Virus record (IMG/VR): IMGVR_UViG_3300008116_000054 | Location: 34,369 to 98,368 of that record | DNA length: 64,000 bases | Strand: one strand, 5' to 3' | DNA from: a virus | Part shown: positions 1 through 64,000 of the stretch, piece by piece | Layout of the letters: every line of letters starts with the position of its first letter | Position numbering within the stretch: the stretch's first letter is position 1 | Program-made: the position numbers and the translations under genes | The notes under the pieces: model-generated | Seen by the model: only the letters and a program-made list of their open reading frames with translations | The model's database searches: none | What the model was told of the DNA's origin: nothing

Positions 1-195
1 GCTCGAGATCGCTTTAATGATGTACTTATCGAGCGTGTCGTCTGACAAGGTCTGCCCGGTGAGCGCAGACTTCAGCGGTATGCCGAACAGACTAGTATCC
101 GGAAGCGACAGGTAGCGGGTCACACTCCCTGGTTCTTTCTCTTCGCCCTCCATGAACGGAAACGGAGGATTGTTCGGCGAGTTGCTGATTGCCAT
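1..195 (-). CDS. Virion protein, N-terminal part only (cut by window edge)
   Basis: An open frame runs from ATG at 195 down to base 1 without a stop, so only the first 65 residues are visible. The segment LPDTSLFGIPLKSALTG followed by an acidic helical stretch resembles the N-terminus of neck or head-completion type proteins found next to capsid genes in large myoviruses, but this is memory of family flavour rather than a firm match. It starts 3 bases after the stop of the 453-residue gene and is probably co-transcribed with the three virion-type genes upstream. No function is assigned. Confidence 0.6.
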   Translation of the reverse strand, partial: MAISNSPNNPPFPFMEGEEKEPGSVTRYLSLPDTSLFGIPLKSALTGQTLSDDTLDKYIIKAISS

Positions 196-198
196 GTC

Positions 199-1560
199 TT
201 ACCCCTTCTTCTCTGCCATCTTGGCTGCGTCTATGCGGGACATTCGCTCGACCTGCTCTGGCGAGGCTCGGCGTCTTATGACTGCTTTCGCTGGCTCAGC
301 CGGCGCTGCGGGTTTCGGCTCTGCCGACACTGCTACGGGCGCTGCGGGTGCTTGCTGTGCCTGCTTTGCGCGAACCTGAGGAGCAAGCTGGCTCTCGATG
401 AACTTCTTGTGGGCACCGGCAAACTGCATCGCAGGATCTTTTGTCGTAGCGTACTGCATGCCGCCTTCCTCGTCCTGCTTTAGGCCCATGTGCTCGGCCA
501 CCGCGCGACCGGTCATCGGTGCAGATTCGAACTCCTCGCCAGACGCAGACTCGACCGGCATGCCGCCGTGAACGAGATGCGCCTTGATCTCGTCGACGTG
601 TTGACGACGAGCGGCCTCAGATTCCTTGAACTGCTTTCCGGCCTGGTTTACGTCGACTATCGAGGCGTCGTGCTCTGGGTTCTTGGAGCGCCAGTCGGTT
701 TTCCAGGCTTGGACCGCTTTGTGTCGCTCCATGGGAGATTTTCCCTTGAGCTCGTCCGAAGCAAGGAAATCTGAGAACTCTTTGTCGAACTTTGCCGATC
801 TGCCCTGGTGAGCTGCCTTCATCTGCGCCGAAGCGTGCTTGATGGGATTCTTCTCTGGCTCGAGGTATTTTGCCGTCTTGGTGTGGTAGTTGTCGAGCCA
901 CTGTCTGGCGACGTCGCGCATCTCGCCCATCATCTTGTCTGACATCATGGTTGGCTTTACACCGCTGGTCAGAGCACGCATGAAGTCGCGAGGCTCGCCG
1001 CGGCCGCCTAGTCCCTTAGACACAAGATGCGCTGCCTCGCGAGGATGGTATCCCTCCTGGATCAGCTTGTTCATCTCGGCCATCTCCTGAGGAGTGTGGT
1101 TCTTGCTCATCTCCCACTCGCGAGACGATGACTTCTTGCTGTCTTTGCGCAGGTCTTCTGCGATCACCTGACGAAGCGCGCTAAGTGCACCATACAGGCC
1201 CTCTAGCTCGCGCGCCTTAGCGAGCTTCAAGTTAGGCTTTGGCTTGTTCTTTGCGGTCTTGATGTCCGCTAAAGCCTGATGCTGCTCATGTGTGAGCTTC
1301 TTTGCATTGTTGTCGTTCCACCACGAGTGAAGAACCTGATGAACCTCGTCTGGCATGACGGTCTTTTTTCCTTGGCGCTCAAGGGCGCGCTCGATGAGCA
1401 CGTTCCTGTCCTCGCCCTCGACCTTTGACATGCCTCCAAGTTCCTTGAAGATGTGCATTATCAAGGGCCACCGCTTTCCTTTGCCCTGCTTCTCTGCGAT
1501 GTCTTTTGCTCGCTCCCACTTCTTCTCTTGGGCTTGAGTCTCTACGACACCTTTTGGCAT
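199..1560 (-). CDS. Unknown lysine-rich protein, 453 aa, probable virion component
   Basis: No family recognised. The protein is highly charged and mostly predicted helical, with no signal peptide or membrane segment. Residues from about 395 form a proline/alanine-rich linker, then a basic patch AVIRRRA and a short helical tail. The neighbouring 357-residue protein ends with the same design (P/A linker, then APVVRRSA). The gene lies two bases from its upstream neighbour in a tight minus-strand run that also contains a small beta-rich protein, just beyond the capsid genes, so a structural role (inner head or neck) is the simplest inference. It could also be an injected protein. Confidence 0.6.
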   Translation of the reverse strand: MPKGVVETQAQEKKWERAKDIAEKQGKGKRWPLIMHIFKELGGMSKVEGEDRNVLIERALERQGKKTVMPDEVHQVLHSWWNDNNAKKLTHEQHQALADIKTAKNKPKPNLKLAKARELEGLYGALSALRQVIAEDLRKDSKKSSSREWEMSKNHTPQEMAEMNKLIQEGYHPREAAHLVSKGLGGRGEPRDFMRALTSGVKPTMMSDKMMGEMRDVARQWLDNYHTKTAKYLEPEKNPIKHASAQMKAAHQGRSAKFDKEFSDFLASDELKGKSPMERHKAVQAWKTDWRSKNPEHDASIVDVNQAGKQFKESEAARRQHVDEIKAHLVHGGMPVESASGEEFESAPMTGRAVAEHMGLKQDEEGGMQYATTKDPAMQFAGAHKKFIESQLAPQVRAKQAQQAPAAPVAVSAEPKPAAPAEPAKAVIRRRASPEQVERMSRIDAAKMAEKKG

Positions 1561-1561
1561 A

Positions 1562-2635
1562 TCATTTACCTCCGAGCAACGCGCGTGCGGCGGGTGAAAG
1601 CTTGGACATATCGACGTCGCCGGACGGAGTCACGGCTGAACCGGCGGATCTGCGAACGACAGGCGCCTGGGCTGGAGCCGGTTGCGCTGGTGCTGGAACC
1701 GGTTGTGCTGGCGCCGGTGTTTTTTCACCGTGGACCGGTGCGCCGAACGTACGGCCTCTTCCCTCGAGCTGACCAGAGCCGTGAAGATCTTCTTGGTGCT
1801 GAAGATGGCGTCCGACATGCTCAGAGTCCATATACGCGTCTCTTTGAGAGACATACTGAGAGTCTCGCTCAGGAGAGCGGCTCTTGCTAGACTCGTTGTA
1901 GTGAGACATTATAGGGTGATGGTCGAACGGATGGTTGAAATTTCCGTCGTGAATCTCTGACACGTCTTCTATGGGAATGTGTTTTCCGTTGATCTTGGTC
2001 CGCTCCATCGGGTATGCGCCGGTGTGGCCTGTCTTGAGCGTCTCGCCTGCGTACGCCTCGTGAGGGTTGCCCTGAAGGAAGGACCAGTCGTTTCCTTTAG
2101 GCTTGAAGGAGAAGCCTTCTGTGTCGTTGACGAACTGGTGCGGTTTTTTCTTGCCGCGAGTGACCGGGTTGTCTTTGGCGTACTCAGGATCGCGTGCTAT
2201 GCGCTGCGCGAAAGTCTCGGACTTAGAGGAATGCGTTCGCTCCCACGGCTTTATGTCTACAGCGTCGGCGTGAAGTTTTCCGCCAGAGTGAGGCTGAAGC
2301 TTGTGCACCATGTCCAGTAGTTTAAAGAACTGCTCGGCGTGCTTGTTTGCCATGCCCTGATTTTCGCCCTGCAGCGCAGCTTTGTAGCGAGACGCGTGGT
2401 GCCCGAGCGCTTCGCGTATCATCGCTGGCTCGAGCTCTGGGTCCATCTGCGAACCCAGATCCCGGATCGCGGCGTTCGCGTGAGATCCGGCGCTCTTGTT
2501 CGTCGCCATCTTCTCGAGCGACTCGAGAACATGATCCGCTATGACTTCGTCTGCGGCCGTCTTTATCAGATACCGTAAATCGTTGTCGTCTGTTTTCCTG
2601 AGCAGAAGCTCGCGAAACGAAGCAAGAGTGCGCAT
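1562..2635 (-). CDS. Unknown protein with P/A-rich linker, 357 aa, probable virion component
   Basis: No family recognised. The N-terminal 110 residues look helical; the middle is rich in H, K, D and S and looks poorly ordered. From about residue 305 there is a proline/alanine/glutamine linker ending in APVVRRSA and a tail SKLSPAARALLGGK. The linker-plus-RR tail parallels the adjacent 453-residue protein, suggesting a shared docking or processing signal. The start ATG is one base after the stop of the 103-residue gene, consistent with translational coupling in one operon driven from the promoter-like site near 2980. Confidence 0.6.
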   Translation of the reverse strand: MRTLASFRELLLRKTDDNDLRYLIKTAADEVIADHVLESLEKMATNKSAGSHANAAIRDLGSQMDPELEPAMIREALGHHASRYKAALQGENQGMANKHAEQFFKLLDMVHKLQPHSGGKLHADAVDIKPWERTHSSKSETFAQRIARDPEYAKDNPVTRGKKKPHQFVNDTEGFSFKPKGNDWSFLQGNPHEAYAGETLKTGHTGAYPMERTKINGKHIPIEDVSEIHDGNFNHPFDHHPIMSHYNESSKSRSPERDSQYVSQRDAYMDSEHVGRHLQHQEDLHGSGQLEGRGRTFGAPVHGEKTPAPAQPVPAPAQPAPAQAPVVRRSAGSAVTPSGDVDMSKLSPAARALLGGK

Positions 2636-2636
2636 G

Positions 2637-2948
2637 TTATGCCCTGTCTACTTCTATGCCTAGTTGGATAAAGCAGTTGCCGCTGACCGTAAGGGTGACG
2701 GTGTCTTTCGTGTCGGAGTTCAATCCGCGACCGCTGTTGAAGATCAGGACCTCTGTGTCCGCCATCGTCGCCGAAAGAACAGAGTCGAACGAGACCGTAA
2801 GGCTCGCGATGGCAGACCGCACGCGAACGGCGCAGTACTTTGGAACCTCGAAGGTGGTCGATCCACCGCCGGACTTGATCTCTTGCCAAACCAGCCCAAC
2901 GTCTGCGATCCTGCTCGCTCCGGTTGGTAAATTTATAGCGCGTGCCAT
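2637..2948 (-). CDS. Small beta-rich protein, 103 aa, unknown
   Basis: No family recognised. The sequence alternates hydrophobic and polar residues (TLTVSGNCFIQLGIEV near the end), typical of a compact beta-sandwich virion protein such as a decoration or neck component. The start is supported by a Shine-Dalgarno AAGGAG about 8 bases upstream, and a GTATAAT promoter-like heptamer lies at 2977-2983. First gene of a four-gene minus-strand run that continues out of the window. Confidence 0.6.
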   Translation of the reverse strand: MARAINLPTGASRIADVGLVWQEIKSGGGSTTFEVPKYCAVRVRSAIASLTVSFDSVLSATMADTEVLIFNSGRGLNSDTKDTVTLTVSGNCFIQLGIEVDRA

Positions 2949-2976
2949 CTAGGCTCTCCTTATCAAAGCTATATCA

Positions 2977-2983
2977 ATTATAC
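2977..2983 (-). promoter_or_regulatory. GTATAAT promoter-like site
   Basis: Minus-strand heptamer GTATAAT 28 bases upstream of the 103-aa gene. A weak -35 candidate ATGTCA lies 17 bases further upstream (4 of 6 against TTGACA). The same heptamer recurs at nine other intergenic sites in this window. Confidence 0.55.
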
Positions 2984-3009
2984 TATCAACCGAAGTTAAT
3001 GACATCGGT

Positions 3010-3043
3010 AAAAAGCAAAAAGGTCCGACCTAAAGGCCGAACC
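3010..3043 (-). terminator. Intrinsic terminator after the 122-aa gene
   Basis: On the minus strand the arms at 3035-3043 and 3022-3030 form a 9-bp stem with two G-U pairs and a 4-base loop, followed by a T-rich run (3010-3021). It lies just downstream of the gene ending at 3066 and separates it from the promoter at 2977. Confidence 0.75.
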
Positions 3044-3065
3044 CAAAAGGAGGATCTCACTGCGT

Positions 3066-3434
3066 TCACTCGCCTACGCTTATGTCCAGCGATGAGATGG
3101 TAGGTATGGCGGTGGCGAGCGCGGGTCTGCCTAAGGTGAAGGTCGCGCCGTCGTAGTCGATAAGGGTTATCAGGTCCAGCTGAAACTCGTCGTCCGCCGA
3201 CAGCGAGAAGAATACATCGGCCTCTGGCTGGGCGTCTTCTACGTGAAAAGTCAAGATCTTGCGCTGCTTGTTTGCAGCAGACGCGTAGTGGACGAGCACG
3301 CGGTCGACGTTGAAGTCGTCCGACCAGTACGGGTCGCCGGAAACGGGCGATAGTCCAAAAAGTGTAGTCTTGTCCAGGGTCACGACCACGGAACCGCCTT
3401 TTGATGCCGATGCTGATAAGGTAACGAGCGCCAT
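3066..3434 (-). CDS. Unknown beta-rich protein, 122 aa
   Basis: The frame is open upstream to 3611, but that extension would overlap the divergent glycosyltransferase gene. ATG at 3434 is preceded by GTGAGGATCGT, a good ribosome site, so the start was moved. The protein (MALVTLSASASKGGSVVV...) is rich in valine, threonine and serine with alternating hydrophobics, like small virion or neck proteins. No family recognised. It is transcribed divergently from the GT9 gene, with promoter-like TATA sequences for both directions overlapping at about 3462-3469, and ends at an intrinsic terminator. Confidence 0.6.
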   Translation of the reverse strand: MALVTLSASASKGGSVVVTLDKTTLFGLSPVSGDPYWSDDFNVDRVLVHYASAANKQRKILTFHVEDAQPEADVFFSLSADDEFQLDLITLIDYDGATFTLGRPALATAIPTISSLDISVGE

Positions 3435-3481
3435 ACGATCCTCACGTTGCGTTACTACGATCTTATACTTTGTACAAACAC

Positions 3482-3504
3482 GATGTGCACAAACGACGCA
3501 CATC
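3482..3504 (+). promoter_or_regulatory. Inverted repeat in the leader of the GT9 gene
   Basis: Arms GATGTGC (3482-3488) and GCACATC (3498-3504) form a perfect 7-bp hairpin with a 9-base loop. It ends four bases before the Shine-Dalgarno AGGAG (3508-3512). A TATACT hexamer (3464-3469) upstream may be the plus-strand -10 box. Confidence 0.45.
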
Positions 3505-3519
3505 ACCAGGAGACGATGA

Positions 3520-4440
3520 ATGTTCGCCAACAAGACCGTATACGCACTAAACAGCGCCGCGGTGGGCGATCTCGTGGCGGCCGCACCGACGCTGAAGTAC
3601 ACCATAGACAACTACCACGCCAAGACACCGTACCTGGTGGGGATATACGACGACTTCAAGGACCTGTTTCCGTTCGTGCCGGCGGACAGGTTCGTGGCCA
3701 TAACGCCAGACTATCCCAGCGATTACTCGGTCCGCTTCCTGAACCCGCCCAGAGACAAAAGCAACGTCTGCAAGATTACGCCGTCCAGGATGAAGCTCGC
3801 GCACTACGGGTCGATAAACTTAATGGCCAAGGTCCTGAACGACGTCGAGCTGCAGTACGTGCCGCTGGAGCCGGTGGACGTCTCGCGCTACGGCGTAGAC
3901 TTCGATAAAGCAGTAGTCATAATAACGACTTACCGCGACAGACAGCGGAGCATCTTGCCGGACGAGATCCTCAAGATCTCGCAGTACGTCGCCTCGAAGG
4001 GACTGACGCCGGTGTACGTCGGAAAAACCGGTGCGATAAGCATATGGAAGAAGAACCTGGCCATATCGGACTTCGAGTATCCAGGATTCGGCGTTGACCT
4101 ACGGAATCAGACCACGTTCCGCGAGCTGGCCTCGGTGATGGCAAGGTCGAAAGCCGTCGTCGGCATGGACAGCGGGCCCATACACATCGCCTTCACGACC
4201 CAGACCCCGGTGGTGTGCGGATTTACGACGGTTCGGCCTGAGTATCGCGTACCGTTCAGGGGCAACGCAAAGACAATAGCGGTGGTGCCGAACATTCACT
4301 GTAACTTCTGCGAGTCAGACTGGAACCTTAACTTCTGGAACTTCAACAACTGCCCGAGGAAGATGGATCTTGCGGAGTGTGTGACCAAGATGACCGCTGC
4401 GAGGTTCATAGACGGACTAGACTCGCTTGGGATATACTGA
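3520..4440 (+). CDS. Glycosyltransferase family 9 (heptosyltransferase-like)
   Basis: A 306-residue GT-B fold glycosyltransferase. The diagnostic GT9 motif GMDSGPIHIA is at residues 215-224; in ADP-heptose:LPS heptosyltransferases this region binds the sugar nucleotide. The N-terminus (NSAAVGDLVAAAPTL) matches the acceptor-side glycine-rich loop. A cysteine cluster near the C-terminus (C261, C264, C278, C287) may bind metal or form disulfides. The start has AGGAG 8 bases upstream. It is the only plus-strand gene among about 46 kb of minus-strand genes, which suggests independent acquisition and separate control. Possible roles are remodelling host LPS (superinfection exclusion) or glycosylating virion protein or phage DNA; the acceptor cannot be told from sequence. 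Confidence 0.8.
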   Translation: MFANKTVYALNSAAVGDLVAAAPTLKYTIDNYHAKTPYLVGIYDDFKDLFPFVPADRFVAITPDYPSDYSVRFLNPPRDKSNVCKITPSRMKLAHYGSINLMAKVLNDVELQYVPLEPVDVSRYGVDFDKAVVIITTYRDRQRSILPDEILKISQYVASKGLTPVYVGKTGAISIWKKNLAISDFEYPGFGVDLRNQTTFRELASVMARSKAVVGMDSGPIHIAFTTQTPVVCGFTTVRPEYRVPFRGNAKTIAVVPNIHCNFCESDWNLNFWNFNNCPRKMDLAECVTKMTAARFIDGLDSLGIY

Positions 4441-4480
4441 GCGAAGGTATGCGAGTACTTCGTCGGAGGTGCTTTTTAAA

Positions 4481-6022
4481 TTAAACACAATACATAACAT
4501 ACTTTGCCTGACCTGCGTCATATAGCCTTGTCCATCCAAGTTCTTCTGCGTGTTGTTTCTCTGACAGCAGCCTGTCGTCCATATTTGCGCGACAACGCAG
4601 TCTATTAAACGTATTATGATTGTCTGTCCACTGCCATCCTAAGGTCACAGACATCAAATTAAAACCTACAGCCTTTAAGCTGGAACCGTCAGCGTAGCGC
4701 AGATCTACAAACGACTGAATGAATCGTGGTTTAGATAACGTTTCTATACGCTTCAGAAGACGAGACAATCCGCCCTGAATCTGAAAACCAATCTTTGTTG
4801 CGACTCTGACCAAGTCTATGCCATCCTTGTGACGACGATACGTTATAACCATCATTGGTTCTGAGTTAAGGACCAAAGCAATAGCAGTCGAGCATCTTGC
4901 TGAGCCCATAAGATGGTTGCTTTGCATAAAGGCAGCGGCATCGTCGACCGAGATGCTTTTAACTTCAAGTTTTCTAGCTCCTATCTTTTTGCTTAAACCC
5001 AATACATTGGCGACCATAGAACAGACTATGTCAGGAGTATTCTTTATTTCGTCCTGGCGAAACTGAAGTAGACGCACGTTGTTTTCTTTATATGTATATG
5101 CCTTTTTAATGTGGTATTGTTTGTCGCGCATCGAGTGTGAATATAGTCCGTCTACATCTACATATATAGTTTTATTGTCGTGCTTCAATATGATATCTGG
5201 CCTATATCTAATACCTTTTTCCAGCATCTCTGGGACGCCAAGATTGTAAGCCTCTGCATCTAACCCGCTGTTCTTAAACATGTTTATTGACAGAAGCTCC
5301 AAAGAAGAACGATGTTTATGATAATTATCCAACCAGTCTTGCGCAGCGTCCCATCCAAGCTCTCTAGCGACATTGCGAAGCGAAGTAGGCCTTACTCCTT
5401 TTTCTTTACAGGAATCGACGACTATCCTGCCATCTGGAAAAGATTGAATTCCCTTTTCTCTTAGAGTTTGAGATATAGAACTTGCAACCTTCATTGCTAC
5501 GTCTTTGTTGAGCATAGCATTTTCTACACCGTAGCGTTCTAAGTTTGTCATAGACATCTTTGCGAACACTTCTTTATTTTGACTTGGAGCAGAAGTTCCG
5601 TAGCGGTCAATATTGGTAGACTTGATCTTATCCTTGATATCAGGGCTGCATGCAGGAGCTGCTCCGCCGTATTTGAGCTGATTAGTGGACTTTCTTTTGT
5701 TTTTGGTCTGTTGAGACTTGGAGGCTTCGACTGCCCTTTTTAAGATCTCTGGTCTGTTAGGATCAGACTTCATAGATTGTCTTACTTTTTCAACAATATC
5801 TTCTCTGTACATTGGATTGTTTTCAGAAAAGAACTCTGATTTGTAGCAGCCACAAGACTGAGACTTACCGTGAAGAATAGTGTTGGGCGTCTTTATCAAT
5901 CGCTCTGTTCCACAGTCACACCTACAGATCCATCCAACCTGGCGACCGTCGTCTCCAAGTTTCTTTTCTACGAAAGTCCATCTATTGTATTTATCGTTTG
6001 CTTTTGCTGTAAGTCTAGACAT
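4481..6022 (-). CDS. Homing endonuclease, EDxHD (Vsr-like) type, paralogue 1
   Basis: A 513-residue free-standing homing endonuclease. The N-terminus has a CxC...SCGC zinc-binding segment (about 34-59), then basic repeats with YG motifs seen in NUMOD-type DNA-binding regions. The nuclease core (about 275-345) has the Vsr-like series RPDI, VDVDGLYSHS and RLLQFRQDE, characteristic of the EDxHD family. A C-terminal domain of about 150 residues contains SNHLMG, FVDLRYADG, LGWQWTD and YDAGQAK; the same domain ends the endonuclease at 18867. The gene is more A+T-rich than its neighbours, lies between the capsid terminator and the GT9 gene, and has its own promoter-like GTATAAT at 6040 and a Shine-Dalgarno AGAGGTGAG. 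Confidence 0.85.
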   Translation of the reverse strand: MSRLTAKANDKYNRWTFVEKKLGDDGRQVGWICRCDCGTERLIKTPNTILHGKSQSCGCYKSEFFSENNPMYREDIVEKVRQSMKSDPNRPEILKRAVEASKSQQTKNKRKSTNQLKYGGAAPACSPDIKDKIKSTNIDRYGTSAPSQNKEVFAKMSMTNLERYGVENAMLNKDVAMKVASSISQTLREKGIQSFPDGRIVVDSCKEKGVRPTSLRNVARELGWDAAQDWLDNYHKHRSSLELLSINMFKNSGLDAEAYNLGVPEMLEKGIRYRPDIILKHDNKTIYVDVDGLYSHSMRDKQYHIKKAYTYKENNVRLLQFRQDEIKNTPDIVCSMVANVLGLSKKIGARKLEVKSISVDDAAAFMQSNHLMGSARCSTAIALVLNSEPMMVITYRRHKDGIDLVRVATKIGFQIQGGLSRLLKRIETLSKPRFIQSFVDLRYADGSSLKAVGFNLMSVTLGWQWTDNHNTFNRLRCRANMDDRLLSEKQHAEELGWTRLYDAGQAKYVMYCV

Positions 6023-6039
6023 ATCTCACCTCTGGTATT

Positions 6040-6046
6040 ATTATAC
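6040..6046 (-). promoter_or_regulatory. GTATAAT promoter-like site of homing endonuclease 1
   Basis: Minus-strand GTATAAT 17 bases upstream of the ATG at 6022, giving a very short leader. There is no recognisable -35 hexamer. The homing gene appears to carry the same promoter type as phage genes. Confidence 0.5.
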
Positions 6047-6111
6047 ACAGAAGATGAATTAAGCAGTGGGAGAAATGGAGATCTTATATGGCACGCTGTT
6101 CGTATACTGAT

Positions 6112-6142
6112 AAAGAAAAAGGGTACCGTATAAACGGTACCC
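6112..6142 (-). terminator. Intrinsic terminator of the capsid operon
   Basis: Perfect 9-bp inverted repeat, GGGTACCGT (6121-6129) and ACGGTACCC (6134-6142) with a 4-base loop, followed on the minus strand by CCCTTTTTCTTT. It lies 31 bases after the major capsid stop codon. Confidence 0.9.
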
Positions 6143-6173
6143 TAAAGATCATTTAGTCAACAATCTTAAGAAC

Positions 6174-7628
6174 TTATTTGCCAACGTTTCTCATGACGCC
6201 TTGGAAGCGAGGAGCATACACGAAAAGCGCTCCGTACATCAAGAGCAAGAATTCCAAAGCAGTAGTGACTACCGCTAGGTTCATCTTAGCCAATGGGGCA
6301 AGTTGCTTAAACTTCATCGACTCAGCGCCGAGATCCAGCAAGAATGCTTCGCCGAGGCCTGGACGCTTACGACCAGCATCAACGATAGCCGAGATGCCTA
6401 CGCGGTAGTTACCGATGAACTGAGCCGTGCTAGCAGCGGCGCCGTTAGCCGAGCGGTACAGCTTGTAGTACTTGGCGGTAGACGGAACCGAGCCGGTGAT
6501 GGCGATGGTCACGCGTTGGCCAGCCGTTGGGCTGACAGCCGATGCAGTCAACACTGGAGCAGACTCACCGAAGTCGTTGACGAGGGTCAACGCGTAGTTG
6601 TAAGCACCAGCGGCGAGATCAGATCCTGAACCAGCAGCAGTACCAGCGATGCTGAGGCCTGCGATGCTTGGTGCGCTTGCGTTTACTGCGCTCGAGCGAA
6701 CCTGCTGACGAGGACGGAGGAAGAGGTTCGGCTTGAGGTCGATCGCGCCCGCCGTGGTCGTAACCTTAGAAACGTCGTAACCTACGGTCTGACCGGAGAG
6801 ACCTGGCTCGCTACGGAACTGAGGATAGAACTGGCGTACGAAGGTCGAGATCGCGAGCGGCTCGGCGTGGAACTGGGTCGGTGCACCGAAGTTCTCGAGT
6901 GCTTTTACTGCGAGGTCTTCTACGTCGTCCTGCGCGAAGCTTGCGCCGGCGAGGTCTTTGACGATCGAGGTCGACTCAGCGCCCCAGCCTTCAAAGTCTT
7001 TAGAGATGAACTGGCTGTCGCGGTCACCTTTCAGGATCTGCTGGAGAAGGCCGGACATCGCGATGCTGTTTACTGGAAGATCGGCGGTTGCACCGGTCTG
7101 GTCGCCGTTGGCGTCGGTGAAGTGTGCGTGGCCCCAGTAGAGTTCGCGCTCGACGTTCTTCAGAAGGTCCATCGTTCCTTCTTTTGCCTGCTGAGCAACT
7201 ACGTCGCCTACGGAGGTGCGAACGAGTGTCATCTGGTGCGAGACCTTACGACGCTTGCTGAAGAAAGCGATCCGTTGGCCGTCGCGTACGTATGTTGAAT
7301 CTTCTTCTTGTCCGCTGCCGCCTTCGCCGATGTACGGAGAAGCGTCGGAGCCGTAGCCTACCAAGCGGTTGTACTGCTCGAACAGGTTGTAGGCTTTGTC
7401 GATGCTGAGGGCAGGCCACAGCTTCAGGTTCTTCATGTCGAAGGTCACTACTTTGAGAGTAGATTCCAGCGATTCAGTTTGGATAACGCCACCGTAGGTG
7501 AGGTCGGTCGGACGACCAGCGTAGCCGTAGCCAGCGCTGAGGGCCTTGTTGAGGTTCTCGATCTCAGCCTGGGAGACGAGACCCTGCTCCAAGCCTTGCA
7601 TAATCTGATTCATTGCGTCTTGATACAT
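6174..7628 (-). CDS. Major capsid protein (HK97 fold) with an inserted Ig/FN3-like domain
   Basis: A 484-residue protein directly after scaffold and protease genes. The N-terminal region (residues 26-55) has the AGYGYAGRPTDLTYGGVIQTESLE segment type, followed by the conserved TFDMKNLKLWPALSIDKAYN and EQYNRLVGYG stretch that I associate with major capsid proteins of several large phage groups. From about residue 320 to 400 a Gly/Ala/Thr-rich insert with YNYALTLVNDFGESAP looks like an Ig- or fibronectin-type surface domain. The protease gene carries a near-copy of the 26-55 segment, so this region is probably recognised or cut during maturation. It is the last gene of the operon, closed by the terminator at 6112-6142; high expression is expected. 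Confidence 0.88.
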   Translation of the reverse strand: MYQDAMNQIMQGLEQGLVSQAEIENLNKALSAGYGYAGRPTDLTYGGVIQTESLESTLKVVTFDMKNLKLWPALSIDKAYNLFEQYNRLVGYGSDASPYIGEGGSGQEEDSTYVRDGQRIAFFSKRRKVSHQMTLVRTSVGDVVAQQAKEGTMDLLKNVERELYWGHAHFTDANGDQTGATADLPVNSIAMSGLLQQILKGDRDSQFISKDFEGWGAESTSIVKDLAGASFAQDDVEDLAVKALENFGAPTQFHAEPLAISTFVRQFYPQFRSEPGLSGQTVGYDVSKVTTTAGAIDLKPNLFLRPRQQVRSSAVNASAPSIAGLSIAGTAAGSGSDLAAGAYNYALTLVNDFGESAPVLTASAVSPTAGQRVTIAITGSVPSTAKYYKLYRSANGAAASTAQFIGNYRVGISAIVDAGRKRPGLGEAFLLDLGAESMKFKQLAPLAKMNLAVVTTALEFLLLMYGALFVYAPRFQGVMRNVGK

Positions 7629-7646
7629 CTCTCATATCTCCCTTAG

Positions 7647-8345
7647 TTACTTGATGCCGTACTTGTTAGCGATGTCTTGAAGCTCGCCGGCTCCGCCGAT
7701 CTCAGCCTTCAGGACGTCCTCGATAGAAACTTCTTTTCCAGATTTCTTGAGTGTGATCAGTTCGTTCAGGACCTGGGCCTTGTTGAGCGGCTCTTCTTCT
7801 ACTGCACCTTTAGCCAAGGCTTGAACGTGCTTGTAGGTTGCGCCGCGAGCAGGAACAGGCGCTTCCGCCAGCTGCTTTACCGCGCTAAGAAGCTCAGAGA
7901 TCTGACTTTGGATAGGAGCGATCTTGGCGTCGATCGACTTGGAAAGCTCGTCCTTGTCTTCTTTCTTGTCTTCTTTGTCGTCCTTGTCGTCCTTGTCTTC
8001 TTTCTTGCCCATGTATTTGTCGCACTCAGCCTTGCACATCTCGCGCTTCTTCATAGCTTCTTTGTAAGCGTGCTCGGCTTTTTCGCACTCTTCTTCTGCT
8101 TTAGAATAAGCTTTTTCAGCTTTCTTGGCTTCGTCTTCGTGCTCTTCTTCGTCTTCGTGCTCTTCTTCTTTTTCGTCTTCGTCTTCTGCTTTTGCTGCAA
8201 CTTCTTCAGTGCGCATGTCGCCGTCTGCGTCGTGGCCCATCTCGATCTCTTCTGCTGCGAAGCGATCGCTCTTCTTAAGGGCCTCGATCTCAGCCAGCGT
8301 CTCGTCGATCAGATCGGTGAGACTTTTAGCGAGATTGTTTTCCAT
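7647..8345 (-). CDS. Head scaffolding protein
   Basis: A 232-residue, extremely acidic and lysine-rich protein with a long coiled-coil centre (about residues 55-140, runs of E, D and K) and a C-terminal helical tail (ELQDIANKYGIK). Composition, size and position immediately upstream of the major capsid gene and downstream of the protease fit a scaffold that fills the prohead and is degraded by the protease. The spacing to the capsid gene is 18 bases. No sequence-level family assignment is possible because scaffolds diverge quickly. Confidence 0.75.
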   Translation of the reverse strand: MENNLAKSLTDLIDETLAEIEALKKSDRFAAEEIEMGHDADGDMRTEEVAAKAEDEDEKEEEHEDEEEHEDEAKKAEKAYSKAEEECEKAEHAYKEAMKKREMCKAECDKYMGKKEDKDDKDDKEDKKEDKDELSKSIDAKIAPIQSQISELLSAVKQLAEAPVPARGATYKHVQALAKGAVEEEPLNKAQVLNELITLKKSGKEVSIEDVLKAEIGGAGELQDIANKYGIK

Positions 8346-8365
8346 CGGTTTGTTCCTCTTTAACC

Positions 8366-8749
8366 TTATTGGCCCATCATCTTCATATCTGGGTGACCAG
8401 CAAGACGAGCGAGTTCGGTCGTCGTGTCACCGGCTTCGAGGACTACGTCGTTAGTGAAGCGGGTGCAGCAAGCGAGTACTGCAAGGTCTGAGGCGTTCAC
8501 AAAGATGGCTGCGATGCTGTTTTCGCCGGCTGCACCTTTGATCTTGATCGTCCCTGGGTTGCCGATGCCGATACCTAGGAAAGGAGATGTTGTGTCGTTG
8601 ATGCCGCCCATCGGGGACTGGATCGACGCGTCTGTGTAGCTGATGGTCAAACCAGCTGCTGTAACTGAGGTAGCATTTCGAGTAGCCGCAACGCCTACTG
8701 CGTCGAGGTTTCTCTTAATTTTGTCGAGTACTTGAACTGGATTGCTCAT
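8366..8749 (-). CDS. Small head protein, possible decoration protein, 127 aa
   Basis: First gene of the scaffold-capsid operon, preceded by Shine-Dalgarno AAAGGAG. After a short helical start the protein has Thr/Gly/Ala-rich beta-type sequence (SPFLGIGIGNPGTIKIKG) with two adjacent cysteines (ACCTRF). Small beta-rich proteins in this position often coat the capsid or form part of the neck, but no family was recognised, so the role is inferred from position. Confidence 0.6.
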   Translation of the reverse strand: MSNPVQVLDKIKRNLDAVGVAATRNATSVTAAGLTISYTDASIQSPMGGINDTTSPFLGIGIGNPGTIKIKGAAGENSIAAIFVNASDLAVLACCTRFTNDVVLEAGDTTTELARLAGHPDMKMMGQ

Positions 8750-8753
8750 TTTT

Positions 8754-8820
8754 CACTCCTTTAAGTGAATGCATTTAAACATTCGTAATTTACTATATCA
8801 CGCTGCTGTAGTTAAGCAGC
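8754..8820 (-). promoter_or_regulatory. Structured leader of the capsid operon
   Basis: Between the promoter-like site and the first capsid-operon gene are three inverted repeats: GCTGC/GCAGC (8802-8820), GAATG/CATTC (8767-8784) and CACT/AGTG (8754-8767). The last carries the AAAGGAG ribosome site in its loop. Such a leader could stabilise the abundant late mRNA or gate translation. Confidence 0.4.
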
Positions 8821-8837
8821 AAACCTATAACCTCAAG

Positions 8838-8844
8838 ATTATAC
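8838..8844 (-). promoter_or_regulatory. GTATAAT promoter-like site of the capsid operon
   Basis: Minus-strand GATAGTATAAT about 90 bases upstream of the 127-aa gene; the five bases before TATAAT (GATAG) match those at the 2977 site. There is no clear -35 box. It lies just downstream of the HNH gene ending at 8868. Confidence 0.55.
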
Positions 8845-8867
8845 TATCGCTAGTAGTATGCTTTATT

Positions 8868-9512
8868 TTAAATTAGTCTGTCTTTCTTGGAAAGATTGTC
8901 AAACTCCCACAGCGGTTGTAAGTTTTTATAATTGCAGGCTTTGTTGAATTCGTCAGGATTCGACAGGTCGAACGAGCTCAATGGAATGATGTGGTCTATG
9001 TTCCATTTTCCATCGCCTTTGCCCCAGTTGTCCCACGACATACCAGGCTGGAACATCTCGGCCAGGTGCGACTTGAGCTCCTCTATCGAGCAGCCAAGCG
9101 AGGACACCGCCGATCCGGTCTTGGCGCAGTTTTTTATCGCGGAGTTTAAGCGAGACCTTATCACCTTCAACATCCTGAAGTTTAGATCATTTTCATAGCG
9201 GTCTTTATAGTACTGCTTGCCGTTCTTCTCGTACCAGGCGCGATTCAGCCCTTTTATTGTATCTTTGTTCTCTGATCTCCACTTGGCATGTTTGGCCAGC
9301 AGCATATCTTTGTTGTCTTTGTAGTAGTCTGATCTTATCTTGCGCTTCTCTTCTTCGGTCATCGGCGTCGGTATGTCGCCCTTGCTGTAGTTTTGCTTAT
9401 AGAAAGCCCTATTGCACTGCTTGCAGGAAGGGCGCTTTCCGTCGGATCTTTTGTTGTCTCCTGCAAAACTATCTAAACTCTTAGACTCTTTACACTTACT
9501 GCACGTCTTCAT
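8868..9512 (-). CDS. HNH homing endonuclease (zinc-ribbon N-terminus)
   Basis: A 214-residue HNH nuclease. The N-terminus is a zinc ribbon with CSKC at residues 4-7 and CKQC near 30. The HNH core at about 125-205 reads LGCSIEELKSHL, then QPGMSWDNWGKG, WNIDHIIPLSSF and NLQPLWEFDNLSKKD, in which the DH pair and final N/H-type positions are the metal site. Its first codons resemble those of the HNH gene at 49169 (both ATGAAGAC-TGCA), so they are paralogues. It sits between the protease and the capsid operon promoter, a typical homing insertion beside conserved head genes. Confidence 0.85.
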   Translation of the reverse strand: MKTCSKCKESKSLDSFAGDNKRSDGKRPSCKQCNRAFYKQNYSKGDIPTPMTEEEKRKIRSDYYKDNKDMLLAKHAKWRSENKDTIKGLNRAWYEKNGKQYYKDRYENDLNFRMLKVIRSRLNSAIKNCAKTGSAVSSLGCSIEELKSHLAEMFQPGMSWDNWGKGDGKWNIDHIIPLSSFDLSNPDEFNKACNYKNLQPLWEFDNLSKKDRLI

Positions 9513-9519
9513 GCTATGA

Positions 9520-10407
9520 TCACTTGTGCGATATAAAGAACTTTGCCAATGTGTCGAACGGCAGACTCTTGCCGCAGGATCGGCATTTCACTTGGTATTT
9601 CATGTACGGCTGCTCTTTTCCGCAAGCCGGGCAGTCGATATACTTGAAAGTCCTTGATCCTTCTACGCTCTCGGTCTGAAACACTCCGCCCCCGGTGAGG
9701 CTGGTGGGCGATCCTGCTCCGCCGTAACCAGCGGTTAGGGCTTTATCTAATCTACTGTTTTTTTTTAAGCCATCAACTATGTCGTGGATCTTCTCGATGT
9801 TGCCGCGGATCTTGGCGATCGAGGACCTCTGGGAAAGGTCGATAAGGGCCGGGACGTTGACTGTAGCATACGGCGCGTAGGATTTGATCAGGTCGATCTC
9901 GTCGAGCGTTGGGGCAGACTTAGCGAGGTCTAGGCCTTCGACTAGGGTGGCGTTGTTTGCCGGCGTAAACGTAAGCGCTAGCCCCCTGATCTTTGTCCTG
10001 GCCAGTATACGTTCGTCCTTCTTGCCGCGTTCGACGATGCCGCCTTCGACCGAGCATTTCATCTTAAGCGGAGAATCAGTTCTGAACTGGTGCTTGATTA
10101 TAGCGGCAGCGGCTTTGGCAGAGCGATGGTCTTCGTCGTCGAAGAGTAGACCTTCTGTGTAGATATACGGTGCCTTTATCTTGTTCCAGTAGTATCTGTG
10201 ACGATCGGTATCGCAGTCTTCTAAACCAAAGATCTTCTTTACACCAGTAATACGACCGATTACATCAGGTAACTTATTAGAATGGTTATCATTTATTATG
10301 CCACGACCAGCTTCAAGTTCTGAAATATCAGCGCCTCCAACATCAAGGATCTCGCCTTGTGTATCTCGTAGCTGGGATCCAGCAACTGCATCAAATTTTG
10401 TGGCCAC
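9520..10407 (-). CDS. Prohead maturation protease with C-terminal zinc ribbon
   Basis: A 295-residue protease of the phage prohead type (T4 gp21-like/herpes assemblin fold). The likely catalytic His is H42 in NDNHSNKLPDVIGRI and the nucleophile S119 in MKCSVEGG; GLALTFTPANNA follows as in this family. Residues 220-250 nearly duplicate residues 26-55 of the major capsid protein (22 of 31 identical, no gaps), which suggests a self-processing site or capsid-binding peptide. The C-terminus is a zinc ribbon (C259, C262, C275, C278). The start is GTG with GGGAG 8 bases upstream. It should cleave scaffold and capsid inside the prohead. Confidence 0.85.
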   Translation of the reverse strand: MATKFDAVAGSQLRDTQGEILDVGGADISELEAGRGIINDNHSNKLPDVIGRITGVKKIFGLEDCDTDRHRYYWNKIKAPYIYTEGLLFDDEDHRSAKAAAAIIKHQFRTDSPLKMKCSVEGGIVERGKKDERILARTKIRGLALTFTPANNATLVEGLDLAKSAPTLDEIDLIKSYAPYATVNVPALIDLSQRSSIAKIRGNIEKIHDIVDGLKKNSRLDKALTAGYGGAGSPTSLTGGGVFQTESVEGSRTFKYIDCPACGKEQPYMKYQVKCRSCGKSLPFDTLAKFFISHK

Positions 10408-10432
10408 TATAGATCTCCCTACCTTACTATCT

Positions 10433-11209
10433 TTATAGATTGTACCACTTAGGTTTATCTATCCACTCTCGCCCCAGAAGTTTTTGGCATATGTCTTCTC
10501 CCTCTGGGGTTTTAAAATCATTCTTAGTCCTGTTATCGATCGCCCACATCGGCCTCAAGTTTGTGTAATGCTGTAACTTTATTAGCTCTTCTTCGTTCTG
10601 CGCTTGAGAGCAAGGACATATATGATCGATGTCCCAGCCATCTGGTCCACGTTTGCCTTTATTTTTCCAACTCATGCCAGGCTGCCACAGCGACTCTATG
10701 TGCTTAAGCACTTCGTCTATAGGCATACCAAGCATATCCGCGGATTTTTGAGTTTTCTTATATTGCTTGCCTATAGCCATGCCGATGCACGTCCGCAGCG
10801 ATCTTTTGTAATAGACATGATTCCTAGAGACCGGTCTACAACACGACGATATGCCGCCGCACTTAAAGGATGACTCGTTGAAGCTTTTCTCGCTGCCGCA
10901 AACTTCGCAGCGACAATTGTACGTGCGACCAGAATAAGAGAAAACCACCCATGAACCGTTAGCAAGACCGACTACAGTAGAGCCGCGGGTTGAGTTGTGT
11001 CGTTCTATTGTTTCTCTTATTTTTAAGCAGCCGCAAGATTTAGACTTGCCGTATCGCAGGCAGGCATAGCTTGTTTCGTGTTCTTTTCCGCAGTCGCATA
11101 AGCATTTAAAGCGTCTATTTTGACGATCGGTACTTGTTTCTTCTACGACAACCAGTTGACCAAATCTAGTGCCAGCTTCTATCTCTACGTAGTTCCAAGC
11201 TTTCCTCAT
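10433..11209 (-). CDS. HNH homing endonuclease with two zinc-binding N-terminal segments
   Basis: A 258-residue HNH endonuclease. It has CLCDCG...SCGCL and CRCEVCG...SSCC cysteine groups in the first 115 residues, probably DNA-binding. The HNH region contains LWQPGMSWKNKG, WDIDHICPCSQ and NLRPMWAIDN. A stretch of 24 residues beginning DHICPCSQAQNEEEL is identical in the HNH protein at 20609 apart from its last variable position, so the two are recent relatives. ATG at 11209 is chosen because GAGG lies 5 bases upstream; the in-frame GTG at 11215 falls inside that ribosome site. It is inserted between the protease and upstream genes with its own promoter-like site. Confidence 0.85.
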   Translation of the reverse strand: MRKAWNYVEIEAGTRFGQLVVVEETSTDRQNRRFKCLCDCGKEHETSYACLRYGKSKSCGCLKIRETIERHNSTRGSTVVGLANGSWVVFSYSGRTYNCRCEVCGSEKSFNESSFKCGGISSCCRPVSRNHVYYKRSLRTCIGMAIGKQYKKTQKSADMLGMPIDEVLKHIESLWQPGMSWKNKGKRGPDGWDIDHICPCSQAQNEEELIKLQHYTNLRPMWAIDNRTKNDFKTPEGEDICQKLLGREWIDKPKWYNL

Positions 11210-11218
11210 ATACACCTC

Positions 11219-11243
11219 AATAATAAAAATAGCCTAAATAGGC
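11219..11243 (-). promoter_or_regulatory. Hairpin plus T-run in the leader of the HNH gene at 10433
   Basis: Palindrome GCCTAAATAGGC (11232-11243) followed on the minus strand by TATTTTTATTATT (11219-11231). It resembles a weak intrinsic terminator or attenuator placed between the promoter-like site and the start codon. Confidence 0.35.
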
Positions 11244-11249
11244 ATCTTT

Positions 11250-11256
11250 ATTATAC
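11250..11256 (-). promoter_or_regulatory. GTATAAT promoter-like site
   Basis: Minus-strand GTATAAT 41 bases upstream of the ATG at 11209. It could drive the HNH gene and the protease behind it. No -35 box recognised. Confidence 0.5.
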
Positions 11257-11282
11257 CATATCAAAGCCTTACGCTGACACTG

Positions 11283-11696
11283 CTACTCGCAGTATATGCT
11301 GTCGTCGCTTATCGATGAGTCCTCTATGACGCTCTCGTCGTTGAACAATGACTTCAGCTCTGCCACGCTGGTCTTGTCTTGAAGCTTAGCGATTGATTTC
11401 TCTGATGTTTTCTTGACGGTGTCTACGGAGATCTGCAGGAGCGCGGCGATGTCGAGGTCGGACGAGGGTGAGTCGTACATGAAGTGGGCCTCGTACTTGA
11501 ACCAGCAGTATCCTGAAAGTTGGTGCGCGATGGCCCAGGGGCAGCCCGGCATCCTTGCCTCTTCGTCTTCTGTGGGTTCACGACCAAGTGCCTTTATGGT
11601 CTTCAGCCTAAGCACGGCCAAAGGGCACCACGTGTCCGGCAGCGCCTTAAGCTGCCTCGGGCATCTGGCCTTGAATCTTTTGTCCAGATCACCCAC
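11283..11696 (-). CDS. Helix-turn-helix protein, sigma-region-4-like, 137 aa
   Basis: The C-terminal half contains SSDLDIAALLQISVDTVKKTSEKSIAKLQ (about 78-106), which has the spacing of a sigma-70 region 4.2 or LuxR-type helix-turn-helix. The N-terminal half (CPLAVLRLKTIKALG, MPGCPWAIAHQLSGYCWFKY) is a cysteine/aromatic segment I have seen described only as hypothetical phage protein. The start is GTG with GAGGGA upstream. The adjacent HNH gene ends one base before this start and begins with the same codons (GTG GGY GAT CTR), suggesting that the HNH gene invaded the 5' end of this gene. A transcriptional role is inferred. Confidence 0.55.
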   Translation of the reverse strand: MGDLDKRFKARCPRQLKALPDTWCPLAVLRLKTIKALGREPTEDEEARMPGCPWAIAHQLSGYCWFKYEAHFMYDSPSSDLDIAALLQISVDTVKKTSEKSIAKLQDKTSVAELKSLFNDESVIEDSSISDDSIYCE

Positions 11697-11697
11697 T

Positions 11698-12348
11698 TTA
11701 AGTTCCCTCTCTTTTGTTTTCTTGTGAGGTTTTTAATAAGTGGTCGTTTTCCCAAATAGGCTGAGTATTCTTATAGTTATGCAAATCTAAATTACTATAA
11801 TCTGTACTTAATGGAATTATATGATCTATGTGCCATCCATTTATACCATAGTTTTCCCAAGTCATGCCGGGTAAGAATTTAGATTCTAAGTATTTTATAT
11901 AAAAATCCATAGAGCAACCTAAGTATTCAACAATAGACATAGACTTATTGCTTTTTAATGCTCTTTTGAGTCTACTTTTAATATTTTCACGAATCTTTGA
12001 GGGTGTGTGAGTTTTCTTTCTATTGTTTTGATATTTTATTTTCTTAGTTCTTCTATTTTCTTTCGAGCAGGTTTCACACAATACACGCCTAGATCCTTTT
12101 AGAGCAACGTTTCCGCATGCACATTTTTTAGGCACTTTAGGTCTAAGGACCTTAAGTTCTTTATATTTATTTGATTTTGCTTCCGATATTTTGCGAACTC
12201 TATCTGGATCATTTGCTCTACGAATTTGTTCGTTTATTTTCCAATCTTGTTTTCTTTTATCTTTATAGCAATTGCTACACAGCCTATATCTTTTATGAGA
12301 TACAGGCTGTCCGCATGTGCATTGCTGATTAAATTCTAGATCGCCCAC
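11698..12348 (-). CDS. HNH homing endonuclease, A+T-rich
   Basis: A 216-residue HNH protein, strikingly more A+T-rich than its neighbours, which indicates recent arrival. It has two cysteine clusters (CTCGQ...LCSNC and CACGN...LCETC), then a basic region. The HNH core has YLGCSMDFYIKYLE, LPGMTWENYG, WHIDHIIPLSTD and NTQPIWENDHLLK. The start is GTG with GAGGATT upstream. The first four codons copy the start of the gene it precedes (MGDL in both), and its stop overlaps that gene's ribosome site, so the insertion leaves the target gene expressible. Confidence 0.85.
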   Translation of the reverse strand: MGDLEFNQQCTCGQPVSHKRYRLCSNCYKDKRKQDWKINEQIRRANDPDRVRKISEAKSNKYKELKVLRPKVPKKCACGNVALKGSRRVLCETCSKENRRTKKIKYQNNRKKTHTPSKIRENIKSRLKRALKSNKSMSIVEYLGCSMDFYIKYLESKFLPGMTWENYGINGWHIDHIIPLSTDYSNLDLHNYKNTQPIWENDHLLKTSQENKREGT

Positions 12349-12397
12349 TGAATCCTCACTTTACGTCTGCTTTTTTGCGCAGTCAGCAAAGTTATAC

Positions 12398-12562
12398 TCA
12401 CGAAAGGTCTATCGGACCCCCGCAGCACGGGCACTCCAGCGTCTTTGTTCCTGTTTTCCATATTGTTATCTGCTGATGGCGGCAGGATCGGCATTCGAGA
12501 AAACCGACGCACCATATGCGTCGGTAGTCGTCTAGGTTGAAGAGGTTCTCTTCGTCAGACAT
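12398..12562 (-). CDS. Small zinc-ribbon protein, 54 aa
   Basis: A short frame from ATG (12562) to TGA (12398), encoding MSDEENLFNLDDYRRIWCVG followed by two CxxC pairs (ECRSC and ECPCC) 22 residues apart, the layout of a zinc ribbon. The acidic N-terminus and single ribbon suggest a protein- or nucleic-acid-binding accessory factor. It begins 13 bases after the upstream gene's stop and fits the operon. It is not a fragment of any neighbour. Confidence 0.65.
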   Translation of the reverse strand: MSDEENLFNLDDYRRIWCVGFLECRSCRHQQITIWKTGTKTLECPCCGGPIDLS

Positions 12563-12574
12563 CTTTGAAGCCTA

Positions 12575-12778
12575 TCAGGGAAAGAGCTGGTGGCACTTCA
12601 TCTCGATCAGCGGCAGGGCTTCTGCACCCATGGTCTGAACGTGCATGTCTACGCAGCGGTCGCGGTAGACGTGGCGGTCTAATCGGTTAAGGACCTCGTC
12701 TCCTAGCAGGAACCCGACCACCAGGGCCAGGATCGTCGCCGACGCGTATCGCAGTAAAACTTTTAGATCTACTTTCAT
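12575..12778 (-). CDS. Single-pass membrane protein, 67 aa
   Basis: One hydrophobic segment near the N-terminus (YASATILALVVGFLLG) followed by a charged region with two cysteines (C43 and C62 approximately). The start is the ATG at 12778 that overlaps the preceding gene's TGA (TGATG), with AGAGG upstream. Orientation and role are unknown; small inner-membrane phage proteins of this type can affect lysis, host takeover or exclusion. Confidence 0.6.
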   Translation of the reverse strand: MKVDLKVLLRYASATILALVVGFLLGDEVLNRLDRHVYRDRCVDMHVQTMGAEALPLIEMKCHQLFP

Positions 12779-13362
12779 CACTGTGCCTCTGCTTGCTGGG
12801 TTGTTGCCTTAGGTGCCGACCTGACACCGATAAGCTCTACGATGTGGCGTGATCCGTTGATGCTCGTCTCGACCGTGTGGCCGACGGACTTGCCCAGGAA
12901 ACCGTCCACGATGTCCTTGTTAGAGATCTCGCTCAGCGCGGTCTTTGACCTGAAGATGCCTCTGTCTTCGGGCTCGTCGGGCGTCGTCGACGTGATGATG
13001 ACGATGTCCTCAGGAGAGGACACGACCGTGGCGGCTTCCAGTCCGCGAGCGGTGTCGTCTCGGTCCGACGCCGACTGCCAGTCCTCGAGCTTGAACCTGT
13101 CTGCCTCTTTTGCTAGTAGGGTCTTGTCTACGTTCAGCGTAGAGACGATCGCGTTTAGCTTGTACTGGGTGTCGTTCAGCGCCCCGTAGAAGCGGGTAAG
13201 ATCGTCCTGCATCGGGCGGAGCTGCTCCATCAGCTGCTTCATCAGCGCCTGATTTACTCTGATGGCCAAGGAAAGGTTCGTGGCCTCTTTCTCGAGGGCT
13301 TCGAGTCTCTCCGAGGTGCTCACTACTCGTTTCTTGTTCTTGTGGTCCATAATTCTCATCAT
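12778..13362 (-). CDS. Coiled-coil protein, 194 aa, unknown
   Basis: Residues about 15-85 form a long amphipathic coiled coil (SERLEALEKEATNLSLAIRV and onward); the C-terminal part is mixed, with a small folded segment GHTVETSINGSRHIVELIGV. Two in-frame ATGs (13362, 13359) follow the strong GGGAGG ribosome site; the second has the better spacing. It lies in the operon between the kinase and the small membrane protein. No family recognised. Confidence 0.55.
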   Translation of the reverse strand: MMRIMDHKNKKRVVSTSERLEALEKEATNLSLAIRVNQALMKQLMEQLRPMQDDLTRFYGALNDTQYKLNAIVSTLNVDKTLLAKEADRFKLEDWQSASDRDDTARGLEAATVVSSPEDIVIITSTTPDEPEDRGIFRSKTALSEISNKDIVDGFLGKSVGHTVETSINGSRHIVELIGVRSAPKATTQQAEAQ

Positions 13363-13381
13363 GCCTCCCGGTTTATGTTGA

Positions 13382-14200
13382 TCAAGCTCGCTTCTCGCGG
13401 ACTCGGTCTGCTAGTGCCTTAAGTATGGCGATGTCTTCTGTAGACAGCTGAGGAACGGATCTGCCGGTACCCAGCAGCTGGGCCAGCTCTACGTTCAAGA
13501 ACTCTCTGATCTTGTTCTCGATGATCTCGTACTCGTTGCCCTTGCGCTTGATGATCCTTGACGACAGGATATCGTTGATCGCGTTGGCTTGCTGCAGCTT
13601 GAGCTGCTCTGGCGTTAGCTTGGATGTAGTGTCTATCTTCACGACGTTTGACTCTGGAAGTTTTTCCTGTGCCTGTGCCATATCTTCTACCTTCTCGGGT
13701 GTTGACGTCTTGGCTTCATTGAGTATCGGGGCGATGTCTTGCTTAGTCAGTTTTACGAAACCGTACTTATAGGCAAGCGCATCGTAGAGCTGAATGGCAG
13801 AATCAAAGTCTGTTCGCGTCAGGGGCTCGTTGTTGTCGACGCACCTTTTCCAGTGCGCCTCGATGTTGTCATCGTACATCAGGATGCGGGTGACGTCGTT
13901 CTGCTGCTCGATCTCGCGAAGGATCTCTAGATCGTCGTCTGAGAGTAGCGGATTTCGCCGGTATACGTAAGGCCACACGCACTCACCGTAGTGCGATCTG
14001 TCTAGTACGACATCTTGCCCAGACAATGACACTAGGGTATCGATCATATCGTCAAGATATGATGGCCCAGTGTAGCCTGGCTGGTAGTATTTTTTATCAG
14101 GAGCGGAGAAATGAATGTAGCGGTAGCCTTGGGCCTCATATGCTTTCGCAAGCGTACTCTTGCCCGAACGATCGATGCCTTCGATTATGATCAGAGCCAT
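13382..14200 (-). CDS. Thymidylate-kinase-like P-loop kinase with C-terminal helical extension
   Basis: MALIIIEGIDRSGKST gives a Walker A loop (GIDRSGKS) typical of dTMP kinase and related deoxynucleoside-monophosphate kinases; QDVVLDRSHYGECVWPYVYRR supplies the DRS motif and LTRTDFDSAIQLYDALAYKY the lid/adenine region. Residues after about 165 are a linker and a helical extension (LTPEQLKLQQANAINDIL..., ELAQLLG) absent from standard kinases. ATG at 14200 is preceded by GGAGG, so the upstream in-frame start at 14212 is rejected. A dNTP-supply role is likely for the domain, but its place in a head-gene operon is unusual. Confidence 0.75.
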   Translation of the reverse strand: MALIIIEGIDRSGKSTLAKAYEAQGYRYIHFSAPDKKYYQPGYTGPSYLDDMIDTLVSLSGQDVVLDRSHYGECVWPYVYRRNPLLSDDDLEILREIEQQNDVTRILMYDDNIEAHWKRCVDNNEPLTRTDFDSAIQLYDALAYKYGFVKLTKQDIAPILNEAKTSTPEKVEDMAQAQEKLPESNVVKIDTTSKLTPEQLKLQQANAINDILSSRIIKRKGNEYEIIENKIREFLNVELAQLLGTGRSVPQLSTEDIAILKALADRVREKRA

Positions 14201-14219
14201 ATAGACCTCCATGCATCAT

Positions 14220-14226
14220 ATTATAC
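14220..14226 (-). promoter_or_regulatory. GTATAAT promoter-like site
   Basis: Minus-strand TGTGTATAAT 20 bases upstream of the kinase ATG, in the gap after the portal gene. The same heptamer occurs at the other sites; no clear -35. Confidence 0.5.
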
Positions 14227-14251
14227 ACATGGGATCTATATGTTTGAGATG

Positions 14252-16171
14252 TCACTCTTTTTCGGCTTCTGCGGCGGCGTTTATCGGGTTGCGCATGACC
14301 TGGCCTTCTACGCTTCCAGCTCGAGTTGCGCCGTACTGCTTAGCGGATTCCTGAAGCTGCTGTACAGGAGACTCTTGCTTGCTGTGCCGAACCGCTGCCT
14401 GAGCATCTGCTTGTTTTTGTTTTTCCGCTTGGCCGTCAGCTGCCTGTTGTTGGGATTCTAACTGTTGCTGCTGCATTTCCATCTGTTGCTGCTGTTGATC
14501 TTTTGCTTCTTTATGGGCCTGCTTTGTCATAAGCAGATTTTGAAATTGAAGGAACATAGGATCGCCTGGTAGATATTTTAATTCATTTCTATTTGTTGCT
14601 CCAGTATCACCCAGAAAGAACTCACGTTGCTCTCCCTTGGTCATCATCTTGTCTACAAGAGTCCAGAACGACTGATTAAGAGGAAGATCTGCAATTGGAT
14701 GACTAAGGGGTTTTTTGTCTTCATTTTTCAGAAGATCGTTCATAGAAGCAAAAACTGTCTGCTGCGCTTGTCTGAGCGATATATCTGTCTGAGGTGTATC
14801 GTCCGTGTAGCCTACGAACTTGAACTTATAGCGCTCTGCCAGCGTTTTGTCCAGCGCAGGAACGACATCTTGGTTTATCAGGTCCTCGATGAAGAACAGT
14901 ATCGGCAGCAGACCACGCTCGCGAGAGTACGTGATCTTGAACTGGCCTGACTCTTTGGCCTGAGAGGCCGCGCGACCGTTCGCCGTGGTAAGGTAGTCGA
15001 GGCCGACCTCGATGGGGTCGATCTGGAACTGCGCGCATATGCTTCGCATGATGTGGGAGTTGAAGTTGATGTACTCCATCTCCTTGGCCGAACCAGACAT
15101 CGGTATCCACTGCACGTCGTCTAGGCCGGCGACTATAGGCGTCCGCCAAGCATTGTTGGATCCTGATATAGTGTTGTAGAACTGACGACGGAAAGATGCA
15201 AGAGTGTTCTGAGTAACCGTGCCCTTAAGGTGTAGTATTCCTCGTGCAGCGTAGCCATGGGTGAAGTAGTTCGCATTGTATGATTCCACGTTAAGGTGGT
15301 TCGTGATCATTATCACCGACTGCTCGACCATGGATATGGCGTAACCGTTCGAGTCTGCAAAGTTCTTGGGATTGAACAGCTTGAAGATCATGTCCTCGTC
15401 GCCGAAGACGTTGAGGACTCGGTTGTCGACCGACTGCTGGACGTACTTGAAGTACTCGATCTCGGGCGTGTTTACGTGGCCGCGGTTAGACGAGTCGTTG
15501 TCGGATCTTTTCTTGTGATACAGGTCTACGGCGACCTTGGCCTGGCCCTCTACCGTGGCTCGGTTGATGTTGGGGTTTACCTTGTAGACCGTCTCCGCGG
15601 GCAGGGGACGGAACCTGTGAAGGCCGCCTTTCCTGGTCAGGACCTTCTCGCACGCGATGTGGCCGAAGCAGAGCGCGTCCCACACGATGAGCTTGACGAA
15701 CTCGCCGAAGAGCATCTCCTCGCCGCGAGGCGTTCCGTCTATGCGACCGCAGTGGTAGACGAAGTCTTCCAGCATGCGGATGTTGTCGATGTCTTCCTGA
15801 GACATGGCCGAGTGGTCTGTCTTGACGAACTTGTATCCCATGTCGAAGCGCTTGTGCTGGGGGCGAGAGAACCTCAGGACCGTATCGCAGCGGATCTGAA
15901 GGATCGTGTTCACGAGCCAGTCGCGCATCGATATCTCGCGCAGGGTTCTGTTAGATATGCGAGAGACCCTGCTCTTTGAGAGAAAGTAGTTGTGGACCGC
16001 GTGGTCGTAGAACGGGTCGGTCAGTATGGCCTTGGCGCCTACGAGCTCGCCGGTGCCCGGCTGACTTTGGGATTTGTCTGGCGCGTCGTCTGCGTCGACT
16101 TTTGTTAAGTCCTCTATGTCCTTGCGAATCGAGTCGGTAACCGCTTTCTTGATATCTTCAATCCAAGACAT
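14252..16171 (-). CDS. Portal protein
   Basis: A 639-residue protein immediately after the large terminase, the classic portal position. The middle shows portal-family flavour: SMRDWLVNTILQIRCDTVLR, LIVWDALCFGHIACEKVLTR, FRPLPAETVYKVNP, DMIFKLFNPKNF, and a late SREGLLPILFFIEDLINQDVVP stretch. The C-terminal 100 residues are very glutamine-rich (QQQQQMEMQQQQL), likely a flexible or coiled tail facing the head interior. It should form the dodecameric DNA entry ring that binds terminase and the neck. It is preceded by a promoter-like site at 16201. Confidence 0.88.
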   Translation of the reverse strand: MSWIEDIKKAVTDSIRKDIEDLTKVDADDAPDKSQSQPGTGELVGAKAILTDPFYDHAVHNYFLSKSRVSRISNRTLREISMRDWLVNTILQIRCDTVLRFSRPQHKRFDMGYKFVKTDHSAMSQEDIDNIRMLEDFVYHCGRIDGTPRGEEMLFGEFVKLIVWDALCFGHIACEKVLTRKGGLHRFRPLPAETVYKVNPNINRATVEGQAKVAVDLYHKKRSDNDSSNRGHVNTPEIEYFKYVQQSVDNRVLNVFGDEDMIFKLFNPKNFADSNGYAISMVEQSVIMITNHLNVESYNANYFTHGYAARGILHLKGTVTQNTLASFRRQFYNTISGSNNAWRTPIVAGLDDVQWIPMSGSAKEMEYINFNSHIMRSICAQFQIDPIEVGLDYLTTANGRAASQAKESGQFKITYSRERGLLPILFFIEDLINQDVVPALDKTLAERYKFKFVGYTDDTPQTDISLRQAQQTVFASMNDLLKNEDKKPLSHPIADLPLNQSFWTLVDKMMTKGEQREFFLGDTGATNRNELKYLPGDPMFLQFQNLLMTKQAHKEAKDQQQQQMEMQQQQLESQQQAADGQAEKQKQADAQAAVRHSKQESPVQQLQESAKQYGATRAGSVEGQVMRNPINAAAEAEKE

Positions 16172-16200
16172 AAAGTCTCCAATAATATGCGCTTTTATTT

Positions 16201-16207
16201 ATTATAC
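16201..16207 (-). promoter_or_regulatory. GTATAAT promoter-like site of portal
   Basis: Minus-strand TTGATAAGTATAAT, 29 bases upstream of the portal ATG, in the short gap after terminase. Confidence 0.5.
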
Positions 16208-16210
16208 TTA

Positions 16211-18874
16211 TCAAAACGTCCAAAGAAATCCACCGTCTACAGACTTATCGTCTTCCTCGTCATCGATCTCAGACAGCCTTCCTATTTTACCAAGCTTATC
16301 GGCATTAACCTCTGGATTAAACGGCAGGTTGTTGAGTTTCGCGTACTCTTCTGGAGTGGGCGCCTTGAAGAAATTTCCATTGTTATCAACCAGTTTTGCC
16401 ATATCGACGTCCAAACCGGCAGATGAAAGCACGATCTGGTTCTTGCCGAAAAGGTTCGTCAGCGGGTATCGTAAAGCATCCAGCCAGTGATCGTGCTCGC
16501 TGTCTGGAGTGTCTGATATCTGGCCAGCGGCATCGGTTTTGTAGTGGTAGAGCTGGAACTCCCTTATCAGAGCCTGACATGTCTCCTGAGCAATGAAAAG
16601 CTTAGACTCGGCAGTGCCTGGAATCTTGAGCCACTTCTTTATGATCTGTATGCCGGTGTTGATGTTTCCCTTGTCTGTGTTTGTCGAAGTCGGAAGGCCA
16701 AGCTTCCTCATCTCTACTGCGTCACCAGGATCCGCTTGGTCAGGAAAGTAGAGTTGGATACGGTATGGCTGATGCCACTTGTTCTTGATGTGGTGCATCC
16801 ACGTGGGCCTTGATATATACGTCATGCCGTCGCATCTTACGACGTATATGTTCTCTTTTGCGTCCACGAAAAATACCACGAGCGTGTGCGGGTTTGACCA
16901 TCCCCAGTCGATGCCGGCGTACGCTGGAAGACCCATGTTGTGACAGTTGCCGCTCAGCGATATTACTCCGTTGCGGCGAACAAATAACCTAGACGAGGGC
17001 ATCGTTACACAATAGACCATTCCATCGTAGTCTACTTCACCTATGTTTCCTTGTGTTTTATTAGAATATTCGCTCTTGTTGGTTCCGTTGTTGATGTAGT
17101 ACGAACGATCTGCTGGCTTGTTGTTTGTCTTAAAGTGAAAATTAACTCTAAAACGTCTTAGGTACTCAGTCCCTGTGTTCTTGTGCGTTTTGCCTTGATT
17201 ACCCTGCATTGAAAGAGAACTCTTATATCCCAATCTAAAGCATAGCTCTTGAACATCGTTGGCAAGCTGCTCAGAGCCTGTTGAATAATAAGGCTGTTGC
17301 CTTGATCCGTCGAACATGTACGAGCCGTCCCCGAAGCATAGCCACTCCAAAAGGATCGATAGCTGCCTGCGGGAAGCTTGTTCAAGTATGTTCCTAGATA
17401 TCAACTTGTTGACGGCAAACTTTAAAGGCTTTAAGTAATTATATAGTTCTTTGTTGTATACGGACCAGTTTGTCGTATAGTCAACCTGATCCCGAGCATC
17501 AGACTCTCTGTGAAGCTTGTTGGGCCAAGCTATCGATGCCATAAGCCGCTCAACCTTGTCAGAGGCGTCTCTGCTCTTAGACTGAGAAACCTCTACCTTG
17601 TTGTGCCCCCACTCGTCGTTTGCTCTTGTCGAACTCATAGAGCCTTCGCTCAGCCAAAGCCCCATGAAGGCCATAAACTGATCGCCGGTCATGAAGCTTA
17701 TAGGAGATTTTATGTCCATGTTGTTTGCTGTAGAGCCGGAAAGCCAGGTAGCCGGTATGTAAAAATCGTTCAGCTCGTCAAGAGAGTCTGCTCGCTGCTT
17801 CAAAAGCTTTATCTCTTGCTTCTTTCTGAAGTTTCTACCGTGAAGGTACTCGACATCGTGGTTGGGAGTAACCAGAAGGTCGAGATGGTGCTTGCCTCCG
17901 CCTATCTCATTGTAAAGGTTTACCATCTTTCCCTTATAGTGATACGAGATGTGCTCTATCGGTTTCTGGTAGTTTAACACACCACCGTTGTCTAGGGTGG
18001 CTAGAGTGTCATACTCAGTAAGATCTTTAAAAAGCTTAAAGCCGTTGTTCGTCAAAACCTCAGTGTCGTCACTGAAGCATTTCTTGACGAATATATCGTG
18101 GTTGCACTCGCCAGGAAACTCTTTTCCGGTCAGCGACAACCACATCTGGTTCCAGGTCTTGACGTGCATGCGCTCGTCGAACTCTTTGTAGATGATCCCC
18201 TCGACCGACGGCTTTAGATTCATCAGCTGGGACATCGCCCAGTCAGGACCCTCTGACAAGACCTTCTGCGCGAGCTCGTCTATAGACTTGAGCATCGGCG
18301 ATTCTGAGACTTGATTCTTGGCGTCGCCGAGGCATATAGGAGCGAGTGGGCATTTCCCGCAGCCTATGTACATCTCGTATCTCTCGTACTCTTTCTTCCT
18401 CTGCTCGCCGAGCTTCTCGAACTCTGACGGAGATCTCACGTCGAACGACTGCTGATCGATGTAGTATTCTTGGCGCTGCGTTCCAGATCGTGAGTCTGGG
18501 CATCGCTCGGTGAACTCAAATGCGGTCCAGCGACGAACATGTCTGCCCTGCTTCTCGGCGTTCTCGATGGCTTGGTTCATGAGACCGTATCGCGACTTTC
18601 TGGTCGATATGCCCACGCGCAGCGGCTTACGGCCGCGCTTGGAGTCGAGCATACCGGAGATTTCTTTGTAGGCGCGTAGGCCCTCACCGGAGACTGTATC
18701 AATCTCGTCCACCACGACCAGCGGCACGTGTGGTCCATTGCAGTTGTGGTTGATGGTGCCGTCAGCTGTAACAAACGAATTTGACATCGGATTGGTCGGA
18801 TCGTCGCTTGAACGAACCTCCAATTTCGCTATTTGCTTTATGCCCGTGCGCTCGATTTTCGTTACCTTAGCCAT
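16211..18874 (-). CDS. Large terminase, C-terminal precursor: split-intein C half + ATPase/nuclease + contiguous intein
   Basis: This 887-residue product is the second piece of a fractured terminase. Residues 1-44 are the C half of a split intein ending in INHN, with Cys45 as the +1 residue. The extein then gives PHVPLVVVDEIDT (Walker B, about 49-60), a cysteine cluster C172, C175, C181, and KPSVEGIIYKEFDE. Residues 266-643 are a contiguous intein. After Cys644 comes the nuclease domain, AYAGIDWGWSNPHT with the first Asp, and SEHDHWLDALRYPL with the last metal ligands. Host sequence is 221 + 244 residues. ATG at 18874 has GAGG 5 bases upstream and overlaps the stop of the preceding endonuclease gene. 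It works with portal to pump and cut DNA after trans-splicing to the product of 21387-23642. Confidence 0.9.
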   Translation of the reverse strand: MAKVTKIERTGIKQIAKLEVRSSDDPTNPMSNSFVTADGTINHNCNGPHVPLVVVDEIDTVSGEGLRAYKEISGMLDSKRGRKPLRVGISTRKSRYGLMNQAIENAEKQGRHVRRWTAFEFTERCPDSRSGTQRQEYYIDQQSFDVRSPSEFEKLGEQRKKEYERYEMYIGCGKCPLAPICLGDAKNQVSESPMLKSIDELAQKVLSEGPDWAMSQLMNLKPSVEGIIYKEFDERMHVKTWNQMWLSLTGKEFPGECNHDIFVKKCFSDDTEVLTNNGFKLFKDLTEYDTLATLDNGGVLNYQKPIEHISYHYKGKMVNLYNEIGGGKHHLDLLVTPNHDVEYLHGRNFRKKQEIKLLKQRADSLDELNDFYIPATWLSGSTANNMDIKSPISFMTGDQFMAFMGLWLSEGSMSSTRANDEWGHNKVEVSQSKSRDASDKVERLMASIAWPNKLHRESDARDQVDYTTNWSVYNKELYNYLKPLKFAVNKLISRNILEQASRRQLSILLEWLCFGDGSYMFDGSRQQPYYSTGSEQLANDVQELCFRLGYKSSLSMQGNQGKTHKNTGTEYLRRFRVNFHFKTNNKPADRSYYINNGTNKSEYSNKTQGNIGEVDYDGMVYCVTMPSSRLFVRRNGVISLSGNCHNMGLPAYAGIDWGWSNPHTLVVFFVDAKENIYVVRCDGMTYISRPTWMHHIKNKWHQPYRIQLYFPDQADPGDAVEMRKLGLPTSTNTDKGNINTGIQIIKKWLKIPGTAESKLFIAQETCQALIREFQLYHYKTDAAGQISDTPDSEHDHWLDALRYPLTNLFGKNQIVLSSAGLDVDMAKLVDNNGNFFKAPTPEEYAKLNNLPFNPEVNADKLGKIGRLSEIDDEEDDKSVDGGFLWTF
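16946..18079 (-). other. Contiguous intein in terminase nuclease domain, with LAGLIDADG-type endonuclease
   Basis: 378 residues, positions 266-643 of the C-precursor. It starts with Cys in CFSDDTEVLTNNGF (block A) and contains TPNHDVEYL (block B). Two LAGLIDADG-like helices follow, FMAFMGLWLSEGSM and LLEWLCFGDGSYM. It ends with VYCVTMPSSRLFVRRNG and SGN before the +1 Cys644. The penultimate residue is Gly instead of the usual His, as in a minority of inteins. The insertion point lies 12 residues before the first catalytic Asp of the nuclease. Confidence 0.9.
18743..18874 (-). other. Split intein, C-terminal half (IntC, 44 aa)
   Basis: Residues 1-44 of the C-precursor. VTKIERTGIKQIAKLEV matches block F, and SFVTADGTINHN followed by Cys matches block G with the catalytic His-Asn pair and +1 nucleophile. 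It lacks block A and B, which are found at the end of the gene at 21387. The length agrees with natural split-intein C halves (about 35-45 residues). Confidence 0.9.
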
Positions 18875-20525
18875 CTGAACCTCTGTCAACGCTTAAGACC
18901 ATCTTCGCCTGACCCGCGTCGTAGATCTTGACCAAGCCAAGCTCTTTGGCGTACTCTTTCTGTGTCAATTTTCTCTCGTCCATGTTAGCCTTGCAGAACA
19001 GACGATTGTAGGTCTTGTCGTAGTCGGTCCACTTCCATCCCAGCGTGGTGCCGACGTGCACGAAGCCCATGTCCTTGAGCGAGGCGACGTCGCCGTACCG
19101 CAGGTCGACGAACGTGTAGATCTTATCTATATCGAACGTCTTTATAGCATACTTGAGCAGCTTGGAGTAACCGCCAACGACCACGGTGCTCAGCGCAGAA
19201 GCGAACCTTACTATTTTTACTTGACTGCCCTCGAACCTTAAGGAGAGCAGGACTTTTATCTGATCTACGTCCTTGAGGGCCAGATACACGGAAGCGGACG
19301 CGAACCCCATGAGATGGTTGGCCTTGAGGAAGGTCTTCGCCTCCGGTGCGGTCACTTGTCTTATATCAAGCTTCCTGGCATGGAGTTTATCTTTCACCGC
19401 GCCAGCCTTTACCGCTATCATAGAGTCGACGATCGACCGCTTGTAGATCACCTCGTCTGCCCTGAACTGCAGGAGCCTTAAGTTAAACTCTTCTGCTTTT
19501 AGCCTTGCCTTCAGGTGGTATTTCTTGTGTAATGTTTTGTCCGAGTGCCAGTATAGACCGTCGACGTTGACGTAGACGCGATCGGAGACCTTGAAGTCAG
19601 GTCTTATGTTGCATCCTTTTGCCGGGAACTTATCGAACCTTGATAACATAGGATTTGAGCTCATTAGCGTTTCTATGTCGCTCATGGTAAAGTGCTCTTC
19701 GACTAGGCTGATAAAATCGCTCTCCGTAGCTGGTAGGTGCTTGGCATAGATCTTGCACACGAACGAGTAGCTTATCTTGTCTGCGAAGTTGAGCTTCCAT
19801 ATATCTTTGATGGATCTTCCGTCTAAGCTCTTAGCTACGCCGATCTCTTGAAGTTTTCGTAGCCTATCCGCTGGATCCGCCTTTGTCCTTTTAGATCTCT
19901 TTCTCTCGTTTAGTCTTAATCTTCTTTCGGCTCTGGTCTCTTCTTTCTTCTTCAAGGCCTCAGGGCTAAGGAAGCGGGACCTGTTCTTGTCTATCGTCTC
20001 TGGCAGGAGCAGCGGAGTGGACACGCCGTACCGCTGGAGGTTCGTGCTCGCTATGTCGTGGTATTTTTCCTTTATCCTCTGACTCATCTTTGCCCTGAAG
20101 TCGTCTGTGGTGTGGGTCGACGCACGGCTGTCCGACAGCTTCTTAGACTTTCTTCCAGGATGAGACTGACCGTAGAAAGCAACCTTGTACACCGGAGCCC
20201 ACCACTCTCCGTGGTCTACGTCGATGAACTTGGCTTTCTTGTTGGAGGAAGAGTACGAGCTTGGGTCTATAAAAACTAGACCTTGATGGTTTGTATCGAG
20301 TGCGGCGATTATGTCCGCAAGCGATATCTTTCTTCTATTGGGGTGCTTTTGGCCGCATGTGACCACCTTCGTAGGCGTCGCCCACCACTCTCCGTGGTCT
20401 ACGTCGATGAACTTGGCTTTCTTGTTCATGCCGCAGAAGGTTGAGACGTCTATAGACACTAGGCCGCCGTGCTTCTCCAGCAGAAGCTGCCGTATCTTGT
20501 CTGGTGATGTCCTGACGTTAGACAA
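18867..20525 (-). CDS. Homing endonuclease, EDxHD type, paralogue 2, between split-intein halves
   Basis: 552 residues from the TTG at 20525, chosen because AAGGGG lies 6 bases upstream; the frame is open to 20570, but that part overlaps the promoter-like sequence. The N-terminus carries two DUF723-like DNA-binding repeats, each with KKAKFIDVDHGEWWA, 61 residues apart. The nuclease core has IRPDFKV, VNVDGLYWHS and LRLLQFRADE (Vsr-like, EDxHD). The C-terminal domain (ANHLMG, FVDLRYGD, LGWKWTD, YDAGQAK) matches the endonuclease at 4481. Its stop overlaps the IntC start (18867-18874). In known fractured genes this nuclease class sits between split-intein halves and probably cuts the uninterrupted allele. 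Confidence 0.85.
   Translation of the reverse strand: MSNVRTSPDKIRQLLLEKHGGLVSIDVSTFCGMNKKAKFIDVDHGEWWATPTKVVTCGQKHPNRRKISLADIIAALDTNHQGLVFIDPSSYSSSNKKAKFIDVDHGEWWAPVYKVAFYGQSHPGRKSKKLSDSRASTHTTDDFRAKMSQRIKEKYHDIASTNLQRYGVSTPLLLPETIDKNRSRFLSPEALKKKEETRAERRLRLNERKRSKRTKADPADRLRKLQEIGVAKSLDGRSIKDIWKLNFADKISYSFVCKIYAKHLPATESDFISLVEEHFTMSDIETLMSSNPMLSRFDKFPAKGCNIRPDFKVSDRVYVNVDGLYWHSDKTLHKKYHLKARLKAEEFNLRLLQFRADEVIYKRSIVDSMIAVKAGAVKDKLHARKLDIRQVTAPEAKTFLKANHLMGFASASVYLALKDVDQIKVLLSLRFEGSQVKIVRFASALSTVVVGGYSKLLKYAIKTFDIDKIYTFVDLRYGDVASLKDMGFVHVGTTLGWKWTDYDKTYNRLFCKANMDERKLTQKEYAKELGLVKIYDAGQAKMVLSVDRGSDG
20197..20243 (-). repeat. 47-bp perfect direct repeat, copy 1
   Basis: Identical to 20380-20426. 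The 183-bp period equals 61 codons, so both copies encode the same DUF723-like motif. Perfect identity, including third positions, implies recent duplication or gene conversion. Confidence 0.95.
20380..20426 (-). repeat. 47-bp perfect direct repeat, copy 2
   Basis: Second copy of the repeat at 20197-20243 inside the same endonuclease gene. The flanking sequence between copies is diverged. Confidence 0.95.
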
Positions 20526-20526
20526 T

Positions 20527-20556
20527 ATAATCCCCTTAGTGCCATAGGGATTATAC
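20527..20556 (-). promoter_or_regulatory. GTATAAT promoter-like site embedded in an inverted repeat
   Basis: ATAATCCC (20527-20534) and GGGATTAT (20547-20554) form a perfect 8-bp inverted repeat; the minus-strand -10-like GTATAAT (20550-20556) lies in one arm. This is an operator-like arrangement 25 bases upstream of the TTG start of the endonuclease. Confidence 0.5.
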
Positions 20557-20608
20557 CCGATATTTATCAATTAGCCTTGATTACGGTGCATTTTTTTTAC
20601 AAAGCAGC

Positions 20609-21406
20609 TCATGGACCAATCCACCCCCTTCCCAGAAGCCTACTGCACGATGCTATTGCTTGCTCCGTAGCAGTGTCACGCTTTGCGAAGTTCTCGTCTT
20701 TCCACATCGGGCTAAGGTTGGTGTAGTGCTGCAGCTTTATGAGCTCTTCTTCGTTCTGAGCCTGAGAACAAGGACATATGTGGTCGATGTGCCAGCTACC
20801 AAAGTTGTCCCACGACATCCCCGGCTGGAACAAGGACTCCAGGTGTCTTCTAACTCCCTCTATGTTGAGCCCCAACAGCTTCTCGGCCTTGTCGTTCTTC
20901 TTGTAGCGCCTGTTGATCGAGTTGGTTATCCTCACCCTTATGCCGCGCACGAAAGCCGTTTCTGGATCGAATATCTTCCAGTGTGAAAAACAAAGTTTAT
21001 GCTTGAAGGCATTGTTGTCGCATGAAGCATGGGAGCATTTCTTTTTAGGTTGCCTAATTCGCCACGCTTGATAATGCGTGCCACATAAGCCTTTTTTCTC
21101 AACCTTCTTTGTGCACCCAGAAATTGAGCACTCTGGGGCCTGTTTTAGTTTGTTGGCGTTGTAGTGCACAGAACAAAGCCCGTTGTGCTTTGCATTTTCT
21201 TTGCAGTCATATTCGGAGCATCTAGGTCGAGTTGCAAATCTATCTTTATCGTAATGGGACCTACACATGCCCCTGCGAAAGATAGAGGAACCACACTTGG
21301 TGCAGCCTTTATCTAGGCGGCATTCCTTGCACGTCGTGTAGACATTCTTGTAGAGAGGCTTCTGGCAGGATTCACAGTAGTCGGCTTTACGCTTTAACTT
21401 CTGCAT
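20609..21406 (-). CDS. HNH homing endonuclease with tandem zinc fingers, between split-intein halves
   Basis: 265 residues from ATG at 21406, which overlaps the stop of the terminase N-precursor by 20 bases; the in-frame upstream extension lies entirely inside that gene and is rejected. It has a CESCxK...CKEC pair and then four fingers: three with the spacing C-x4-C-x9-C-x2-H-Y/W (CSEYDC..., CSISGC..., CSHASC...) and one C-x2-C variant (CTKCG...). The HNH core has LFQPGMSWDNFG, WHIDHICPCSQ and NLSPMWKDENFAKRD. The same finger pattern appears once at the very N-terminus of the terminase. The HNH half is closely related to the gene at 10433. It probably targets the terminase locus. Confidence 0.85.
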   Translation of the reverse strand: MQKLKRKADYCESCQKPLYKNVYTTCKECRLDKGCTKCGSSIFRRGMCRSHYDKDRFATRPRCSEYDCKENAKHNGLCSVHYNANKLKQAPECSISGCTKKVEKKGLCGTHYQAWRIRQPKKKCSHASCDNNAFKHKLCFSHWKIFDPETAFVRGIRVRITNSINRRYKKNDKAEKLLGLNIEGVRRHLESLFQPGMSWDNFGSWHIDHICPCSQAQNEEELIKLQHYTNLSPMWKDENFAKRDTATEQAIASCSRLLGRGWIGP

Positions 21407-21686
21407 GCGCTCGCGTTGAGGTGCTTTCCAAGGATGAGATCTCGTCGGCGTCGGTGAGGTGCTGAAGCTCGATCCATCCGCGCTGGGTCCAGACTTTGTG
21501 GTCGAGGGTTCCTTCGATGACTCTTCCATCTTCTAGCTCTATCCTTATGCACTCGGCGTCTTCTAGCTCGTTGCCGAGGACCTCGACGAAGCCGGTGGTG
21601 TCTTTGATAAAATCGCCTGGCTTGAAATCTGCCAATGATCTTATTGTACCATGCACATCGGTTGACGTAGCGGAGGAAACCAGGCA
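21387..21686 (-). other. Split intein, N-terminal half (IntN, 99 aa)
   Basis: Residues 653-751 of the N-precursor. It begins Cys653 in CLVSSATSTDVHGTIRSL with ADFKPGDFI (block A) and has VIEGTLDHKVWTQRGWIEL (block B, with the T-x-x-H motif). It then ends after a short tail at the gene's own stop codon. There is no endonuclease domain and no block F/G, and the following gene is a different protein, so the intein is genuinely split. Confidence 0.9.
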
Positions 21687-23642
21687 CGCTCGCAGCGTGC
21701 ACGGGAGCACTTCAAGTGTGACTTTCTCACTCTTGATGTTGAACACTGACTTCTCCATCGTCATCTTCTCTAGGATCTTGTTCTCTTCGCTGACCTTCGG
21801 TGGGTTCACTATCGGCTTTATTCGGTCTGAAAGAAGGAATTTCTGCTGATACTCGTAGCATCGTTTTGCCTGAGAAAGGATCGCGCCCACGTGCACCACA
21901 TCGCGCTGATCGTGCATCAGCACTAGAAGCTCAGCTATGGCCATGCCGAGGGTGTTGTGGCTGATGAAGCCGTTCGACCAGTACGCGTGATCGACGTCTA
22001 CTTCAAGATCGTAGAAGTAATGTTTGCCAAAGGCAACTGAATCTACGGTCTCGTAACACCCCCTCCTGACGAAGGAAAGGTAGTCGGCCCAATCATATTC
22101 CTCTAGGCGTTTCGCTAGATCTATGAAATAATCGATCTTGTAACCGTAGACATAAAGCTCCTTAGCCTTCTCGCCAGATCCCCAAAGATCTTTAGAATAC
22201 TTTATATCGGAGTGGGTCTTTTTTCCCGCCTCGAGACGCCAGTATCCATTCGCGATCTCATACTTGTCTTTTATAAAAGATGCAAAGGGTTTCAACAATT
22301 TAGACGGATAGCGAAACTGCTCGTTCATCTTAGCGCTGTAGATCTTGAAGGCCTCGCGCTTAGAGAACAATGGCATCAAATATTCTGGTAGAGCGGTTTT
22401 ATAATCGACGCAGTGATACTCCACTACGTGGTCTTTAACAAACTTAGTTGTAGAAGGCTTGCGTCGTTTTTTGTTGATGACGGCATGAACACCGAATAAA
22501 TTCAAAATCTGAGCTATTTGTTTTATGAGCTCTGGATTGGCTAACGTTATCGAGTCTTTGGAGCCATCGGTCTCCATCATTCCAGATATAAAACCAGCCA
22601 GAAAACTTGGACTATGGTTCAATGTCTTCAGCTTTTTGAAATAGCAGAGTTCGCCCTCGATAATGGAGTCGCAGTATTCTCTTAAAGCCTTGCTACAGAT
22701 ACCAGCTATACTGAGATTTGGCGATCTTTTGTCATATTTCACTTTTGGTTCTACGCCAAAATGTTTGACTATAGTATCTATATATATTGCTAATTGATCT
22801 TTATCTTTTGCGGCAAAAGATATGGCATTATCAAAGCGACTAACAGAACCATCTCCGGTTATGCAGCCAACAAGCCATCCTAGTTCGTAATCGTTAGAAG
22901 ACGTGTCTACTAAGGCACCTAGTGACTCTAAGGACCTATAGATCAACTGGCCCGGAATAAGATTTTTCATGTAGACCCAGTCGATCTTGCCGGTCTCGGG
23001 GTCAAGGGCTTGAACACGATGCTTTAAGGAACCAGTCAAAGACCATGCGCCATCTTTGGTAAGATGTTTGGTAGTAATGGTTACGCCATCTTTAATGCCT
23101 TCGTCAAAAGTTTCGACCACGGGTTTCCAGGACCAGCCGGTCCAAACTAAATCGCCAACCTTAACGTTTTGTACATATTTGGTACCACTATTGGTAATGA
23201 TTACAGTATCTTGCGAAACGCACTTACCGCTGCCCCTTCCTGCAACATACAGTAATTCTTGGATATTTTGCGGATTGTTGTTGTTCGTGCATATGTCGTA
23301 CACGTCCCAAACTGCATGAAAAGGAGTGGTGTCTGCATACCTGGAGACCTTGCAGTCTGGCAGGTGTAGGTTGAAGAAGTACCGGATAAAGTTCTTGAGG
23401 TCTTTCTCCGTGCGGCACGGCGTTAGCAGTATACGCTCCAGCTGCTCTGGCGTAAACTTGGACGCGTTCTCTGAGATCTTGCGGTTTATCACCTCCTGGC
23501 GCGCAGCCTTGGTCTCCTCGATCTTCTTCTGCTTGATCTTTGGTCGGTCGATTATAGACTTATAGTGCCCGGTGCAGTAGCCTCTGGACTTCAACGGTTT
23601 GCTGCAGCCTTCTACGGTGCATGTCCTGTTCTTACTGTCCAT
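21387..23642 (-). CDS. Large terminase, N-terminal precursor: Walker A + contiguous intein + split-intein N half
   Basis: 751 residues. Residues 1-30 hold a zinc finger (C8, C13, C23, H26) not usual in terminases. ELLYVAGRGSGK (129-140) is the Walker A loop and is interrupted straight after its Lys by an intein (141-563); Thr564 resumes the host protein (TLGMAIAELLVL). Host residues 564-652 end LEVLPCTLRA. Residues 653-751 are the N half of a split intein. The partner half starts the gene at 16211, where the host reading resumes as C-NGPHVPLVVVDEID. Mature host content is 140 + 89 residues. The ATG overlaps the putative small terminase gene by 11 bases. Without both cis- and trans-splicing no ATPase can form. 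Confidence 0.9.
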   Translation of the reverse strand: MDSKNRTCTVEGCSKPLKSRGYCTGHYKSIIDRPKIKQKKIEETKAARQEVINRKISENASKFTPEQLERILLTPCRTEKDLKNFIRYFFNLHLPDCKVSRYADTTPFHAVWDVYDICTNNNNPQNIQELLYVAGRGSGKCVSQDTVIITNSGTKYVQNVKVGDLVWTGWSWKPVVETFDEGIKDGVTITTKHLTKDGAWSLTGSLKHRVQALDPETGKIDWVYMKNLIPGQLIYRSLESLGALVDTSSNDYELGWLVGCITGDGSVSRFDNAISFAAKDKDQLAIYIDTIVKHFGVEPKVKYDKRSPNLSIAGICSKALREYCDSIIEGELCYFKKLKTLNHSPSFLAGFISGMMETDGSKDSITLANPELIKQIAQILNLFGVHAVINKKRRKPSTTKFVKDHVVEYHCVDYKTALPEYLMPLFSKREAFKIYSAKMNEQFRYPSKLLKPFASFIKDKYEIANGYWRLEAGKKTHSDIKYSKDLWGSGEKAKELYVYGYKIDYFIDLAKRLEEYDWADYLSFVRRGCYETVDSVAFGKHYFYDLEVDVDHAYWSNGFISHNTLGMAIAELLVLMHDQRDVVHVGAILSQAKRCYEYQQKFLLSDRIKPIVNPPKVSEENKILEKMTMEKSVFNIKSEKVTLEVLPCTLRACLVSSATSTDVHGTIRSLADFKPGDFIKDTTGFVEVLGNELEDAECIRIELEDGRVIEGTLDHKVWTQRGWIELQHLTDADEISSLESTSTRAHAEVKA
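21954..23222 (-). other. Contiguous intein in terminase Walker A, with LAGLIDADG-type endonuclease
   Basis: 423 residues (141-563 of the N-precursor). CVSQDTVIITNSG is block A and TGSLKHRVQAL block B. LGWLVGCITGDGS and LAGFISGMMETDGS are the two LAGLIDADG helices. YDLEVDVDHAYWSNGFISHN is block F/G with a His-Asn end, followed by Thr564. It sits inside GRGSGK-T, the nucleotide-binding loop. Confidence 0.93.
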
Positions 23643-24243
23643 CGTCGTCTACCTGCACGAGCTGCTCAAGGAGCATGGCCTCTTCTGACTTTGGCAGAAG
23701 CTTCTTCGTCGACTTAGTCTTTACCACCCTCGCCTCCTGCTGCGCGTTCGGGTTGGTGAGCGAGCGGACCGAGTCGGTGACCTTGGCCAAGGTGTCGATG
23801 ACCTGCTGGTACTCTTTGAAGTTCTTTATGCGCATGTTCGGCAGCGGGTTGTTCTTGGGATCGTCAAGGAACTTCCTTATCTCGTCCGCGTTCTCGACCG
23901 ACGAAACGGTTATCATGTCGGTCAGGAACTCGACCTGCTCTACGGTGGACCTGATTATCCTGGCCCTGATGCGGTCGTATATCGAGCTCGCCAGCCTTTC
24001 CTTGTCCTTCACCCATCCGCCGGCGGCAGCCGTGTACAGTATGCGCGACTTGGAGTACTGCGGAAATCGAGCGGCAAGTTCCTCGGTGCTGTAGCCGATC
24101 AGGAACAGCTCGTATATCGGTGATGCTTCTTGTTTGTCTATCGCGCCTGACGCAGTCGGCTGACGAAGGTAACGCTCGATCTCTGCGATCTGTTCACCGG
24201 TCAGCCCGTGCTTCTGCTCCGAGCTTAGCTTTTTCTTCGACAC
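23632..24243 (-). CDS. Putative small terminase subunit
   Basis: 203 residues directly upstream of the large terminase and overlapping it by 11 bases. FLIGYSTEELAARFPQYSKSRILYTAAAGGWVKDKERL (about 47-84) has the look of the N-terminal helix-turn-helix of small terminases that bind the packaging site. The rest is helical, with a long amphipathic stretch at 85-165 suited to oligomerisation and a basic/acidic tail. The start is GTG. The assignment rests on the HTH and position, not on a confident family match. Confidence 0.65.
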   Translation of the reverse strand: MSKKKLSSEQKHGLTGEQIAEIERYLRQPTASGAIDKQEASPIYELFLIGYSTEELAARFPQYSKSRILYTAAAGGWVKDKERLASSIYDRIRARIIRSTVEQVEFLTDMITVSSVENADEIRKFLDDPKNNPLPNMRIKNFKEYQQVIDTLAKVTDSVRSLTNPNAQQEARVVKTKSTKKLLPKSEEAMLLEQLVQVDDDGQ

Positions 24244-24628
24244 GCAAGGTCTCCCACACTGGGTGCAAAGAGATGTTGTGCAGCGTCTGATTTAGACGCA
24301 GCAACCCTATCATCTTATACCTTGATATCTGCTCGTTGGATAGACCTAAAAGGATGAGAACTATGATTGAGCGCTCTAGGTCGGTGAAATTACTGAGTAT
24401 ATTCTGAACAAAGCCGACCTTAAGCGTTGAGGTGTAGAGGTTCACTATGTCGTCGGCGATCCTGTCTCTTATAGAGTTTCTGAAGCTTATGTCTTCGATA
24501 TTACTGTATAAATCAGAGTCAGGGTTTTCTAGGTATCGCACCCAAAGATCCTGACGATCGTCCTCGTTGGTCGAAAGTCTATCGATCTTTTCCTTTATCA
24601 TCATTATCTTTGGATCTTTGTTCCTCAT
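24194..24628 (-). CDS. Sigma-like transcription protein, 144 aa
   Basis: DDRQDLWVRYLENPDSDLYSNIEDISFRNSIRDRI and FTDLERSIIVLILLGLSNEQISRYKMIGLLRLNQTL are the two notable segments. The second has the helix-turn-helix spacing of sigma-70 region 4 (ERxIIxLxLLGLSxEQIS). With only 144 residues it lacks the full sigma architecture, so it may be a minimal sigma or co-activator acting with host RNA polymerase, as in other large phages. It overlaps both neighbouring genes by about 50 bases, a compact operon. It is a candidate partner for the GTATAAT sites. Confidence 0.55.
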   Translation of the reverse strand: MRNKDPKIMMIKEKIDRLSTNEDDRQDLWVRYLENPDSDLYSNIEDISFRNSIRDRIADDIVNLYTSTLKVGFVQNILSNFTDLERSIIVLILLGLSNEQISRYKMIGLLRLNQTLHNISLHPVWETLRVEEKAKLGAEARADR

Positions 24629-25004
24629 ACTCAGAACTCTTCTTTAACTCCATTGATGTGGCCCATCCCGGGCCACAATACGACCGCACAAACGTCGACA
24701 GCAACTGCTGAAACTCAAGGTTTCCGTTATTGCTAAGGATACGTCTTGTTCTCCACATAGCCCATACAGAGCCTAGACTCTTGAGCTCTTGATACTTATT
24801 ATAAGCTTTGACCAAGGATGGGGCCGCATACAAGACGTAGTGTACGCGCTTATTGTCTGGATCTATCGATAGTTCCAGTGCTGTAATGTGCTTGTTGACG
24901 ATGCTGCCGTACATGAAAAGCGTGTCTTTGGCGTTGTCGGTGAAGAGGCCGCTGTTCATAAGCCAGCGCTGCTGGTCTAGGTACTCGCTGGATACCGTGC
25001 TCAT
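24579..25004 (-). CDS. Unknown protein, 141 aa
   Basis: No family recognised. The start is supported by GAGGACGG upstream and a 4-base ATGA overlap with the Mre11 stop. The central part (AYNKYQELKSLGSVWAMWRTRRIL) is amphipathic helix; the C-terminus is strongly charged (EEQRSKDNDDKGKDR). It sits between Mre11 and the sigma-like gene. Confidence 0.55.
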   Translation of the reverse strand: MSTVSSEYLDQQRWLMNSGLFTDNAKDTLFMYGSIVNKHITALELSIDPDNKRVHYVLYAAPSLVKAYNKYQELKSLGSVWAMWRTRRILSNNGNLEFQQLLSTFVRSYCGPGWATSMELKKSSEYEEQRSKDNDDKGKDR

Positions 25005-25993
25005 CGATCCGTCCTCGTGTAGTGTCTCAGGGTTGACTTAAGGGTGTCCCTGTCGATTCCTCCAGCGTAGACCTTGTCTACGTACTGGTCGGTCATAGTC
25101 TCGATCGTAGGAGCCGATATAGAGACCCTGGATGATCTTGCCGTGTCCGTGAACTCGGTCTTGAAGGTCACGTGGGCCACTTTCTTGAGTTCCTTGATCT
25201 CTTTGGACTCGAGCATGGCCTTGACCTCTGCCCTTGGCCCTATAAGTTTTACTATCCACATGTCTGTCGAGTTTATGTTCATAGCAGAATCTTTGCCGAC
25301 CTCGAAGTCTAGGGTCCGCCACATAGGAAAGGGTGACTCTATGAACTCCTGGGACATATCGGATATGTCTAGTATGGTGAGTCCTTTGGTCTGTCCCGCA
25401 TCGCCTGCAGATAGACACATAGGCGTACCTGGGTATAGAACTCTGCCAGATCCCATCGGTCCATACTCGAGAACCTGCTTCTTGTGAATATGCCCAGATG
25501 CGACAAGGTCGCAATCCAAGACATCAGTTGAGATTCCGTCAGTAGCCGTCTTGAAGCCATAGTCTGCGCCTATGAATGTGTTGTGCGTTATCGCGACGCT
25601 GGTTGAGATCTTAGGCCAGTCTCTTGGGTCATGGACGTAGGGGACATACGTTATGCCGTCTGCCACGGTGACGACGTCGGCCACTATCAGGTTTTTACTC
25701 TCGAAAGGCTCGAGCGCGTGATACTCGCTTGAGTTGGGTTTATGCATGTCGTGGTTGCCTAGGAGAAGCACGGTCGGGATCTTGAGCTCGAGGAGACGGT
25801 CGAGATGCCTAGAGACCGTACACATCACCTCTGCTCGGATAATGGCGTGGGTGTCGAACGTGTCGCCTAGGTTTACGATCAAGTCTGGCTTCTTGGTCTC
25901 GGCGATAAACTCCACCCACTCCAGTAGGGCCTTGCCCTCTGAAAGATGGGTGTGGCGGATATGTGGGTCGCCGATGAGCAGGATTCTAGTCAT
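25001..25993 (-). CDS. Mre11/SbcD-type nuclease (T4 gp47-like)
   Basis: A 330-residue metallophosphoesterase with all five motifs of SbcD/Mre11: GDPHIR (8-13), NLGDTFDTHA, LLGNHDMH, ITHNTF and SGHIHKK. With the Rad50-like protein at 38639 it should form the two-subunit nuclease/ATPase that resects DNA ends for recombination-dependent replication; in T4 the equivalents are gp47 and gp46. The C-terminal third is the capping/Rad50-binding part. AGGAAAG precedes the ATG. It is co-transcribed with recA and two small genes. Confidence 0.9.
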   Translation of the reverse strand: MTRILLIGDPHIRHTHLSEGKALLEWVEFIAETKKPDLIVNLGDTFDTHAIIRAEVMCTVSRHLDRLLELKIPTVLLLGNHDMHKPNSSEYHALEPFESKNLIVADVVTVADGITYVPYVHDPRDWPKISTSVAITHNTFIGADYGFKTATDGISTDVLDCDLVASGHIHKKQVLEYGPMGSGRVLYPGTPMCLSAGDAGQTKGLTILDISDMSQEFIESPFPMWRTLDFEVGKDSAMNINSTDMWIVKLIGPRAEVKAMLESKEIKELKKVAHVTFKTEFTDTARSSRVSISAPTIETMTDQYVDKVYAGGIDRDTLKSTLRHYTRTDR

Positions 25994-26002
25994 ATCTTTC
26001 CT

Positions 26003-26140
26003 TCAGATCTTGAAGCTGAGATTTATCGAGTCGATGCTCTTGACTATCTTGAGTCGCTCTATGGCTCGTATGAAGCACACATACACCATGTATGCCTCAA
26101 ACGAGTCTAGATCATAGTCGTCGTCAGGATCACGCATCAT
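26003..26140 (-). CDS. Small acidic protein, 45 aa
   Basis: A short frame starting at a tandem ATGATG (26140) that overlaps the previous stop and ending 9 bases before mre11. MMRDPDDDYDLDSFEAYMVY and a helical end RAIERLKIVKSIDS. There is a ribosome-site-like CAGGAAG upstream. No family recognised; existence is inferred from tight packing between recA and mre11. Confidence 0.5.
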   Translation of the reverse strand: MMRDPDDDYDLDSFEAYMVYVCFIRAIERLKIVKSIDSINLSFKI

Positions 26141-26301
26141 AGACCGCGACTTCCTGCTATCGAAAGCAGTCGCTCTATCTCTGGATCCGATATAGCGATG
26201 CTTCTACTCATCTTGAGTCTGCAGAACGCGTACACAACCCTGACAATCAGGAAACGGCCCTTTACTAATCGTCTTAGGTTGTGGTTCGCTAAGGTGTTCA
26301 T
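26137..26301 (-). CDS. Small basic protein, 54 aa
   Basis: The ATG overlaps the recA stop (ATGA), with GGAAGACG upstream. The product is basic and helical (LANHNLRRLVKGRFLIVRVV, then SDPEIERLLSIAGSRGL) and may bind nucleic acid or a recombination protein. It stops where the next small gene begins (TATGATG). No family recognised. Confidence 0.55.
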   Translation of the reverse strand: MNTLANHNLRRLVKGRFLIVRVVYAFCRLKMSRSIAISDPEIERLLSIAGSRGL

Positions 26302-27386
26302 ACGTCGTCTTCCACAAACCCAGACGAGTCGATCTCGACCTTGGCGTCCTGATGCTCGTAGCAGGCACTTAGGATACGGTTCTGGAGATCTTTGTCCCCT
26401 ATCACCATGTTCTTGATGTTCTGCTCGCCGCGAACCGGTGCCTCGTTTGCGAAGCACCACATCTGCGGGTTCTCTCTGCCTGTGTCTGGGTTTGTAGGAT
26501 GCTTGATGACACCCAATGCTTTAGCGAGCTCGAAGATCTCGCCTCCCGTGTCGATGACGCCTAGGTCGTAGTGGAACGTGAACTCTGCCTGGCGAGCAGG
26601 CGCGCCCATCCGGTTCTTCTTCACCTTTACGCGAACCTTGTGGCCTACTTGAGCCGCTGCGCCGGTTATGGTCTCGCCTGACTCGATCACGCCCTTCTTA
26701 GAGTCAACGCGTGTGATCTCAAGCATAAGATCTGCCGCGTGCTTGAGCGCGTGGCCTTCTGAGATGACGTACGGGTTGCGCAGTGCCTTCATCGGGTCCA
26801 TTTGCGCCGTAACTTGTTGAATAAACAGGGTTAATAGTTTATGTTCTGCAACTACGGGGACCACGAGTTTCAACGCAGAGCCGAGGTACTGGGATCCACT
26901 ACCACCCATAATTTGGTCAGTGGTCTGCTTGCGTACGTCCTTAGGATATCTGATCGACTTAATCGAATCGATCACAATGGCCTTGATCGGTGCGCCATCC
27001 TGAATCAGCTCAAGCATCTCACCGCCGATATAGTCGAAGATCTTAACCGGATCGTTTGATTTCCTTACGACAAGACGATCTGCGTCGCCGCCTAGTTTGA
27101 TGAACATCTGTGAATTGAAGGAGTACTCGGCATCAAACCAGATCGCTAAAGCCTCTTTATCAAGCCTCTGAAGCTCGATCAGCGCCATCATAGCGAGCAT
27201 CGATTTTCCAGAGCTCTCTGGACCATATAAAATATTCACTTTGCCTGGGATAAAGCCGCCTTGGCACGTGGCCCAATTTAAAGACGGAGACCAAGTAGGA
27301 ATAGCCGAGGGTGTTTGAGATCTTAACTTAGATACAGCAACGCCTATATCGCTTGTTAGTTTAGACATCCATTTGTTTGTCGACAT
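26298..27386 (-). CDS. RecA/UvsX-type recombinase
   Basis: A 362-residue strand-exchange ATPase. Walker A is GPESSGKS (55-62), followed by IWFDAEYSFN; Walker B is IKAIVIDSIKSI. A stretch including GGSGSQYLGSALKLVVPVVAEH and IQQVTAQMDP corresponds to the L1/L2 DNA-binding region. The acidic tail (EIDSSGFVEDDV) is typical. ATG at 27386 has AAGGAG 7 bases upstream, which lies inside the end of the HNH gene at 27361. It should act with SSB, Rad50/Mre11, the SF2 helicase and RuvC. Confidence 0.88.
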   Translation of the reverse strand: MSTNKWMSKLTSDIGVAVSKLRSQTPSAIPTWSPSLNWATCQGGFIPGKVNILYGPESSGKSMLAMMALIELQRLDKEALAIWFDAEYSFNSQMFIKLGGDADRLVVRKSNDPVKIFDYIGGEMLELIQDGAPIKAIVIDSIKSIRYPKDVRKQTTDQIMGGSGSQYLGSALKLVVPVVAEHKLLTLFIQQVTAQMDPMKALRNPYVISEGHALKHAADLMLEITRVDSKKGVIESGETITGAAAQVGHKVRVKVKKNRMGAPARQAEFTFHYDLGVIDTGGEIFELAKALGVIKHPTNPDTGRENPQMWCFANEAPVRGEQNIKNMVIGDKDLQNRILSACYEHQDAKVEIDSSGFVEDDV

Positions 27387-28044
27387 TTTTATGCTCCTTA
27401 AATTCTAAATATTGCTCTTTGGTGTTTAAGATCTTCTTATTTCTTTGCGTTCTACCGTGTCTGACATGAAATTCTTTATGGCATGTTTCGCAAAGACATA
27501 CCAGATTGCTTAACTCGTTCAAAAGGTGAGGATGATTTGCATAATCGTATAGATGATGAGCATTCAATGCCACACCTCTTTTAGAGCAACAATCACAAGT
27601 ATAGTCTGCTAACTCAAAACACTGCTTACGAAGTTTAATATCAAACTGCTGTTTTCTAACGGCTTCCTGCTTCCAGCCAAAGTCATCAAACTCATCTAGT
27701 GATATTCCACGAACCTTGCAACTAATCTTTATCTTTGTTTCTTCTGAGACGCTCTGTCCCTTGTTAGGGGGAGACTTTCCTAGATTTGCTTTGCGAAGCT
27801 TTTGCTTCATATCTTCACTCATTGGCTTGCCCTTGTTGGTAGGGACTCTACCAATTGAAGCTAGACCAACCACTTTATCTCTGCATTTTTTACATGGCCT
27901 ATCAGCAGAAGAGATATCACTCATCTTAGAGTAGACAATATATCCCCTATCTAAACCACATTTATCACAATAGTGTCTGTAGAGCTTTTGTCTTTTGCCG
28001 CTATTTTGAATCCTTATTTGAAAATCTGTTTTATCCACAGACAC
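27361..28044 (-). CDS. HNH homing endonuclease with NUMOD3 repeats, inserted before recA
   Basis: 227 residues. The N-terminus has a CDKCG...CKKC zinc ribbon, then two NUMOD3-type segments (NKGKPMSEDMKQKLR and NKGQSVSEETKIKIS). The HNH core has CDCCSKRGVALNAHHLYDY and NLVCLCETCHKEFH, the classical H-N-H arrangement. It ends 26 bases inside recA, so recA's ribosome site is part of this gene. Its first codons (GTG TCT GTG GAT) closely resemble the start of the next upstream gene (GTG TCT GTA GAC). It is more A+T-rich than recA. Confidence 0.87.
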   Translation of the reverse strand: MSVDKTDFQIRIQNSGKRQKLYRHYCDKCGLDRGYIVYSKMSDISSADRPCKKCRDKVVGLASIGRVPTNKGKPMSEDMKQKLRKANLGKSPPNKGQSVSEETKIKISCKVRGISLDEFDDFGWKQEAVRKQQFDIKLRKQCFELADYTCDCCSKRGVALNAHHLYDYANHPHLLNELSNLVCLCETCHKEFHVRHGRTQRNKKILNTKEQYLEFKEHKNVDKQMDV

Positions 28045-28050
28045 TACACT

Positions 28051-28524
28051 TCATCCTTTCATGCCTTCCCAAGGCGTCATGTATCCATCTTCTGACAGTT
28101 TCTTTACCGCATCGATCGCGAACCTAAATTCTTGCACCTTGTTCCTCATCAGGAGGGACATGGCTTGTGCCCTGGCGTGAACTTCCTTGGCGTGCTGAAC
28201 GTCAGGGTCCAGTGCCACGTACGCCTTACGGGACTCGACCGTGGGCTTCTCGTTTCTTTGCCTGAAGAAGTCTGGTGCTCTGTCTAGGTATGCGATCGCT
28301 TCTGCTGTATCTACTGCTGATTTTGCGTTGAGCTCTGCCTGAACCGCTTTAGCGTGCATCACTGACGTGACGTCATACGCGATGATGAACTCCCGCAGAT
28401 ACACGGGAGCCATCATCTTGTTGAAGCCTTGTCCGATGTCGCTGAGCTTTCTGGTGAACTCGGCGATCTTCTTTAGGTCGATCGCCTCCAGCGTAGACTC
28501 TATCGTTGCAAGGTCTACAGACAC
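28051..28524 (-). CDS. Unknown helical protein, 157 aa
   Basis: No family recognised. Almost entirely helical and charged, with repeated alanine-rich amphipathic segments (MHAKAVQAELNAKSAVDTAE). The start is GTG with GAGGTGAACC upstream. It lies between SSB and recA in the recombination operon, so an accessory role in recombination or replication is plausible. Confidence 0.55.
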   Translation of the reverse strand: MSVDLATIESTLEAIDLKKIAEFTRKLSDIGQGFNKMMAPVYLREFIIAYDVTSVMHAKAVQAELNAKSAVDTAEAIAYLDRAPDFFRQRNEKPTVESRKAYVALDPDVQHAKEVHARAQAMSLLMRNKVQEFRFAIDAVKKLSEDGYMTPWEGMKG

Positions 28525-28532
28525 GGTTCACC

Positions 28533-29582
28533 TCAGTTGTCGAGGAGTGATTCTGCGTAAGAGAAGATATCGTCGTCGGACGAAGCGCGAGCTTTGCTGG
28601 CTGGTGCCGGTGTAGGCTTTTTGGCTTGCGTTTGTGCCTGAGCTTGCGCTACGGGCTTCTTGGCTTCCCAAGGAGGAGTCTCTTCATCGTCTGCGTCGTC
28701 GAAGCGGGTCGTGATCTTCTTTGCGGCTGGAGCCTGAGCCTTCTTGATGGGTGTAGGCGCTGGAAGCTCGTCTTCCTCGACCAAGAAGCCGTCTACCGCT
28801 GCGTCTGGGTTCTGCTGGTAGATCACGGAAAGATTTGCCATCAAGACATCTTTGAGCTCCTCGTACGACATGCGCTTGTAGAGGGTCGTAAGATCGTAGC
28901 CCAGATTGTCGTAGTTGTCTACGACGTTCTGCGGCAGAGGATCACGGTCGTCGATGTAGCTGATGCCTTTGGCAGTTTTCTCTTTGGCCTGACTCTTAGA
29001 GACCGAGTACTCGGTAGATGTGCCCTCGCCTTCTCGGCGGATCTTGAACCACACGCCAGAGTCGTCGTCCTCTGACAGGAGAGAGGTAGGATCTTGGCCG
29101 TAGTCTGTCACGTACTGCATCATCTGCTTCTTCATGGCGTCGTGCGCGGTTTTCTTGAGCTCGAGAAGACCGACCTCGCCGGCCTTGTTGCAGGCGTTGT
29201 AGACGTACGTTGCTTTTGGCTTGGTGGTCCAGATAACGTCGCTGATGGGCTTGAGCTGGTCTCGGATCTCTTCCTTGCTTAGGCCTTGGGCCTTAAGCTC
29301 TGTCTCGATGGCTTCGCGCTTCTTCTCGAGGCGAGCGATGTACTCGGTAACAGGACAGGCATCTTCGCCGAACGATCGTGGAGAAGCGTACGGACGACGA
29401 CGGCCGGACTGAGGGTCGGTCAGCCATGCTACGACCCAGCGGCGATAAGCGTAGCCGTCTGAGTTCTCGCCGAACGGCGGCAGTACGCGGTAGACGTTGT
29501 CTCCTTGGTTTACTTCGTGGCGTTTCCAGCCTTTGCGCTCTTTGAGAGAATCGAGGTTGATCTTGAGTGGTGTCTTTGACAT
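28533..29582 (-). CDS. Single-stranded DNA-binding protein (T4 gp32-like)
   Basis: 349 residues. The N-terminal half (DNVYRVLPPFGENSDGYAYRRWVVAWLTD, then DACPVTEYIARLEKKREAIE) recalls gp32-type OB-fold proteins, though the zinc ligands of T4 gp32 are not evident. The C-terminus is a P/A/Q-rich linker ending in an acidic tip (SSDDDIFSYAESLLDN), the usual protein-docking tail of SSBs. It is the first gene after the promoter/operator at 29606-29632 and leads the recombination operon. Confidence 0.72.
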   Translation of the reverse strand: MSKTPLKINLDSLKERKGWKRHEVNQGDNVYRVLPPFGENSDGYAYRRWVVAWLTDPQSGRRRPYASPRSFGEDACPVTEYIARLEKKREAIETELKAQGLSKEEIRDQLKPISDVIWTTKPKATYVYNACNKAGEVGLLELKKTAHDAMKKQMMQYVTDYGQDPTSLLSEDDDSGVWFKIRREGEGTSTEYSVSKSQAKEKTAKGISYIDDRDPLPQNVVDNYDNLGYDLTTLYKRMSYEELKDVLMANLSVIYQQNPDAAVDGFLVEEDELPAPTPIKKAQAPAAKKITTRFDDADDEETPPWEAKKPVAQAQAQTQAKKPTPAPASKARASSDDDIFSYAESLLDN

Positions 29583-29605
29583 GTTAAGCTCCTAAGTTTA
29601 GTGAA

Positions 29606-29620
29606 TAGACACAATGTCTA
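29606..29620 (-). promoter_or_regulatory. Operator-like inverted repeat upstream of SSB
   Basis: TAGACA-CAA-TGTCTA, a perfect 6-bp inverted repeat with a 3-base centre. It starts at the expected transcription start for the GTATAAT site at 29626 and lies 24 bases before the SSB start codon. It could be a repressor site or an mRNA hairpin for autoregulation by SSB, as T4 gp32 does with its own mRNA. Confidence 0.5.
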
Positions 29621-29625
29621 ATGAT

Positions 29626-29632
29626 ATTATAC
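29626..29632 (-). promoter_or_regulatory. GTATAAT promoter-like site of the SSB-recA operon
   Basis: Minus-strand GGATGTATAAT, in the 57-base gap between the gene at 29640 and SSB. No -35 match. Confidence 0.55.
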
Positions 29633-29639
29633 ATCCAAT

Positions 29640-30350
29640 TCATTTATCGACAGGCTGAGAAGATGCCTTTTGCTCTCGGTTTCGGCGGTGGTTGTTAGAG
29701 GGTTTCTCTGGCTTAGGCAGCGGTGCAGGTTTTTCTTCAAGCTCTACCATCTCTACAAGAAGGTCTAACGCCTCAGAGACCTCAGGATCTGGCTTGGGTT
29801 GCTCTGGCTCAGATCTGTCGATCTTCACTTCTTCCATGATCTTGAGCCTGTCGACCACCTGCTCTACGGAAGGCTTGCGCTCTTCCACAGGTTTCTCGAC
29901 CGTGAGATGGGCACCAGCCTCGCTGAGGTCGATCTTGCCGATGCCGAGCCTGAAGAAGACAGACTCGTCCTGCTCGTCGCCTGTGAAATATATGACTTTG
30001 ATATCTAAGGATCTTTCCTTTATGACTGTCTCATAGTATCTCTGGTAGATGGTGGGATACCGCGCTTGAAACATCTCGTGAACCACCAGTGCGACCTCTT
30101 CGTCTGAGGCGCAGTATCGGCCCATGTAGTCGTGCGGGACGACGTTGCGGTACGCGTTGAAGCTGCGGTCGTACCTGCGGCCGATCTCTTCGGCTATCGC
30201 CCTAAGGTAGTTTGGGCCCAGTATAGCGGAACCGCCTTTCTTCTTGAAGCATGCTCTGACCTCTTCTACGAAGGTCGGCGGAGCCAGGACCATCTCCTGG
30301 TGCGAGATGATCTTAGGGGGAGATTTTGTAGAGACATAGACGCTGTTCAT
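29640..30350 (-). CDS. Unknown protein with acidic/proline C-terminal tail, 236 aa
   Basis: The frame is open to 30554 but overlaps the polymerase gene there; ATG at 30350 with GGAGAGAATA upstream is the supported start. Residues about 1-145 look folded (GSAILGPNYLRAIAEEIGRRY, VPHDYMGRYCASDEEVALVVHEMF). The rest is a linker rich in E, P and K (VEKPVEERKPSVEQV, EEKPAPLPKPEKP). No family recognised. It lies directly downstream of the polymerase, so a replication accessory role is possible. Confidence 0.55.
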   Translation of the reverse strand: MNSVYVSTKSPPKIISHQEMVLAPPTFVEEVRACFKKKGGSAILGPNYLRAIAEEIGRRYDRSFNAYRNVVPHDYMGRYCASDEEVALVVHEMFQARYPTIYQRYYETVIKERSLDIKVIYFTGDEQDESVFFRLGIGKIDLSEAGAHLTVEKPVEERKPSVEQVVDRLKIMEEVKIDRSEPEQPKPDPEVSEALDLLVEMVELEEKPAPLPKPEKPSNNHRRNREQKASSQPVDK

Positions 30351-30391
30351 TATTCTCTCCTTGAGACATTTGCTGTGCAGTATGTTTGTAC

Positions 30392-33300
30392 CTACAGGGT
30401 CTTCTTGCTTCTGGTGTCGTTTCTCTCTACCTTCTCGATCTCGAGTATCTCGAGCGTTGGTGAGCCTCTCCATCCGCGCTTCAGGTTGCCCATGACGTAG
30501 ACCAGCGAGTCTACTGGAAAGCGAAAGGCTTTCTTCTGGTCCCACTTGATGCACTCCATGGTCGATAGACCGTCAGACAGAACCACTCTGACTCTAGACC
30601 ACTGTCTTCCGCTCTTGGAGACGCCTTCCGCATGCTCCGAGGACTGATACAGTCCTATCATCGCGACCCTTACGTTATGGCCGTTTTCTGAGGACTCGCT
30701 CGACGCCACAAGCTTCTCGGCCACACTGACAGACGCTATGACAGGGACTGCTGGCGATGTACCGAACGCCAGCGGTATGTCTTTTCGCTTGGTCTCTCGC
30801 ATCGCCGGCCACATGTCCGAGATCTGGTTTCTTATATACTGATCGTCGAGCACGGCCTTGTTGAAGCACTTGTAGACCTCACGCTGGTTGAGGAAGATGT
30901 TCAACGGCGAGACGTCTACCACGTCGTCTGGGATCTTCTTGATCTTCTTTAGCTTTGTGTAGTGCGACAGAAAACGCTCCCTAGCTTCTGCTATTGACTC
31001 GGTTTCGTTGGCGAGCTCGTCGAAAACGCCTGCCTTAAACAGAGCCCAGAAGTGAGACGAGTTTATGGGTCCGTTGGTCTTGGCAACGAAGTCCTCGAAG
31101 GAGGAGAACGGACCCTTGTCGATTATGTTCCTGATACTCGCTGGACCTAGACCTTTGACTGTCGACAGCGGAGCCGCGATCCTGTTTCCGACTATGGTGA
31201 ATCTGTCGGCTGGATTTCTAACAGACGGCGGTATGATCGTGTTGCCGAGGATGGAAACGTAGTGGCGGATCTTTTCCTCGCCTGAGTTGTTGAGCTCTGC
31301 TGTCCACCACTCTAGAGGAAAGTTTCGTTTCAGATACATCGTTATGTAGCCAAGGTGTCCGTAGGCGGCCGAATGAGATCTGTTGAAACTGTAGTTCGAG
31401 TACGCTTCTAGAACCTTACACAGCTCTTCTGCCTGCTGAAGCGTCCAGCCATGCTTTGAGGTTTCAGTCCTAACTTTATCAAACGCCTTTGTCATCACAT
31501 CGCGCTTCTTCTTAGCGATGGCCGACCGTATCTGGTCTGATTCTTCCAGCGTGTATCCGCAGAATTTAACCAAGATCTCCATTAGTTGCTCTTGGTAAGT
31601 GACTACGCCGTTGGTTTCCTCGAGGATCTCTTTGAGATCTTCGTGAACGTATTCCGGCTCGCGGGCTCCGTTCCTGACATCTATGTAGAACTGCGTTGCC
31701 GACACACCAGGGATAAATTCTACGTCCAACGCACCAGGGCGACACAGCGCCGTAAGGTCGGCAAGATCTTTTCGACACACCGGAGCAAACTGCTTGATGT
31801 AGCTCTTGATGAGGTCTGTGTTGAACTGAAACGAAGAGTCGGTCTTGCGCTTATAGAAGTCCTCGTACACGCCTGGATCTTCCGGCAGGCGATAGAGCAT
31901 CTGAACGCCTTTGTCGTCTTCCTCGAGAAGATCGATGCCTGTGTTTGTTTTCACGAGATCTACCACTCGTTCGATGGTCTTGATGGTCGTGAGACCTAGT
32001 ATGTCTGCCTTCACTAGGCCTGACTTCTCGACCATCGGAGCCTCAAACTGGGTCACCGGCACAGGACCAAGTTCCTCGTCGTCGAACACCATGGTCGGCA
32101 CGCGCGTCTGCGAGATGTCTAAGGTCGATATCACGAAAGCAGAAGCGTGTCGACCCATACCCTTGGGAAGACCGATCAATCGCTTGGTGATGTACTCGAT
32201 CTCTGGGTATTGCCTGAAGAAGCTCTGAAGCGTCTCGTTCGTCTCGAGATGGCCTCTGTGATATACGCCCTCTGAGTCTACGTATCCGTACAAAAAGTCG
32301 GCCTCGTCTAAGCCCTGCGGCGAGTCTGGTATCGTCGAGCATATATCCATGACCTCTTTGTCGGTGCGGCTCCTACCGAATATAGCGAACATGGCATCCT
32401 TGAGCGCGTTCTTGGTCTTGAACCTCTGAAACGTGCCGATCTGCGCGAAGCCTACGCCGTACTTCTCTTGAAGGTACTTGAGCACCGGAGACCTGTTGCC
32501 GAGGTCCAGGTCGATGTCAGGAAATGATCCTGCGTTGATACGGGCGTGGCTTAGAAACCGCTCGAAAGGCAGCTTTTCTTCTATGGGGTTTACGTGTATG
32601 ATCTTCAGATAGTACGAGATCAGACACCCACCGGCGGAACCACGAGCCAGGTTCTGTAGTATGCCTTTTGCCCTGGCAAACGCGCAGATATCCTCGTACA
32701 TCAAGAAGTACGGCAGGAAGTTGAGCTTAGGGTTCTTCCATATGACCTCGAGCTCTTTCTTGAAGCGCGCGACGTAGACCGGATCGTCTGACCATCTACC
32801 GTGCTCTTTGACCTTTGCCATAAGAAGAAAGTAGAGCTGCTTGTCGTAGTCGTCGGTCTTGTCTAGTATGGATTGCGGAATCTCTATCTTAGGCAAGTGA
32901 TATTCGTGCTTTATGTTGATTGTCTTAGATCTCTCTACTATCTTCATAGCGTTAGATCTTGCTTTTTCAACGACGTCTAGGCTCATCCAGTCTCCAAGAT
33001 GGCGCTTGAGTATGGCATACTGCTCGTCCATGGACCTTTGATGCCTAGACTCGTAGAAGAAGCGCTTGTCCTTGAACGACGACTTAGAGACGACGTCCTG
33101 CAGCACCTTGTCGTCGGGCGATATGAAATTAGCCGTAGAAGATATGATAAAGTCGTAGCCGTGAGAGTCTATCAGACCTGATATAGTGCGATTGACGAGC
33201 TCCGTTAGGTTTGGCACGTCTTGATAGGACCTGAAGCCGATGCCTTTGCTGAAGTATTTTGTGACGTCTACTGGGATCAGCTCTAGGACCAGAGATCCGA

Positions 33301-34411
33301 GCTTTCGCCTGACCTCTTTTACGTAGCCCTCAAGATCGATAGAAGCATCAAGCAGAAGCTTGCCTATAAGGCCCTTCTCGCACCCGGTGCCGAACACGAC
33401 GCCTTCTCTGTACTTTGAGATCTTGTCTAGGGAAACGACCGCGATCCTTACCTCGGAATCTTCTCTTGACTCGTCCCAGCCAAGAGACGCCAGCTTTAGA
33501 AGGTTGTAGTAACCGGCGTCAGACGTCGCCCAGGCGTTTAGCCTGAAGTACTCGAGCTTTCCGTCGAGCGACACGTTTAGGCTTATAGACGGAACCACGG
33601 TGATCGCATCCTCAGGGATCGAGATCTTGTGGAGCTTCTTGATCTTGTCTAGAACGGACTTCTTGTTTATAGACTTATACAAAGACGCAGCCCAGTGGTG
33701 GTCTGGAAACGATATCGCGCTGACGCTGTTGCTGTGCGCCCATAGGATCCAGTCCTCGACCGACACCACAGAGTCCGTGTTGCTGTACTCAGAGTGGACG
33801 TGGAGCTGAGGAAGCGGAGCGATGTTGAGCGATCTTACTTCGTCTACTATGGAGATCTCCGCGAACTCTTCTCCTGCGATCTCTGCGATCTTCATGTCTA
33901 CTAGATACGTGGCACGTATGTCGCTCATGGCTTCGTGGGCATCTATCTCGATGCCGAACTCTTCGGCCAGATTGACGAGCTTGAACTTGGTCGTCTTGAG
34001 CTTGTCTTTTACGCCCTTTGCCCTGGCGTAGACGTCTCTGATCTCGCTCGAGAACAAAGAAGAAAAATGGCTCTGTCTGCCGGCTTTCTGAAACAGAGCC
34101 GCAACAAAGGATCTGTCGAAGTTTGTGTTGTAGCCAGACATCACGAACTTGACGTTGAAGGATGAAAGGTATCGCACGAACTTGTCGACCAGCTCGGCGG
34201 ACGGCTGAAACGATAGCATCCGCTCGCGCGTGATGCCGTGTACTTTTACGGCTCCATCGTCGATGTTGTTCCAGTTTGTGGGCTGACAGAACTCGTTGAA
34301 AGGCGCATGCTCTACGCCATTTATGATAGGGATGCACGCGAGCTGGACGACGTCGTTGAGGGTGGGGTTGAGGCCCGTGGTCTCGACGTCGAGGTAAAGG
34401 TAGGCTTTCAT
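30392..34411 (-). CDS. DNA polymerase III alpha-type (C family) with fused N-terminal 3'-5' exonuclease
   Basis: 1339 residues. Residues 1-175 are a DnaQ-like DEDDh exonuclease: D8/E10 in YLDVETTG, D99 in GYNTNFDRSF, and H159 and D164 in DAHEAMSDIRA. A PHP domain starts at 203 (LHVHSEYSNTDS, then SFPDHHW). The polymerase core has ARGSAGGCLISYY (589-601), PDIDLDLG with D632 and D634, and KADILG with D803, the three catalytic aspartates. A helix-hairpin-helix follows (LSTVKGLGPASIRNI), and an OB-type region ends the protein (VRVAMIGLY..., VYVMGNLKRGW). This is a complete proofreading replicase of bacterial type rather than family A or B. An inverted repeat and GTATAAT lie just upstream. Confidence 0.92.
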   Translation of the reverse strand: MKAYLYLDVETTGLNPTLNDVVQLACIPIINGVEHAPFNEFCQPTNWNNIDDGAVKVHGITRERMLSFQPSAELVDKFVRYLSSFNVKFVMSGYNTNFDRSFVAALFQKAGRQSHFSSLFSSEIRDVYARAKGVKDKLKTTKFKLVNLAEEFGIEIDAHEAMSDIRATYLVDMKIAEIAGEEFAEISIVDEVRSLNIAPLPQLHVHSEYSNTDSVVSVEDWILWAHSNSVSAISFPDHHWAASLYKSINKKSVLDKIKKLHKISIPEDAITVVPSISLNVSLDGKLEYFRLNAWATSDAGYYNLLKLASLGWDESREDSEVRIAVVSLDKISKYREGVVFGTGCEKGLIGKLLLDASIDLEGYVKEVRRKLGSLVLELIPVDVTKYFSKGIGFRSYQDVPNLTELVNRTISGLIDSHGYDFIISSTANFISPDDKVLQDVVSKSSFKDKRFFYESRHQRSMDEQYAILKRHLGDWMSLDVVEKARSNAMKIVERSKTINIKHEYHLPKIEIPQSILDKTDDYDKQLYFLLMAKVKEHGRWSDDPVYVARFKKELEVIWKNPKLNFLPYFLMYEDICAFARAKGILQNLARGSAGGCLISYYLKIIHVNPIEEKLPFERFLSHARINAGSFPDIDLDLGNRSPVLKYLQEKYGVGFAQIGTFQRFKTKNALKDAMFAIFGRSRTDKEVMDICSTIPDSPQGLDEADFLYGYVDSEGVYHRGHLETNETLQSFFRQYPEIEYITKRLIGLPKGMGRHASAFVISTLDISQTRVPTMVFDDEELGPVPVTQFEAPMVEKSGLVKADILGLTTIKTIERVVDLVKTNTGIDLLEEDDKGVQMLYRLPEDPGVYEDFYKRKTDSSFQFNTDLIKSYIKQFAPVCRKDLADLTALCRPGALDVEFIPGVSATQFYIDVRNGAREPEYVHEDLKEILEETNGVVTYQEQLMEILVKFCGYTLEESDQIRSAIAKKKRDVMTKAFDKVRTETSKHGWTLQQAEELCKVLEAYSNYSFNRSHSAAYGHLGYITMYLKRNFPLEWWTAELNNSGEEKIRHYVSILGNTIIPPSVRNPADRFTIVGNRIAAPLSTVKGLGPASIRNIIDKGPFSSFEDFVAKTNGPINSSHFWALFKAGVFDELANETESIAEARERFLSHYTKLKKIKKIPDDVVDVSPLNIFLNQREVYKCFNKAVLDDQYIRNQISDMWPAMRETKRKDIPLAFGTSPAVPVIASVSVAEKLVASSESSENGHNVRVAMIGLYQSSEHAEGVSKSGRQWSRVRVVLSDGLSTMECIKWDQKKAFRFPVDSLVYVMGNLKRGWRGSPTLEILEIEKVERNDTRSKKTL

Positions 34412-34418
34412 CTCTTCT

Positions 34419-34437
34419 CCGATGGCTGTTCCATCGG
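34419..34437 (-). promoter_or_regulatory. Inverted repeat between the -10 site and the polymerase start
   Basis: CCGATGG (34419-34425) and CCATCGG (34431-34437), a perfect 7-bp repeat with a 5-base centre, directly abutting GTATAAT. The downstream arm ends 7 bases before the polymerase ATG and touches its GGAG ribosome site, so it could work as an operator at the start site or hinder translation. Confidence 0.5.
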
Positions 34438-34444
34438 ATTATAC
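34438..34444 (-). promoter_or_regulatory. GTATAAT promoter-like site of the polymerase gene
   Basis: Minus-strand GATCGTATAAT in the 35-base gap between the metallophosphoesterase and polymerase genes. Confidence 0.55.
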
Positions 34445-34446
34445 GA

Positions 34447-36036
34447 TCATCCTACGTGCCATTCGCCGTCTATGGCGTTGATGAGCTGACGAGCACCGCC
34501 CTGATAAACGAGGCACGACGAGTGGAGCCACGAAGAGCTGCCCTTGTTGTACTCAAGCTTTAGATAAGACGACGTCCCTACGCACCATGCTCCTCTTAGG
34601 ATCTCTGGCGTATGAGAGTGACCGGATACAGAGTTTCCGTACGAAGACTCCATAGACTGAAGACTCCCTCTGGCACCGTTTGCGCCGAGATGGCCGTGCG
34701 CCCCGCACTGTATGCCTTCGACGGTGTAGTCATCGTCTATCGACAGCCATGTGAGCTTCTTGGCAGTCTCTGCCTTCACGAAGCGCGAGATGGCTGACTT
34801 AAGCGGATCTTTTCCGTCCAGGACCTCGATCGCTAGCGTCAGGGCCACACGATGGTTGTGGGGATCTTGAACGTAGCGCGCTTCCTGAAGGTAACGCTCT
34901 AGGAACTGATCGTGGTTCGATTTTACGATGACGACCTCGTCTGTTATGGCCGCGATATCGTCAAGGTCTCTTCCAAGGATCTTGAGCTCTTCTTCAAGAG
35001 AAAGCTGGCCCTTTTCGGCGCGCTTTGCCTTAAGGAGTTTGTAGTGTTGCTCGTGATGGTTTATGGAAACGCCGTCGAAGGCGTCGTGCAAGATTATCCG
35101 CTTGGGTCTCGTTTCCTTAGACACGGCGAACCACGCTTCGCGAGCCTTAGGGTCCGTGGATCCTGCGTGCCAGTCGCCAAGCACGAAGGCCTCTGGCCTA
35201 CTAGGAGTAGTTGCTGTAGACGTGTACTTTGTGCCGAGATCGAAAAACGCGCCCTTTGAGTCAGCTTGGATCTGGCGAAAGTGGTAGATCTCGTCATCCT
35301 TGATCTCCACGACGATCGCGCCTAGGACGTGGTCGTGCTCTGCGATGTAGGCAGTACGCTGCGACATGTAGATGTCAGATGCGTAGTTGGGAGCCGTGAT
35401 GGCGCCGGTGGTCATCATGAAGTGCGGGAGCTCTTTGTTGGACGTAGGCACGGCTTTGAGCCTCTGCTTAGGAGAGGCATATATGAACGTACCGTTTCGC
35501 TGGCCGATGCGACCTAGGCCCGTCGTCGGGTCTATGTGCTTTGCTGAAAGCTTGATCGTAGACAAGAAGACGTTCGAGTTCAGCTTCGTGTCCTCGAGAA
35601 CGATGGTCTCATCCTTGAGCTTTGATGCGATAGTACCCCATTCCCTAGACTTAGTGTGGGCAGGATCAGACGACATCAGGATAAGAAGCTTCGCGTTGTT
35701 TTCCTTGCAGTACGTCTTTATCGACGCGTAGAACTTGTCGTGAACGTTACACCCGGTCACTGCCGTAGTCACAACGAACCTTGAGTGCGCTTTTACGTCG
35801 TCCCTGAGCGATGCAAGAGCCTTAGGAGAGTAAAGGTTCTCTACGGGGACATCGAAGAAATCGTCAGGCTTGTAGTTTCTCGCGACGCGCTCGAGCGCAG
35901 ACAAAGATCCGAAATGGTGAGAGACCATATCTTTGGTGATGTCCGCTTCCTGAAGATCTTTCATCTTGATATCGCGCTTGAGCTTCTTTGCAAGCTTGAC
36001 GTACGTCTTTACTATATGGCTCTTCTTGTCTTTCAT
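34447..36036 (-). CDS. Calcineurin-like metallophosphoesterase, large, unknown target
   Basis: 529 residues. The N-terminal 270 residues are of unknown type. The C-terminal half has a full metallophosphoesterase set: GDWH (287-290), HDAFD (317-321), KSNHD (372-376), a GHGHLGANG-like CGAHGHLG near 455 and GHSHT near 478. This is not the Mre11 homologue, which is at 25001. Size and layout bring to mind the large metallophosphoesterase A1 proteins of T5-like phages linked to host DNA degradation, but I cannot confirm homology. ATG at 36036 overlaps the previous stop (TGATG). It is placed between the polymerase and a nucleotide-modification-type gene. Confidence 0.7.
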   Translation of the reverse strand: MKDKKSHIVKTYVKLAKKLKRDIKMKDLQEADITKDMVSHHFGSLSALERVARNYKPDDFFDVPVENLYSPKALASLRDDVKAHSRFVVTTAVTGCNVHDKFYASIKTYCKENNAKLLILMSSDPAHTKSREWGTIASKLKDETIVLEDTKLNSNVFLSTIKLSAKHIDPTTGLGRIGQRNGTFIYASPKQRLKAVPTSNKELPHFMMTTGAITAPNYASDIYMSQRTAYIAEHDHVLGAIVVEIKDDEIYHFRQIQADSKGAFFDLGTKYTSTATTPSRPEAFVLGDWHAGSTDPKAREAWFAVSKETRPKRIILHDAFDGVSINHHEQHYKLLKAKRAEKGQLSLEEELKILGRDLDDIAAITDEVVIVKSNHDQFLERYLQEARYVQDPHNHRVALTLAIEVLDGKDPLKSAISRFVKAETAKKLTWLSIDDDYTVEGIQCGAHGHLGANGARGSLQSMESSYGNSVSGHSHTPEILRGAWCVGTSSYLKLEYNKGSSSWLHSSCLVYQGGARQLINAIDGEWHVG

Positions 36037-36371
36037 CACTCTGCCTTTTCAAGGAGTTTGATCTTCTGCTCTTTCTCTTCTTGGATGAGCATATACAAAA
36101 GAGCAAGATAGTTTCTTGCGTCTGCTATTCGGCTCTCGATGCTCTCGTTAGAGTATACTTGACCGTTCTTGATGTAGCTCTTGATAGATGATAGATGCTT
36201 AGACAAGTATATCCACAGCTTCTGCTTAGGGTCTACGCCGATGTCGTCGCAGTCCTTAAAGTTGCCAAGAGAATCAGAGGCTCCGGCATACTCAAGACCC
36301 TTCTTATACAGAAGCTCTGTCTCTTCTTCGATCATCTTGTTGAAATGATGTCTATGCTCTGCCCAGTTCAT
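36036..36371 (-). CDS. Nucleotide modification associated domain 1-like protein (DUF1599-like)
   Basis: 111 residues. KKGLEYAGASDSLGNFK, LWIYLSKHLSSIKSYI, SNESIESRIADARNYLALL follow the pattern of the small helical Nmad1/DUF1599 family found in phages and beside DNA-base-modification genes; the exact activity is unknown. The ribosome site AGGAG is held in a small hairpin (36377-36392). It overlaps the metallophosphoesterase start. Confidence 0.7.
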   Translation of the reverse strand: MNWAEHRHHFNKMIEEETELLYKKGLEYAGASDSLGNFKDCDDIGVDPKQKLWIYLSKHLSSIKSYIKNGQVYSNESIESRIADARNYLALLYMLIQEEKEQKIKLLEKAE

Positions 36372-36376
36372 AATAT

Positions 36377-36392
36377 TCTCCTATATTGGAGA
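36377..36392 (-). promoter_or_regulatory. Hairpin that can cover a ribosome-binding site
   Basis: TCTCC and GGAGA arms around a 6-base A/T loop, 5 bp perfect; the minus-strand arm 36377-36381 contains the GGAG ribosome site of the 111-aa gene, and a TAGAAT -10-like hexamer precedes it. Confidence 0.35.
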
Positions 36393-36422
36393 TTATTCTA
36401 CAACTTTTTCACAGGCATAGGA

Positions 36423-37025
36423 TTAAGAATATGTGAACGTGAAGCTGAATATTATGCCGGTCGAAGACACCTGACTAGTGTCAAGGCTCAGAGAAACCTC
36501 GTATGTGTTGAAGATTCCTTCTTTGTTCAAGGCGTAGTATATGCCGGCGAAGTATGCCTTCATATAGTTGCCTTTGAGCCTTAGGTACGTGGTGTTGTCT
36601 GTCGTCGTCACCGTGACAGTGAACACAGATTTTCCTGCTGCTGCAGCAGCCTGAAGACCGCTGAGAAGGGTGGCGTACGAGGCTGGACGAGGGCTAGAGT
36701 ATCTCAGCGATTTGTCGCTGAGCGCGTTGTCTGGTGCTACGGTGGTGTCGAACGTGGATCCTGCCGTAACCGGGGTCTCTACGATCCTTTCGACCATATC
36801 ACCTGAGTCGAGATATCGGACCGTGTAGCCGGCTAGTATCGGCGCGTTAGATCCTGAGTTCTTGATGGTGAACATAGGAGACGTGGTCGAGATGTCTACG
36901 GCATCTTCTAGAACCACATCGTCGTACCTAGGAAGTATGAATCTGCGGCCTAGATCGAACGCCTCGGCCAGCTTGCCGTTGAGGCCGTTGTTGCCGTCTA
37001 AGTAGAGTGATTTCAGGGTGGCCAT
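36423..37025 (-). CDS. Unknown beta-rich protein, 200 aa, possible virion protein
   Basis: Thr/Ser/Asp-rich with alternating hydrophobics (MFTIKNSGSNAPILAGYTVR, FTVTVTTTDNTTYLRLKG), resembling tail-tube or other beta-sandwich virion proteins more than enzymes. It has its own promoter-like site at 37058. It is out of place among replication genes, which makes the structural guess uncertain. Confidence 0.5.
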   Translation of the reverse strand: MATLKSLYLDGNNGLNGKLAEAFDLGRRFILPRYDDVVLEDAVDISTTSPMFTIKNSGSNAPILAGYTVRYLDSGDMVERIVETPVTAGSTFDTTVAPDNALSDKSLRYSSPRPASYATLLSGLQAAAAAGKSVFTVTVTTTDNTTYLRLKGNYMKAYFAGIYYALNKEGIFNTYEVSLSLDTSQVSSTGIIFSFTFTYS

Positions 37026-37028
37026 ATT

Positions 37029-37064
37029 GTCTCCTTGGAACGCAAAGCTCAGAGACTATTATAC
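37029..37064 (-). promoter_or_regulatory. GTATAAT site followed by inverted repeat spanning the ribosome site
   Basis: GTATAAT is at 37058-37064 (minus). Downstream, GTCTC (37029-37033) and GAGAC (37052-37056) can pair, and the 37029 arm overlaps the AAGGAG ribosome site of the 200-aa gene. Confidence 0.45.
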
Positions 37065-37183
37065 GCCATGGGCAGATTAGGTGGGCAGTTAGGCATGCCC
37101 AGGCCTTATCCAGCTGTAACGTAGCTGATACATTTCAGCAGCTTAGAGCAACAACTTCTTTTATGGGCTCACCATTCCGCGCG
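37065..37183. other. Intergenic region with inverted repeat shared with 44.4 kb
   Basis: No gene. TGGGCA (37082-37087) and TGCCCA (37096-37101) pair around 8 bases. The flanks AGGTGGGC and CATGCCCAGG recur at 44375-44402. Three AGCTG words follow at 37110-37145. I see no tRNA and no terminator U-run. Confidence 0.5.
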
Positions 37184-37504
37184 TCACGGATACGCTTGGG
37201 AAAGACTTGATGTCGGATTTACTTCACCAGACTCGATCTCCTCGATCTTTCCTAGAAGGAAGTCGATCTTGGCCTTCTCGTATTTGATAGCAGAGTTGTA
37301 GCCCTCGTTGAGGTCCTTGACGATCTGCTTGGCAGCGTTGAGCTTGTCGTCTGCTGCTTTCTCTTCTCGCAGGAACTTGATCTTGAGCTCTGCTTTTGCG
37401 ATGAGGTGCTCTGCTTCTTCTGGGGTGATGCTGGTGTTGTTCTCGACAAACGCCTTAGAAAGTACGTTTTTTGCTTTACCGATGTTGACCTTGCTGTTTG
37501 CCAT
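37184..37504 (-). CDS. Coiled-coil protein, 106 aa, unknown
   Basis: Almost wholly helical, with heptad-like segments (EAEHLIAKAELKIKFLREEK, IVKDLNEGYNSAIKYEKAKI). No family recognised. It is located downstream of ruvC in the same direction with a 36-base gap. Confidence 0.5.
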   Translation of the reverse strand: MANSKVNIGKAKNVLSKAFVENNTSITPEEAEHLIAKAELKIKFLREEKAADDKLNAAKQIVKDLNEGYNSAIKYEKAKIDFLLGKIEEIESGEVNPTSSLSQAYP

Positions 37505-37540
37505 TTCGATCTCCGTGGCTGTTTATTTGATCGAGGGTCT

Positions 37541-38185
37541 TTATACAAGATCGTCGTACGCGAATTGTTTCTTGCTGATCTTCTTGAAGGTAAAGTCTGG
37601 CGGCACAGGAACTAGGCTCGTGTACGTCTTGCAGTTGTATCGAAGGTACGCGGCATACATTCCCTGAGCTACGGCGTCGACAACGTCGAACCTGAACATT
37701 ATGGGCTTTCCGGTGGCCTCTGAGATGCTGTGGTTAGGAAAGCGGATGTTGAATCTTCTCCACAGTGCCTCTACTACCATAAGCTTCTTGGCCGGCTCTT
37801 TGCCCCAGCGCAATTTCTGCTCTTTGGTGGGAGTAGATCTTCCGGCAGCGAACACCTTCCAGTTAGAGATGTTCAGGACCTCGTAGTGAAGACCCTGCTT
37901 TCTGCACCACATATGAATCGCGGTCCTGTAGGCTGGGTTAACGTTCGCGCCCTGCTTGAACCTTGTAGAGTAGAAATAATCCTCTACGGCGATCTCGTCT
38001 GCTTTTATGCGGTCTTGCACTAAGGTGAGTCTGTCTTGAAGGTCTATGCACCAGTCACCGAGGTACGGCGAGGAGTTGTCTACGTCTATGAAACCGTACT
38101 CGACGATCTCGCAGCGATCGCCGTCGATCTTGACTACCGAGTATCCGCACGATTGGCCAGGATCGATCGCGAGTATGGTTTTCAC
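37541..38185 (-). CDS. RuvC-like Holliday junction resolvase
   Basis: 214 residues from a GTG at 38185 (MKTILAIDPGQSCGYS), preceded by AAGAG and 2 bases after the upstream stop; a GTG 24 bases earlier is less likely. RNase H-fold catalytic residues: D8 in AIDPGQS, E in IAVEDYFYS, and the D-x-x-D pair in FDVVDAVAQG near residue 178. It should resolve recombination intermediates before packaging. The extended C-terminus (about 35 residues) is basic. Confidence 0.85.
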   Translation of the reverse strand: MKTILAIDPGQSCGYSVVKIDGDRCEIVEYGFIDVDNSSPYLGDWCIDLQDRLTLVQDRIKADEIAVEDYFYSTRFKQGANVNPAYRTAIHMWCRKQGLHYEVLNISNWKVFAAGRSTPTKEQKLRWGKEPAKKLMVVEALWRRFNIRFPNHSISEATGKPIMFRFDVVDAVAQGMYAAYLRYNCKTYTSLVPVPPDFTFKKISKKQFAYDDLV

Positions 38186-38187
38186 GG

Positions 38188-38634
38188 TCACTCTTTTGTG
38201 AGAGTCCACTGCCCGTTCTTGGAGAGAGTCAGCTTCTCTTTCTTGACGGGGACGAGCCGAAAGCCGGCCGACTCGAGTCTTTGTACCCCGCCGTGCTTGG
38301 CGTTGATCTCAGACAGAGACATAGGCTTGTCGGTGATCCTCTGACCGTTCTCTGTTATGTGATAGTGGTGCGATTCGCCCTCGGATTTTGTGGCGTATGC
38401 AAGAGGGTTACTGGACGCTTGGACCTGAGAAGTGGCTTGTCGCATAGCAAAATCCTTTGCGCTAGGGGCCGCGACCTGCTGCGCAACCTTGATTGGGTTC
38501 TTCTTAGACTTTGGCGCCATAGACGGCATCTTAGGTGGCTTTGGCGGATCAATTGAAGGCATCCTTAGGCTTGGCATCAGACTTGCCTTGAGCAGGTCAG
38601 ACAGCTGAGCGAGTTTTTTAATCAACGTTTCCAT
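38188..38634 (-). CDS. Unknown protein with proline/lysine linker, 148 aa
   Basis: A short helical N-terminus is followed by a P/K/M-rich linker (SIDPPKPPKMPSMAPKSKK) and a C-terminal folded part (HHYHITENGQRITDKPMSLSEI). It lies between rad50 and ruvC, 4 bases from the rad50 stop. No family recognised. Confidence 0.5.
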   Translation of the reverse strand: METLIKKLAQLSDLLKASLMPSLRMPSIDPPKPPKMPSMAPKSKKNPIKVAQQVAAPSAKDFAMRQATSQVQASSNPLAYATKSEGESHHYHITENGQRITDKPMSLSEINAKHGGVQRLESAGFRLVPVKKEKLTLSKNGQWTLTKE

Positions 38635-38638
38635 ATGC

Positions 38639-40387
38639 TTATGATACCATTGTTATGCCGCTTTTCTTCACGACGCTTATTGACTTATCAAACATCGCCT
38701 TTGCCTCAGCAGCGTGATCAATCACTATTATACAGCGATCCTTTGCCATCTCCTGAAGAAGTTCCACGATCTTTGTGCGGTTAGAGGCATCGAGGTGGTC
38801 AAAAGGTTCGTCTAATATCAATGGGTTAAGATCTGCTCCGGTATACGACGACACTACGCTGAGTATGGCAAAGTCTATAGCAATAGACAGACATTTCCTC
38901 TCGCCGCCTGACAGTGACCCTATAGTTCGCTTGATGCCGTCTACCACGAAGCTGTCGGACATCTTAGTCGTAACCTTGCCGGACTTATTTTCCTTGAAGG
39001 ACAACAGCTCGTACGAGGAGCTCGGCCACACGACCTGGATTATGTCGTGTATCCTGTCGTTTATGCCTTGAACCACAGAGTCCATGACGTACGCTGGAAC
39101 GCCCAGCGGGGACAGGATCATAGACCCTGTCTGAAGGAGCTCGATCCTTGCCTTTCTCTCGTCGAGCTTCTCTGAGAGCTTTAGGATCTCGCGCGAGATG
39201 TGCTGTATCTTTTCAGACACTATAGACTGCTTGTCTAAAGAAGCCTGCATCATCTGCATCCTTATCTCAGACTGCTTAACGAAAGCCTTAAGCTCTGCGA
39301 TCCTGTTGCTCACGGACCTGTTATCTCTTTCTCTGTCTTTTATGGTCTGCCTGACGCTGTCGAGAGCGTCTGATATCTGCTGCTCTTTCGAGATCTTAGA
39401 CTCTATGTCCTTGATGCTCGACACGATGTCTTCTCGCCGCTTGTCGTACGCGGCCTTTCTTTCGTCGGCCTTGGCCTTAAGCGAAACTTTGTCGTGCTTG
39501 ACGAACCTACCGTCAACGACGTCTATGTCCACCCCGCAGCACGGGCACTCTCCGTCAGGAGAGAGGCTCTCTTCTGGTGCGGTCATGTCCTTAAGCATCT
39601 TCTTGTAGACGTTTAATCTGCCCTTGTTGACCGATATCTCGTTGAGCTTGTTCGTGAGCTTTCCCATGGTGTCTTGATATCTGTAGTCTTCTTCGTCGTC
39701 GATCTGAGACTCTAGATCAGACACCTTGGCACTCGACTCTAGCACAGATTCTTTTATGCGCTGCATCTCTGTCTCGCAGGCGCTCTCGTCTATGAGGCTC
39801 TCCTGGTAAGCAGAGACCTTTGCTCGAAGGTTAGAGATCTCGTTCGTCATCCTTAAGACCTCTGCGTTCTTGTCCTTAAGCTCTGAGTCAAGCTTTGACT
39901 TCGCGTCTGCGAAACCGTCGGCTCTCATGAGCTCCAGGATAAGGTCCTTGCGGCCTGAGTCATTCAGCTCTAGGAACCTTAGTCCTCCTGTCTGACATGC
40001 ATACTGAGCGATCACGAACTGCTGGTAGTTTATGGGCAGAAGCTTGAGATACTCTTCCTCCATGAGTATGGCACCGTCAAGGGTGGCTTTGAAGCCCTTG
40101 GGTCTGCTTCGCTCGACCTCTATCTTGCCGTACTGAGTATGGATGGCGACGCAGACCCTAGACTGCTTCGAGCCTATTCGCACGAACTCTGACACGGTCG
40201 TTGACCTTGGGAACTGGTTGAATATGCCCCAGGCAAGCGCCTCGAATATGGCGGTCTTGCCTGCGCCGTTTGCAGAGTTTGTGTCGTGGTTCCAGCCTTC
40301 TACGAGAACAAGACCGCTCTCGGGAAAGTCGATATGCGCGTGCTCGATCGACAGTATGTTCTCGATCGTCAGCGATGATATGCGCAT
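38639..40387 (-). CDS. Rad50/SbcC-type ATPase (T4 gp46-like)
   Basis: 582 residues. Walker A is NSANGAGKTA (about 38-46). A coiled-coil region holds the zinc hook CPCCG near the middle. The signature is SLSGGERK and Walker B NPLILDEPFDHLD, followed by a D-loop/His (CIIVIDHAAE). It partners Mre11 at 25001 for end processing. ATG at 40387 is chosen over GTG at 40390 because of GAGG spacing. A GTATAAT copy inside the 3' end (38727-38733, minus) could serve ruvC and neighbours. Confidence 0.92.
   Translation of the reverse strand: MRISSLTIENILSIEHAHIDFPESGLVLVEGWNHDTNSANGAGKTAIFEALAWGIFNQFPRSTTVSEFVRIGSKQSRVCVAIHTQYGKIEVERSRPKGFKATLDGAILMEEEYLKLLPINYQQFVIAQYACQTGGLRFLELNDSGRKDLILELMRADGFADAKSKLDSELKDKNAEVLRMTNEISNLRAKVSAYQESLIDESACETEMQRIKESVLESSAKVSDLESQIDDEEDYRYQDTMGKLTNKLNEISVNKGRLNVYKKMLKDMTAPEESLSPDGECPCCGVDIDVVDGRFVKHDKVSLKAKADERKAAYDKRREDIVSSIKDIESKISKEQQISDALDSVRQTIKDRERDNRSVSNRIAELKAFVKQSEIRMQMMQASLDKQSIVSEKIQHISREILKLSEKLDERKARIELLQTGSMILSPLGVPAYVMDSVVQGINDRIHDIIQVVWPSSSYELLSFKENKSGKVTTKMSDSFVVDGIKRTIGSLSGGERKCLSIAIDFAILSVVSSYTGADLNPLILDEPFDHLDASNRTKIVELLQEMAKDRCIIVIDHAAEAKAMFDKSISVVKKSGITMVS
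38727..38733 (-). promoter_or_regulatory. Intragenic GTATAAT copy
   Basis: The only coding-region copy of the heptamer that I found, about 100 bases upstream of the 148-aa gene, inside rad50. It may be a weak internal promoter or chance. Confidence 0.25.
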
Positions 40388-40390
40388 CAC

Positions 40391-40744
40391 TCACCTCTTG
40401 TGCGGTGGTTTTGTGTGAACTTTTATGTTGCCCTGCTCGTCGTAGTAGATCCAGCCCTCTTTAAGGCAGTGATCTGGCGGATACTCTTGAACCAGTCTTG
40501 GAACCTCTACTGCCCAGAAGTATTCAGACCTTCTGGCCTCAAGGATCTCTTTGTTGTCTGGTGCAAGGTGGATGCCGGAATAAGAGTCGACCATCTCTTT
40601 TACCGTAGACTGCTCGACCGTAGACGGTATAAGTCGCTGCATATCGCCTCCGCATACGCTGCACACCGCATAAAGAGTAGAGGCCGGAACGTACTTGACG
40701 ATCTCGGCCTCGCACTGCCTGCACGTGAATCTGTACTTAGGCAT
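40391..40744 (-). CDS. FmdB-like zinc-ribbon protein, 117 aa
   Basis: MPKYRFTCRQCEAEIVKYVP then CSVCGGDMQRL gives a zinc ribbon of the FmdB/CxxC_CxxC regulatory type in the first 42 residues. The rest (YPPDHCLKEGWIYYDEQGN) is of unknown fold. It abuts rad50 and overlaps the preceding gene by one base. Such proteins are common in phages; role unknown. Confidence 0.65.
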   Translation of the reverse strand: MPKYRFTCRQCEAEIVKYVPASTLYAVCSVCGGDMQRLIPSTVEQSTVKEMVDSYSGIHLAPDNKEILEARRSEYFWAVEVPRLVQEYPPDHCLKEGWIYYDEQGNIKVHTKPPHKR

Positions 40745-41493
40745 CAGAATCTTATCCCCAATGATAGGCCTGCTCTATCATTAGATATACCCCCTCTATC
40801 ATACGAGGCACCTACGTAGACAGGTCCCCAGAAGGTGTAATGGGTCTCTACAGTGTACTGTCTGTCGGTGTTGAGTCCTAGTCCTAGCGCAAACGGTCTA
40901 GGATTAGACGTCGTTCTCGATGTCTTCTCGCGCTCTTCCTTTAGCAGACTCTCGCTCTTGTTAAGCTCCAGCGAGAGCTTGTCGATCTTGGTCTGAAGAA
41001 CGGACGTCTTCTCGTTGAGCTCTCTGGCGTGCTCGAACTTGAGCTTAGACACTGTGTCCACGATCTTCTCCTCGGCCTCTCTCTGTATCTGAGCGATAAC
41101 TTGAGTCTCAGACTCGAGCTCGGAGGTCGAGATGGTCTTTCTTTCCACGGTGCCGTCTGGATGGACCTTCTCTACCGTGACCATCTTGGTCTTCTGCTTC
41201 AAGGAAGAGTTCTCGGTGGACAAAGAACTGATCCTCGTCGTAAGCTCTTGCTCACGCCTGAAAGATTCTTGCCTAACGGTCTCGATATCTTTCTGATGCG
41301 TCTCGCGCTCTTGCTTTAGGGTCTTCTCGGACTCTTGAAGCTTAGACTCATAAGATGCGCGAGTTTCATTAAGGATCTTTTCCTTCTCTACGATCGACGT
41401 CGATTCACTAGGATAGAGCAAGATCGTCATGGCGATGCCTGCAAAGAAGACTATGGCGTATCTAGCGTACTGGTTGTTTAGGATAGCAATCAT
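40744..41493 (-). CDS. Membrane-anchored coiled-coil protein, 249 aa
   Basis: One N-terminal transmembrane segment (YAIVFFAGIAMTILLY), then about 150 residues of coiled coil with TV/E/K heptads. The C-terminal 45 residues have alternating glycine/aromatic strands (ALGLGLN, THYTFWGPVYVGASY), similar to phage proteins predicted to sit in the envelope. It overlaps groEL by 4 bases. Spanin-like or membrane-organising roles are possible; no family assigned. Confidence 0.55.
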   Translation of the reverse strand: MIAILNNQYARYAIVFFAGIAMTILLYPSESTSIVEKEKILNETRASYESKLQESEKTLKQERETHQKDIETVRQESFRREQELTTRISSLSTENSSLKQKTKMVTVEKVHPDGTVERKTISTSELESETQVIAQIQREAEEKIVDTVSKLKFEHARELNEKTSVLQTKIDKLSLELNKSESLLKEEREKTSRTTSNPRPFALGLGLNTDRQYTVETHYTFWGPVYVGASYDRGGISNDRAGLSLGIRF

Positions 41494-43193
41494 TCTTCAC
41501 CCGTGTCGTTTAGCATGTCCTTGAACGCAGCCTTGCTGAGCTCCATCTGGGTCTCAAGGTTGTAGTCACGCGGCGCCACAACGATGCCGCCAAGCGTCAC
41601 CATCAGCGATGCCACCGATAACGCGTTTCCTATCGCCACGCGATGGACCTTCGCCGGCTCCACGATGCCTGCATCGAACGGATCGACGATCTCGTGCGCG
41701 CTTGCGTCAAACACGACCTTCGGCGTCCCGGACGTGCCCATGGACTCTCTGATGGCCGACGTAAGTTCAGCGTACCGGTCGTACTCGCCGCAGTTCGACA
41801 GAAGAACGCTGAAGGGTTTTTCTAGAGCATCGGCCAGTATCTCCCACGCCGGCGTCGGCTCTGATCGCCTGATGCGGTCGGCAAGAGCGATATGGGTCGC
41901 GCATCCGCCGGCGACTATGCCTTCTGCTACTGCAGATCTTACGGCCTCGACCGCGTCCTGAACGCGATCGCGACGCTCGCGGATCTCTGCGTCCGTGATG
42001 CCGCCTACCCATATAGTAGAGATACCGCCGGTTAATTTTGCGATGGCTGCACGAAGGTGTGCGCGGTCATGCTCAGAGTGTGCGGCGGCCATTATCGCCT
42101 TGAGCTCTGACACGCGCTCGTCGATGAGATCGGCGTCTGACTCGCACTGGATGAAGGTCTCGTATGTGTTCACTTTAGCAGATGTAAAGGCTCCGAAATG
42201 TTTCGTGTCGAAGCTTGCCGCAGTTGCAGGATCCATCACCGTGGCACCGGTGTAAGCTGCCATATCATGGAGGAACATGGTTCGTGAGTTTGCAAGAGTA
42301 GACTTGGGAACCTTTACCGGAAGAACCGTGACGCCTGACTTGGAGGTCTTTAGACATTTCTCGATCACTGGGTCTGCGAACCCGTGGGCCATGACGATGA
42401 TAGGCTTGCCGAAGAAGTCAGGATCTGACTCGCATGCTGTCTGGATCGCTGCCGGCAGAACCAGATCGTTGAGCGTGCCGTCAAAAAGCACTACCAGACC
42501 TGCGTCCATCCTGACCTGCTGGTTGGCGCGATCGTTGATGAAGACAGAGCCGATAGACCCTAGATCCTTGAGACCAGACGTCACGATGAAGCCGTCGACG
42601 GTCTCTACTCTCATACCGCCGCCTTGGTCCTCTTGGATGAGGATATGGCCGTCCTCGCCTGCCGCAAGGAAAGCCTTGACTACAACGCTTGCCACGTCGT
42701 GGTCGCCGTTTGCCGAGATCAGGGCCACACGCCTTAGATCGTCGTCTGACTTGACCTTGATCGAGACTTCGCTAAGGTAAGGAACGATGATCTTGTCGTA
42801 GCACTTGCGGAGCTCGTTTACTAAGCGCTGAGGATTGTATCGTGCGTTCCTCATCATGAAAAGAGATCCAGCCTTTACAATCGCATCCGCGAGAACGATC
42901 GCAGTAGTCGTGCCATCACCCGCATCTCGCGCTGTGTTAAGCGAAATCTCCTTGCAAGTGTCAAGAACTGTATTTGCTGCCGCATTAGGCATCCCCAGCG
43001 ATTTGATCACGGTCACGCCGTCCTTCGTCATAAGGGGAGGCATTCCCTCGCGTTCGATAAGAACAATAGTTCCGCCAGGGCCTAAGGTGCGACCCGCGAT
43101 GGCAGCCATACGAGACAACGTAGAAGTCACGATCTGCTGCAGCTGATCGCGATCGTCTATCATATCCTTAGACTTTGACTTTACGTACATCAT
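41490..43193 (-). CDS. GroEL-type chaperonin (phage-encoded)
   Basis: 567 residues aligned in feel with group I chaperonin along its full length: TLGPGG (36-41), MTKDGVTVIKS, ARDAGDGTTTAIVLA with the ATP motif GDGTTT (92-97), IVAGGCATHIALADRI, and ALSVASLMVTLGGIVV. The usual Gly-Gly-Met C-terminal tail is missing. No groES-like gene is visible here. Phage GroELs can fold phage capsid or other proteins, sometimes without a co-chaperonin. Overlap with the upstream methyltransferase-like gene (ATGATG) implies co-expression with dUTPase and neighbours. Confidence 0.9.
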   Translation of the reverse strand: MMYVKSKSKDMIDDRDQLQQIVTSTLSRMAAIAGRTLGPGGTIVLIEREGMPPLMTKDGVTVIKSLGMPNAAANTVLDTCKEISLNTARDAGDGTTTAIVLADAIVKAGSLFMMRNARYNPQRLVNELRKCYDKIIVPYLSEVSIKVKSDDDLRRVALISANGDHDVASVVVKAFLAAGEDGHILIQEDQGGGMRVETVDGFIVTSGLKDLGSIGSVFINDRANQQVRMDAGLVVLFDGTLNDLVLPAAIQTACESDPDFFGKPIIVMAHGFADPVIEKCLKTSKSGVTVLPVKVPKSTLANSRTMFLHDMAAYTGATVMDPATAASFDTKHFGAFTSAKVNTYETFIQCESDADLIDERVSELKAIMAAAHSEHDRAHLRAAIAKLTGGISTIWVGGITDAEIRERRDRVQDAVEAVRSAVAEGIVAGGCATHIALADRIRRSEPTPAWEILADALEKPFSVLLSNCGEYDRYAELTSAIRESMGTSGTPKVVFDASAHEIVDPFDAGIVEPAKVHRVAIGNALSVASLMVTLGGIVVAPRDYNLETQMELSKAAFKDMLNDTGEE

Positions 43194-43894
43194 CCGAACG
43201 CGCCTTTCTTCTTGAAGTCTTGTATGATCTTGTTGTACTGGGAGATCTTGCGCTGGTCGGTCTCAAACCCGGTCAGCGAATGGCCGAGCTTCAAGCACGC
43301 CTTGAGCGACGCAACGTTTCCCATGAAAGGATCGAAGACACTGCTGCCGGGAAGGGCATCTGCCGTCCTCAGGAGAAGCTCTGCGAGGTCTTCAGAGTAC
43401 GCCTCGTCAAGCGATCCGGTCTCTACCAGCCATGTATTGCCGATGCACTGCACAGACTCCTCAAGCATCGAGTACTTCTTGACCGGCTTGCGATCAAGCT
43501 TCCACACATCGCCGTTGCAGAAGAAAAGAACGTAGTCGTGGCTGTTGACGAGCATGTTCTCTGCTCGCTTGCCTGGAAGCCAGGTCTTCTCTACGACGAT
43601 GTTGTCTACGTGCGTGAAGCCTGCGTCGACCATCTCCTTTGCGACCTCGAAAGGGCGCCACTTTGCCTCTGTGGGTGCGTAGCAGACCAGAAACACGACC
43701 CCGTTCTTTACCATAGAACCTTTAAGCTTGTTTGCAAAGCCCCTGATGAACTCCTGAGAGTATCCGTCGCGCCTTCTTATTGGCACGCGCGTGACGCAGA
43801 CCTCGACGTTCTGCGGCCACACGGAGTCGGGATCAAAGAGCTTTGTCTGATTGATCTTTATGGAAGTGCCGAATATTGTTGAAGTATTAGTCAT
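43190..43894 (-). CDS. DNA methyltransferase-like protein with degenerate catalytic motifs
   Basis: 234 residues from ATG at 43894 (GAGGAGAGT upstream). Overall order matches N4-cytosine/N6-adenine methyltransferases with motif IV first and motif I last. But motif IV, expected as T/D-S/P-PPY, reads CVTRVPIRRRDGY, and motif I, expected as DPFAGSGT, reads FDPFMGNVAS. The middle (NIVVEKTWLPGKRAENMLVN, HDYVLFFCNGD) fits the family. The loss of both key motifs suggests no methyl transfer, leaving DNA binding or a changed activity. Confidence 0.7.
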   Translation of the reverse strand: MTNTSTIFGTSIKINQTKLFDPDSVWPQNVEVCVTRVPIRRRDGYSQEFIRGFANKLKGSMVKNGVVFLVCYAPTEAKWRPFEVAKEMVDAGFTHVDNIVVEKTWLPGKRAENMLVNSHDYVLFFCNGDVWKLDRKPVKKYSMLEESVQCIGNTWLVETGSLDEAYSEDLAELLLRTADALPGSSVFDPFMGNVASLKACLKLGHSLTGFETDQRKISQYNKIIQDFKKKGAFG

Positions 43895-43901
43895 ACTCTC
43901 C

Positions 43902-44351
43902 TCAAGCAAGAGAATTTCCTGACGAGCCGAATCCACCTGCCCCTCGGTCGGTGTTGCTGTCTACGGATTCTACCTGCTCCATGGTGTAATGCTTTGAGTA
44001 CGGGTGCATTATCATCTGGGCGATCTTTTGCCCCTTGAGGATCGAGAGCTTCTTGCTCGGTATGTTGTGGTTTAGGTTCGTCATGATGACGTGGACGATG
44101 CCGCGGTAGCCTTCGTCGATGATGCCGGCATAGACGAGGAGACCCTTTACGCCGTTTCCTGACTTGGACGTTACCTCTGCGTACGTAGAGTCAGGAAGCT
44201 CAAGTCGTATGTTGAGCGGATGCTTTACGACCTCGCCTGGGTAGATGTCGAAGTCTTCGGTCGCGAACAGGTCATAGCCTGCGTCTGTGGCATGTGCTTT
44301 GACGGGAAGTTTGCCGTGCTCTAGTACCTGACATCTTACGTTCTTTTCCAT
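43902..44351 (-). CDS. dut: dUTP pyrophosphatase
   Basis: 149 residues, the normal length for trimeric dUTPase, with all five motifs: DAGYDLFA, SKSGNGVKG, GIIDEGYRG, KGQKIAQM and DRGAGGFGSSG. It removes dUTP and supplies dUMP for thymidylate synthesis. AAGGAG precedes the ATG. First gene after a 242-base non-coding region; the methyltransferase-like gene follows 8 bases later. Confidence 0.95.
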   Translation of the reverse strand: MEKNVRCQVLEHGKLPVKAHATDAGYDLFATEDFDIYPGEVVKHPLNIRLELPDSTYAEVTSKSGNGVKGLLVYAGIIDEGYRGIVHVIMTNLNHNIPSKKLSILKGQKIAQMIMHPYSKHYTMEQVESVDSNTDRGAGGFGSSGNSLA

Positions 44352-44593
44352 GAAGATCTCCTTTGTGTGGGATAAGGTGGGCCTTTTGTCAACATGCCCA
44401 GGTTGCGTCTAACTGCCGTGCTCTGCCCACGCAGCCTAACGGTCGATCTATAGTTCGCCCTTTCGAGCGGACAGCGCCAAGCAGATAATTGACGCTGCCT
44501 TTAACACCCAACAACCTGACCGACAAGGCGCTCCTGCTACACTTTCTTATAGAAGCGGAGGAACAGACACTTCTGTCCTTTGTGCGGACGATG
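44352..44593. other. Intergenic region, 242 bp, structured, no gene
   Basis: Largest wholly non-coding gap in the window. Pairing elements: TGGGC/GCCCA (44378-44400), ACAGA/TCTGT near 44563-44576 and CAGCG/CGCTG near 44470-44495. It shares AGGTGGGC and CATGCCCAGG words with 37078-37103. No tRNA cloverleaf, and no GTATAAT. It could hold a promoter for dut, a small RNA or a packaging/replication site. Confidence 0.5.
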
Positions 44594-46015
44594 TTATTCT
44601 ACGATCTTCACCTTGTCCGTTATCTCGAGGTAGTAGGAGATCCGCTGCTTTGCGTGTCTGGCGAGCATCGTCGATCCTTCTGGCACGTAGTCTAGGATGA
44701 TGCACTTGTCTTTGGTGGGTGTCTTTCTGAGGCCTCTGCCGACCGCTTGAAGCACGGCCGACTTAGACGCTGTGAAGTTTGCTACGACGAGGACCTCGAC
44801 GTTCCTCGTGTCGACGCCTTCGCCTACCAGACCATCGGTCGCGATAAGTGCCTTTATATTGCCGTCGTTGAAGTGCTGGATGTTTACTTCGGAGCCTTTG
44901 TCCCTGCCGTTCGCGAACGGGATGCCGAGCGCTGAGGAGATGATGTCGCCGTGCTCGATCTGATCGACCAGCACGAGCAGAAACTTTCCTGCAGTGTGGA
45001 AGGCTCTGCAGTCTGAGATGATCCTGTCGTTCATCTCCTTTGATTCTAGGACGTGGGCTCTGTATGACTTGAGCTTATCGTCTCTGAAGTCTTTCCCTAC
45101 CGTCTTCACCTTCCTGACTATGAAGTACGGATCAGACAGCCAGCCGTTCGCTACGCCCCAGGAGACATCGCGCTGCACGAGTATGTCGCCGCATGCTGCG
45201 TGTATGAAGATGTCTTTGCCGTCTGACCTGAAGGCGGTAGCCGTGAGTCCGTATATACGGCCCACGGCACCTAGTCCCTCGGCGATAGCATAGAAGGTGT
45301 TTGCGGGAGTGTGGTGGGTCTCGTCGAAGACTACAACGCCAAGGTTAAGGCCCTTGATGTCGTCGATGCGGTTACATACGGAAGCTGCTATGCCGACGGT
45401 CACTGTAGAGGGTTTATACTTACCGTCTCCTACGAACCCGACCTTGGACTTTCCAAAGGCCTCGACGAGCTCGCTGTGGAACTGTAAGGCTATTGATTTG
45501 CTTGGACAAACTACAAGTGTGTTGCGCTTCAGCTTTCTTATGAGGGCTATGGCGGTCTTGGTCTTGCCGAGCCCGGTTGCTAGGTTGATGATGCCGCGCC
45601 AGCTCTGGGATGCCAGCTCCACGGCCTCTTCCTGGTAGTCTCTGAGCTTCAAGGAATATGAGGCATTAGCCCACGGAAGCGAGACCTGAGGCCCGGTGTC
45701 TTGCCGGGTGTCGACGACGGTGTTGACTTTGCTTTTTACAAGATTCATGAATCCCGAAGGTATAAACAAAGAATCGTTTATCTTCTTGCAGAGATTTCCT
45801 TTAGACTCTTTCTGAAGCTGGGCGTACTGCTGAGACGCCTTGGCGTACGGGTTCTTCTGCATGCGCTTGAGCTGATACTCTTTGGACTTGTCGATATAGG
45901 AAAGCTCGGTCATGATATCCGATTCGATATCCGTTCGTGGGTTGTCTATGCGAATGATATCGTTAGTAACGTATGCGACCATATCTTCGTGATCGTTCGT
46001 ATAACCACCTTGCAT
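44594..46015 (-). CDS. SF2 DNA helicase (UvsW/RadD-like)
   Basis: 473 residues from ATG at 46015 (GGAG 7 bases upstream; the TTG 12 bases earlier overlaps that site). Walker A ATGLGKTKTA (146-155), DETHHT (Walker B, DExH), LTATAFR (motif III), a later GLVGEGVDTR and AVGRGLRK (motifs V and VI). Such helicases unwind recombination branches and R-loops; T4 UvsW is the functional analogue. The 120-residue N-terminal part is specific to this phage. Its start codon is 33 bases from the divergent 46049 gene. Confidence 0.88.
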   Translation of the reverse strand: MQGGYTNDHEDMVAYVTNDIIRIDNPRTDIESDIMTELSYIDKSKEYQLKRMQKNPYAKASQQYAQLQKESKGNLCKKINDSLFIPSGFMNLVKSKVNTVVDTRQDTGPQVSLPWANASYSLKLRDYQEEAVELASQSWRGIINLATGLGKTKTAIALIRKLKRNTLVVCPSKSIALQFHSELVEAFGKSKVGFVGDGKYKPSTVTVGIAASVCNRIDDIKGLNLGVVVFDETHHTPANTFYAIAEGLGAVGRIYGLTATAFRSDGKDIFIHAACGDILVQRDVSWGVANGWLSDPYFIVRKVKTVGKDFRDDKLKSYRAHVLESKEMNDRIISDCRAFHTAGKFLLVLVDQIEHGDIISSALGIPFANGRDKGSEVNIQHFNDGNIKALIATDGLVGEGVDTRNVEVLVVANFTASKSAVLQAVGRGLRKTPTKDKCIILDYVPEGSTMLARHAKQRISYYLEITDKVKIVE

Positions 46016-46048
46016 AAAAAACTCCAACGTGTTATGAGGAGATTCTAC

Positions 46049-46312
46049 ATGTCAGACAAGAAATCCGTATCGACCGAGAAAGATGTTAAAAAACCAGTCG
46101 ACACTAAGATGTACTGGTGGCTAAACAGGCGCCGCCCGTTCTACATCGGCGACGAGTACCGTATCGATCTTGTAAAGATCAACGACCAGGATAACGGTGT
46201 CAAGATTGTAGTCACGAATCTTAAGACATGCAAAGACGAGTTTCCGCAGCCAGAAGACTACGGCGTTAAAAATAAAGAAGAAGATTTTAGCCTTATTGAC
46301 TTCTTCAAGTGA
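46049..46312 (+). CDS. Unknown protein, 87 aa, first gene of the plus-strand replication block
   Basis: ATG at 46049 with GAGGAG 8 bases upstream; the frame extends upstream into the helicase, so the internal start is used. Lys/Asp-rich, one folded segment (YWWLNRRRPFYIGDEYRIDL...) and an acidic end. A CGTATAAC sequence at about 45997-46004 resembles the GTATAAT sites and could be its -10. No family recognised. Confidence 0.6.
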   Translation: MSDKKSVSTEKDVKKPVDTKMYWWLNRRRPFYIGDEYRIDLVKINDQDNGVKIVVTNLKTCKDEFPQPEDYGVKNKEEDFSLIDFFK

Positions 46313-46324
46313 GAGTAAAGTGTT

Positions 46325-47218
46325 ATGAATGACATGAACATAGGATTTAAGAAATGTTTGATATGCAAGGTGGTTGCAGGAAGTTCTAAGAAAAAGAACG
46401 ACTGCATCTATGCGCACAAAGATCCTGACACAGGCGAGATCTGGCTGTGGTGTCAAGGTAAGTGTAAGCGTGGTTATTCGCTGTATGAATATTGCTCCCT
46501 GGCAGGGATTACTCTTAAAGACTTCCTTAAATCTAATATCACATTTGAAGAAGCTAAAGACATGGAAGTCTCTGCTATGGCGTGGCCGAGGTCTTTCGTT
46601 GCCCTATCTGACCCTAAGGCCGAGAGAGGCGTGGCCTACCTTAGGTCGCGCGGTCTGGTGTCTCCGCCTGAGATGTACTACGACACCGAGCGAGACGGCA
46701 TCGTTTTCCCGTACTACTACGAGAACACGTTCGTCGGCGCACAGATCAGGTTCATAACCCCTCGCAAGGACGAGGACGGAAACGACTGGAAGATCACCAC
46801 GCTTCCTGGTACAAGACTCGGGTACTTGTTCTGGAGCTGGTCTCAGCAGGTCATGAGTACGAACGTCAGGTACGTGGTCGTGGCCGAGGGTGCCATAAAC
46901 GCAGCCAGCATTCAGCAGTCCTTGAACCTAAGGTACGGTAACCTTATCAAGAATCCATATCGATGCATATCAACGTCAGGCGCAAGCGTATCAAAGTACC
47001 ACTCTGAAAAGCTCAGGGAGCTTATCGAATCAGGAACAAAGGTCGTGGCAGCATTCGACAACGACGAGGCAGGCATCAAGGCCTTCGAGAAGATGGCCGC
47101 AGCCGGAGCCTGCACCCACTACGCCTTCGTGAAAGAAGAGGGCGTAGACTGGAACGACATCCTGAAGGCGGGAGGCGATCCGGCGTCGCACCTTGCCGCT
47201 TCATTAAAGAAGGCTTGA
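46325..47218 (+). CDS. DNA primase (zinc finger + TOPRIM)
   Basis: 297 residues. Zinc-finger ligands C11, C14, C43, C47 (CLIC ... WCQGKC) are at the N-terminus. A TOPRIM fold follows, with VVVAEGAINAAS (Glu motif) and VVAAFDNDEAG (DxD motif). It is shorter than DnaG and closest in layout to the T7/T4-type split primases or primase halves. It is followed directly by the initiator-like and helicase genes, so a primosome module. Confidence 0.85.
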   Translation: MNDMNIGFKKCLICKVVAGSSKKKNDCIYAHKDPDTGEIWLWCQGKCKRGYSLYEYCSLAGITLKDFLKSNITFEEAKDMEVSAMAWPRSFVALSDPKAERGVAYLRSRGLVSPPEMYYDTERDGIVFPYYYENTFVGAQIRFITPRKDEDGNDWKITTLPGTRLGYLFWSWSQQVMSTNVRYVVVAEGAINAASIQQSLNLRYGNLIKNPYRCISTSGASVSKYHSEKLRELIESGTKVVAAFDNDEAGIKAFEKMAAAGACTHYAFVKEEGVDWNDILKAGGDPASHLAASLKKA

Positions 47219-47221
47219 TAT

Positions 47222-48124
47222 ATGAGATCTTTGCTTGCTAATGTTTTAGGCCAGACTTCATTTTGGCTTATAAACAAACATTTAGTCAAAACACTTGAAG
47301 GCAACTATAGCGCAGTCGTGCTGTTGTCGGATCTTATCCAAAGAAGAGAATATTTCGCTTCTCGAGGAGATCTGACTGAAGACGGATCTTTTTATGTGCT
47401 TTCTGAGACCATAGAAGAAGATCTTGCTATGGGAGCTCAGATGCGACGACGTGCCACAAAAGACCTTCAGGAAAAGGGTCTTGTATTGGTCCACTCTAAG
47501 CAAACTTCAGTTCCTTCTAAAGGAATACAAACAGTCAACTACTACTGCCTAAACGACGAAGCAATCATAGACATCCTGCAAGGAAACAAGGGGCGGGGGT
47601 TACAAAACACGACCACGGGGGTTACAAATCATGACCACGGGGGTTACAAAACTGGCACACAAATAAGAATAGAAGAAAAGAAAGAAGAGAAGACGAAATT
47701 TTCGCAGGAAGACATCTACCGGAGATGGCTAGCTGAGGTTCCTGAGAGACCAGACTTCAAGTCCTGCTACGATGAGCTCCTGGTTCTGTTCGAGTCCTTG
47801 AAGACCGCTGGCTTCTCCTCCGCCGAGATCTCACCTTCCTTCAAGAAGAAGATCCTGCGCCGCTGGGAGAGATCTAAGTTCCCGCAGCGCCACGAGGACT
47901 GGTGGGACAAAGCTCTAGGCGCGACGTTCAACGCTGACATCGAGCTTGCGGTTCCTGAGGTTCGAGAGGAACGGGGTGTAAAGGTATCGAAGATGGACGG
48001 GCAGATAACGATAGAGACCGCGCTCAAGATGGTGACAGACGACGACGTCATCGAGGAGATGATGCGGGAGCACGAGCGGATAATGTCTAGCGGACCTAGA
48101 CAAGGAGTGCTGGAAGATGAGTGA
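47222..48124 (+). CDS. Putative replication initiator/helicase loader (winged-helix N-terminus)
   Basis: 300 residues. Residues about 18-95 look like a winged helix (VVLLSDLIQRREYF, EDLAMGAQMRRRATKDLQEKGLVLVH), as in phage initiators. The middle carries the iteron DNA, translated in three different frames. The C-terminal part (DIYRRWLAEVPERPDFKSCY ... LRRWERSKFPQRHEDWW) resembles loader domains. The gene lies between primase and helicase, overlaps the helicase start, and contains a candidate origin, the same plan as lambda gene O. Function is inferred from these features. Confidence 0.6.
   Translation: MRSLLANVLGQTSFWLINKHLVKTLEGNYSAVVLLSDLIQRREYFASRGDLTEDGSFYVLSETIEEDLAMGAQMRRRATKDLQEKGLVLVHSKQTSVPSKGIQTVNYYCLNDEAIIDILQGNKGRGLQNTTTGVTNHDHGGYKTGTQIRIEEKKEEKTKFSQEDIYRRWLAEVPERPDFKSCYDELLVLFESLKTAGFSSAEISPSFKKKILRRWERSKFPQRHEDWWDKALGATFNADIELAVPEVREERGVKVSKMDGQITIETALKMVTDDDVIEEMMREHERIMSSGPRQGVLEDE
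47595..47660 (+). repeat. Three 22-bp tandem iterons, candidate replication origin
   Basis: Units 47595-47616, 47617-47638 and 47639-47660. Each starts GGGGGTTACAAA, and units 1 and 2 end GACCAC (unit 3 GGCACAC-like). The period of 22 is not a multiple of 3, so the protein sequence is not repeated; conservation is at DNA level. A purine-rich, A+T-rich stretch (47661-47702) follows, as expected for an unwinding element. Confidence 0.85.
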
Positions 48125-49172
48125 GCCTAAGATAAACTCAAAGGTCGAGCTTTTCGAGGCCAAGCAGGAACTCGAGAAGGCGAAGGTTCAGGAAGGCATC
48201 GCGAAGCTGAACCAGAAGAAAGCCTTGCAGGAAAGACTCGAGAACTACTCGCTTAGCGAGATCGAGGCCCGCAAAGGCTCGGGCAACGCCAAGCGCCTGG
48301 TCGGCATACTTGAGCGCGACGCGGACCTGATTCGTAAGGCGGTGCCTTTCATAAACTCTGCCCTGAGCACGGTATGCCCGCTGTGTCCGGGTGCCGTGTA
48401 CCTGATGGGTGCTGCCTCAGGCACGGGCAAGTCTACTACGACGGCCGCGATCGCACACGGGCTCTACGCGCAAGGCATGAGGTCCTTCATCGTCTCGAAC
48501 GAGGAGACGGAAGCAAAGATCATCGCGCGCGTGGCATGCGTGGACCTCGGCATCGACTTCAACCTCTACATCCAAGACAAACTACCGGCGAGCTTCAGGA
48601 AGCAGATCGCACACAAGATCCTGGAGATCGAGCCGTACGTCACGGTGATGGACGATCCCATAGCGAGCACGACGCTGGAGAAGATCGAGTCAATCCTCAA
48701 GGAGGTGAACGAGTCCGGCGCCTACCAGGCGGTCATCGTGGACTTCCTTCAGCGCATCAACAAGTCAGTGGTGGTGCCAGGCATCGAACGGACGGATGCC
48801 CTATACCGATTCAAGGATCTGATCACGGACTACGCACAGTACGCAAAGACTCCGGTGATAGTGATGACCCAGCTGATCCCGATATCGTCAGACGAGACAG
48901 AGAGAAACGTTGAGACGCGTATAAAGTGGGTTCGCGGGTTCTACGAGGCCGCCGCCGCCGTGATCGAGATCATAAAGGTCAAGGGCATACCGGTATCGAA
49001 CTTCTACGTGGCCAAAGGCCGCTTCTCAAAGGCTGAGGTCACCGTGTCCTGTCGGTACGAGAACGGCAGGTTCACGTACGTCTCAAAGAAGGAACTTCAG
49101 GAACTGAAGGATCAGGCCCAGATAGACGCGATAAACGACATGGTGTCGAAGATGGATGTTGAAGAGCCATGA
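48117..49172 (+). CDS. Replicative DNA helicase, DnaB/gp41-like RecA-fold ATPase
   Basis: 351 residues. A basic coiled-coil N-terminus (1-45) is followed by CPLCPG (87-92) and Walker A GAASGTGKST (98-107). Then NEETEAKIIARVACVDLGID and Walker B AVIVDFLQR are found, with VIVMTQL, the polar motif before the final arginine finger region. It is shorter than DnaB because the usual N-terminal primase-interacting domain is replaced by the coiled coil. It is inferred to unwind the fork with the primase at 46325. Overlaps its neighbours on both sides. Confidence 0.85.
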   Translation: MSEPKINSKVELFEAKQELEKAKVQEGIAKLNQKKALQERLENYSLSEIEARKGSGNAKRLVGILERDADLIRKAVPFINSALSTVCPLCPGAVYLMGAASGTGKSTTTAAIAHGLYAQGMRSFIVSNEETEAKIIARVACVDLGIDFNLYIQDKLPASFRKQIAHKILEIEPYVTVMDDPIASTTLEKIESILKEVNESGAYQAVIVDFLQRINKSVVVPGIERTDALYRFKDLITDYAQYAKTPVIVMTQLIPISSDETERNVETRIKWVRGFYEAAAAVIEIIKVKGIPVSNFYVAKGRFSKAEVTVSCRYENGRFTYVSKKELQELKDQAQIDAINDMVSKMDVEEP

Positions 49173-49870
49173 AGACTTGCACTAACTGTAAACTTGAAAA
49201 AGATCGTTCTGACTTTCATTGCTCTAGTAAAGCAAAAGACGGACTTCAAAATCAATGTAAAAAGTGCCGTAATATAAAAGCAAGTGAATATGTTAAAAAC
49301 AATAAACAAAGATACAAAGACCATCGCACAAAATGGATGGCGGAAAATCCGGAACGAGAAAGAGAAAATAAACGCTTAAGAAGATTAAGAAACAAAGGCA
49401 CTGATAAAGAAGAAAAGAGAAAGACTTACTCTCAAGAAGAGCGTAAAGAAATGTATGCAAGACGAGCTCAAGATCCTCAGTGGCTTGAGAAGAAAAGAAA
49501 CAGAGCAAGAGAGTTTGAGAGAAACAAGAGAAAGAATCTCTTAAAAAGGATTGAGAATCAGATTAGATGCCGTACGTCAATCGCAATAAAAGGCGGCTCT
49601 AAGCTAGGAAAGTATGAGCAGTATATAGGGTGCAGCACTGAAGATCTAAAGGCTCATCTTGAGGCTAAATTTAAGCCCGGTATGACGTGGGACAATTGGG
49701 GTAGAGAAGGCTGGCATATCGATCATATACTTCCAGTGTCAAGTTTCGATCTATCAAATCCTGATGAGTTTTTTAAAGCCTTTCATTATACCAATCTTCA
49801 GCCTCTGTGGGAGTCAGAGAATCTTTCCAAAGGAAGCAAAATATTATTAACACAAGGAGACGACGCATGA
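49169..49870 (+). CDS. HNH homing endonuclease behind the helicase gene
   Basis: 233 residues, more A+T-rich than its neighbours. Zinc ribbon CTNC at residues 4-7 and CKKC near 31, a long basic coiled stretch, then the HNH core YIGCSTEDLKAHLE, KPGMTWDNWG, WHIDHILPVSSF and NLQPLWESENLSK. Closest in the window to the HNH gene at 8868 (shared start and core). The start overlaps the helicase stop and its end overlaps the start of the lipoprotein gene, whose AAGGAG site lies inside it. Confidence 0.87.
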   Translation: MKTCTNCKLEKDRSDFHCSSKAKDGLQNQCKKCRNIKASEYVKNNKQRYKDHRTKWMAENPERERENKRLRRLRNKGTDKEEKRKTYSQEERKEMYARRAQDPQWLEKKRNRAREFERNKRKNLLKRIENQIRCRTSIAIKGGSKLGKYEQYIGCSTEDLKAHLEAKFKPGMTWDNWGREGWHIDHILPVSSFDLSNPDEFFKAFHYTNLQPLWESENLSKGSKILLTQGDDA

Positions 49871-50055
49871 GAGTTCTTACGATGGCTTTTGCTCTTGCCT
49901 TGACCGGATGTGCGACCAGCCCTTGGTCGAGGATGACCGATAGGGTGGTCGATAACGGCCTCTCTAGGTTCGACGACAGGAACAGAGACACGACGTGCTA
50001 CGTGTACCGCGACAGCGACGGGAGCAGCATCTCGTGCATCAGGATCGACAGATGA
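49867..50055 (+). CDS. Small lipoprotein, 62 aa
   Basis: MRVLTMAFALALTGCATS is a lipoprotein signal with lipobox LTGC (Cys15 mature N-terminus). AAGGAG lies 8 bases upstream of the ATG. The mature part is charged and serine-rich with two further cysteines. It could be an outer-membrane component such as an o-spanin or a host-surface modifier; too short to classify. It supports a Gram-negative host. Confidence 0.7.
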   Translation: MRVLTMAFALALTGCATSPWSRMTDRVVDNGLSRFDDRNRDTTCYVYRDSDGSSISCIRIDR

Positions 50056-50402
50056 AGAGTACGCCCCGCGAGCTCGTGCAGGCCATGATCCGAAGGCGCG
50101 TCTCCAAGGCGCGGTCGGACAGACCCCAGCATCCAGAAGAGTCCGTGCGCGACGTGTGCCTGCGGTTCTTGAAGGAGTTCGACGACGAGCTCTCTAGGAC
50201 CAAGAGCGCGGTCGCACGCTATTTCTTGATCCAGGAGAAGCCGGACGTGCTGGTCAAGCAGCTGATGAGGTTCGATCCTGCCGTGACGGTCGAGATGGAG
50301 TGGTTCGGCGAGGAGATCGAGGACCTTAGGCTCGAGGGACTTCGGGTCGTCATCCGGGGTGAGACAATAACCGTAAGCGTCGTAGACGTGATGTTCGAGT
50401 AG
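50052..50402 (+). CDS. Unknown protein, 116 aa
   Basis: ATG at 50052 overlaps the lipoprotein stop (ATGA); the upstream extension of the frame is rejected. Helical N-terminal two-thirds (VRDVCLRFLKEFDDELSRTK), short beta C-terminus (GLRVVIRGETITVSVVDV). No family recognised. Confidence 0.55.
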   Translation: MKSTPRELVQAMIRRRVSKARSDRPQHPEESVRDVCLRFLKEFDDELSRTKSAVARYFLIQEKPDVLVKQLMRFDPAVTVEMEWFGEEIEDLRLEGLRVVIRGETITVSVVDVMFE

Positions 50403-50407
50403 AAGAC

Positions 50408-50731
50408 ATGCCTATAATCATACCGGTCTTTTCCATAGCGATCGTTCTTGCCGTATACTGGTGGTACTGCAGCATCGTGTTCGGCGGCGGCAGCGTCTGG
50501 CTCGGGCTCGCGGCCGCGCTGACCATGAACCTGATCTGGATCCTTCTTGCTAGATGGCTCGAGCGCGCCAGCTGGATATCGTTCTACGGTGTCGCCTGGG
50601 AGCTCGGGCTCGTCATCATAACGGCGGCGTACCCGTACCTCGTGCGGGGGATGTCGGTGAACTGGATGTTCTGGCTCGGTATCGGCTTGGCCATCGCAGC
50701 GGTGATATCGATGTACATGGGCGTCGAGTAG
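50408..50731 (+). CDS. Integral membrane protein with four segments, 107 aa
   Basis: Hydrophobic segments at about 3-20, 28-47, 57-75 and 84-104 (PIIIPVFSIAIVLAVYW, LAAALTMNLIWILLA, ISFYGVAWELGLVIITAA, MFWLGIGLAIAAVISMY). Little outside the membrane. Small multi-pass phage membrane proteins next to a lipoprotein can be holins, but no lysozyme gene is in view, so this is only a possibility. Confidence 0.6.
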   Translation: MPIIIPVFSIAIVLAVYWWYCSIVFGGGSVWLGLAAALTMNLIWILLARWLERASWISFYGVAWELGLVIITAAYPYLVRGMSVNWMFWLGIGLAIAAVISMYMGVE

Positions 50732-50761
50732 AATATCGCCCAGACAGACCAGGAGAACATC

Positions 50762-51094
50762 GTGGCTAGACACCCGAAAGTGAAGCGCGGCAGAAAACCC
50801 AGCGGCTTTCCGTCGCGCGTGCTCGTATACGGGCATGCCGTGGAGATCATCTACTGCCACGAGATGCCGAAGGGGTACGTAGACACGTTCGGCGTCACGT
50901 ACCACAACGAGAAGCGGATCTACATCAACCTGGATCAGCCTAGAGACGAGATGGAGCGCACGGTGTTCCACGAGATCTGTCACATGGTCTTGTTCCTCAG
51001 CGGTCACAAGTACGCGATGGAGGACGGCCAGGAAGAGGCGGTTATAAGGGCATTGGAGCACGGGCTCCTTCCACTTTACAGGAGGAAGAGATGA
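50762..51094 (+). CDS. Small zinc metallopeptidase-like protein (HExxH), 110 aa
   Basis: The start is GTG with AGGAG upstream. TVFHEICHMVLFLSGHKY contains HEICH (HExxH) and is followed 20 residues later by QEEAVIRALEHGL, which can supply the third ligand, as in ImmA/IrrE- or SprT-like small peptidases. The basic N-terminus (HPKVKRGRKPSG) may bind nucleic acid. Possible targets are host regulators; not assignable. Confidence 0.65.
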   Translation: MARHPKVKRGRKPSGFPSRVLVYGHAVEIIYCHEMPKGYVDTFGVTYHNEKRIYINLDQPRDEMERTVFHEICHMVLFLSGHKYAMEDGQEEAVIRALEHGLLPLYRRKR

Positions 51095-51534
51095 AAACTC
51101 TGCTTATCGCGATAGTCATGCTCCTTGCAACCGAGGCGCAGGCTCGGTACCTGGATCTCGACAGGTTCTCTCTGAAGCTTATGCAGTTCACGTGCAACCG
51201 CGAGATGCTGACGCCCGACATCCCGTGCGATCAGTACCGCGGCAGGATCGCGACCGACTTCGACCTCTCGTTCCTGAGGAACGGATTCTGGCGCAACCAG
51301 ATCCACGGTGAAGGAACGTACTCGAAGTTCATGACGGTAGGATGGAGGTACGAGGTCGGCTTCAGGATCGGTCAGTTCGAGCTGTTTCACGAGCACCACT
51401 CGCGGCACGTGATGGAGCAGGAGATGCCCGACTACTGGGATCGGGCATACCAGCAGCCGATGCAGCAGAACTTTCCCGTGGAAGACTCGTACGGTGTGCG
51501 GATAATTTTGTACGAGAAAAGAAAAGGACCCTGA
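51091..51534 (+). CDS. Secreted protein, 147 aa, unknown
   Basis: MKTLLIAIVMLLATEAQA is a Sec signal peptide, with cleavage expected after AQA. The mature part is beta-rich (YSKFMTVGWRYEVGFRIGQF) and contains FELFHEHHSRHV and two cysteines. Last gene of the plus-strand block, ending at the bidirectional terminator. Probably periplasmic or outer-membrane; no family recognised. Confidence 0.6.
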   Translation: MKTLLIAIVMLLATEAQARYLDLDRFSLKLMQFTCNREMLTPDIPCDQYRGRIATDFDLSFLRNGFWRNQIHGEGTYSKFMTVGWRYEVGFRIGQFELFHEHHSRHVMEQEMPDYWDRAYQQPMQQNFPVEDSYGVRIILYEKRKGP

Positions 51535-51542
51535 CGGGTCCT
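51515..51542. terminator. Terminator between convergent operons
   Basis: AGGACCC-TGAC-GGGTCCT (51525-51542) is a perfect 7-bp stem. On the minus strand it is followed by TTTTCTTTTC, making a good intrinsic terminator for the fibre operon. For the plus strand the run is less T-rich. Confidence 0.85.
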
Positions 51543-51548
51543 CTTAGA

Positions 51549-51896
51549 TCAGAGTCCGAGATCTTCTCTGGAAGGCGATTTGCCCAGCATAAGCTTCCGC
51601 TCTGCCGCAGACATCTCATCCCACGACTTAAGAACGAGCCCTTCCTTTAGTTCGGCGATCTTATTAGCGATCGCTTCGGCCGGAAGGTAGGACTTCGCCT
51701 CGTCGGATTCCTCGTCGAGAAGTTCCCAGTAGGCGAGGACGTCTTCCTCGTTCTCTGGTTTTTCTTTGAACCAGAGCGTGAGGGCAACGTCAGCAGAGTT
51801 TCCTAAGTAGTTGTCGCCGCAGTTTGCTTTCATCCAAGCGTCGACTGCCTGAAGGTCAAGGTTAAAAGATTTCCATTCTAGTTTGATAGAGTACAT
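51549..51896 (-). CDS. Possible tail-fibre assembly or accessory protein, 115 aa
   Basis: ATG at 51896 lies just after the fibre gene stop (TAATATG) with GGAG 8 bases upstream; the open frame further upstream overlaps the fibre gene and is rejected. Acidic, helical (ENEEDVLAYWELLDEESDEAK), ending SAAERKLMLGKSPSREDLGL. Small acidic proteins after a fibre gene are often chaperones or adaptors; function inferred from position only. Confidence 0.5.
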   Translation of the reverse strand: MYSIKLEWKSFNLDLQAVDAWMKANCGDNYLGNSADVALTLWFKEKPENEEDVLAYWELLDEESDEAKSYLPAEAIANKIAELKEGLVLKSWDEMSAAERKLMLGKSPSREDLGL

Positions 51897-51897
51897 A

Positions 51898-54162
51898 TTA
51901 TAGCTCCCGAGCTGTAAGTGTGCGGTTTGTACCGATTGCTGTTCCAGTTCCAGCGCTGACACTCCAATATACATCTATCTTGTGAAAGCCTGCAGCTAAT
52001 GGCTGGATCATAGCAAAACTGACAACTGATCTGTATCCGCTTGCGGCAGGCATCGCCTGCCTTAAGTTTGGTATTTGCAATCCGTTGACATATATGAAAA
52101 AGTCAGTCGTCTGACCTACGGTGTTGTTGGTTACAAGCGCATCAAAAGTTATAAAAACCGGATTACCGCTGGTCTTAAGCGTAAGACTCATATCAGGCAG
52201 CGGTACGTAGCTCGTACTTGTTGTCGTAGGTGCACTCGTAACCCCAATCGCCTGCGCCCAGTTCGTCAACGGCTTGACCGCTGCCGCGCTGAACTTCCTC
52301 ATATCACCGATCGCGCACGATCCGACCGGAAGCGTGTTCTGAAGATCTCCCGGCTGGTTGATCTTGGGCGAGTGGATAGGGGTGATGATGTCGAACGAGT
52401 CGGCATACCATCTACCAGTATTTCCACTAGTAATTCTTACGGTATGTCGACCTAAACTTAAACCAGTAACCCTCAAAACACCAACACCAACGGCACTTGA
52501 GGTGCCAGATATAGTAGCTGTAGGACTTGCTGTGAAACTTAAGCCTGTGCTTTGCTGAGCGAATTGTGTGGTAAAACCCGATAGATTGCTACTACCATTA
52601 ACAGAAATTGTTAAGGCCATAGTTTGAGCGTTCTCAAAAATAGTTCTTACCTCAAACCCTGTTCCAAAAAAACTATATTCCCAAAATCCGCCATTAGTTG
52701 TAGATTGAAAGTTTAGTCCAGACTGAAAAGTACTTGGGCTAACTGCTGTTATTGCCCAGGTTCCAGAATATATAAACTCTCGTGCACAATATTTTCTTAG
52801 TGCTCCAGAAGTTACACTGTCTATTGCTGCAGTAGATATTGCAGTAGAATCCCCCATCACAAAATAATCAGCCAGCGCCACCGCACCTGCAGGAAGTGTA
52901 GGAGTTTTAGGACCGTAGACGATGAAGCTATTAATGCCGACAGCATTAGTTGTCCAATTGATTTTTACAGTGTGCGTTCCATATGGAAGACCAGAACATA
53001 TTTTCCTTATTGTCCTAACGTTGGCGGTAGAGAAAGTTACTGACCCTGAAACAGCCGATCCATCTATAGCAATAGACAAGGTAGCTGCAGCGGTGCTTGG
53101 AACAACATCTAAATCTAATCCAGTTCCAACAAAAGTAAGCGTAACGTAATCACCAGTAGCAGAAGTATTTAGATATTCGTAACCAATAGCAAATCTATCG
53201 TTTATAAGTGCATTACTTCCAACCAATGTAGTCGTACCGTCATCTAAAGTAAAGGCGCGGTTGCTTGCTGATGCCGTCAAGCTGCTAAAATCATCGCCCC
53301 GACCAGCACCAAACTCACGAGGAAAGTACCGACGGATCTCTTCCTCGTTGGTGTGGTCGGCCGACGACAGGAAAGCTGCTGCGGCGTTGGTGGGCGTAAC
53401 GGCCTTGGCGATGGTTCCGTCAGCCTTCTGATAGACCAGCACGTGGCCGCCGCGAGTTCCTAAGGTGCCGGACTCGAAGCCGGTCGTAGGAGACATGGTC
53501 CCGGTAGAGTTCTGGAACAGTCTTCTGCCGCCGATGTACGAGGTGGTCTGCGGGAGGAAGATGGATGCGGAGGTGTTGAGGACCTCGTAGCCAAACACAC
53601 CGAAAGCATTACTTGAGCTTGTGAGCTGTACGGTGTGTAATCCTAAAGTCAACCCACTAATTATCGGAAAAACTATATTAGAACTGTAGCTTCTGGCCAA
53701 GATAGTGTCGGCCCAAGCGCCTGTTACGTTAGTGCTGCTTCCTCCGTTGACTGTGTAACTGAAAGTTCTATTACTACTGTCGTTATATCTCAGTAAATTT
53801 AGCCCAGTTCCGTAAAATGTAATTTCACAGACTGCTCCAGAAGAACCTTGAGGTCTTTGTCCGTTTACGTCAATTGGATTCGTCCAAGGACCGTAGAACC
53901 TAACCGCGTTGTGCACGTCGTTGATCGGCTTCCAAACTCGCTCGCCGTTGGGACCGACCTCGCCCTGTACCTCTACGATGCCCTGGGTCATGATACGCTC
54001 TACGCCGAACTTAGGAAGTCCGTCGGCGGCGAAGTTTACCACCGGCGCGCGGTTTACTACCGTGGTGAAAGGTGCCGAGACCCTAGGAAGAAACGTAAGT
54101 GGTTCCTGCTCTAGTCCTATGGCAGAATCGATGTCTTTGATCTGTGGTGATACTTTTGCCAT
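51898..54162 (-). CDS. Tail fibre/adhesin with three repeated jelly-roll-like modules, 754 aa
   Basis: The N-terminal 90 residues (FTTVVNRAPVVNFAADGLPK) probably attach to the baseplate or another fibre. Three related modules share a core (CEITFYGTGLNLL, VTLTFVGTGLDLD, YSFFGTGFEVR) and an ending G-x-HTV (LGLHTVQLTS, YGTHTVKINW, LGRHTVRITS), like carbohydrate-binding beta-sandwiches. The DNA for the modules is richer in A+T than the linkers between them, which suggests modular exchange. The C-terminus (VYWSVSAGTGTAIGTNRTLTA) is a separate tip. Receptor binding is the likely role. Confidence 0.75.
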   Translation of the reverse strand: MAKVSPQIKDIDSAIGLEQEPLTFLPRVSAPFTTVVNRAPVVNFAADGLPKFGVERIMTQGIVEVQGEVGPNGERVWKPINDVHNAVRFYGPWTNPIDVNGQRPQGSSGAVCEITFYGTGLNLLRYNDSSNRTFSYTVNGGSSTNVTGAWADTILARSYSSNIVFPIISGLTLGLHTVQLTSSSNAFGVFGYEVLNTSASIFLPQTTSYIGGRRLFQNSTGTMSPTTGFESGTLGTRGGHVLVYQKADGTIAKAVTPTNAAAAFLSSADHTNEEEIRRYFPREFGAGRGDDFSSLTASASNRAFTLDDGTTTLVGSNALINDRFAIGYEYLNTSATGDYVTLTFVGTGLDLDVVPSTAAATLSIAIDGSAVSGSVTFSTANVRTIRKICSGLPYGTHTVKINWTTNAVGINSFIVYGPKTPTLPAGAVALADYFVMGDSTAISTAAIDSVTSGALRKYCAREFIYSGTWAITAVSPSTFQSGLNFQSTTNGGFWEYSFFGTGFEVRTIFENAQTMALTISVNGSSNLSGFTTQFAQQSTGLSFTASPTATISGTSSAVGVGVLRVTGLSLGRHTVRITSGNTGRWYADSFDIITPIHSPKINQPGDLQNTLPVGSCAIGDMRKFSAAAVKPLTNWAQAIGVTSAPTTTSTSYVPLPDMSLTLKTSGNPVFITFDALVTNNTVGQTTDFFIYVNGLQIPNLRQAMPAASGYRSVVSFAMIQPLAAGFHKIDVYWSVSAGTGTAIGTNRTLTAREL

Positions 54163-54200
54163 GTATTGTTCTCCCTTATGTTTGGAGTAGTATATCTAGA

Positions 54201-55265
54201 TTAGAGTTCCGATTCAAAAAAGGCCAGTCCGCCCCAGCCTAAAGAGACCCCAGTGGTTAATCCATGCGCGTTTTTTGTGCCAATAACCCTGGCGCGCAGA
54301 CCTGATGCGGATGCTGTGGCTAATGTAAAACCACTTTGACTAGTACCGCTGATATTCACCACGGCATAATCTACTCCATATGTAGTGCCGTTTGCGTCCC
54401 AGTTAATCGTTCCTCGCATAAAAACAGGCATAGGAAACCAGAAATTTATTGTGTTTGCGGCTACATCACCACCTGCTGCAGGAAGAAGTGTGGCGGCAGC
54501 AACGCAGTACCGCTGACACATCCGCAGCTCGTCGCCGATGCTTCTTCCCGCGCGCTTGAAGATGAGGTTCGTCGCGGCGCGGTAGCTGCCGGGAACGAGC
54601 ATGACTTGTGCGAGCTGGAAGGTGGCGCCGTTGGTGGCCGAGAAGTTTGCCTGGGTGCTGCCCGCAACAAAGTTGCCGTTCTGCCAGCTGTTCAGAGTCG
54701 AGGTCCTGAAATCCGTGCCAGAATCAAGCACGATCGAGATCTGAAGACCCGTCGAGTTGTCGAGGAGCCATGTTCCCGCGGTGTCGGTGGTAAAGTCGAT
54801 CGTCTTGCGCTCCCAGGTGTTCGCAGCGTTGATCGCTATGGTCGTGACGTACGATCTGTTTACGGCGTTGTTTCTAAGCGCAACGCCGTACGTGCCTGTA
54901 ACCGACGACTTCACCCAGAACTGAAGCCTAGCGCTCTGACCGCCGTGGATGAGCGCGTAGTCGGATCCCTCGATCTTGTAGTTCAGGAGACTGACCTCGC
55001 CCGCGGCGATAGACGAGTCCACGGTGGTGATCGTGTACAGGAGACTAAACTGAGATGCGAAGCCGGACTGCGCCACGGTAGGAACGTCTGTGGACCTTGT
55101 GATGTTGCCGACCATTGCTCCGACTTTCGTGTACTGCCAGCGATCTGCGGTGTAGGCGTTGTTCGCTACGGCGGTGAAGCTCGTACCGCGCTGCCAGAAG
55201 TCGAAATTTCCACCTATAATCATATTATTATAGCTATTTAGGTCGTCTATGCGTGGCGTAGTCAT
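54201..55265 (-). CDS. Tail fibre protein, NGxFDFWQRG family, 354 aa
   Basis: The N-terminus MIIGGNFDFWQRGTSFTAV with YTADRW is the hallmark of a common phage fibre/adhesin family; the rest is a carbohydrate-binding-module-like beta-sandwich (ARLQFWVKSSVTGTYGVALR, TIDFTTDTAGTWLL). It ends in a separate Gly/Ser-rich tip with AT-richer DNA. It overlaps a possible 22-codon frame upstream by 4 bases. Confidence 0.75.
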   Translation of the reverse strand: MTTPRIDDLNSYNNMIIGGNFDFWQRGTSFTAVANNAYTADRWQYTKVGAMVGNITRSTDVPTVAQSGFASQFSLLYTITTVDSSIAAGEVSLLNYKIEGSDYALIHGGQSARLQFWVKSSVTGTYGVALRNNAVNRSYVTTIAINAANTWERKTIDFTTDTAGTWLLDNSTGLQISIVLDSGTDFRTSTLNSWQNGNFVAGSTQANFSATNGATFQLAQVMLVPGSYRAATNLIFKRAGRSIGDELRMCQRYCVAAATLLPAAGGDVAANTINFWFPMPVFMRGTINWDANGTTYGVDYAVVNISGTSQSGFTLATASASGLRARVIGTKNAHGLTTGVSLGWGGLAFFESEL

Positions 55266-55330
55266 TTCACGATACCTTTCTTGTTGGCTTTTTCTAGTAT
55301 CTTTGAGTCGATTAAGCGCAGAGTATCCAT
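55262..55330 (-). CDS. Possible 22-residue peptide
   Basis: A frame from ATG 55330 that overlaps the next gene's ATG (ATGA). Highly charged, helical. There is no strong ribosome site (AAGATAG). It may simply be a spacer between fibre genes; listed because of the exact overlap. Confidence 0.25.
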   Translation of the reverse strand: MDTLRLIDSKILEKANKKGIVK

Positions 55331-55337
55331 ATCTATC

Positions 55338-55943
55338 TTAGCACACTTCCTTGGGCCGTTCTGCCCCGCGGTCGTTAAGCGCCGTCTCGCCGAGAGCAGG
55401 GAGAGACCACTTGGTAGCAGAGCCAGTCCCCGCGCCGTCAATACGCCTAACTCTAATTTTATACGTTGTGCTGCTATTTACATTAGCAAGAAAAGAGAAA
55501 GCCAAGGTACATGCTTGAAAGGCTGAAGCTGCCGCCGATGTTCGGCACATCAATTGTTGGTCCATTTCCTGGACAATAGCATTACCGGTATCTGTTATTA
55601 CTACGTTGGCCGAGCTAAAGTTAGATACCGCTGTGCCTGTTTCTGCGATGCACTGGACGTTAGCGTAAACCATCCAAACACCAGCGGATAATGATATAGA
55701 TGCGTTAGTCCAGTCGGTCATTGTCGTGGTCATTGCCTGGTTTCCCGGAGCACTCGCCCAAGTAACGCGCTCCCCAATCATCCCAGCCGGCACCGCAACC
55801 CCGTCCGTCCTTCCAACTATCCCACCTGAAGGAGTCAACGCTCCCGTAAACGTCTTCGCTCCTGCTATCGTCTGTGCTGAGGATGAGTCTAGCTCTCCGT
55901 CGTTGGATGAGCTAGCCGGTTTACGCACAAGTTCCATACTCAT
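55338..55943 (-). CDS. Short tail fibre/adhesin, 201 aa
   Basis: The N-terminus MSMELVRKPASSSNDGELDS and QTIAGAKTFTGALTP are linker-type fibre sequence. Residues about 50-185 match the C-terminal domain of the next gene (GERVTWASAP... DWTNASISLSAGVWMVYANV against GERITWATPP... DWTNANIVLTPGTWQIFGSF). The last 20 residues (GETALNDRGAERPKEVC) replace the expected terminal strand, so the tip differs or has decayed. Probably a receptor-binding partner or spare tip. Confidence 0.65.
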   Translation of the reverse strand: MSMELVRKPASSSNDGELDSSSAQTIAGAKTFTGALTPSGGIVGRTDGVAVPAGMIGERVTWASAPGNQAMTTTMTDWTNASISLSAGVWMVYANVQCIAETGTAVSNFSSANVVITDTGNAIVQEMDQQLMCRTSAAASAFQACTLAFSFLANVNSSTTYKIRVRRIDGAGTGSATKWSLPALGETALNDRGAERPKEVC

Positions 55944-55974
55944 ATCTTTATCCTTTCAAGTATTTAGTTTAAGT

Positions 55975-57333
55975 TTAGGCGATGCGGACGGCGTAAAACA
56001 CGCTGCGAGCAAAAGCAGTATTATAAATTTGACAAGTTGCTGCAGCTTCTGCTTTCTGTAATCTTACTTTATATGTTGTTGTTGTGTTAATACTTACCGT
56101 TCCATACAGTGCCACTGTAGAACCTATAGTTAAGGCAGAAGAGCCGGAATTAATTATATACATTTGACTTTCCATATTTTGCACAACTGTGTTTGAAGCG
56201 TCCGTAATTTGTACCACTGTAGTAGCTGCTGCTCCAATGGATGTAGCAGTTGTTCCTGTAACAAAAAAACTTCCAAAAATCTGCCAAGTACCTGGAGTAA
56301 GAACAATGTTAGCATTTGTCCAATCTGATAAAGAAGTGGTGGCAGCCTGAAGCGACGGCGGAGTAGCCCAGGTGATGCGTTCTCCAATGTACCCAGGAGC
56401 CACCGCCGTACCATCCGTTTTGCCTGGGATATTCTGCGGCTGCGTGAACGTGTTGCTCACGTTCTTCAGTGCCGCGCTCTGGTTCAACGCCAAGACCGAG
56501 TTTCCAAAACTAAGCATATCGACGTTGTTCGGCGCCGCGTAGAAGTTGCTGGTAGGAACGCCGGCCAATGCCGCTACGGTCTGGATCACTGCGTCCTGCT
56601 GTCCGGCCAAGGTCTCTACCGTGGCCTTGATGCTGCCCGAAGGCTGCTCGACCATGCTACCGTTGCTGACCACCGTCACCGCGCGGTCGTTCAAGTTATC
56701 GACGATATTAAAGCGGATCAGGTTCGAGTAACCGCCGCCGGAACTTACTTCCTGGTAGTTGCCGTCCGCGGATGGCGCAGCCGTCGCGTTGCCGGAGTTC
56801 CGCATCATCAGCTGGCCGTCTAGATAGACTAAAACCGCGCCGATCTGCTGCGTAGGATAGAGGTTCGTGACGAACGGGGTGCCGACGTTGAAGTCGCTGG
56901 CTCCGGCCAGAAGCGTACCGGTGGCCACGATGCTGCTCGCGGCGGCTCCGCTCACGCCGTCGCGGTTGGTGCCGTCGATGACGCCCACGAAGACCTCGCC
57001 CGGAAGCGCGGTGCCGAAGGAGTCGGTGAAGTTTATCTGCGTGGACGATCCGACCACGTAGCTCATGAACGGGATGAGCGTCCCGCGCACGGACGAGGTC
57101 AGCGTCAGGTTCCGCTGGTTGAAGAGAAGCTGGCACGCCGCGAGCTCCGCCTGCGTCGGCTGGACGAACCCAGGCATCTCCGAGGACGGCAGCGTCATGG
57201 CCGCCAGGTTGATGCCGGTCTCGCCGCCGGCGGCCTTGTGGGCGAACTGCACCTTGCGGTAGGTGCCGGAGGTGCGGTCGGAGGACAAATCCGTTTTCTT
57301 TAGGCTTAAGCTGCCGGTGCCGGTAAGTGACAT
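55975..57333 (-). CDS. Tail fibre with C-terminal adhesin domain shared with neighbour, 452 aa
   Basis: The N-terminal 290 residues are virion-attachment type (KVQFAHKAAGGETGINLAAM..., GFVQPTQAELAACQLLF), with Gly/Ser/Val-rich strands. The C-terminal 140 residues are the same fold as in the 201-aa gene downstream, and the DNA there is distinctly more A+T-rich. The shared tip suggests duplication and exchange of receptor-binding domains. Confidence 0.7.
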   Translation of the reverse strand: MSLTGTGSLSLKKTDLSSDRTSGTYRKVQFAHKAAGGETGINLAAMTLPSSEMPGFVQPTQAELAACQLLFNQRNLTLTSSVRGTLIPFMSYVVGSSTQINFTDSFGTALPGEVFVGVIDGTNRDGVSGAAASSIVATGTLLAGASDFNVGTPFVTNLYPTQQIGAVLVYLDGQLMMRNSGNATAAPSADGNYQEVSSGGGYSNLIRFNIVDNLNDRAVTVVSNGSMVEQPSGSIKATVETLAGQQDAVIQTVAALAGVPTSNFYAAPNNVDMLSFGNSVLALNQSAALKNVSNTFTQPQNIPGKTDGTAVAPGYIGERITWATPPSLQAATTSLSDWTNANIVLTPGTWQIFGSFFVTGTTATSIGAAATTVVQITDASNTVVQNMESQMYIINSGSSALTIGSTVALYGTVSINTTTTYKVRLQKAEAAATCQIYNTAFARSVFYAVRIA

Positions 57334-57372
57334 ATGCTTGATCCTCGTTTAATGTTCGTTAAGTTAAAGGGT

Positions 57373-58206
57373 TTAGGAGAAGAGACCTTGCCACTCGGCG
57401 ATGGGGACGGTCATTGTCAAATGGATTGCATCGGCACCGTTTTGTCCTGCAACAGGTCTACCGGCGATGGGTGCCCAGACATCTACCCCAGCAGTTGACC
57501 AGATGCGAACTGATGTAGTCGTATAATAGACGACCGTACCTAGGTATCGAGTCGAAGCGGAGTCATCGACAAATACGGCTTGACCAACTGGAAAGCGCTC
57601 TCCAGGAGCTGCTGCTGGGATGGCAGTTGTATCGACAGTAAAGCCCGTAGGAATCCTCGCTTCAATATTGCCGGTCCAGCTTGTTGGAGAAACAATACTT
57701 ATTTCAACATCCATGTTGCTACCGACTCGTCTGTAGCGCCCGCCCAAAGTTCCGCCGGTCCAACCGCTAACAACGGTAGGCGTATAACTCTGCCACTCCC
57801 CTACTATCGGCATCGGGATCTCATCGCCAGCTCCGACGATCACGTTGACTACCGCGAGCTCTGCCACGTTCGCGCTGCCGCTCTGTGTTCGAAGTCTCCC
57901 GACGTACCTGTTCTGGCTGAAGCCGGTCGGTCCCGTGCTGGGGCCGTTGGCGCTGACCACCAGTCCTACGATGTTGCTGCTGACGCAGAGGTACACGTGG
58001 TACAGGGTGTTGGCCGCGAGTGCGCCGGTATCGAGGCCGCCGAGTCCGGTGGTGGCTAGGTTGCAGGCGAGGGCGGAGGACCAGCGGTAGCCTTGGCCGG
58101 CCACGCGGGCGCGCGCTAGCTGGCCGTTGTACGTCGCTGGCATGCTGATCTGCGTTCCAGTGTCCCTCTGGAGCAGCGGGATGTTGTCTTGAAAAAACTG
58201 TGGCAT
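57373..58206 (-). CDS. Tail fibre/adhesin, 277 aa
   Basis: The N-terminus MPQFFQDNIPLLQRDTGTQI is likely an attachment segment. The middle is Gly/Val/Ala strands (YHVYLCVSSNIVGLVVSANG), and the C-terminal domain ends MTVPIAEWQGLFS. An almost identical ending (FAVPIAEWAGSG) lies inside the 605-aa fibre, which places the two in one domain family. Last member of its unit. Confidence 0.65.
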   Translation of the reverse strand: MPQFFQDNIPLLQRDTGTQISMPATYNGQLARARVAGQGYRWSSALACNLATTGLGGLDTGALAANTLYHVYLCVSSNIVGLVVSANGPSTGPTGFSQNRYVGRLRTQSGSANVAELAVVNVIVGAGDEIPMPIVGEWQSYTPTVVSGWTGGTLGGRYRRVGSNMDVEISIVSPTSWTGNIEARIPTGFTVDTTAIPAAAPGERFPVGQAVFVDDSASTRYLGTVVYYTTTSVRIWSTAGVDVWAPIAGRPVAGQNGADAIHLTMTVPIAEWQGLFS

Positions 58207-58223
58207 ATCTACTCCTTAAACTT

Positions 58224-58352
58224 TCAAAAATACCCGTTTACACATCTATTGCTCTCGATCGCCTTAGCTATCGTGCGCCGGTCGCGCTGCAAGGCGATGC
58301 TGGCTCTGTCTATCGAGTCGAACTCGACCTGGCTATCTTTATTGTAACCCAC
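58224..58352 (-). CDS. Stand-alone NUMOD1-like DNA-binding protein, 42 aa
   Basis: GTG at 58352 with GGAGG 9 bases upstream (in-frame ATG at 58379 would place that site inside the gene). The product, GYNKDSQVEFDSIDRASIAL then QRDRRTIAKAIESNRCVNGYF, follows the NUMOD1 pattern (SI..A....... TI...I.... GY), the helix-turn-helix module attached to homing endonucleases. Here it stands alone, downstream of a terminator and with a ribosome-site hairpin at 58362-58375. It may be a relic of a lost homing gene or a small regulator. Confidence 0.6.
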   Translation of the reverse strand: MGYNKDSQVEFDSIDRASIALQRDRRTIAKAIESNRCVNGYF

Positions 58353-58361
58353 TATCGCTGT

Positions 58362-58375
58362 CCTCCTTATGGAGG
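58362..58375 (-). promoter_or_regulatory. Hairpin covering the ribosome site of the NUMOD1-like gene
   Basis: CCTCC-TTAT-GGAGG, a 5-bp perfect stem with a 4-base loop, in which one arm is the GGAGG ribosome site on the minus strand. Confidence 0.4.
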
Positions 58376-58384
58376 CCATGTATT

Positions 58385-58423
58385 GAGAAAAAAGAGCCGG
58401 TTCCTACTTTACGCTAAACCGGC
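58385..58423 (-). terminator. Intrinsic terminator inside the fibre region
   Basis: GCCGGTT (58396-58402) and AACCGGC (58417-58423) pair over a 14-base loop, followed on the minus strand by TCTTTTTTCTC. It lies between the 605-aa and 277-aa fibre genes, so the fibre block has separate transcription units. Confidence 0.85.
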
Positions 58424-58430
58424 AAGGGCG

Positions 58431-58499
58431 TCAATTGCTTAAGTCCAAGCGCTCATCGATGCGGTCTAGTTTGTCTAAAACACGCTCTAGATGTTCCAT
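58431..58499 (-). CDS. Possible 22-residue coiled-coil peptide
   Basis: ATG at 58499, 3 bases after the 605-aa fibre stop. MEHLERVLDKLDRIDERLDL has leucines in a heptad pattern. No strong ribosome site; translation would be by coupling. It sits immediately before the terminator. Confidence 0.35.
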   Translation of the reverse strand: MEHLERVLDKLDRIDERLDLSN

Positions 58500-58502
58500 G
58501 GC

Positions 58503-60320
58503 TTATGCCCAGCTTGGTCTAGATTCGAGTTCGACGTCGCCGGAAATGCAGTACAGCGTGGTTGTCGAAGAAAGATGTTCCAGGTTTATTGAGTTGCCGT
58601 TAGGCGGCGTCGTATAAGCTCCGACGGCGGCACCGCCTCCGTTACTAAACCCAGAAACGCATTGCAAAAAGTTAGCAACGTTTTTCCACGTAACTCCAGT
58701 AATAGCCCATGTACCGGACGTGCGCGCGCCCGCCGCACAAGACCCCGTAAAGTTGAATTTAAGCCTGTGGTTTCCGTCTTGGTCTTGATAATAAACGCCC
58801 ACGGCCCGAGTTGTGCTCCAACTAGGGAGCGTACTCGTCACAGTCAGCGCCTGTTGTCCCCTTCTAGGGGCAACCAGGCCAAACTCGTTAGAGTTGGACT
58901 TACCATACCCAACCGGGCTTGAGGGATTAGCAACAACAAGTCTAAACCGCGTTCCATTAGTGTTTTCTGTAGCCCAGCTTTCTGACCCGTTATCTACGTT
59001 AGACGCGGCTACTTTAGTACCTCTGTTACCAAATCTAACCGTGTATTCCGTAGCCGAAGAGTGAAACGCCTGTATACCGTAGCCGTTTGTGGCCGAGGCA
59101 TTGTTACCTGTTGTGTAAGGAAACAAGTCACTTGCTTTAGCCCAGCCAAAACCCCTGTAATTTATTTCTAAATCATAGCTAAGTGTCGATTGTTTGTTGC
59201 TAAGCGTAATAACTCGGTCAGTAACCCCCGAACCAAACGCGATGCTAGGAACCAGCGCTCCGTTTGGCCCAAACACATCTGAAGAGCCATCATCAGCAAT
59301 GTAAGTGACCTGAGCCCCAGGCCCTAAGTTGACGGTGCCGCTGCCGGCCCATTCGGCGATGGGGACTGCAAAACTCATCTTGATGTAGTCAGTGTTGGCG
59401 ATTGTGGTAGGAGTTGTGGCCGTGATGTTGTTCTGTACCACCACACCAGCAGCGGCATCGTCTGTGTAGAAGAGCACCACAGAAGTTGTACTGTTGTACG
59501 CTATTGTCAGCGGATAGCTAATTGTTCCTGCATCTCTATAGGTTCCTGAGCTATGAGGGAGGTTGTTGCCGCTTGTAGCGTCAGTGCTGAGAAGTGCTGC
59601 AGTGTTTATTGTCCTACCAGATGGCAGGTTCAACGCTAGGTTGCCCGCACTCGGCGCGCCCGTGAAGCTGATGAGCACGTTATAAAACGCCCAAGAGCCG
59701 ATGCGAGTTTCTGTTGCCGTCACTGTGTTGTTGGTAAGGTTGGTTGTCATAGTTACGGAAACCGGGTCACTAATCGCAGCGCTCTGTCCGCCGGTCGCGC
59801 TCGTGACCGTGATGCTGCTGAAGCTTGCCCAGCTGTTGGCTAGACCTGCGACCCTGACGATCCGGATCCTAGTGAACGGACGAGACGGGTTCTGCGAGAA
59901 CGAGAGCTGCATCGTCCCGCCGGTCGGCGACGAGGGAACGTTGGCGACGTTGAGCGTCGTGTTCTGCGCGTAGGTTCCGCCGGACGTCGTCGCGTCCCAC
60001 ACTTGAATCTGAAGGTCGCTCGCGGCGTACGCCGGGCTCGTGCTCGTCTCGAGGTTGTAGGTCAGACCAAGCAGCTTGCCGAGGTCCGAGGCGTCTACCT
60101 GGAAGAAGTCGCTCTCGACGTAGCCGGATCCGCTGCCGCCGTTGGTCACCTTCAGCGCGGTGCCTACGCTGAGCTCCGGCAGCTCGGCGGCGGTGGTGGT
60201 CGTGGACCCGGTCGCGCCGGTTCCCACGTTCGTCCAGCCTGAGAAGGATGAGGATCGGGTGCTGAGGTAGTTCTTAACACCGCCCTGAGAACTGGTGAAT
60301 GTCTTGATGATCGTTGGCAT
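58503..60320 (-). CDS. Tail fibre/adhesin, 605 aa
   Basis: The N-terminal domain (residues 1-180) is a discoidin-like beta-sandwich (GYVESDFFQVDASDLGKLLG, FTRIRIVRVAGLANSWASFSSI). A second domain ends IKMSFAVPIAEWAGSG, shared with the 277-aa gene. The C-terminal 250 residues (DLEINYRGFGWAKASDLF, YGIQAFHSSATEYTVRFG, HRLKFNFTGSC) form the tip and are encoded by different base composition. Likely receptor binding. Confidence 0.7.
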   Translation of the reverse strand: MPTIIKTFTSSQGGVKNYLSTRSSSFSGWTNVGTGATGSTTTTAAELPELSVGTALKVTNGGSGSGYVESDFFQVDASDLGKLLGLTYNLETSTSPAYAASDLQIQVWDATTSGGTYAQNTTLNVANVPSSPTGGTMQLSFSQNPSRPFTRIRIVRVAGLANSWASFSSITVTSATGGQSAAISDPVSVTMTTNLTNNTVTATETRIGSWAFYNVLISFTGAPSAGNLALNLPSGRTINTAALLSTDATSGNNLPHSSGTYRDAGTISYPLTIAYNSTTSVVLFYTDDAAAGVVVQNNITATTPTTIANTDYIKMSFAVPIAEWAGSGTVNLGPGAQVTYIADDGSSDVFGPNGALVPSIAFGSGVTDRVITLSNKQSTLSYDLEINYRGFGWAKASDLFPYTTGNNASATNGYGIQAFHSSATEYTVRFGNRGTKVAASNVDNGSESWATENTNGTRFRLVVANPSSPVGYGKSNSNEFGLVAPRRGQQALTVTSTLPSWSTTRAVGVYYQDQDGNHRLKFNFTGSCAAGARTSGTWAITGVTWKNVANFLQCVSGFSNGGGAAVGAYTTPPNGNSINLEHLSSTTTLYCISGDVELESRPSWA

Positions 60321-60335
60321 GGCTGTTCCTATCCG

Positions 60336-62348
60336 TTATGGCAAGGTGCTGATTATGATGTTGTTGCTCGAGTCGATTGCGAGCTCGACCAGCGTGCCGG
60401 CACCGTTTCTAAGCTTTATCCCGCGGGCCGGCGAGGAGAGATCGTTGGATCCGTCCATGCTTCCGAGGTAGTTCGACGACATCAGGCTCCTGTTGAGGTC
60501 GCTGTTGTCGAAGCTTCCGCCAGAGGTCTGCTCGAACACCAGCGTCACCGTGCTTGCGACTCCGCCGTTGTTGAACGAGTTGGTCGGGAACCTGACCGTG
60601 TAGCCGTCTAGGCTGAAGGCGCCGAACCTGAAAGCCTGACCGCCTTCCACGTAGTAGACGGTGAGAAGATCGGGATCAGGCAGGAAGTTGATGGTGAAGC
60701 TGCTGAGGTTGTCGGTGCTCATGAACCGCTTGGTGTCGAGTCTCTTGACGCCTGTGGCTGGGCTCATGTAGGTCGGATCGTAGTAGATCGCTACGCCGTC
60801 TAGCGCGCGGCTGCCGGCGGAGCTCGTGATCCTTACGCGAAGGTCGAGGCTTCTTCCTAGGATAGTGATCTGGGGTACGCTGATGGTTCCGCTGCTCCAT
60901 ACGCCGGTCGTCGCGTTGTAGAGCTGGCCGGTCGTGCCTGAAGAGGCTCTGGTAACTACGACCTCGTTGACGCCTGCGCTGAAGCTGATGTAGTCTGCGC
61001 GAAGAACGACCGCGTAGCTTGTGCCAGGAGCCAGGATGCCTGGTCCCATGTTGAAGGTGTATGCGGTCGCAGAGCCGGTGAGCGTGCTCATGTCTAAAGG
61101 ACCAGAGCTTGCGATCACGTCCGCCGGGTTGGTCGAAACTAAACCGCCGCTGAGCTTGACCAGCGACGCGTAGAGGTTTCCGGTAGGAGACCCTGTCCTA
61201 GCAAGGGTGAATCTCACCTGTGTCGCAGCAGCGAACAGCGTTGCAGATGTAAGTTGCGCTGGACCCGCGATGCGTGCATTAGTAGTAAGGTTCAGTGCGG
61301 TGGTGGCGCCGGTTCCGCCTGCTGTGCCTACGCTTACGGCCGTGTCTTCAGACGTCCAAGTATACTCGCCTACGTAAGTCTCAGTGGCTACGCCGACGCG
61401 AGACATCGTGACGTTCTTCCAGTTGGTTCCGCCGTCGCGGCTTACCTGATAAGTGGCTGCCGTGTCGACTGATCCAGGCGTCCACAGCGCCTGAAGCATG
61501 ACCTTGTTTACGTCTTTGCTCTGGCCCAGGAACTCTGACGAGTCGAGCATCTGCCTGGAGACGTATGTTTGACCGGTAGAAGCGAACTCGAACGCGTTGG
61601 TGATCAGAGAGTATGCGCCGGTTGAGGCGCCGTCTACTAAGGCGTTCTCGTTCACCTTGAAGATGTTCGGCGTAACGAGCTCGTAGGTGCTGTCGAGCAG
61701 AGTGTTCTTTACGGTCTCAAGTATCGGGTTGCCGGTACCGCTTCCGCCGCCTCCGCCGCCGCCGACGAACTGCACGATGTTCTCGTTGTTGACGGTGCCG
61801 TACGTGCTTGATCCTCTCTGGATCGCGACCAGACCGATGGCGAACGTGTTGCTGAATGCTACCGGCTTAGTGGCTGCAGCTTTAGATGCGCCCGGTGTTC
61901 CGAAGCTCAGGAGAAAGTTTCCTAAGCCGTTGATCATCACCATGACCCATACCCACTGACCGTTGGTCATGGAAGGCAGGGTGTACGATGTGGCAAGCGT
62001 CAAGCCGGTTCCAGTGGCGACACCGGTGCTGGCGTTGAAGGTGATGCTTCCGCCGCCTGCGTAGCTAGGCATAAGGTTGTTGATGGGAGGAATTGTTCGA
62101 CTGCGGTCTGTTCCCGTGTCTGACGGAACCGCGTCGTTGGTCAGCACCTCGATGCCGTCGATCCAGAGTCTCTGGTCGTTTACGTCGCCGCTTACCGAGT
62201 ATCTCTCGTTGGAGCGAAGGCGCAGAGGAGGCGTAAGCTCATCGTTGATGAGGTTGAGTATCGCGTCTAAGCGAATGTCGGTGGTGGTGCTAAGCTGATC
62301 AAGTCTTGATCTTTGGCGTGCTTGGCGTGAGTCTAAGCGCAGTGCCAT
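60336..62348 (-). CDS. Large tail fibre protein, 670 aa
   Basis: ATG at 62348 with AGGGAG 8 bases upstream (the frame is open 33 bases further). The N-terminus MALRLDSRQARQRSRLDQLS is helical and basic, then DQRLWIDGIEVLTND. A run of eight glycines near residue 205 is a hinge. Middle domains are fibre-type beta (TPGSVDTAATYQVSRDGGTNW, SYAVVLRADYISFSAG). The C-terminal ARGIKLRNGAGTLVELAIDS is typical of a fibre cap. It probably links the baseplate to the adhesins downstream. Confidence 0.7.
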   Translation of the reverse strand: MALRLDSRQARQRSRLDQLSTTTDIRLDAILNLINDELTPPLRLRSNERYSVSGDVNDQRLWIDGIEVLTNDAVPSDTGTDRSRTIPPINNLMPSYAGGGSITFNASTGVATGTGLTLATSYTLPSMTNGQWVWVMVMINGLGNFLLSFGTPGASKAAATKPVAFSNTFAIGLVAIQRGSSTYGTVNNENIVQFVGGGGGGGSGTGNPILETVKNTLLDSTYELVTPNIFKVNENALVDGASTGAYSLITNAFEFASTGQTYVSRQMLDSSEFLGQSKDVNKVMLQALWTPGSVDTAATYQVSRDGGTNWKNVTMSRVGVATETYVGEYTWTSEDTAVSVGTAGGTGATTALNLTTNARIAGPAQLTSATLFAAATQVRFTLARTGSPTGNLYASLVKLSGGLVSTNPADVIASSGPLDMSTLTGSATAYTFNMGPGILAPGTSYAVVLRADYISFSAGVNEVVVTRASSGTTGQLYNATTGVWSSGTISVPQITILGRSLDLRVRITSSAGSRALDGVAIYYDPTYMSPATGVKRLDTKRFMSTDNLSSFTINFLPDPDLLTVYYVEGGQAFRFGAFSLDGYTVRFPTNSFNNGGVASTVTLVFEQTSGGSFDNSDLNRSLMSSNYLGSMDGSNDLSSPARGIKLRNGAGTLVELAIDSSNNIIISTLP

Positions 62349-62436
62349 CTGATGGTCTCCCTGGTGACTTGTCGGGAGCATGACATAACGCCGTAGCGGC
62401 CGTGTCTCGTTAGCTCCCCGAGAACGTGTTACTTCT

Positions 62437-62443
62437 AATATAC
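62437..62443 (-). promoter_or_regulatory. Possible promoter -10 (GTATATT) upstream of the 670-aa fibre
   Basis: A one-base variant of GTATAAT at about 89 bases upstream of the 670-aa fibre ATG, in the 136-base gap between the two fibre genes. Confidence 0.3.
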
Positions 62444-62484
62444 CACGTCCATCCGCTAGGCGACCCGCTTATTGCAGCTGCTGG

Positions 62485-64000
62485 TTACAGACCTGCTAGC
62501 GCTATAACCATAGCCTGATCGCGCTCGATCCTGTACTCGAGCACGTCTCCCGTAACATAAGGATCGTCTATCGTTGCCAAAAGATCGATCTGGTTGGACT
62601 GTGTTCCCGCAGATCCGACCTCGTTGTAGTCGAGCCCAGCCTTGAGTTTCTGGCCGTTCAGCCACACCGTAAGCATGGCGTCTCCGACTGTGTAGTAGCG
62701 GATCGCACTTCCGGCCCTTGAATCGACCGGCAGGGTGACCGTCTGGGTTGCTGTGTAGTCTGCTGCAAGAGTATCAGACTCCAGATAGACGTTCGATGCC
62801 ACGCCTACTAGACTAGGCTTGAACGTCATCTCGTCTGTTCCTGTGGCGACGCCGATTATCATTATCGCTTGCCCGTAGGTGTTAGGCTTAGACGTCGTGA
62901 GTCCGCCTGCTACACTTGGAGAGAGATAAACCGGTTGCCCTGGCGTAAACGACGAACCCGGTATCGTTACGATGCCGGAGGTGAGAACCAAGCCAGGATC
63001 TCCGTCGTTGATGATAGCGTACGCGATGCCGACGATCTTTGCTGAATTCGCAAGATCCGAGGCAGATGCCAGAACGATCTCGCCTGCTACTGCACCGGCC
63101 GCTACAACGCTTCCTGCTGCTATCGCAGATCCGGTGTTGTTTGTGAACTGAGACAATAAGTTAGGAACGCCTGATACGACGAGTTGATTGCCTTGGATCT
63201 GTAAGGTGACGCCGTCGACGGCGACGCTTAAGCCGTTGGTCCCAGTGACTATCGCCCCTGCAGCGTCAAGCTTTGCACCGAGCTGATTGCTGCCGTCGAT
63301 CTGAAGTGTGGGGTTTGTAGCCTCAAGCTGAACCTTGATGCCGTCTGTGTCTGTGACTATGGAACCTGTAGCGTCTAGCTTAACGCCTAGCTCGTTGCTG
63401 CCGTTGATCTCTAGCGTAGGATCTGTAGCTTCGAGCTGAACCAGTATCCCAGACGCGTCAGTTACGATCGCTCCTGCTGGGTCTAGCTTAACGCCTAATT
63501 CGTTGCTGCCGTTGATCTCTAAGGTAGGATCTGTGGCTTCGAGTTGGACCGCGATACCGTTCATGCCGACCACGACCGCGCCGACCGGATCGACCTTTGC
63601 CTGAAGCTTTCCAGAGTCGAACTCAAGACCAGGCGTTGCCGAAAGATCCACGGATATTGTATCGACTAAGATGTCGATGCCGTCGCCGCCGACTAAAAAA
63701 GAAGCTGGATTTGTTATGGATTCTGTGATGTCGATAGATGAAGGCGAGAAACTAGGCCGCTCATGGATGAGATGTCCTGACGTGTCGACCCATAAGCCGT
63801 TGTTTGCCGGATTCAAAGGATTCGACGCGGTAGGCGTGAACTCAAGCCCTAGAGGGTCGATGACACCCGTTACGCCCAAATCACCGTTGAGTTGAAGGGC
63901 CTTGTATCCGGCGCTCGCGTTGATCGTGACCGGAGTTCCGTCGTCGATGGTGATGTTCGCGCCCATGTCGTACGCTTGCTGCAGCGTGGTCGTTGTCCCT
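62485..64000 (-). CDS. Tail fibre with 36-residue repeats, 5' end beyond window
   Basis: Open without a stop to base 64000; the ATG at 63966 is internal to recognisable fibre sequence (TLQQAYDMGANITIDDG), so the true start probably lies outside. At least 505 residues. Residues 140-247 (counted from that ATG) are three copies of a 36-residue beta-repeat. After them comes a GGLTTSKPNTYGQAIMIIGVA surface-type segment, and the C-terminus (MLTVWLNGQKLKAGLDYNEV, LEYRIERDQAMVIA) is a fibre-cap type domain. Confidence 0.75.
   Translation of the reverse strand, partial: GTTTTLQQAYDMGANITIDDGTPVTINASAGYKALQLNGDLGVTGVIDPLGLEFTPTASNPLNPANNGLWVDTSGHLIHERPSFSPSSIDITESITNPASFLVGGDGIDILVDTISVDLSATPGLEFDSGKLQAKVDPVGAVVVGMNGIAVQLEATDPTLEINGSNELGVKLDPAGAIVTDASGILVQLEATDPTLEINGSNELGVKLDATGSIVTDTDGIKVQLEATNPTLQIDGSNQLGAKLDAAGAIVTGTNGLSVAVDGVTLQIQGNQLVVSGVPNLLSQFTNNTGSAIAAGSVVAAGAVAGEIVLASASDLANSAKIVGIAYAIINDGDPGLVLTSGIVTIPGSSFTPGQPVYLSPSVAGGLTTSKPNTYGQAIMIIGVATGTDEMTFKPSLVGVASNVYLESDTLAADYTATQTVTLPVDSRAGSAIRYYTVGDAMLTVWLNGQKLKAGLDYNEVGSAGTQSNQIDLLATIDDPYVTGDVLEYRIERDQAMVIALAGL
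63226..63549 (-). repeat. Three 108-bp tandem repeats in a fibre gene
   Basis: Each unit encodes VQLEATDPTLEINGSNELG or a close variant followed by a KLD..G.IVT. segment, 36 residues in all. A diverged fourth unit precedes them (to about 63657). They are typical of shaft repeats in trimeric fibres, where copy number sets length. Confidence 0.9.

Follow-up and report, generated by a model that had tools for sequence, protein, structure and literature searches.

A fractured phage terminase gene with a split intein and varied genes nested between the intein halves

Layout of the interrupted terminase gene

The window, by which we mean the whole 64,000-nucleotide stretch of DNA analyzed, derives from an uncultured phage and carries on its minus strand a large terminase gene (terL) interrupted immediately ahead of Walker B by a 2,944-bp insert (18743-21686). 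The insert holds, in order, the N half of an intein (IntN), an HNH gene, an EDxHD-type gene, and the C half of the intein (IntC). A re-check of the open reading frames (ORFs) returned the same coordinates for both precursors and the insert as had originally been predicted; the Walker A and Walker B labels were assigned by eye. The features are as follows.

21387..23642, minus strand: TerL N-precursor (extein 1, intein 1, extein 2, IntN), a 751-aa ORF with an ATG start
21954..23222, minus strand: intein 1, contiguous, LAGLIDADG, inside Walker A between GRGSGK and T; TIGR01443 intein_Cterm, 0.00034, above cut-off
21390..21686, minus strand: IntN, 99 aa, Cys653-Ala751 of the N-precursor, with Cys1 and block B GTLDHKV, from alignments with homologues
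20609..21529, minus strand: HNH gene, 306 aa, with zinc-finger-like Cys/His motifs (by eye); phrog_5351 HNH endonuclease, 2.1e-7
18867..20525, minus strand: EDxHD-type homing endonuclease, 552 aa, from TTG 20525; phrog_3339 homing endonuclease, 1.2e-38 (567-aa ORF as query)
18743..18874, minus strand: IntC, 44 aa, ending ...TADGTINHN, with Cys at +1, from alignments with homologues
16211..18874, minus strand: TerL C-precursor (IntC, extein 3 with Walker B, intein 3, extein 4, which is the nuclease domain), 887 aa, ATG start; phrog_5653 terminase large subunit, 1.2e-20
16946..18079, minus strand: intein 3, contiguous, LAGLIDADG, ahead of the GIDWG strand in the nuclease domain; LAGLIDADG_3, 4.3e-6

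The N-precursor matched LAGLIDADG_3 (1.4e-9), and its residues 694 to 719 matched TIGR01445 intein_Nterm at 7.7e-5, with 23.6 bits, below the cut-off of 24.5. The predicted start of IntN at Cys653 and the INHN-Cys end of IntC were borne out, as was exact closure of the host sequence (LPCTLRA/C-NGPHVPLVVVDEID): insert-free relatives run in frame across the split, with Cys at the +1 codon in some and another residue in others.

Two further inteins, both contiguous and with LAGLIDADG matches, sit in the same terL, one in Walker A and one in the nuclease domain; the original finding did not include them. The intein 1 site is empty in relatives such as L011 and L063, while intein 3 has a 91% relative in L004.

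Eight near-identical IMG/VR contigs from seven metagenomes matched the window locus. Four contigs from four metagenomes (L003, L006, L007, and L008) contain the whole insert, three (L001, L002, and L040) contain one side of it only, and L005 contains only the C-terminal exteins and intein 3. The whole insert in four contigs of four metagenomes, with parts or flanks in four further contigs, rules out an assembly slip.

Joining of the two genes by RNA splicing or frameshifting is extremely improbable, and we found no point in its support. No intron was matched in Rfam at E values up to 1 in 16000-24000. The C-precursor has its own ATG, with AGAGG ahead of the start, which speaks against joining at the RNA or frameshift level, and a frameshift could not bridge 2.5 kb containing two ORFs.

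Occupied and empty sites and the splicing motifs

Three homologue scans retained the best 80 of 184, 198, and 183 candidates, respectively, so that far relatives are under-sampled, and two scans used IntN itself as the query, favoring occupied sites. The scan loci plus L125 and L126 (the window's own record) and L127 (Myxococcus phage Mx1) made up 239 loci, 203 of which held exteins 2 to 4; the remaining 36, being fragments or different genes, were excluded, and repeats were collapsed to 80 distinct terminases. The exact insertion site was empty in 67 of these and occupied in 13, which, given the IntN queries and the best-80 sampling, is not a frequency. Related phages whose terL lacks an intein at this site, proposed originally as a check, are therefore on hand: in the 67 empty terminases, the sequence closes exactly across the split. 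In phage Mx1, TerL is contiguous and free of the insert, and the gene neighborhood is similar. Seven occupied alleles (L011, L013, L030, L045, L056, L057, and L072) are on one contig each.

All 13 occupied alleles carry split inteins, with the halves on separate ORFs and the split between block B and block F; IntN ranges from 84 to 108 aa and always ends after block B. No contiguous form of the Walker B-site intein was present among the 13, and 15 distant IntN matches (L180 to L194, read by eye) fell either in different genes or elsewhere in TerL. Class 1 inteins are marked by Cys1, a block B TxxH, a C-terminal Asn, and a nucleophile at +1. The window has the full set, and Cys1, the block B His, the terminal Asn, and a +1 Cys are kept in 13/13 alleles, including L085, whose block B reads SKDH. 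The penultimate His is absent from two alleles, L059 (Lys) and L085 (Ala), the inteins of which may splice slowly.

A profile of the joined halves from 12 loci had NrdJ-1 (8ubs, 1.3e-7) and gp41-1 (6qaz, 2e-7) as its best matches. As a single sequence, the window's joined intein gave weak PDB matches, with 6qaz (0.094) behind a chance-looking match at 0.029. All 12 profile members matched TIGR01445 at E values up to 0.1, the window's own scores being below the curated cut-off. Chance resemblance is ruled out, since the splicing residues are kept in diverged homologues.

It is conceivable that the two genes encode a two-subunit terminase that works without ligation, the intein pieces being relics. 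A precedent appears in passages of PMC10448857, in which insertion of a nuclease gene left a phage reductase as two working peptides. Relics would decay, however, whereas Cys1, the His of block B, the final Asn, and the +1 Cys persist in every occupied allele although intein identity falls to 38%; moreover, the break separates Walker A from Walker B within a single ATPase fold. We consider this explanation quite improbable. The motifs, the split-intein homology, the occupied and empty alleles, and the absence of an Rfam intron match support the original prediction of a terminase gene fractured at a split intein, with HNH and EDxHD genes nested between the halves.

Genes nested between the intein halves

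The HNH protein of the window had no Pfam or NCBIfam match beyond its PHROGs assignment. For the second gene, TTG 20525, which lies behind AAGGGG, is the most likely start; we take its phrog_3339-matching product to be of the EDxHD type. This protein had no Pfam family above cut-off and no PDB sequence match at E values up to 1. A structure model and fold comparison divided it into two N-terminal repeats, a putative nuclease region, and a C-terminal domain of GNAT fold; no nuclease fold was among the matches listed for the 552-aa model, a list filled by the GNAT-like domain. The RPD, DGLY.HS, YH, and QFR blocks are invariant across seven rows of such proteins.

Both nuclease genes had been described as overlapping the genes of the intein halves by a few bases. 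This is correct for the EDxHD gene, which overlaps the C-precursor by 8 bp and makes no contact with IntN. It does not hold for the HNH frame, which reaches 143 nt into the IntN gene; an alternative internal ATG at 21406 would reduce the overlap to 20 nt. The HNH frame starts inside the intein-N gene in 5/5 HNH-bearing alleles. The overlap test gave a product of 3e-7, which presumes independent loci, and these loci are not independent. In the eight alleles lacking HNH, the chance of an open +1 frame was 0 to 16%; since a closed frame is the expected state there, the weight rests on the five open, HNH-bearing alleles.

The presence of two nuclease families in one insertion is real, and the HNH and EDxHD-like pair recurs in L056. 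A homing endonuclease gene lies between the halves in 10 of the 13 distinct occupied alleles, the window included, and none was recognized in the other three. Nucleases were called by PHROGs in the window, L013, L057, L058, L045, and L084, and by identity to the window's genes in L011, L046/L047, L072, and L056. The cargo of the 13 alleles is distributed as follows.

HNH and EDxHD: 2/13
EDxHD: 4/13
HNH: 2/13
antisense EDxHD: 1/13
HNH and antisense EDxHD: 1/13
DNA polymerase X and a gene without recognized function: 2/13
trypsin-like protease: 1/13 (L030)

Judged by its sequence, the cargo of L067 and L073 is a DNA polymerase X (PolX) with palm and thumb domains. The two proteins matched PF14791 (1.6e-8 and 3.3e-12) and PF14792 (1.6e-5, with 25.5 bits against a cut-off of 25, and 6.6e-5, with 23.6 bits, below cut-off), and a two-row profile matched Pol lambda (4.9e-7). 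Both keep the Asp triad of polymerase X, as a DxD at 49/51 and Asp103. The structure model of the 299-aa partner (pLDDT 52) was too poor for use. Pattern scans, which can miss far relatives, placed PolX and the partner ORF at eight IMG/VR loci each, all within the cassette, and neither had a match among 50,697 phage records. PolX was not found in four records of insert-free relatives, possibly fragments, in a search set without a known positive.

A further EDxHD gene was absent from the three PolX or protease records (L067, L073, and L030), which may be fragments; L057, L059, and L007 were matched in the same search. No HNH gene was found elsewhere in four records, a result that shows little, since the search set held no known positive and the records may be fragments. 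A search for a named phage with this cassette gave matches in 82 phage records, all of them below 60% identity and none covering 80% of the query.

Probable cassette exchange and a proposed mechanism

The divergence of the intein is discordant with that of the terminase. L045 and L069 have exteins 98% identical and inteins 76% identical, with HNH and PolX as their respective cargo; the window and L073 have exteins of 92% and inteins of 60%, with HNH plus EDxHD and PolX, respectively. In the contrasting pair L011 and L072, exteins and inteins are both 97% identical. Closely similar terminases with diverged inteins and different cargo point to exchange of whole cassettes, which, by sequence comparison, appear to be swapped between phages, including cassettes without a recognized nuclease.

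On the terminase tree, occupancy required eight changes, at least seven of them forced by the starred branches, compared to a mean of 12.3 when occupancy was shuffled. This clustering indicates that inheritance is partly vertical, and cargo identity broadly tracks intein identity. Both would fit an intein inherited solely with the terminase and merely evolving fast, with no cassette transfer. That account is nevertheless unlikely, given the forced changes in occupancy and the two pairs with similar exteins whose inteins differ by 24% and 40% and whose cargo differs as well, set against the uniform L011/L072 pair.

We also compared L069 (PolX) with L066, in which the site is empty. The two are 94 to 96% identical over blocks of 2.5 to 7.8 kb, and 60-nt windows reach 100% beginning some 480 nt downstream; next to the site, however, identity falls to 78% over the 60 nt that follow it and to 59 to 72% over the 87 nt that precede it. 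L066 differs from L069 by intein 1 too, so the diverged tract may reflect transfer of intein 1, and the end of extein 2 is variable in other pairs also (57 to 68% in several).

We think it likely that terL is fractured and trans-spliced by the split intein, and that the insert behaves as a homing cassette that collects and exchanges genes. The layout, the splicing motifs, the empty and occupied alleles, the variety of cargo, and the discordant divergence of intein and terminase are read directly from the sequences; from these we infer trans-splicing, cleavage, homing, and expression of the cargo in the following model. The two precursors would be translated separately, and inteins 1 and 3 excised in cis. 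IntN and IntC would then associate and splice in trans, joining Ala652 of the N-precursor to the Cys after IntC and yielding a 694-residue TerL. The HNH nuclease, the EDxHD nuclease, or both would cut a terL lacking the insert close to the codons for Walker B, after which phage recombination would copy the two intein halves and the cargo between them, along with flanking DNA. Since a split intein no longer constrains its interior, the gap could gather and swap genes: nucleases in most sampled lineages, a PolX pair or a protease in others. Against this model stand the 3/13 alleles with no recognized nuclease, in which homing by a nuclease of their own would be doubtful.

In 2009, Dassa et al. 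reportedly described fractured genes that combine split inteins with EDxHD nucleases, and NrdJ-1 and gp41-1, nearest to the window-type joined intein, are said to belong to that set. The window shares with it a host gene broken at a split intein with a nuclease gene between the halves. It differs in the Walker B site of terL and in two nuclease genes together, and its relatives differ in having an antisense nuclease, PolX, or a protease in the gap. The TerL in the names AceL-TerL, GOS-TerL, and Cat-TerL stands for terminase, so that a naturally split intein in a terminase, by name, is shared with these. According to passages of PMC11766414, their IntN is 25 to 37 aa long; ours, at 84 to 108 aa (99 aa in the window), is not of this short type. 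The PolB of phage MIJ3, as described in PMC6892783, likewise has an HNH gene between split-intein halves, but the host gene is different and there is one nuclease only. In collaborative homing and HEG islands, nucleases turn over beside a splicing element and neighboring cargo is mobile, as here; those passages of PMC10448857 deal with introns and free-standing nuclease genes rather than with a split intein.

The novelty argument of the original prediction is thus weaker than stated, since split TerL inteins and a split intein with HNH are already in print, although the nesting of two nuclease genes stands. Split TerL inteins and nuclease-bearing fractured genes both have precedents, so the basic arrangement adds a member to a known class; to judge from our literature searches, the new part comes from the relatives, in which cargo exchange and cassettes without a recognized nuclease are the more unusual facts.

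The chances are about even that a split intein placed in a gene essential to the phage serves as a general cargo slot, with cassettes moving as units, some without a recognized homing nuclease. The packaging motor has to be rejoined, so that damage to the halves would kill the phage, while the interior would be free to host and exchange genes other than nucleases, such as a minimal polymerase X with its partner or a trypsin-like protease. For protein engineering, the alleles are a source of several natural, diverged pairs of intein halves; they also provide an HNH frame opening within the intein-N frame. With 13 occupied and 67 empty natural alleles at one split-intein site, and a nested gene swapped between close phages, the origin and upkeep of fractured genes become testable: whether nucleases mobilize the cassette, what maintains it after nuclease loss, and whether an intein can harbor cargo of use.

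The broken terminase gene and its inteins

The original prediction was that the large terminase gene (terL) of this phage is fractured by a split intein with two nuclease genes nested between its halves. This reading is right in substance, judging from the intein motifs, profile matches to the NrdJ-1 and gp41-1 inteins, and the existence of empty and occupied alleles. The window belongs to a 108,514-bp IMG/VR virus record, and its terL region is arranged as follows.

Features of the terL region in the window
23632-24243: small ORF, one flank of the large terminase (minus strand)
23642-21387, minus strand: N-precursor, 751 aa, with a C-terminal 99-aa N half of the intein (IntN) from Cys653
18743-21686, minus strand: insert breaking terL, 2,944 bp
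20609-21529, minus strand: HNH gene between the intein halves
18867-20525, minus strand: EDxHD-type gene between the intein halves
18874-16211, minus strand: C-precursor, 887 aa, with an N-terminal 44-aa C half (IntC) ending INHN, then Cys
14252-16171: portal gene, the other flank of the large terminase (minus strand)

For a profile of the joined halves from 12 loci, the window included (loci compared with it bear L-numbers), the best solved structures were the NrdJ-1 (1.3e-7) and gp41-1 (2e-7) inteins. All 12 members matched TIGR01445 at E values up to 0.1, the window member scoring below the curated cut-off; its joined intein sequence alone gave weak PDB matches only. Three residues, Cys1, the His of block B, and the last Asn, are kept across alleles down to 38% identity. 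Block B of L085 reads SKDH in place of TxxH, and the penultimate His is replaced by Ala in L085 and by Lys in L059. An RNA family search of the terL region found none.

The 694-residue terminase carries three inteins, after residues 140, 229, and 450. The two besides the split intein are contiguous, each with a LAGLIDADG_3 match; one interrupts Walker A (GRGSGK/T), and the other lies in the nuclease domain, ahead of its GIDWG strand. By eye, the Walker A region of a seemingly unrelated terminase (L183) also holds an unsplit intein (DKTRQ/C...HN/CGMST) in which LAGLIDADG-like motifs can be read. A zinc-finger-like stretch at the terminase N terminus (23484-23633, minus strand) matches HNH endonuclease families (phrog_5351, residues 4 to 53, 2.6e-6); since an HNH-like match also lies inside extein 1 of L014, a relative lacking the insert, the stretch seems proper to this terminase clade. 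The wider clade may have Bacteroidota hosts: the contigs that carry the related terminases L128, L129, and L130 were binned into MAGs of Saprospiraceae, Cytophagales, and Flavobacteriaceae. The window also encodes a GroEL-like chaperonin (41490-43193, minus strand; phrog_5725, 1.8e-95).

The AceL-, GOS-, and Cat-TerL split inteins reside in terminase genes. Their N halves are short, at 25 to 37 aa (PMC11766414). In phage MIJ3, an HNH gene separates the two halves of a split PolB intein (PMC6892783). Dassa et al. (2009) are credited with fractured genes carrying EDxHD nucleases. On its sequence, the window arrangement belongs to this already known kind of fractured gene. Seven further terminase-like ORFs (L180, L181, L182, L185, L188, L192, and L193) look like other split TerL inteins, having by eye an IntN-like tail elsewhere, near a C-terminal N(D/N)H motif, and stopping soon after block B.

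Cargo between the intein halves

What appears new in our set of loci is cargo exchange, alleles without a recognised nuclease, and an overlapping HNH frame. A literature search, with most subscription papers outside it, found no split intein with non-nuclease cargo, no two nuclease genes inside one split intein, and no cargo exchange at a single split-intein site.

The 13 distinct occupied alleles differ in cargo. The window type and L056 both hold HNH plus EDxHD; the L056 protein at the EDxHD position resembles that of the window over 192 residues only (38.5%). EDxHD is the sole cargo in L011, L072, L047, and L059, antisense EDxHD in L057, and HNH in L045; L085 has an endonuclease-VII-like HNH (tested on its copy L084). 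L013, with HNH and antisense EDxHD, is mosaic, its HNH resembling that of the window (78%) and its EDxHD that of L057 (56%). Two alleles instead carry a DNA polymerase X (PolX) palm-thumb protein of 179 to 182 aa: L069 (copies L051, L052, L053, L067, and L068; 6 metagenomes) and L073 (shared with L010; 2 metagenomes). It matches PF14791 (1.6e-8 in the L069 allele, 3.3e-12 in L073) and Pol lambda (4.9e-7), and the other cargo gene encodes a 299/292-aa protein that Pfam and PHROGs place in no known family. The cargo of L030 is a trypsin-like protease of 247 aa (PF13365, 1.5e-6); by eye, its N terminus includes a hydrophobic stretch.

An AlphaFold2 model of the window EDxHD protein (pLDDT 73.5, 7-sequence alignment) begins with two similar repeats of ~60 residues, followed by a helical linker, a nuclease region, and a C-terminal domain. 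In nucleases of phage group II introns, 60-residue CapR-like domains are reported ahead of an EDxHD/Vsr-like domain (PMC12350094), and the window repeats may resemble these. The C-terminal domain (model residues 385 to 552; 18867-19376, minus strand) matches GNAT acetyltransferases (5isv_A, Z 14.8, rmsd 2.7 over 130 residues), and Foldseek ranked Mom, the DNA-modification protein of phage Mu, third (1.3e-5). The modelled protein may join a nuclease to a modification domain. Five more window ORFs (4481-6022, 8868-9512, 10433-11215, and 11698-12348, minus strand; 49169-49870, plus strand), one EDxHD-like and four HNH, resemble the nested nucleases with 33 to 55% identity in the matched stretch, making this phage rich in homing-type genes.

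Occupancy and probable cassette exchange at site 2

Terminase or intein queries were run in six IMG/VR scans; together with one genome scan and three loci from elsewhere, these yielded 239 loci. Exteins 2 to 4 were present in 203, which collapsed to 80 distinct terminases. Of the 80, 13 are occupied at the split-intein insertion point (site 2) and 67 are empty there, which is no frequency, since some queries were IntN itself and three scans kept the best 80 of 184, 198, and 183 candidates. Each of the 13 occupied alleles is split, with Cys at +1, the first codon past the insert; among the empty alleles this codon specifies Cys (38), Val (18), Leu (9), or Thr (2). Because protein splicing requires Cys, Ser, or Thr at this position, 27 of the 67 would be unable to splice this intein without a conversion that supplied the Cys codon too.

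The terminase tree requires 8 changes of occupancy, of which starred branches force 7 or more, and cassettes of intein halves plus cargo appear to move as units. L045 (HNH) and L069 (PolX) are 98% identical in exteins and 76% in inteins, and the window type (HNH plus EDxHD) and L073 (PolX) 92% and 60%; in the contrast pair L011 and L072, both values are 97%. The PolX-bearing L069 and the insert-free L066 share 94 to 96% DNA identity across blocks of 2.5 to 7.8 kb, whereas beside site 2 identity is 59 to 72% over the 87 nt just before it and 78% over the 60 nt just after, and 60-nt windows of 100% start about 480 nt downstream. Conversion at site 2, in either direction, would leave such a dip, a reading limited by variability of the extein 2 end in other allele pairs. 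Intein 1, present in L066 but not in L069, may contribute to the divergence.

The HNH frame within IntN

In all five distinct HNH-bearing alleles, the HNH frame opens at an ATG that arises in the +1 frame where IntN encodes its conserved Asp-Gly pair. It runs unbroken past the IntN stop in 5/5 of these versus 0/8 HNH-less alleles, the nearest being L011 and L072 (31/33 codons). Synonymous shuffling gave an open-frame chance of 2 to 13% per HNH allele and 0 to 16% per HNH-less allele; closed frames are thus expected, and the signal lies in the open ones. L013 and L056 have TTG codons but no alternative ATG ahead of the first zinc-finger-like cysteines, so a start inside IntN is likely at least there. 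Such a start, if true, would link the intein half and the nuclease gene together.

Follow-up and report, generated by a model that had tools for sequence, protein, structure and literature searches.

A candidate replication origin within the initiator gene of a large phage that encodes its own DnaE-type polymerase

The stretch of viral DNA analysed here, which we call the window, is 64,000 nucleotides long and corresponds to positions 34369-98368 of a linear virus record of 108,514 b (108.5 kb). Two IMG/VR contigs are 99.9% identical to the record over the region. One of them is 134,893 b long and the record is linear, so the record is incomplete and the genome must be at least that long. Within the window, replication genes form a plus-strand island (46325-51534), and the other long genes lie mostly on the minus strand. 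The features that concern us, in window coordinates, are as follows.

46325-47218, plus strand: TOPRIM primase gene (297 aa), the first in a little replication operon; Pfam Toprim_2 (1.4e-9) and PHROG 239, DNA primase/helicase (7.4e-15)
47222-48124, plus strand: winged-helix initiator gene (300 aa) with the candidate origin inside it; PHROG 428, PHROG 186 and structure matches to phage replication proteins
47270-47584, plus strand: winged-helix domain, residues 17-121; AlphaFold2 block with pLDDT of about 70-90
47594-47615, plus strand: unit 1, 22 bp; core GGGGGTTACAAA at 47595-47606; gene offset 372 nt, frame 0
47616-47637, plus strand: unit 2, 22 bp; core at 47617-47628; gene offset 394 nt, frame 1
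47638-47659, plus strand: unit 3, 22 bp; core at 47639-47650; gene offset 416 nt, frame 2
about 47660-47707, plus strand: A/purine-rich tail, a candidate DNA unwinding element, singled out by composition, instability and codons unchanged in a relative
48117-49172, plus strand: DnaB-like helicase gene (351 aa), its product likely loaded at the origin; Pfam DnaB_C (5.9e-12) and PHROG 19 (1e-15)

The winged-helix gene thus sits between primase and helicase, as a first-pass annotation of the sequence had placed it. An endonuclease VII / HNH-type gene (49169-49870) directly follows the helicase gene.

The portal is related to those of SPO1-type phages, and the phage encodes a DnaE-type polymerase, a helicase, a primase and an SSB; the first-pass annotation had named a bacterial-type polymerase. 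The same annotation called the phage large and virulent. No tyrosine integrase was found in the record, which agrees with virulence but does not prove it for a linear and incomplete sequence; we regard a virulent lifestyle as likely and a temperate one as unlikely. Elsewhere in the window, the large terminase (16211-23642) appears to be split or interrupted: genes for homing/HNH endonucleases, together with intein-like inserts, lie both between and inside its pieces. A GroEL-like chaperonin of 567 aa is encoded at 41490-43193 (PHROG 5725, 1.8e-95).

The product of 47222-48124 matches PHROG 428 (replication initiation protein, 1.3e-5) and PHROG 186 (DnaD-like helicase loader, 1.2e-4) weakly, and the protein of a relative described below matches the initiator family more strongly (1.1e-7). 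AlphaFold2 models a fairly confident winged helix over approximately residues 17-121, with low confidence after residue 122. Fold comparison returned the replication protein of Lactobacillus phage Ld17 (4.6e-7), phage replication initiators and a putative replication protein O (9.5e-4), while matches to PDB folds were marginal and included a plasmid-type initiator, a Rep-DNA complex and DnaD. The weak Pfam matches are to transcription-type winged helices (TFIIE_alpha). Phage_rep_O (PF04492) is absent among the Pfam matches up to E=1, so the protein would work like lambda O without being filed in that family. Taken together, the weak PHROG matches, the modelled winged helix and the fold matches identify the gene as one coding for a DNA-binding replication initiator.

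Directly behind the winged-helix domain, in DNA that codes for a linker, an array begins at codon 125. It consists of three head-to-tail 22-bp units with 100, 91 and 82% identity to the first, and occupies 47594-47659, which agrees with the earlier description of three tandem units inside the gene; the location given there, 47595-47702, needs only a small correction, since the array starts at 47594. The units are translated in three frames, as GRGLQN, GVTNH and GGYKTG, and the core GGGGGTTACAAA accordingly reads as GLQN, GVTN and GGYK. With one mismatch allowed, GGGGGTTACAAA occurs three times in the window, where shuffled sequences lead us to expect 0.08 occurrences and none of 100 shuffles reaches three. 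The 9-mer GGTTACAAA is found at these three places and nowhere else in the 108,514-b record. In a scan of the record for clusters of at least three 10-mers, the 22-bp units were the only multi-frame cluster. All other clusters have spacings divisible by 3, as in protein repeats, which makes this array the exception. A tandem repeat with a period of 108 bp (2.7 copies), located at 63243-63534 within a large gene, is likewise a protein repeat, its period being divisible by 3.

We found no dyad symmetry in the units (best score 0-2). The measure is coarse: lambda iterons 3 and 1 score 7 and 4, but two other lambda iterons score only 1. Units that lack a dyad would fit binding to direct repeats of the kind seen in iteron plasmids.

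The DNA behind the units has an unusual composition, as the first-pass annotation had recognised in describing a purine- and A+T-rich segment. The next 45 nt are approximately 80% purine, within the top 0.2% of the window on either strand, and 71-73% A+T, within the top 1-1.5%. The least stable 50-nt stretch at the tail ranks among the weakest 1.8% of stretches of that length in the record. In make-up the tail resembles the 50 nt that follow the final iteron of lambda, with an A content of 56% in both.

The analysis turned up a single true relative, the 20-kb contig L007/L013, which encodes a protein with 74% identity; searches with the helicase and the primase as queries returned no further close relatives. 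In L007 all three units are present and their spacing is unaltered. Across codons 125-159, 28 of the 30 degenerate codons that encode the same residue in both phages are identical, compared to 48 of 94 over the remainder of the aligned initiator gene (p=1e-5). Adding the primase gives 180 of 313 elsewhere (p = 3e-5), and the segment with the units is the best of 430 sliding windows in this synonymous-codon test. All three cores are unchanged, whereas the spacers differ in codons as well as in the encoded amino acids (T to V, N to K, D to E, H to G). Constraint on the tail is stricter still, with 12 of 12 scorable codons identical and nearly all letters kept. A 6.3-kb DNA alignment with L007 is 72% identical, and its longest stretch without a mismatch covers the 44 nt at 47638-47681. 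At the 104-nt scale, however, 47595-47698 ties for most conserved with 45297-45400 in an upstream helicase gene (both 91%). Raw identity by itself would therefore not single out the segment; what sets it apart is the synonymous-codon test across the primase and initiator genes.

This comparison bears on an argument made earlier, that because 22 is not divisible by 3 selection must act on the DNA. The period is insufficient as proof, since a recent duplication would give the same picture. It is the relative that argues for selection at the DNA level, because the cores are kept while the spacers change. In other words, units conserved despite codon changes, which had been suggested as a check, are what the one relative compared shows, and DNA-level constraint on cores and tail is supported by that comparison. 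More distant members of the family, such as Fpv5, have no such array. Another gene of the same winged-helix family (L019:5983-6849) has, at the equivalent position, approximately two copies of a 23-bp repeat that is unrelated.

How common is this layout? A scan for lambda-O-like genes yielded 80 loci, 48 of them non-redundant, and we counted an array where a 10-mer recurred at least three times inside the gene with at most one mismatch and a spacing of 14-40 nt. Arrays occur in 31 of the 48 genes and in none of 77 neighbouring ORFs (p=2e-17). Synonymous shuffling of the same 48 genes is the fairer control, as the neighbouring ORFs are shorter on average, and it leaves an array in one (p=1.4e-11). 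The k-mer detector is conservative, given that lambda itself has only two copies by this measure. Unit spacings in the surveyed arrays peak at 23-24 nt and, once four doubtful cases are removed, 25 of the 27 that remain span more than one frame. The 60 nt behind the arrays contain 51% A, compared to 31% in the gene, and 64% A+T, compared to 52%; the corresponding values in the present phage are 53% and 67%. By these sequence comparisons, the combination of winged helix, multi-frame units and A-rich tail is common, with the present phage one case of it.

Searching by DNA alone, for three copies of TTACAAA 22 bp apart, returned 17 stretches in viral contigs besides the phage and L007. Five of the 17 (L026, L027, L031, L035 and L038) have the units directed to the same place, downstream of the DNA that codes for the DNA-binding part, in genes whose products match other families of phage initiators. 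A 20-bp spacing gave seven viral stretches, none in an ORF of 110 aa or more, although these numbers are too small to establish that 22 is special. Bacterial genomes, often Bacteroidales, contain at least 119 stretches with the 22-bp spacing (L039-L157); they are mostly outside long ORFs, and an initiator gene was recognised at none of them among the matches listed. We therefore rejected the TTACAAA motif alone as a marker of origins. By the measure used, Phage_rep_org_N (PF09681) genes from Firmicutes mostly have no clear multi-frame array, and the SPO1 genes beside its helicase have no such array. A gammaproteobacterial O-like gene (L165:1462-2502) contains five GACACCAAA units in several frames; the units have inverted symmetry, and three of them are spaced at 22-23 bp.

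Given the DNA-level conservation and the comparison with other phages, we consider it very probable that the units and tail form an intragenic replication origin of the lambda/SPP1 type, at which binding by the initiator and origin activity are predicted. Alternatively, the winged-helix protein may bind the units, but these serve chiefly as an autoregulatory operator, or as a site of copy-number control, in the operon, with replication starting elsewhere. Winged-helix proteins are often transcription regulators, the weak Pfam matches are to winged helices of the transcription type, and GC skew over the whole 108.5-kb record has no minimum at the site and so gives no origin signal there. Counter to this, the site lies approximately 370 nt inside the gene, a promoter scan around the operon finds matches no more numerous than in shuffles, an operator would have no obvious use for the conserved A-rich tail, and the proven cases of the same layout are origins. 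We regard a mainly regulatory site as unlikely.

A second possibility, that chance or recent slippage duplication produced the array without any DNA function, draws on the fact that the segment codes for a predicted disordered stretch, where duplications are tolerated. This would leave unexplained why cores and tail are preserved in L007 although spacers and residues are not, and why the layout recurs in many initiator genes and not in their neighbours; moreover, a three-copy cluster arises in none of 200 synonymous-codon shuffles of gene 47222-48124. We think this explanation very unlikely. Least probable of all is that the conserved element works as RNA, controlling translation from within the mRNA, or as a DNA site of a different kind, for example in packaging or recombination: the RNA fold of the segment is slightly better than that of shuffled sequences (z=-2.17, with 6 of 200 shuffles doing as well), but the fold is weak, with pairing mostly between repeat copies and a largely unpaired tail, an Rfam search of the segment gave no match, identical direct repeats point to protein binding, and the terminase genes are some 25 kb or more away.

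If the segment is an origin, initiation may proceed as follows. The winged-helix product of 47222-48124 would bind the three 22-bp units in the linker-coding part of its own gene. Several bound copies, spaced approximately two helical turns apart, would wrap or bend the DNA and open the adjoining A/purine-rich tail. The phage DnaB-like helicase and TOPRIM primase would then be loaded on the opened strand, perhaps via the C-terminal part of the initiator, and the phage DnaE-type polymerase may extend from the opened origin. The steps beyond the conserved units, the winged helix and the soft tail are those that we infer from lambda (PMC5043065, PMC7466680) and SPP1 (PMC6316719).

Intragenic origins are already a known kind, including in a lytic phage (SPP1). 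What is new is the setting, with an SPO1-like portal and the phage's own DnaE-type polymerase, helicase, primase and SSB; the lack of dyad symmetry in the units is unusual too. More tentatively, and with somewhat less confidence than doubt, we suggest that in a large SPO1-like lytic phage a lambda/SPP1-type origin with direct iterons that lack a dyad starts up a bacterial-type replisome encoded almost entirely by the phage (initiator, DnaB-like helicase, TOPRIM primase, SSB and DnaE-type polymerase). If this is true, a phage with such a replisome would start theta replication with little help from its host. The probable origin itself extends initiation on the lambda plan outside lambda-like phages, alongside a phage-encoded DnaE-type polymerase. 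The locus offers a precise and testable candidate origin for a large uncultured phage. The survey further suggests that many lambda-O-like genes could be read directly for their origin, by a simple mapping rule: look immediately downstream of the winged-helix region for units that are spread over several frames and followed by an A-rich tail.

Intragenic origins have been established experimentally in lambda and Stx phages (PMC7466680), in SPP1 (PMC6316719) and in TP901-1 and Tuc2009 (PMC8965321). The first-pass annotation saw here the plan of lambda ori in gene O. That likeness holds for units in several frames behind a winged helix, for the A-rich tail and for a layout shared with the 31 O-like genes, but not for the dyad of the lambda iterons. 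As in lambda, repeated initiator sites lie mid-gene and are followed by an A- and purine-rich stretch (PMC7466680), in a protein with the same winged-helix/linker layout. Lambda has four iterons and Stx six, which annotation gives as 18-bp sites spaced by 20-24 bp; they have inverted symmetry and are bound by dimers of O, whereas the present phage has three direct 22-bp repeats. The lambda protein belongs to Phage_rep_O (PF04492), which ours does not match, and its gene adjoins that of a P-type helicase loader, whereas here the next gene encodes a DnaB-like helicase.

SPP1 is similar in being lytic, in carrying direct repeats and an A+T-rich unwinding element within the gene for its origin-binding protein (oriL in gene 38) and in having its own DnaB-family helicase, gp40 (PMC6316719). 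It differs in its second origin, oriR, and its separate loader, gp39, whereas no loader was identified here, and in using host polymerases and primase, whereas here the primase and the DnaE-type polymerase are phage-encoded. In TP901-1 (ORF13) and Tuc2009 (Rep2009) a replisome organizer likewise binds direct repeats in its own gene, which constitute the ori (PMC8965321). These lactococcal phages are temperate members of the P335 group, whereas the present phage is likely to be virulent.

The iterons of plasmids generally lie outside the rep gene, whereas the units described here are inside the gene for the initiator. In other respects iteron plasmid origins are alike: their repeats are mostly direct, keep phase with the DNA helix and adjoin an A+T-rich region (PMC5043065). 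Our protein has weak fold matches to a plasmid initiator and a Rep-DNA complex.
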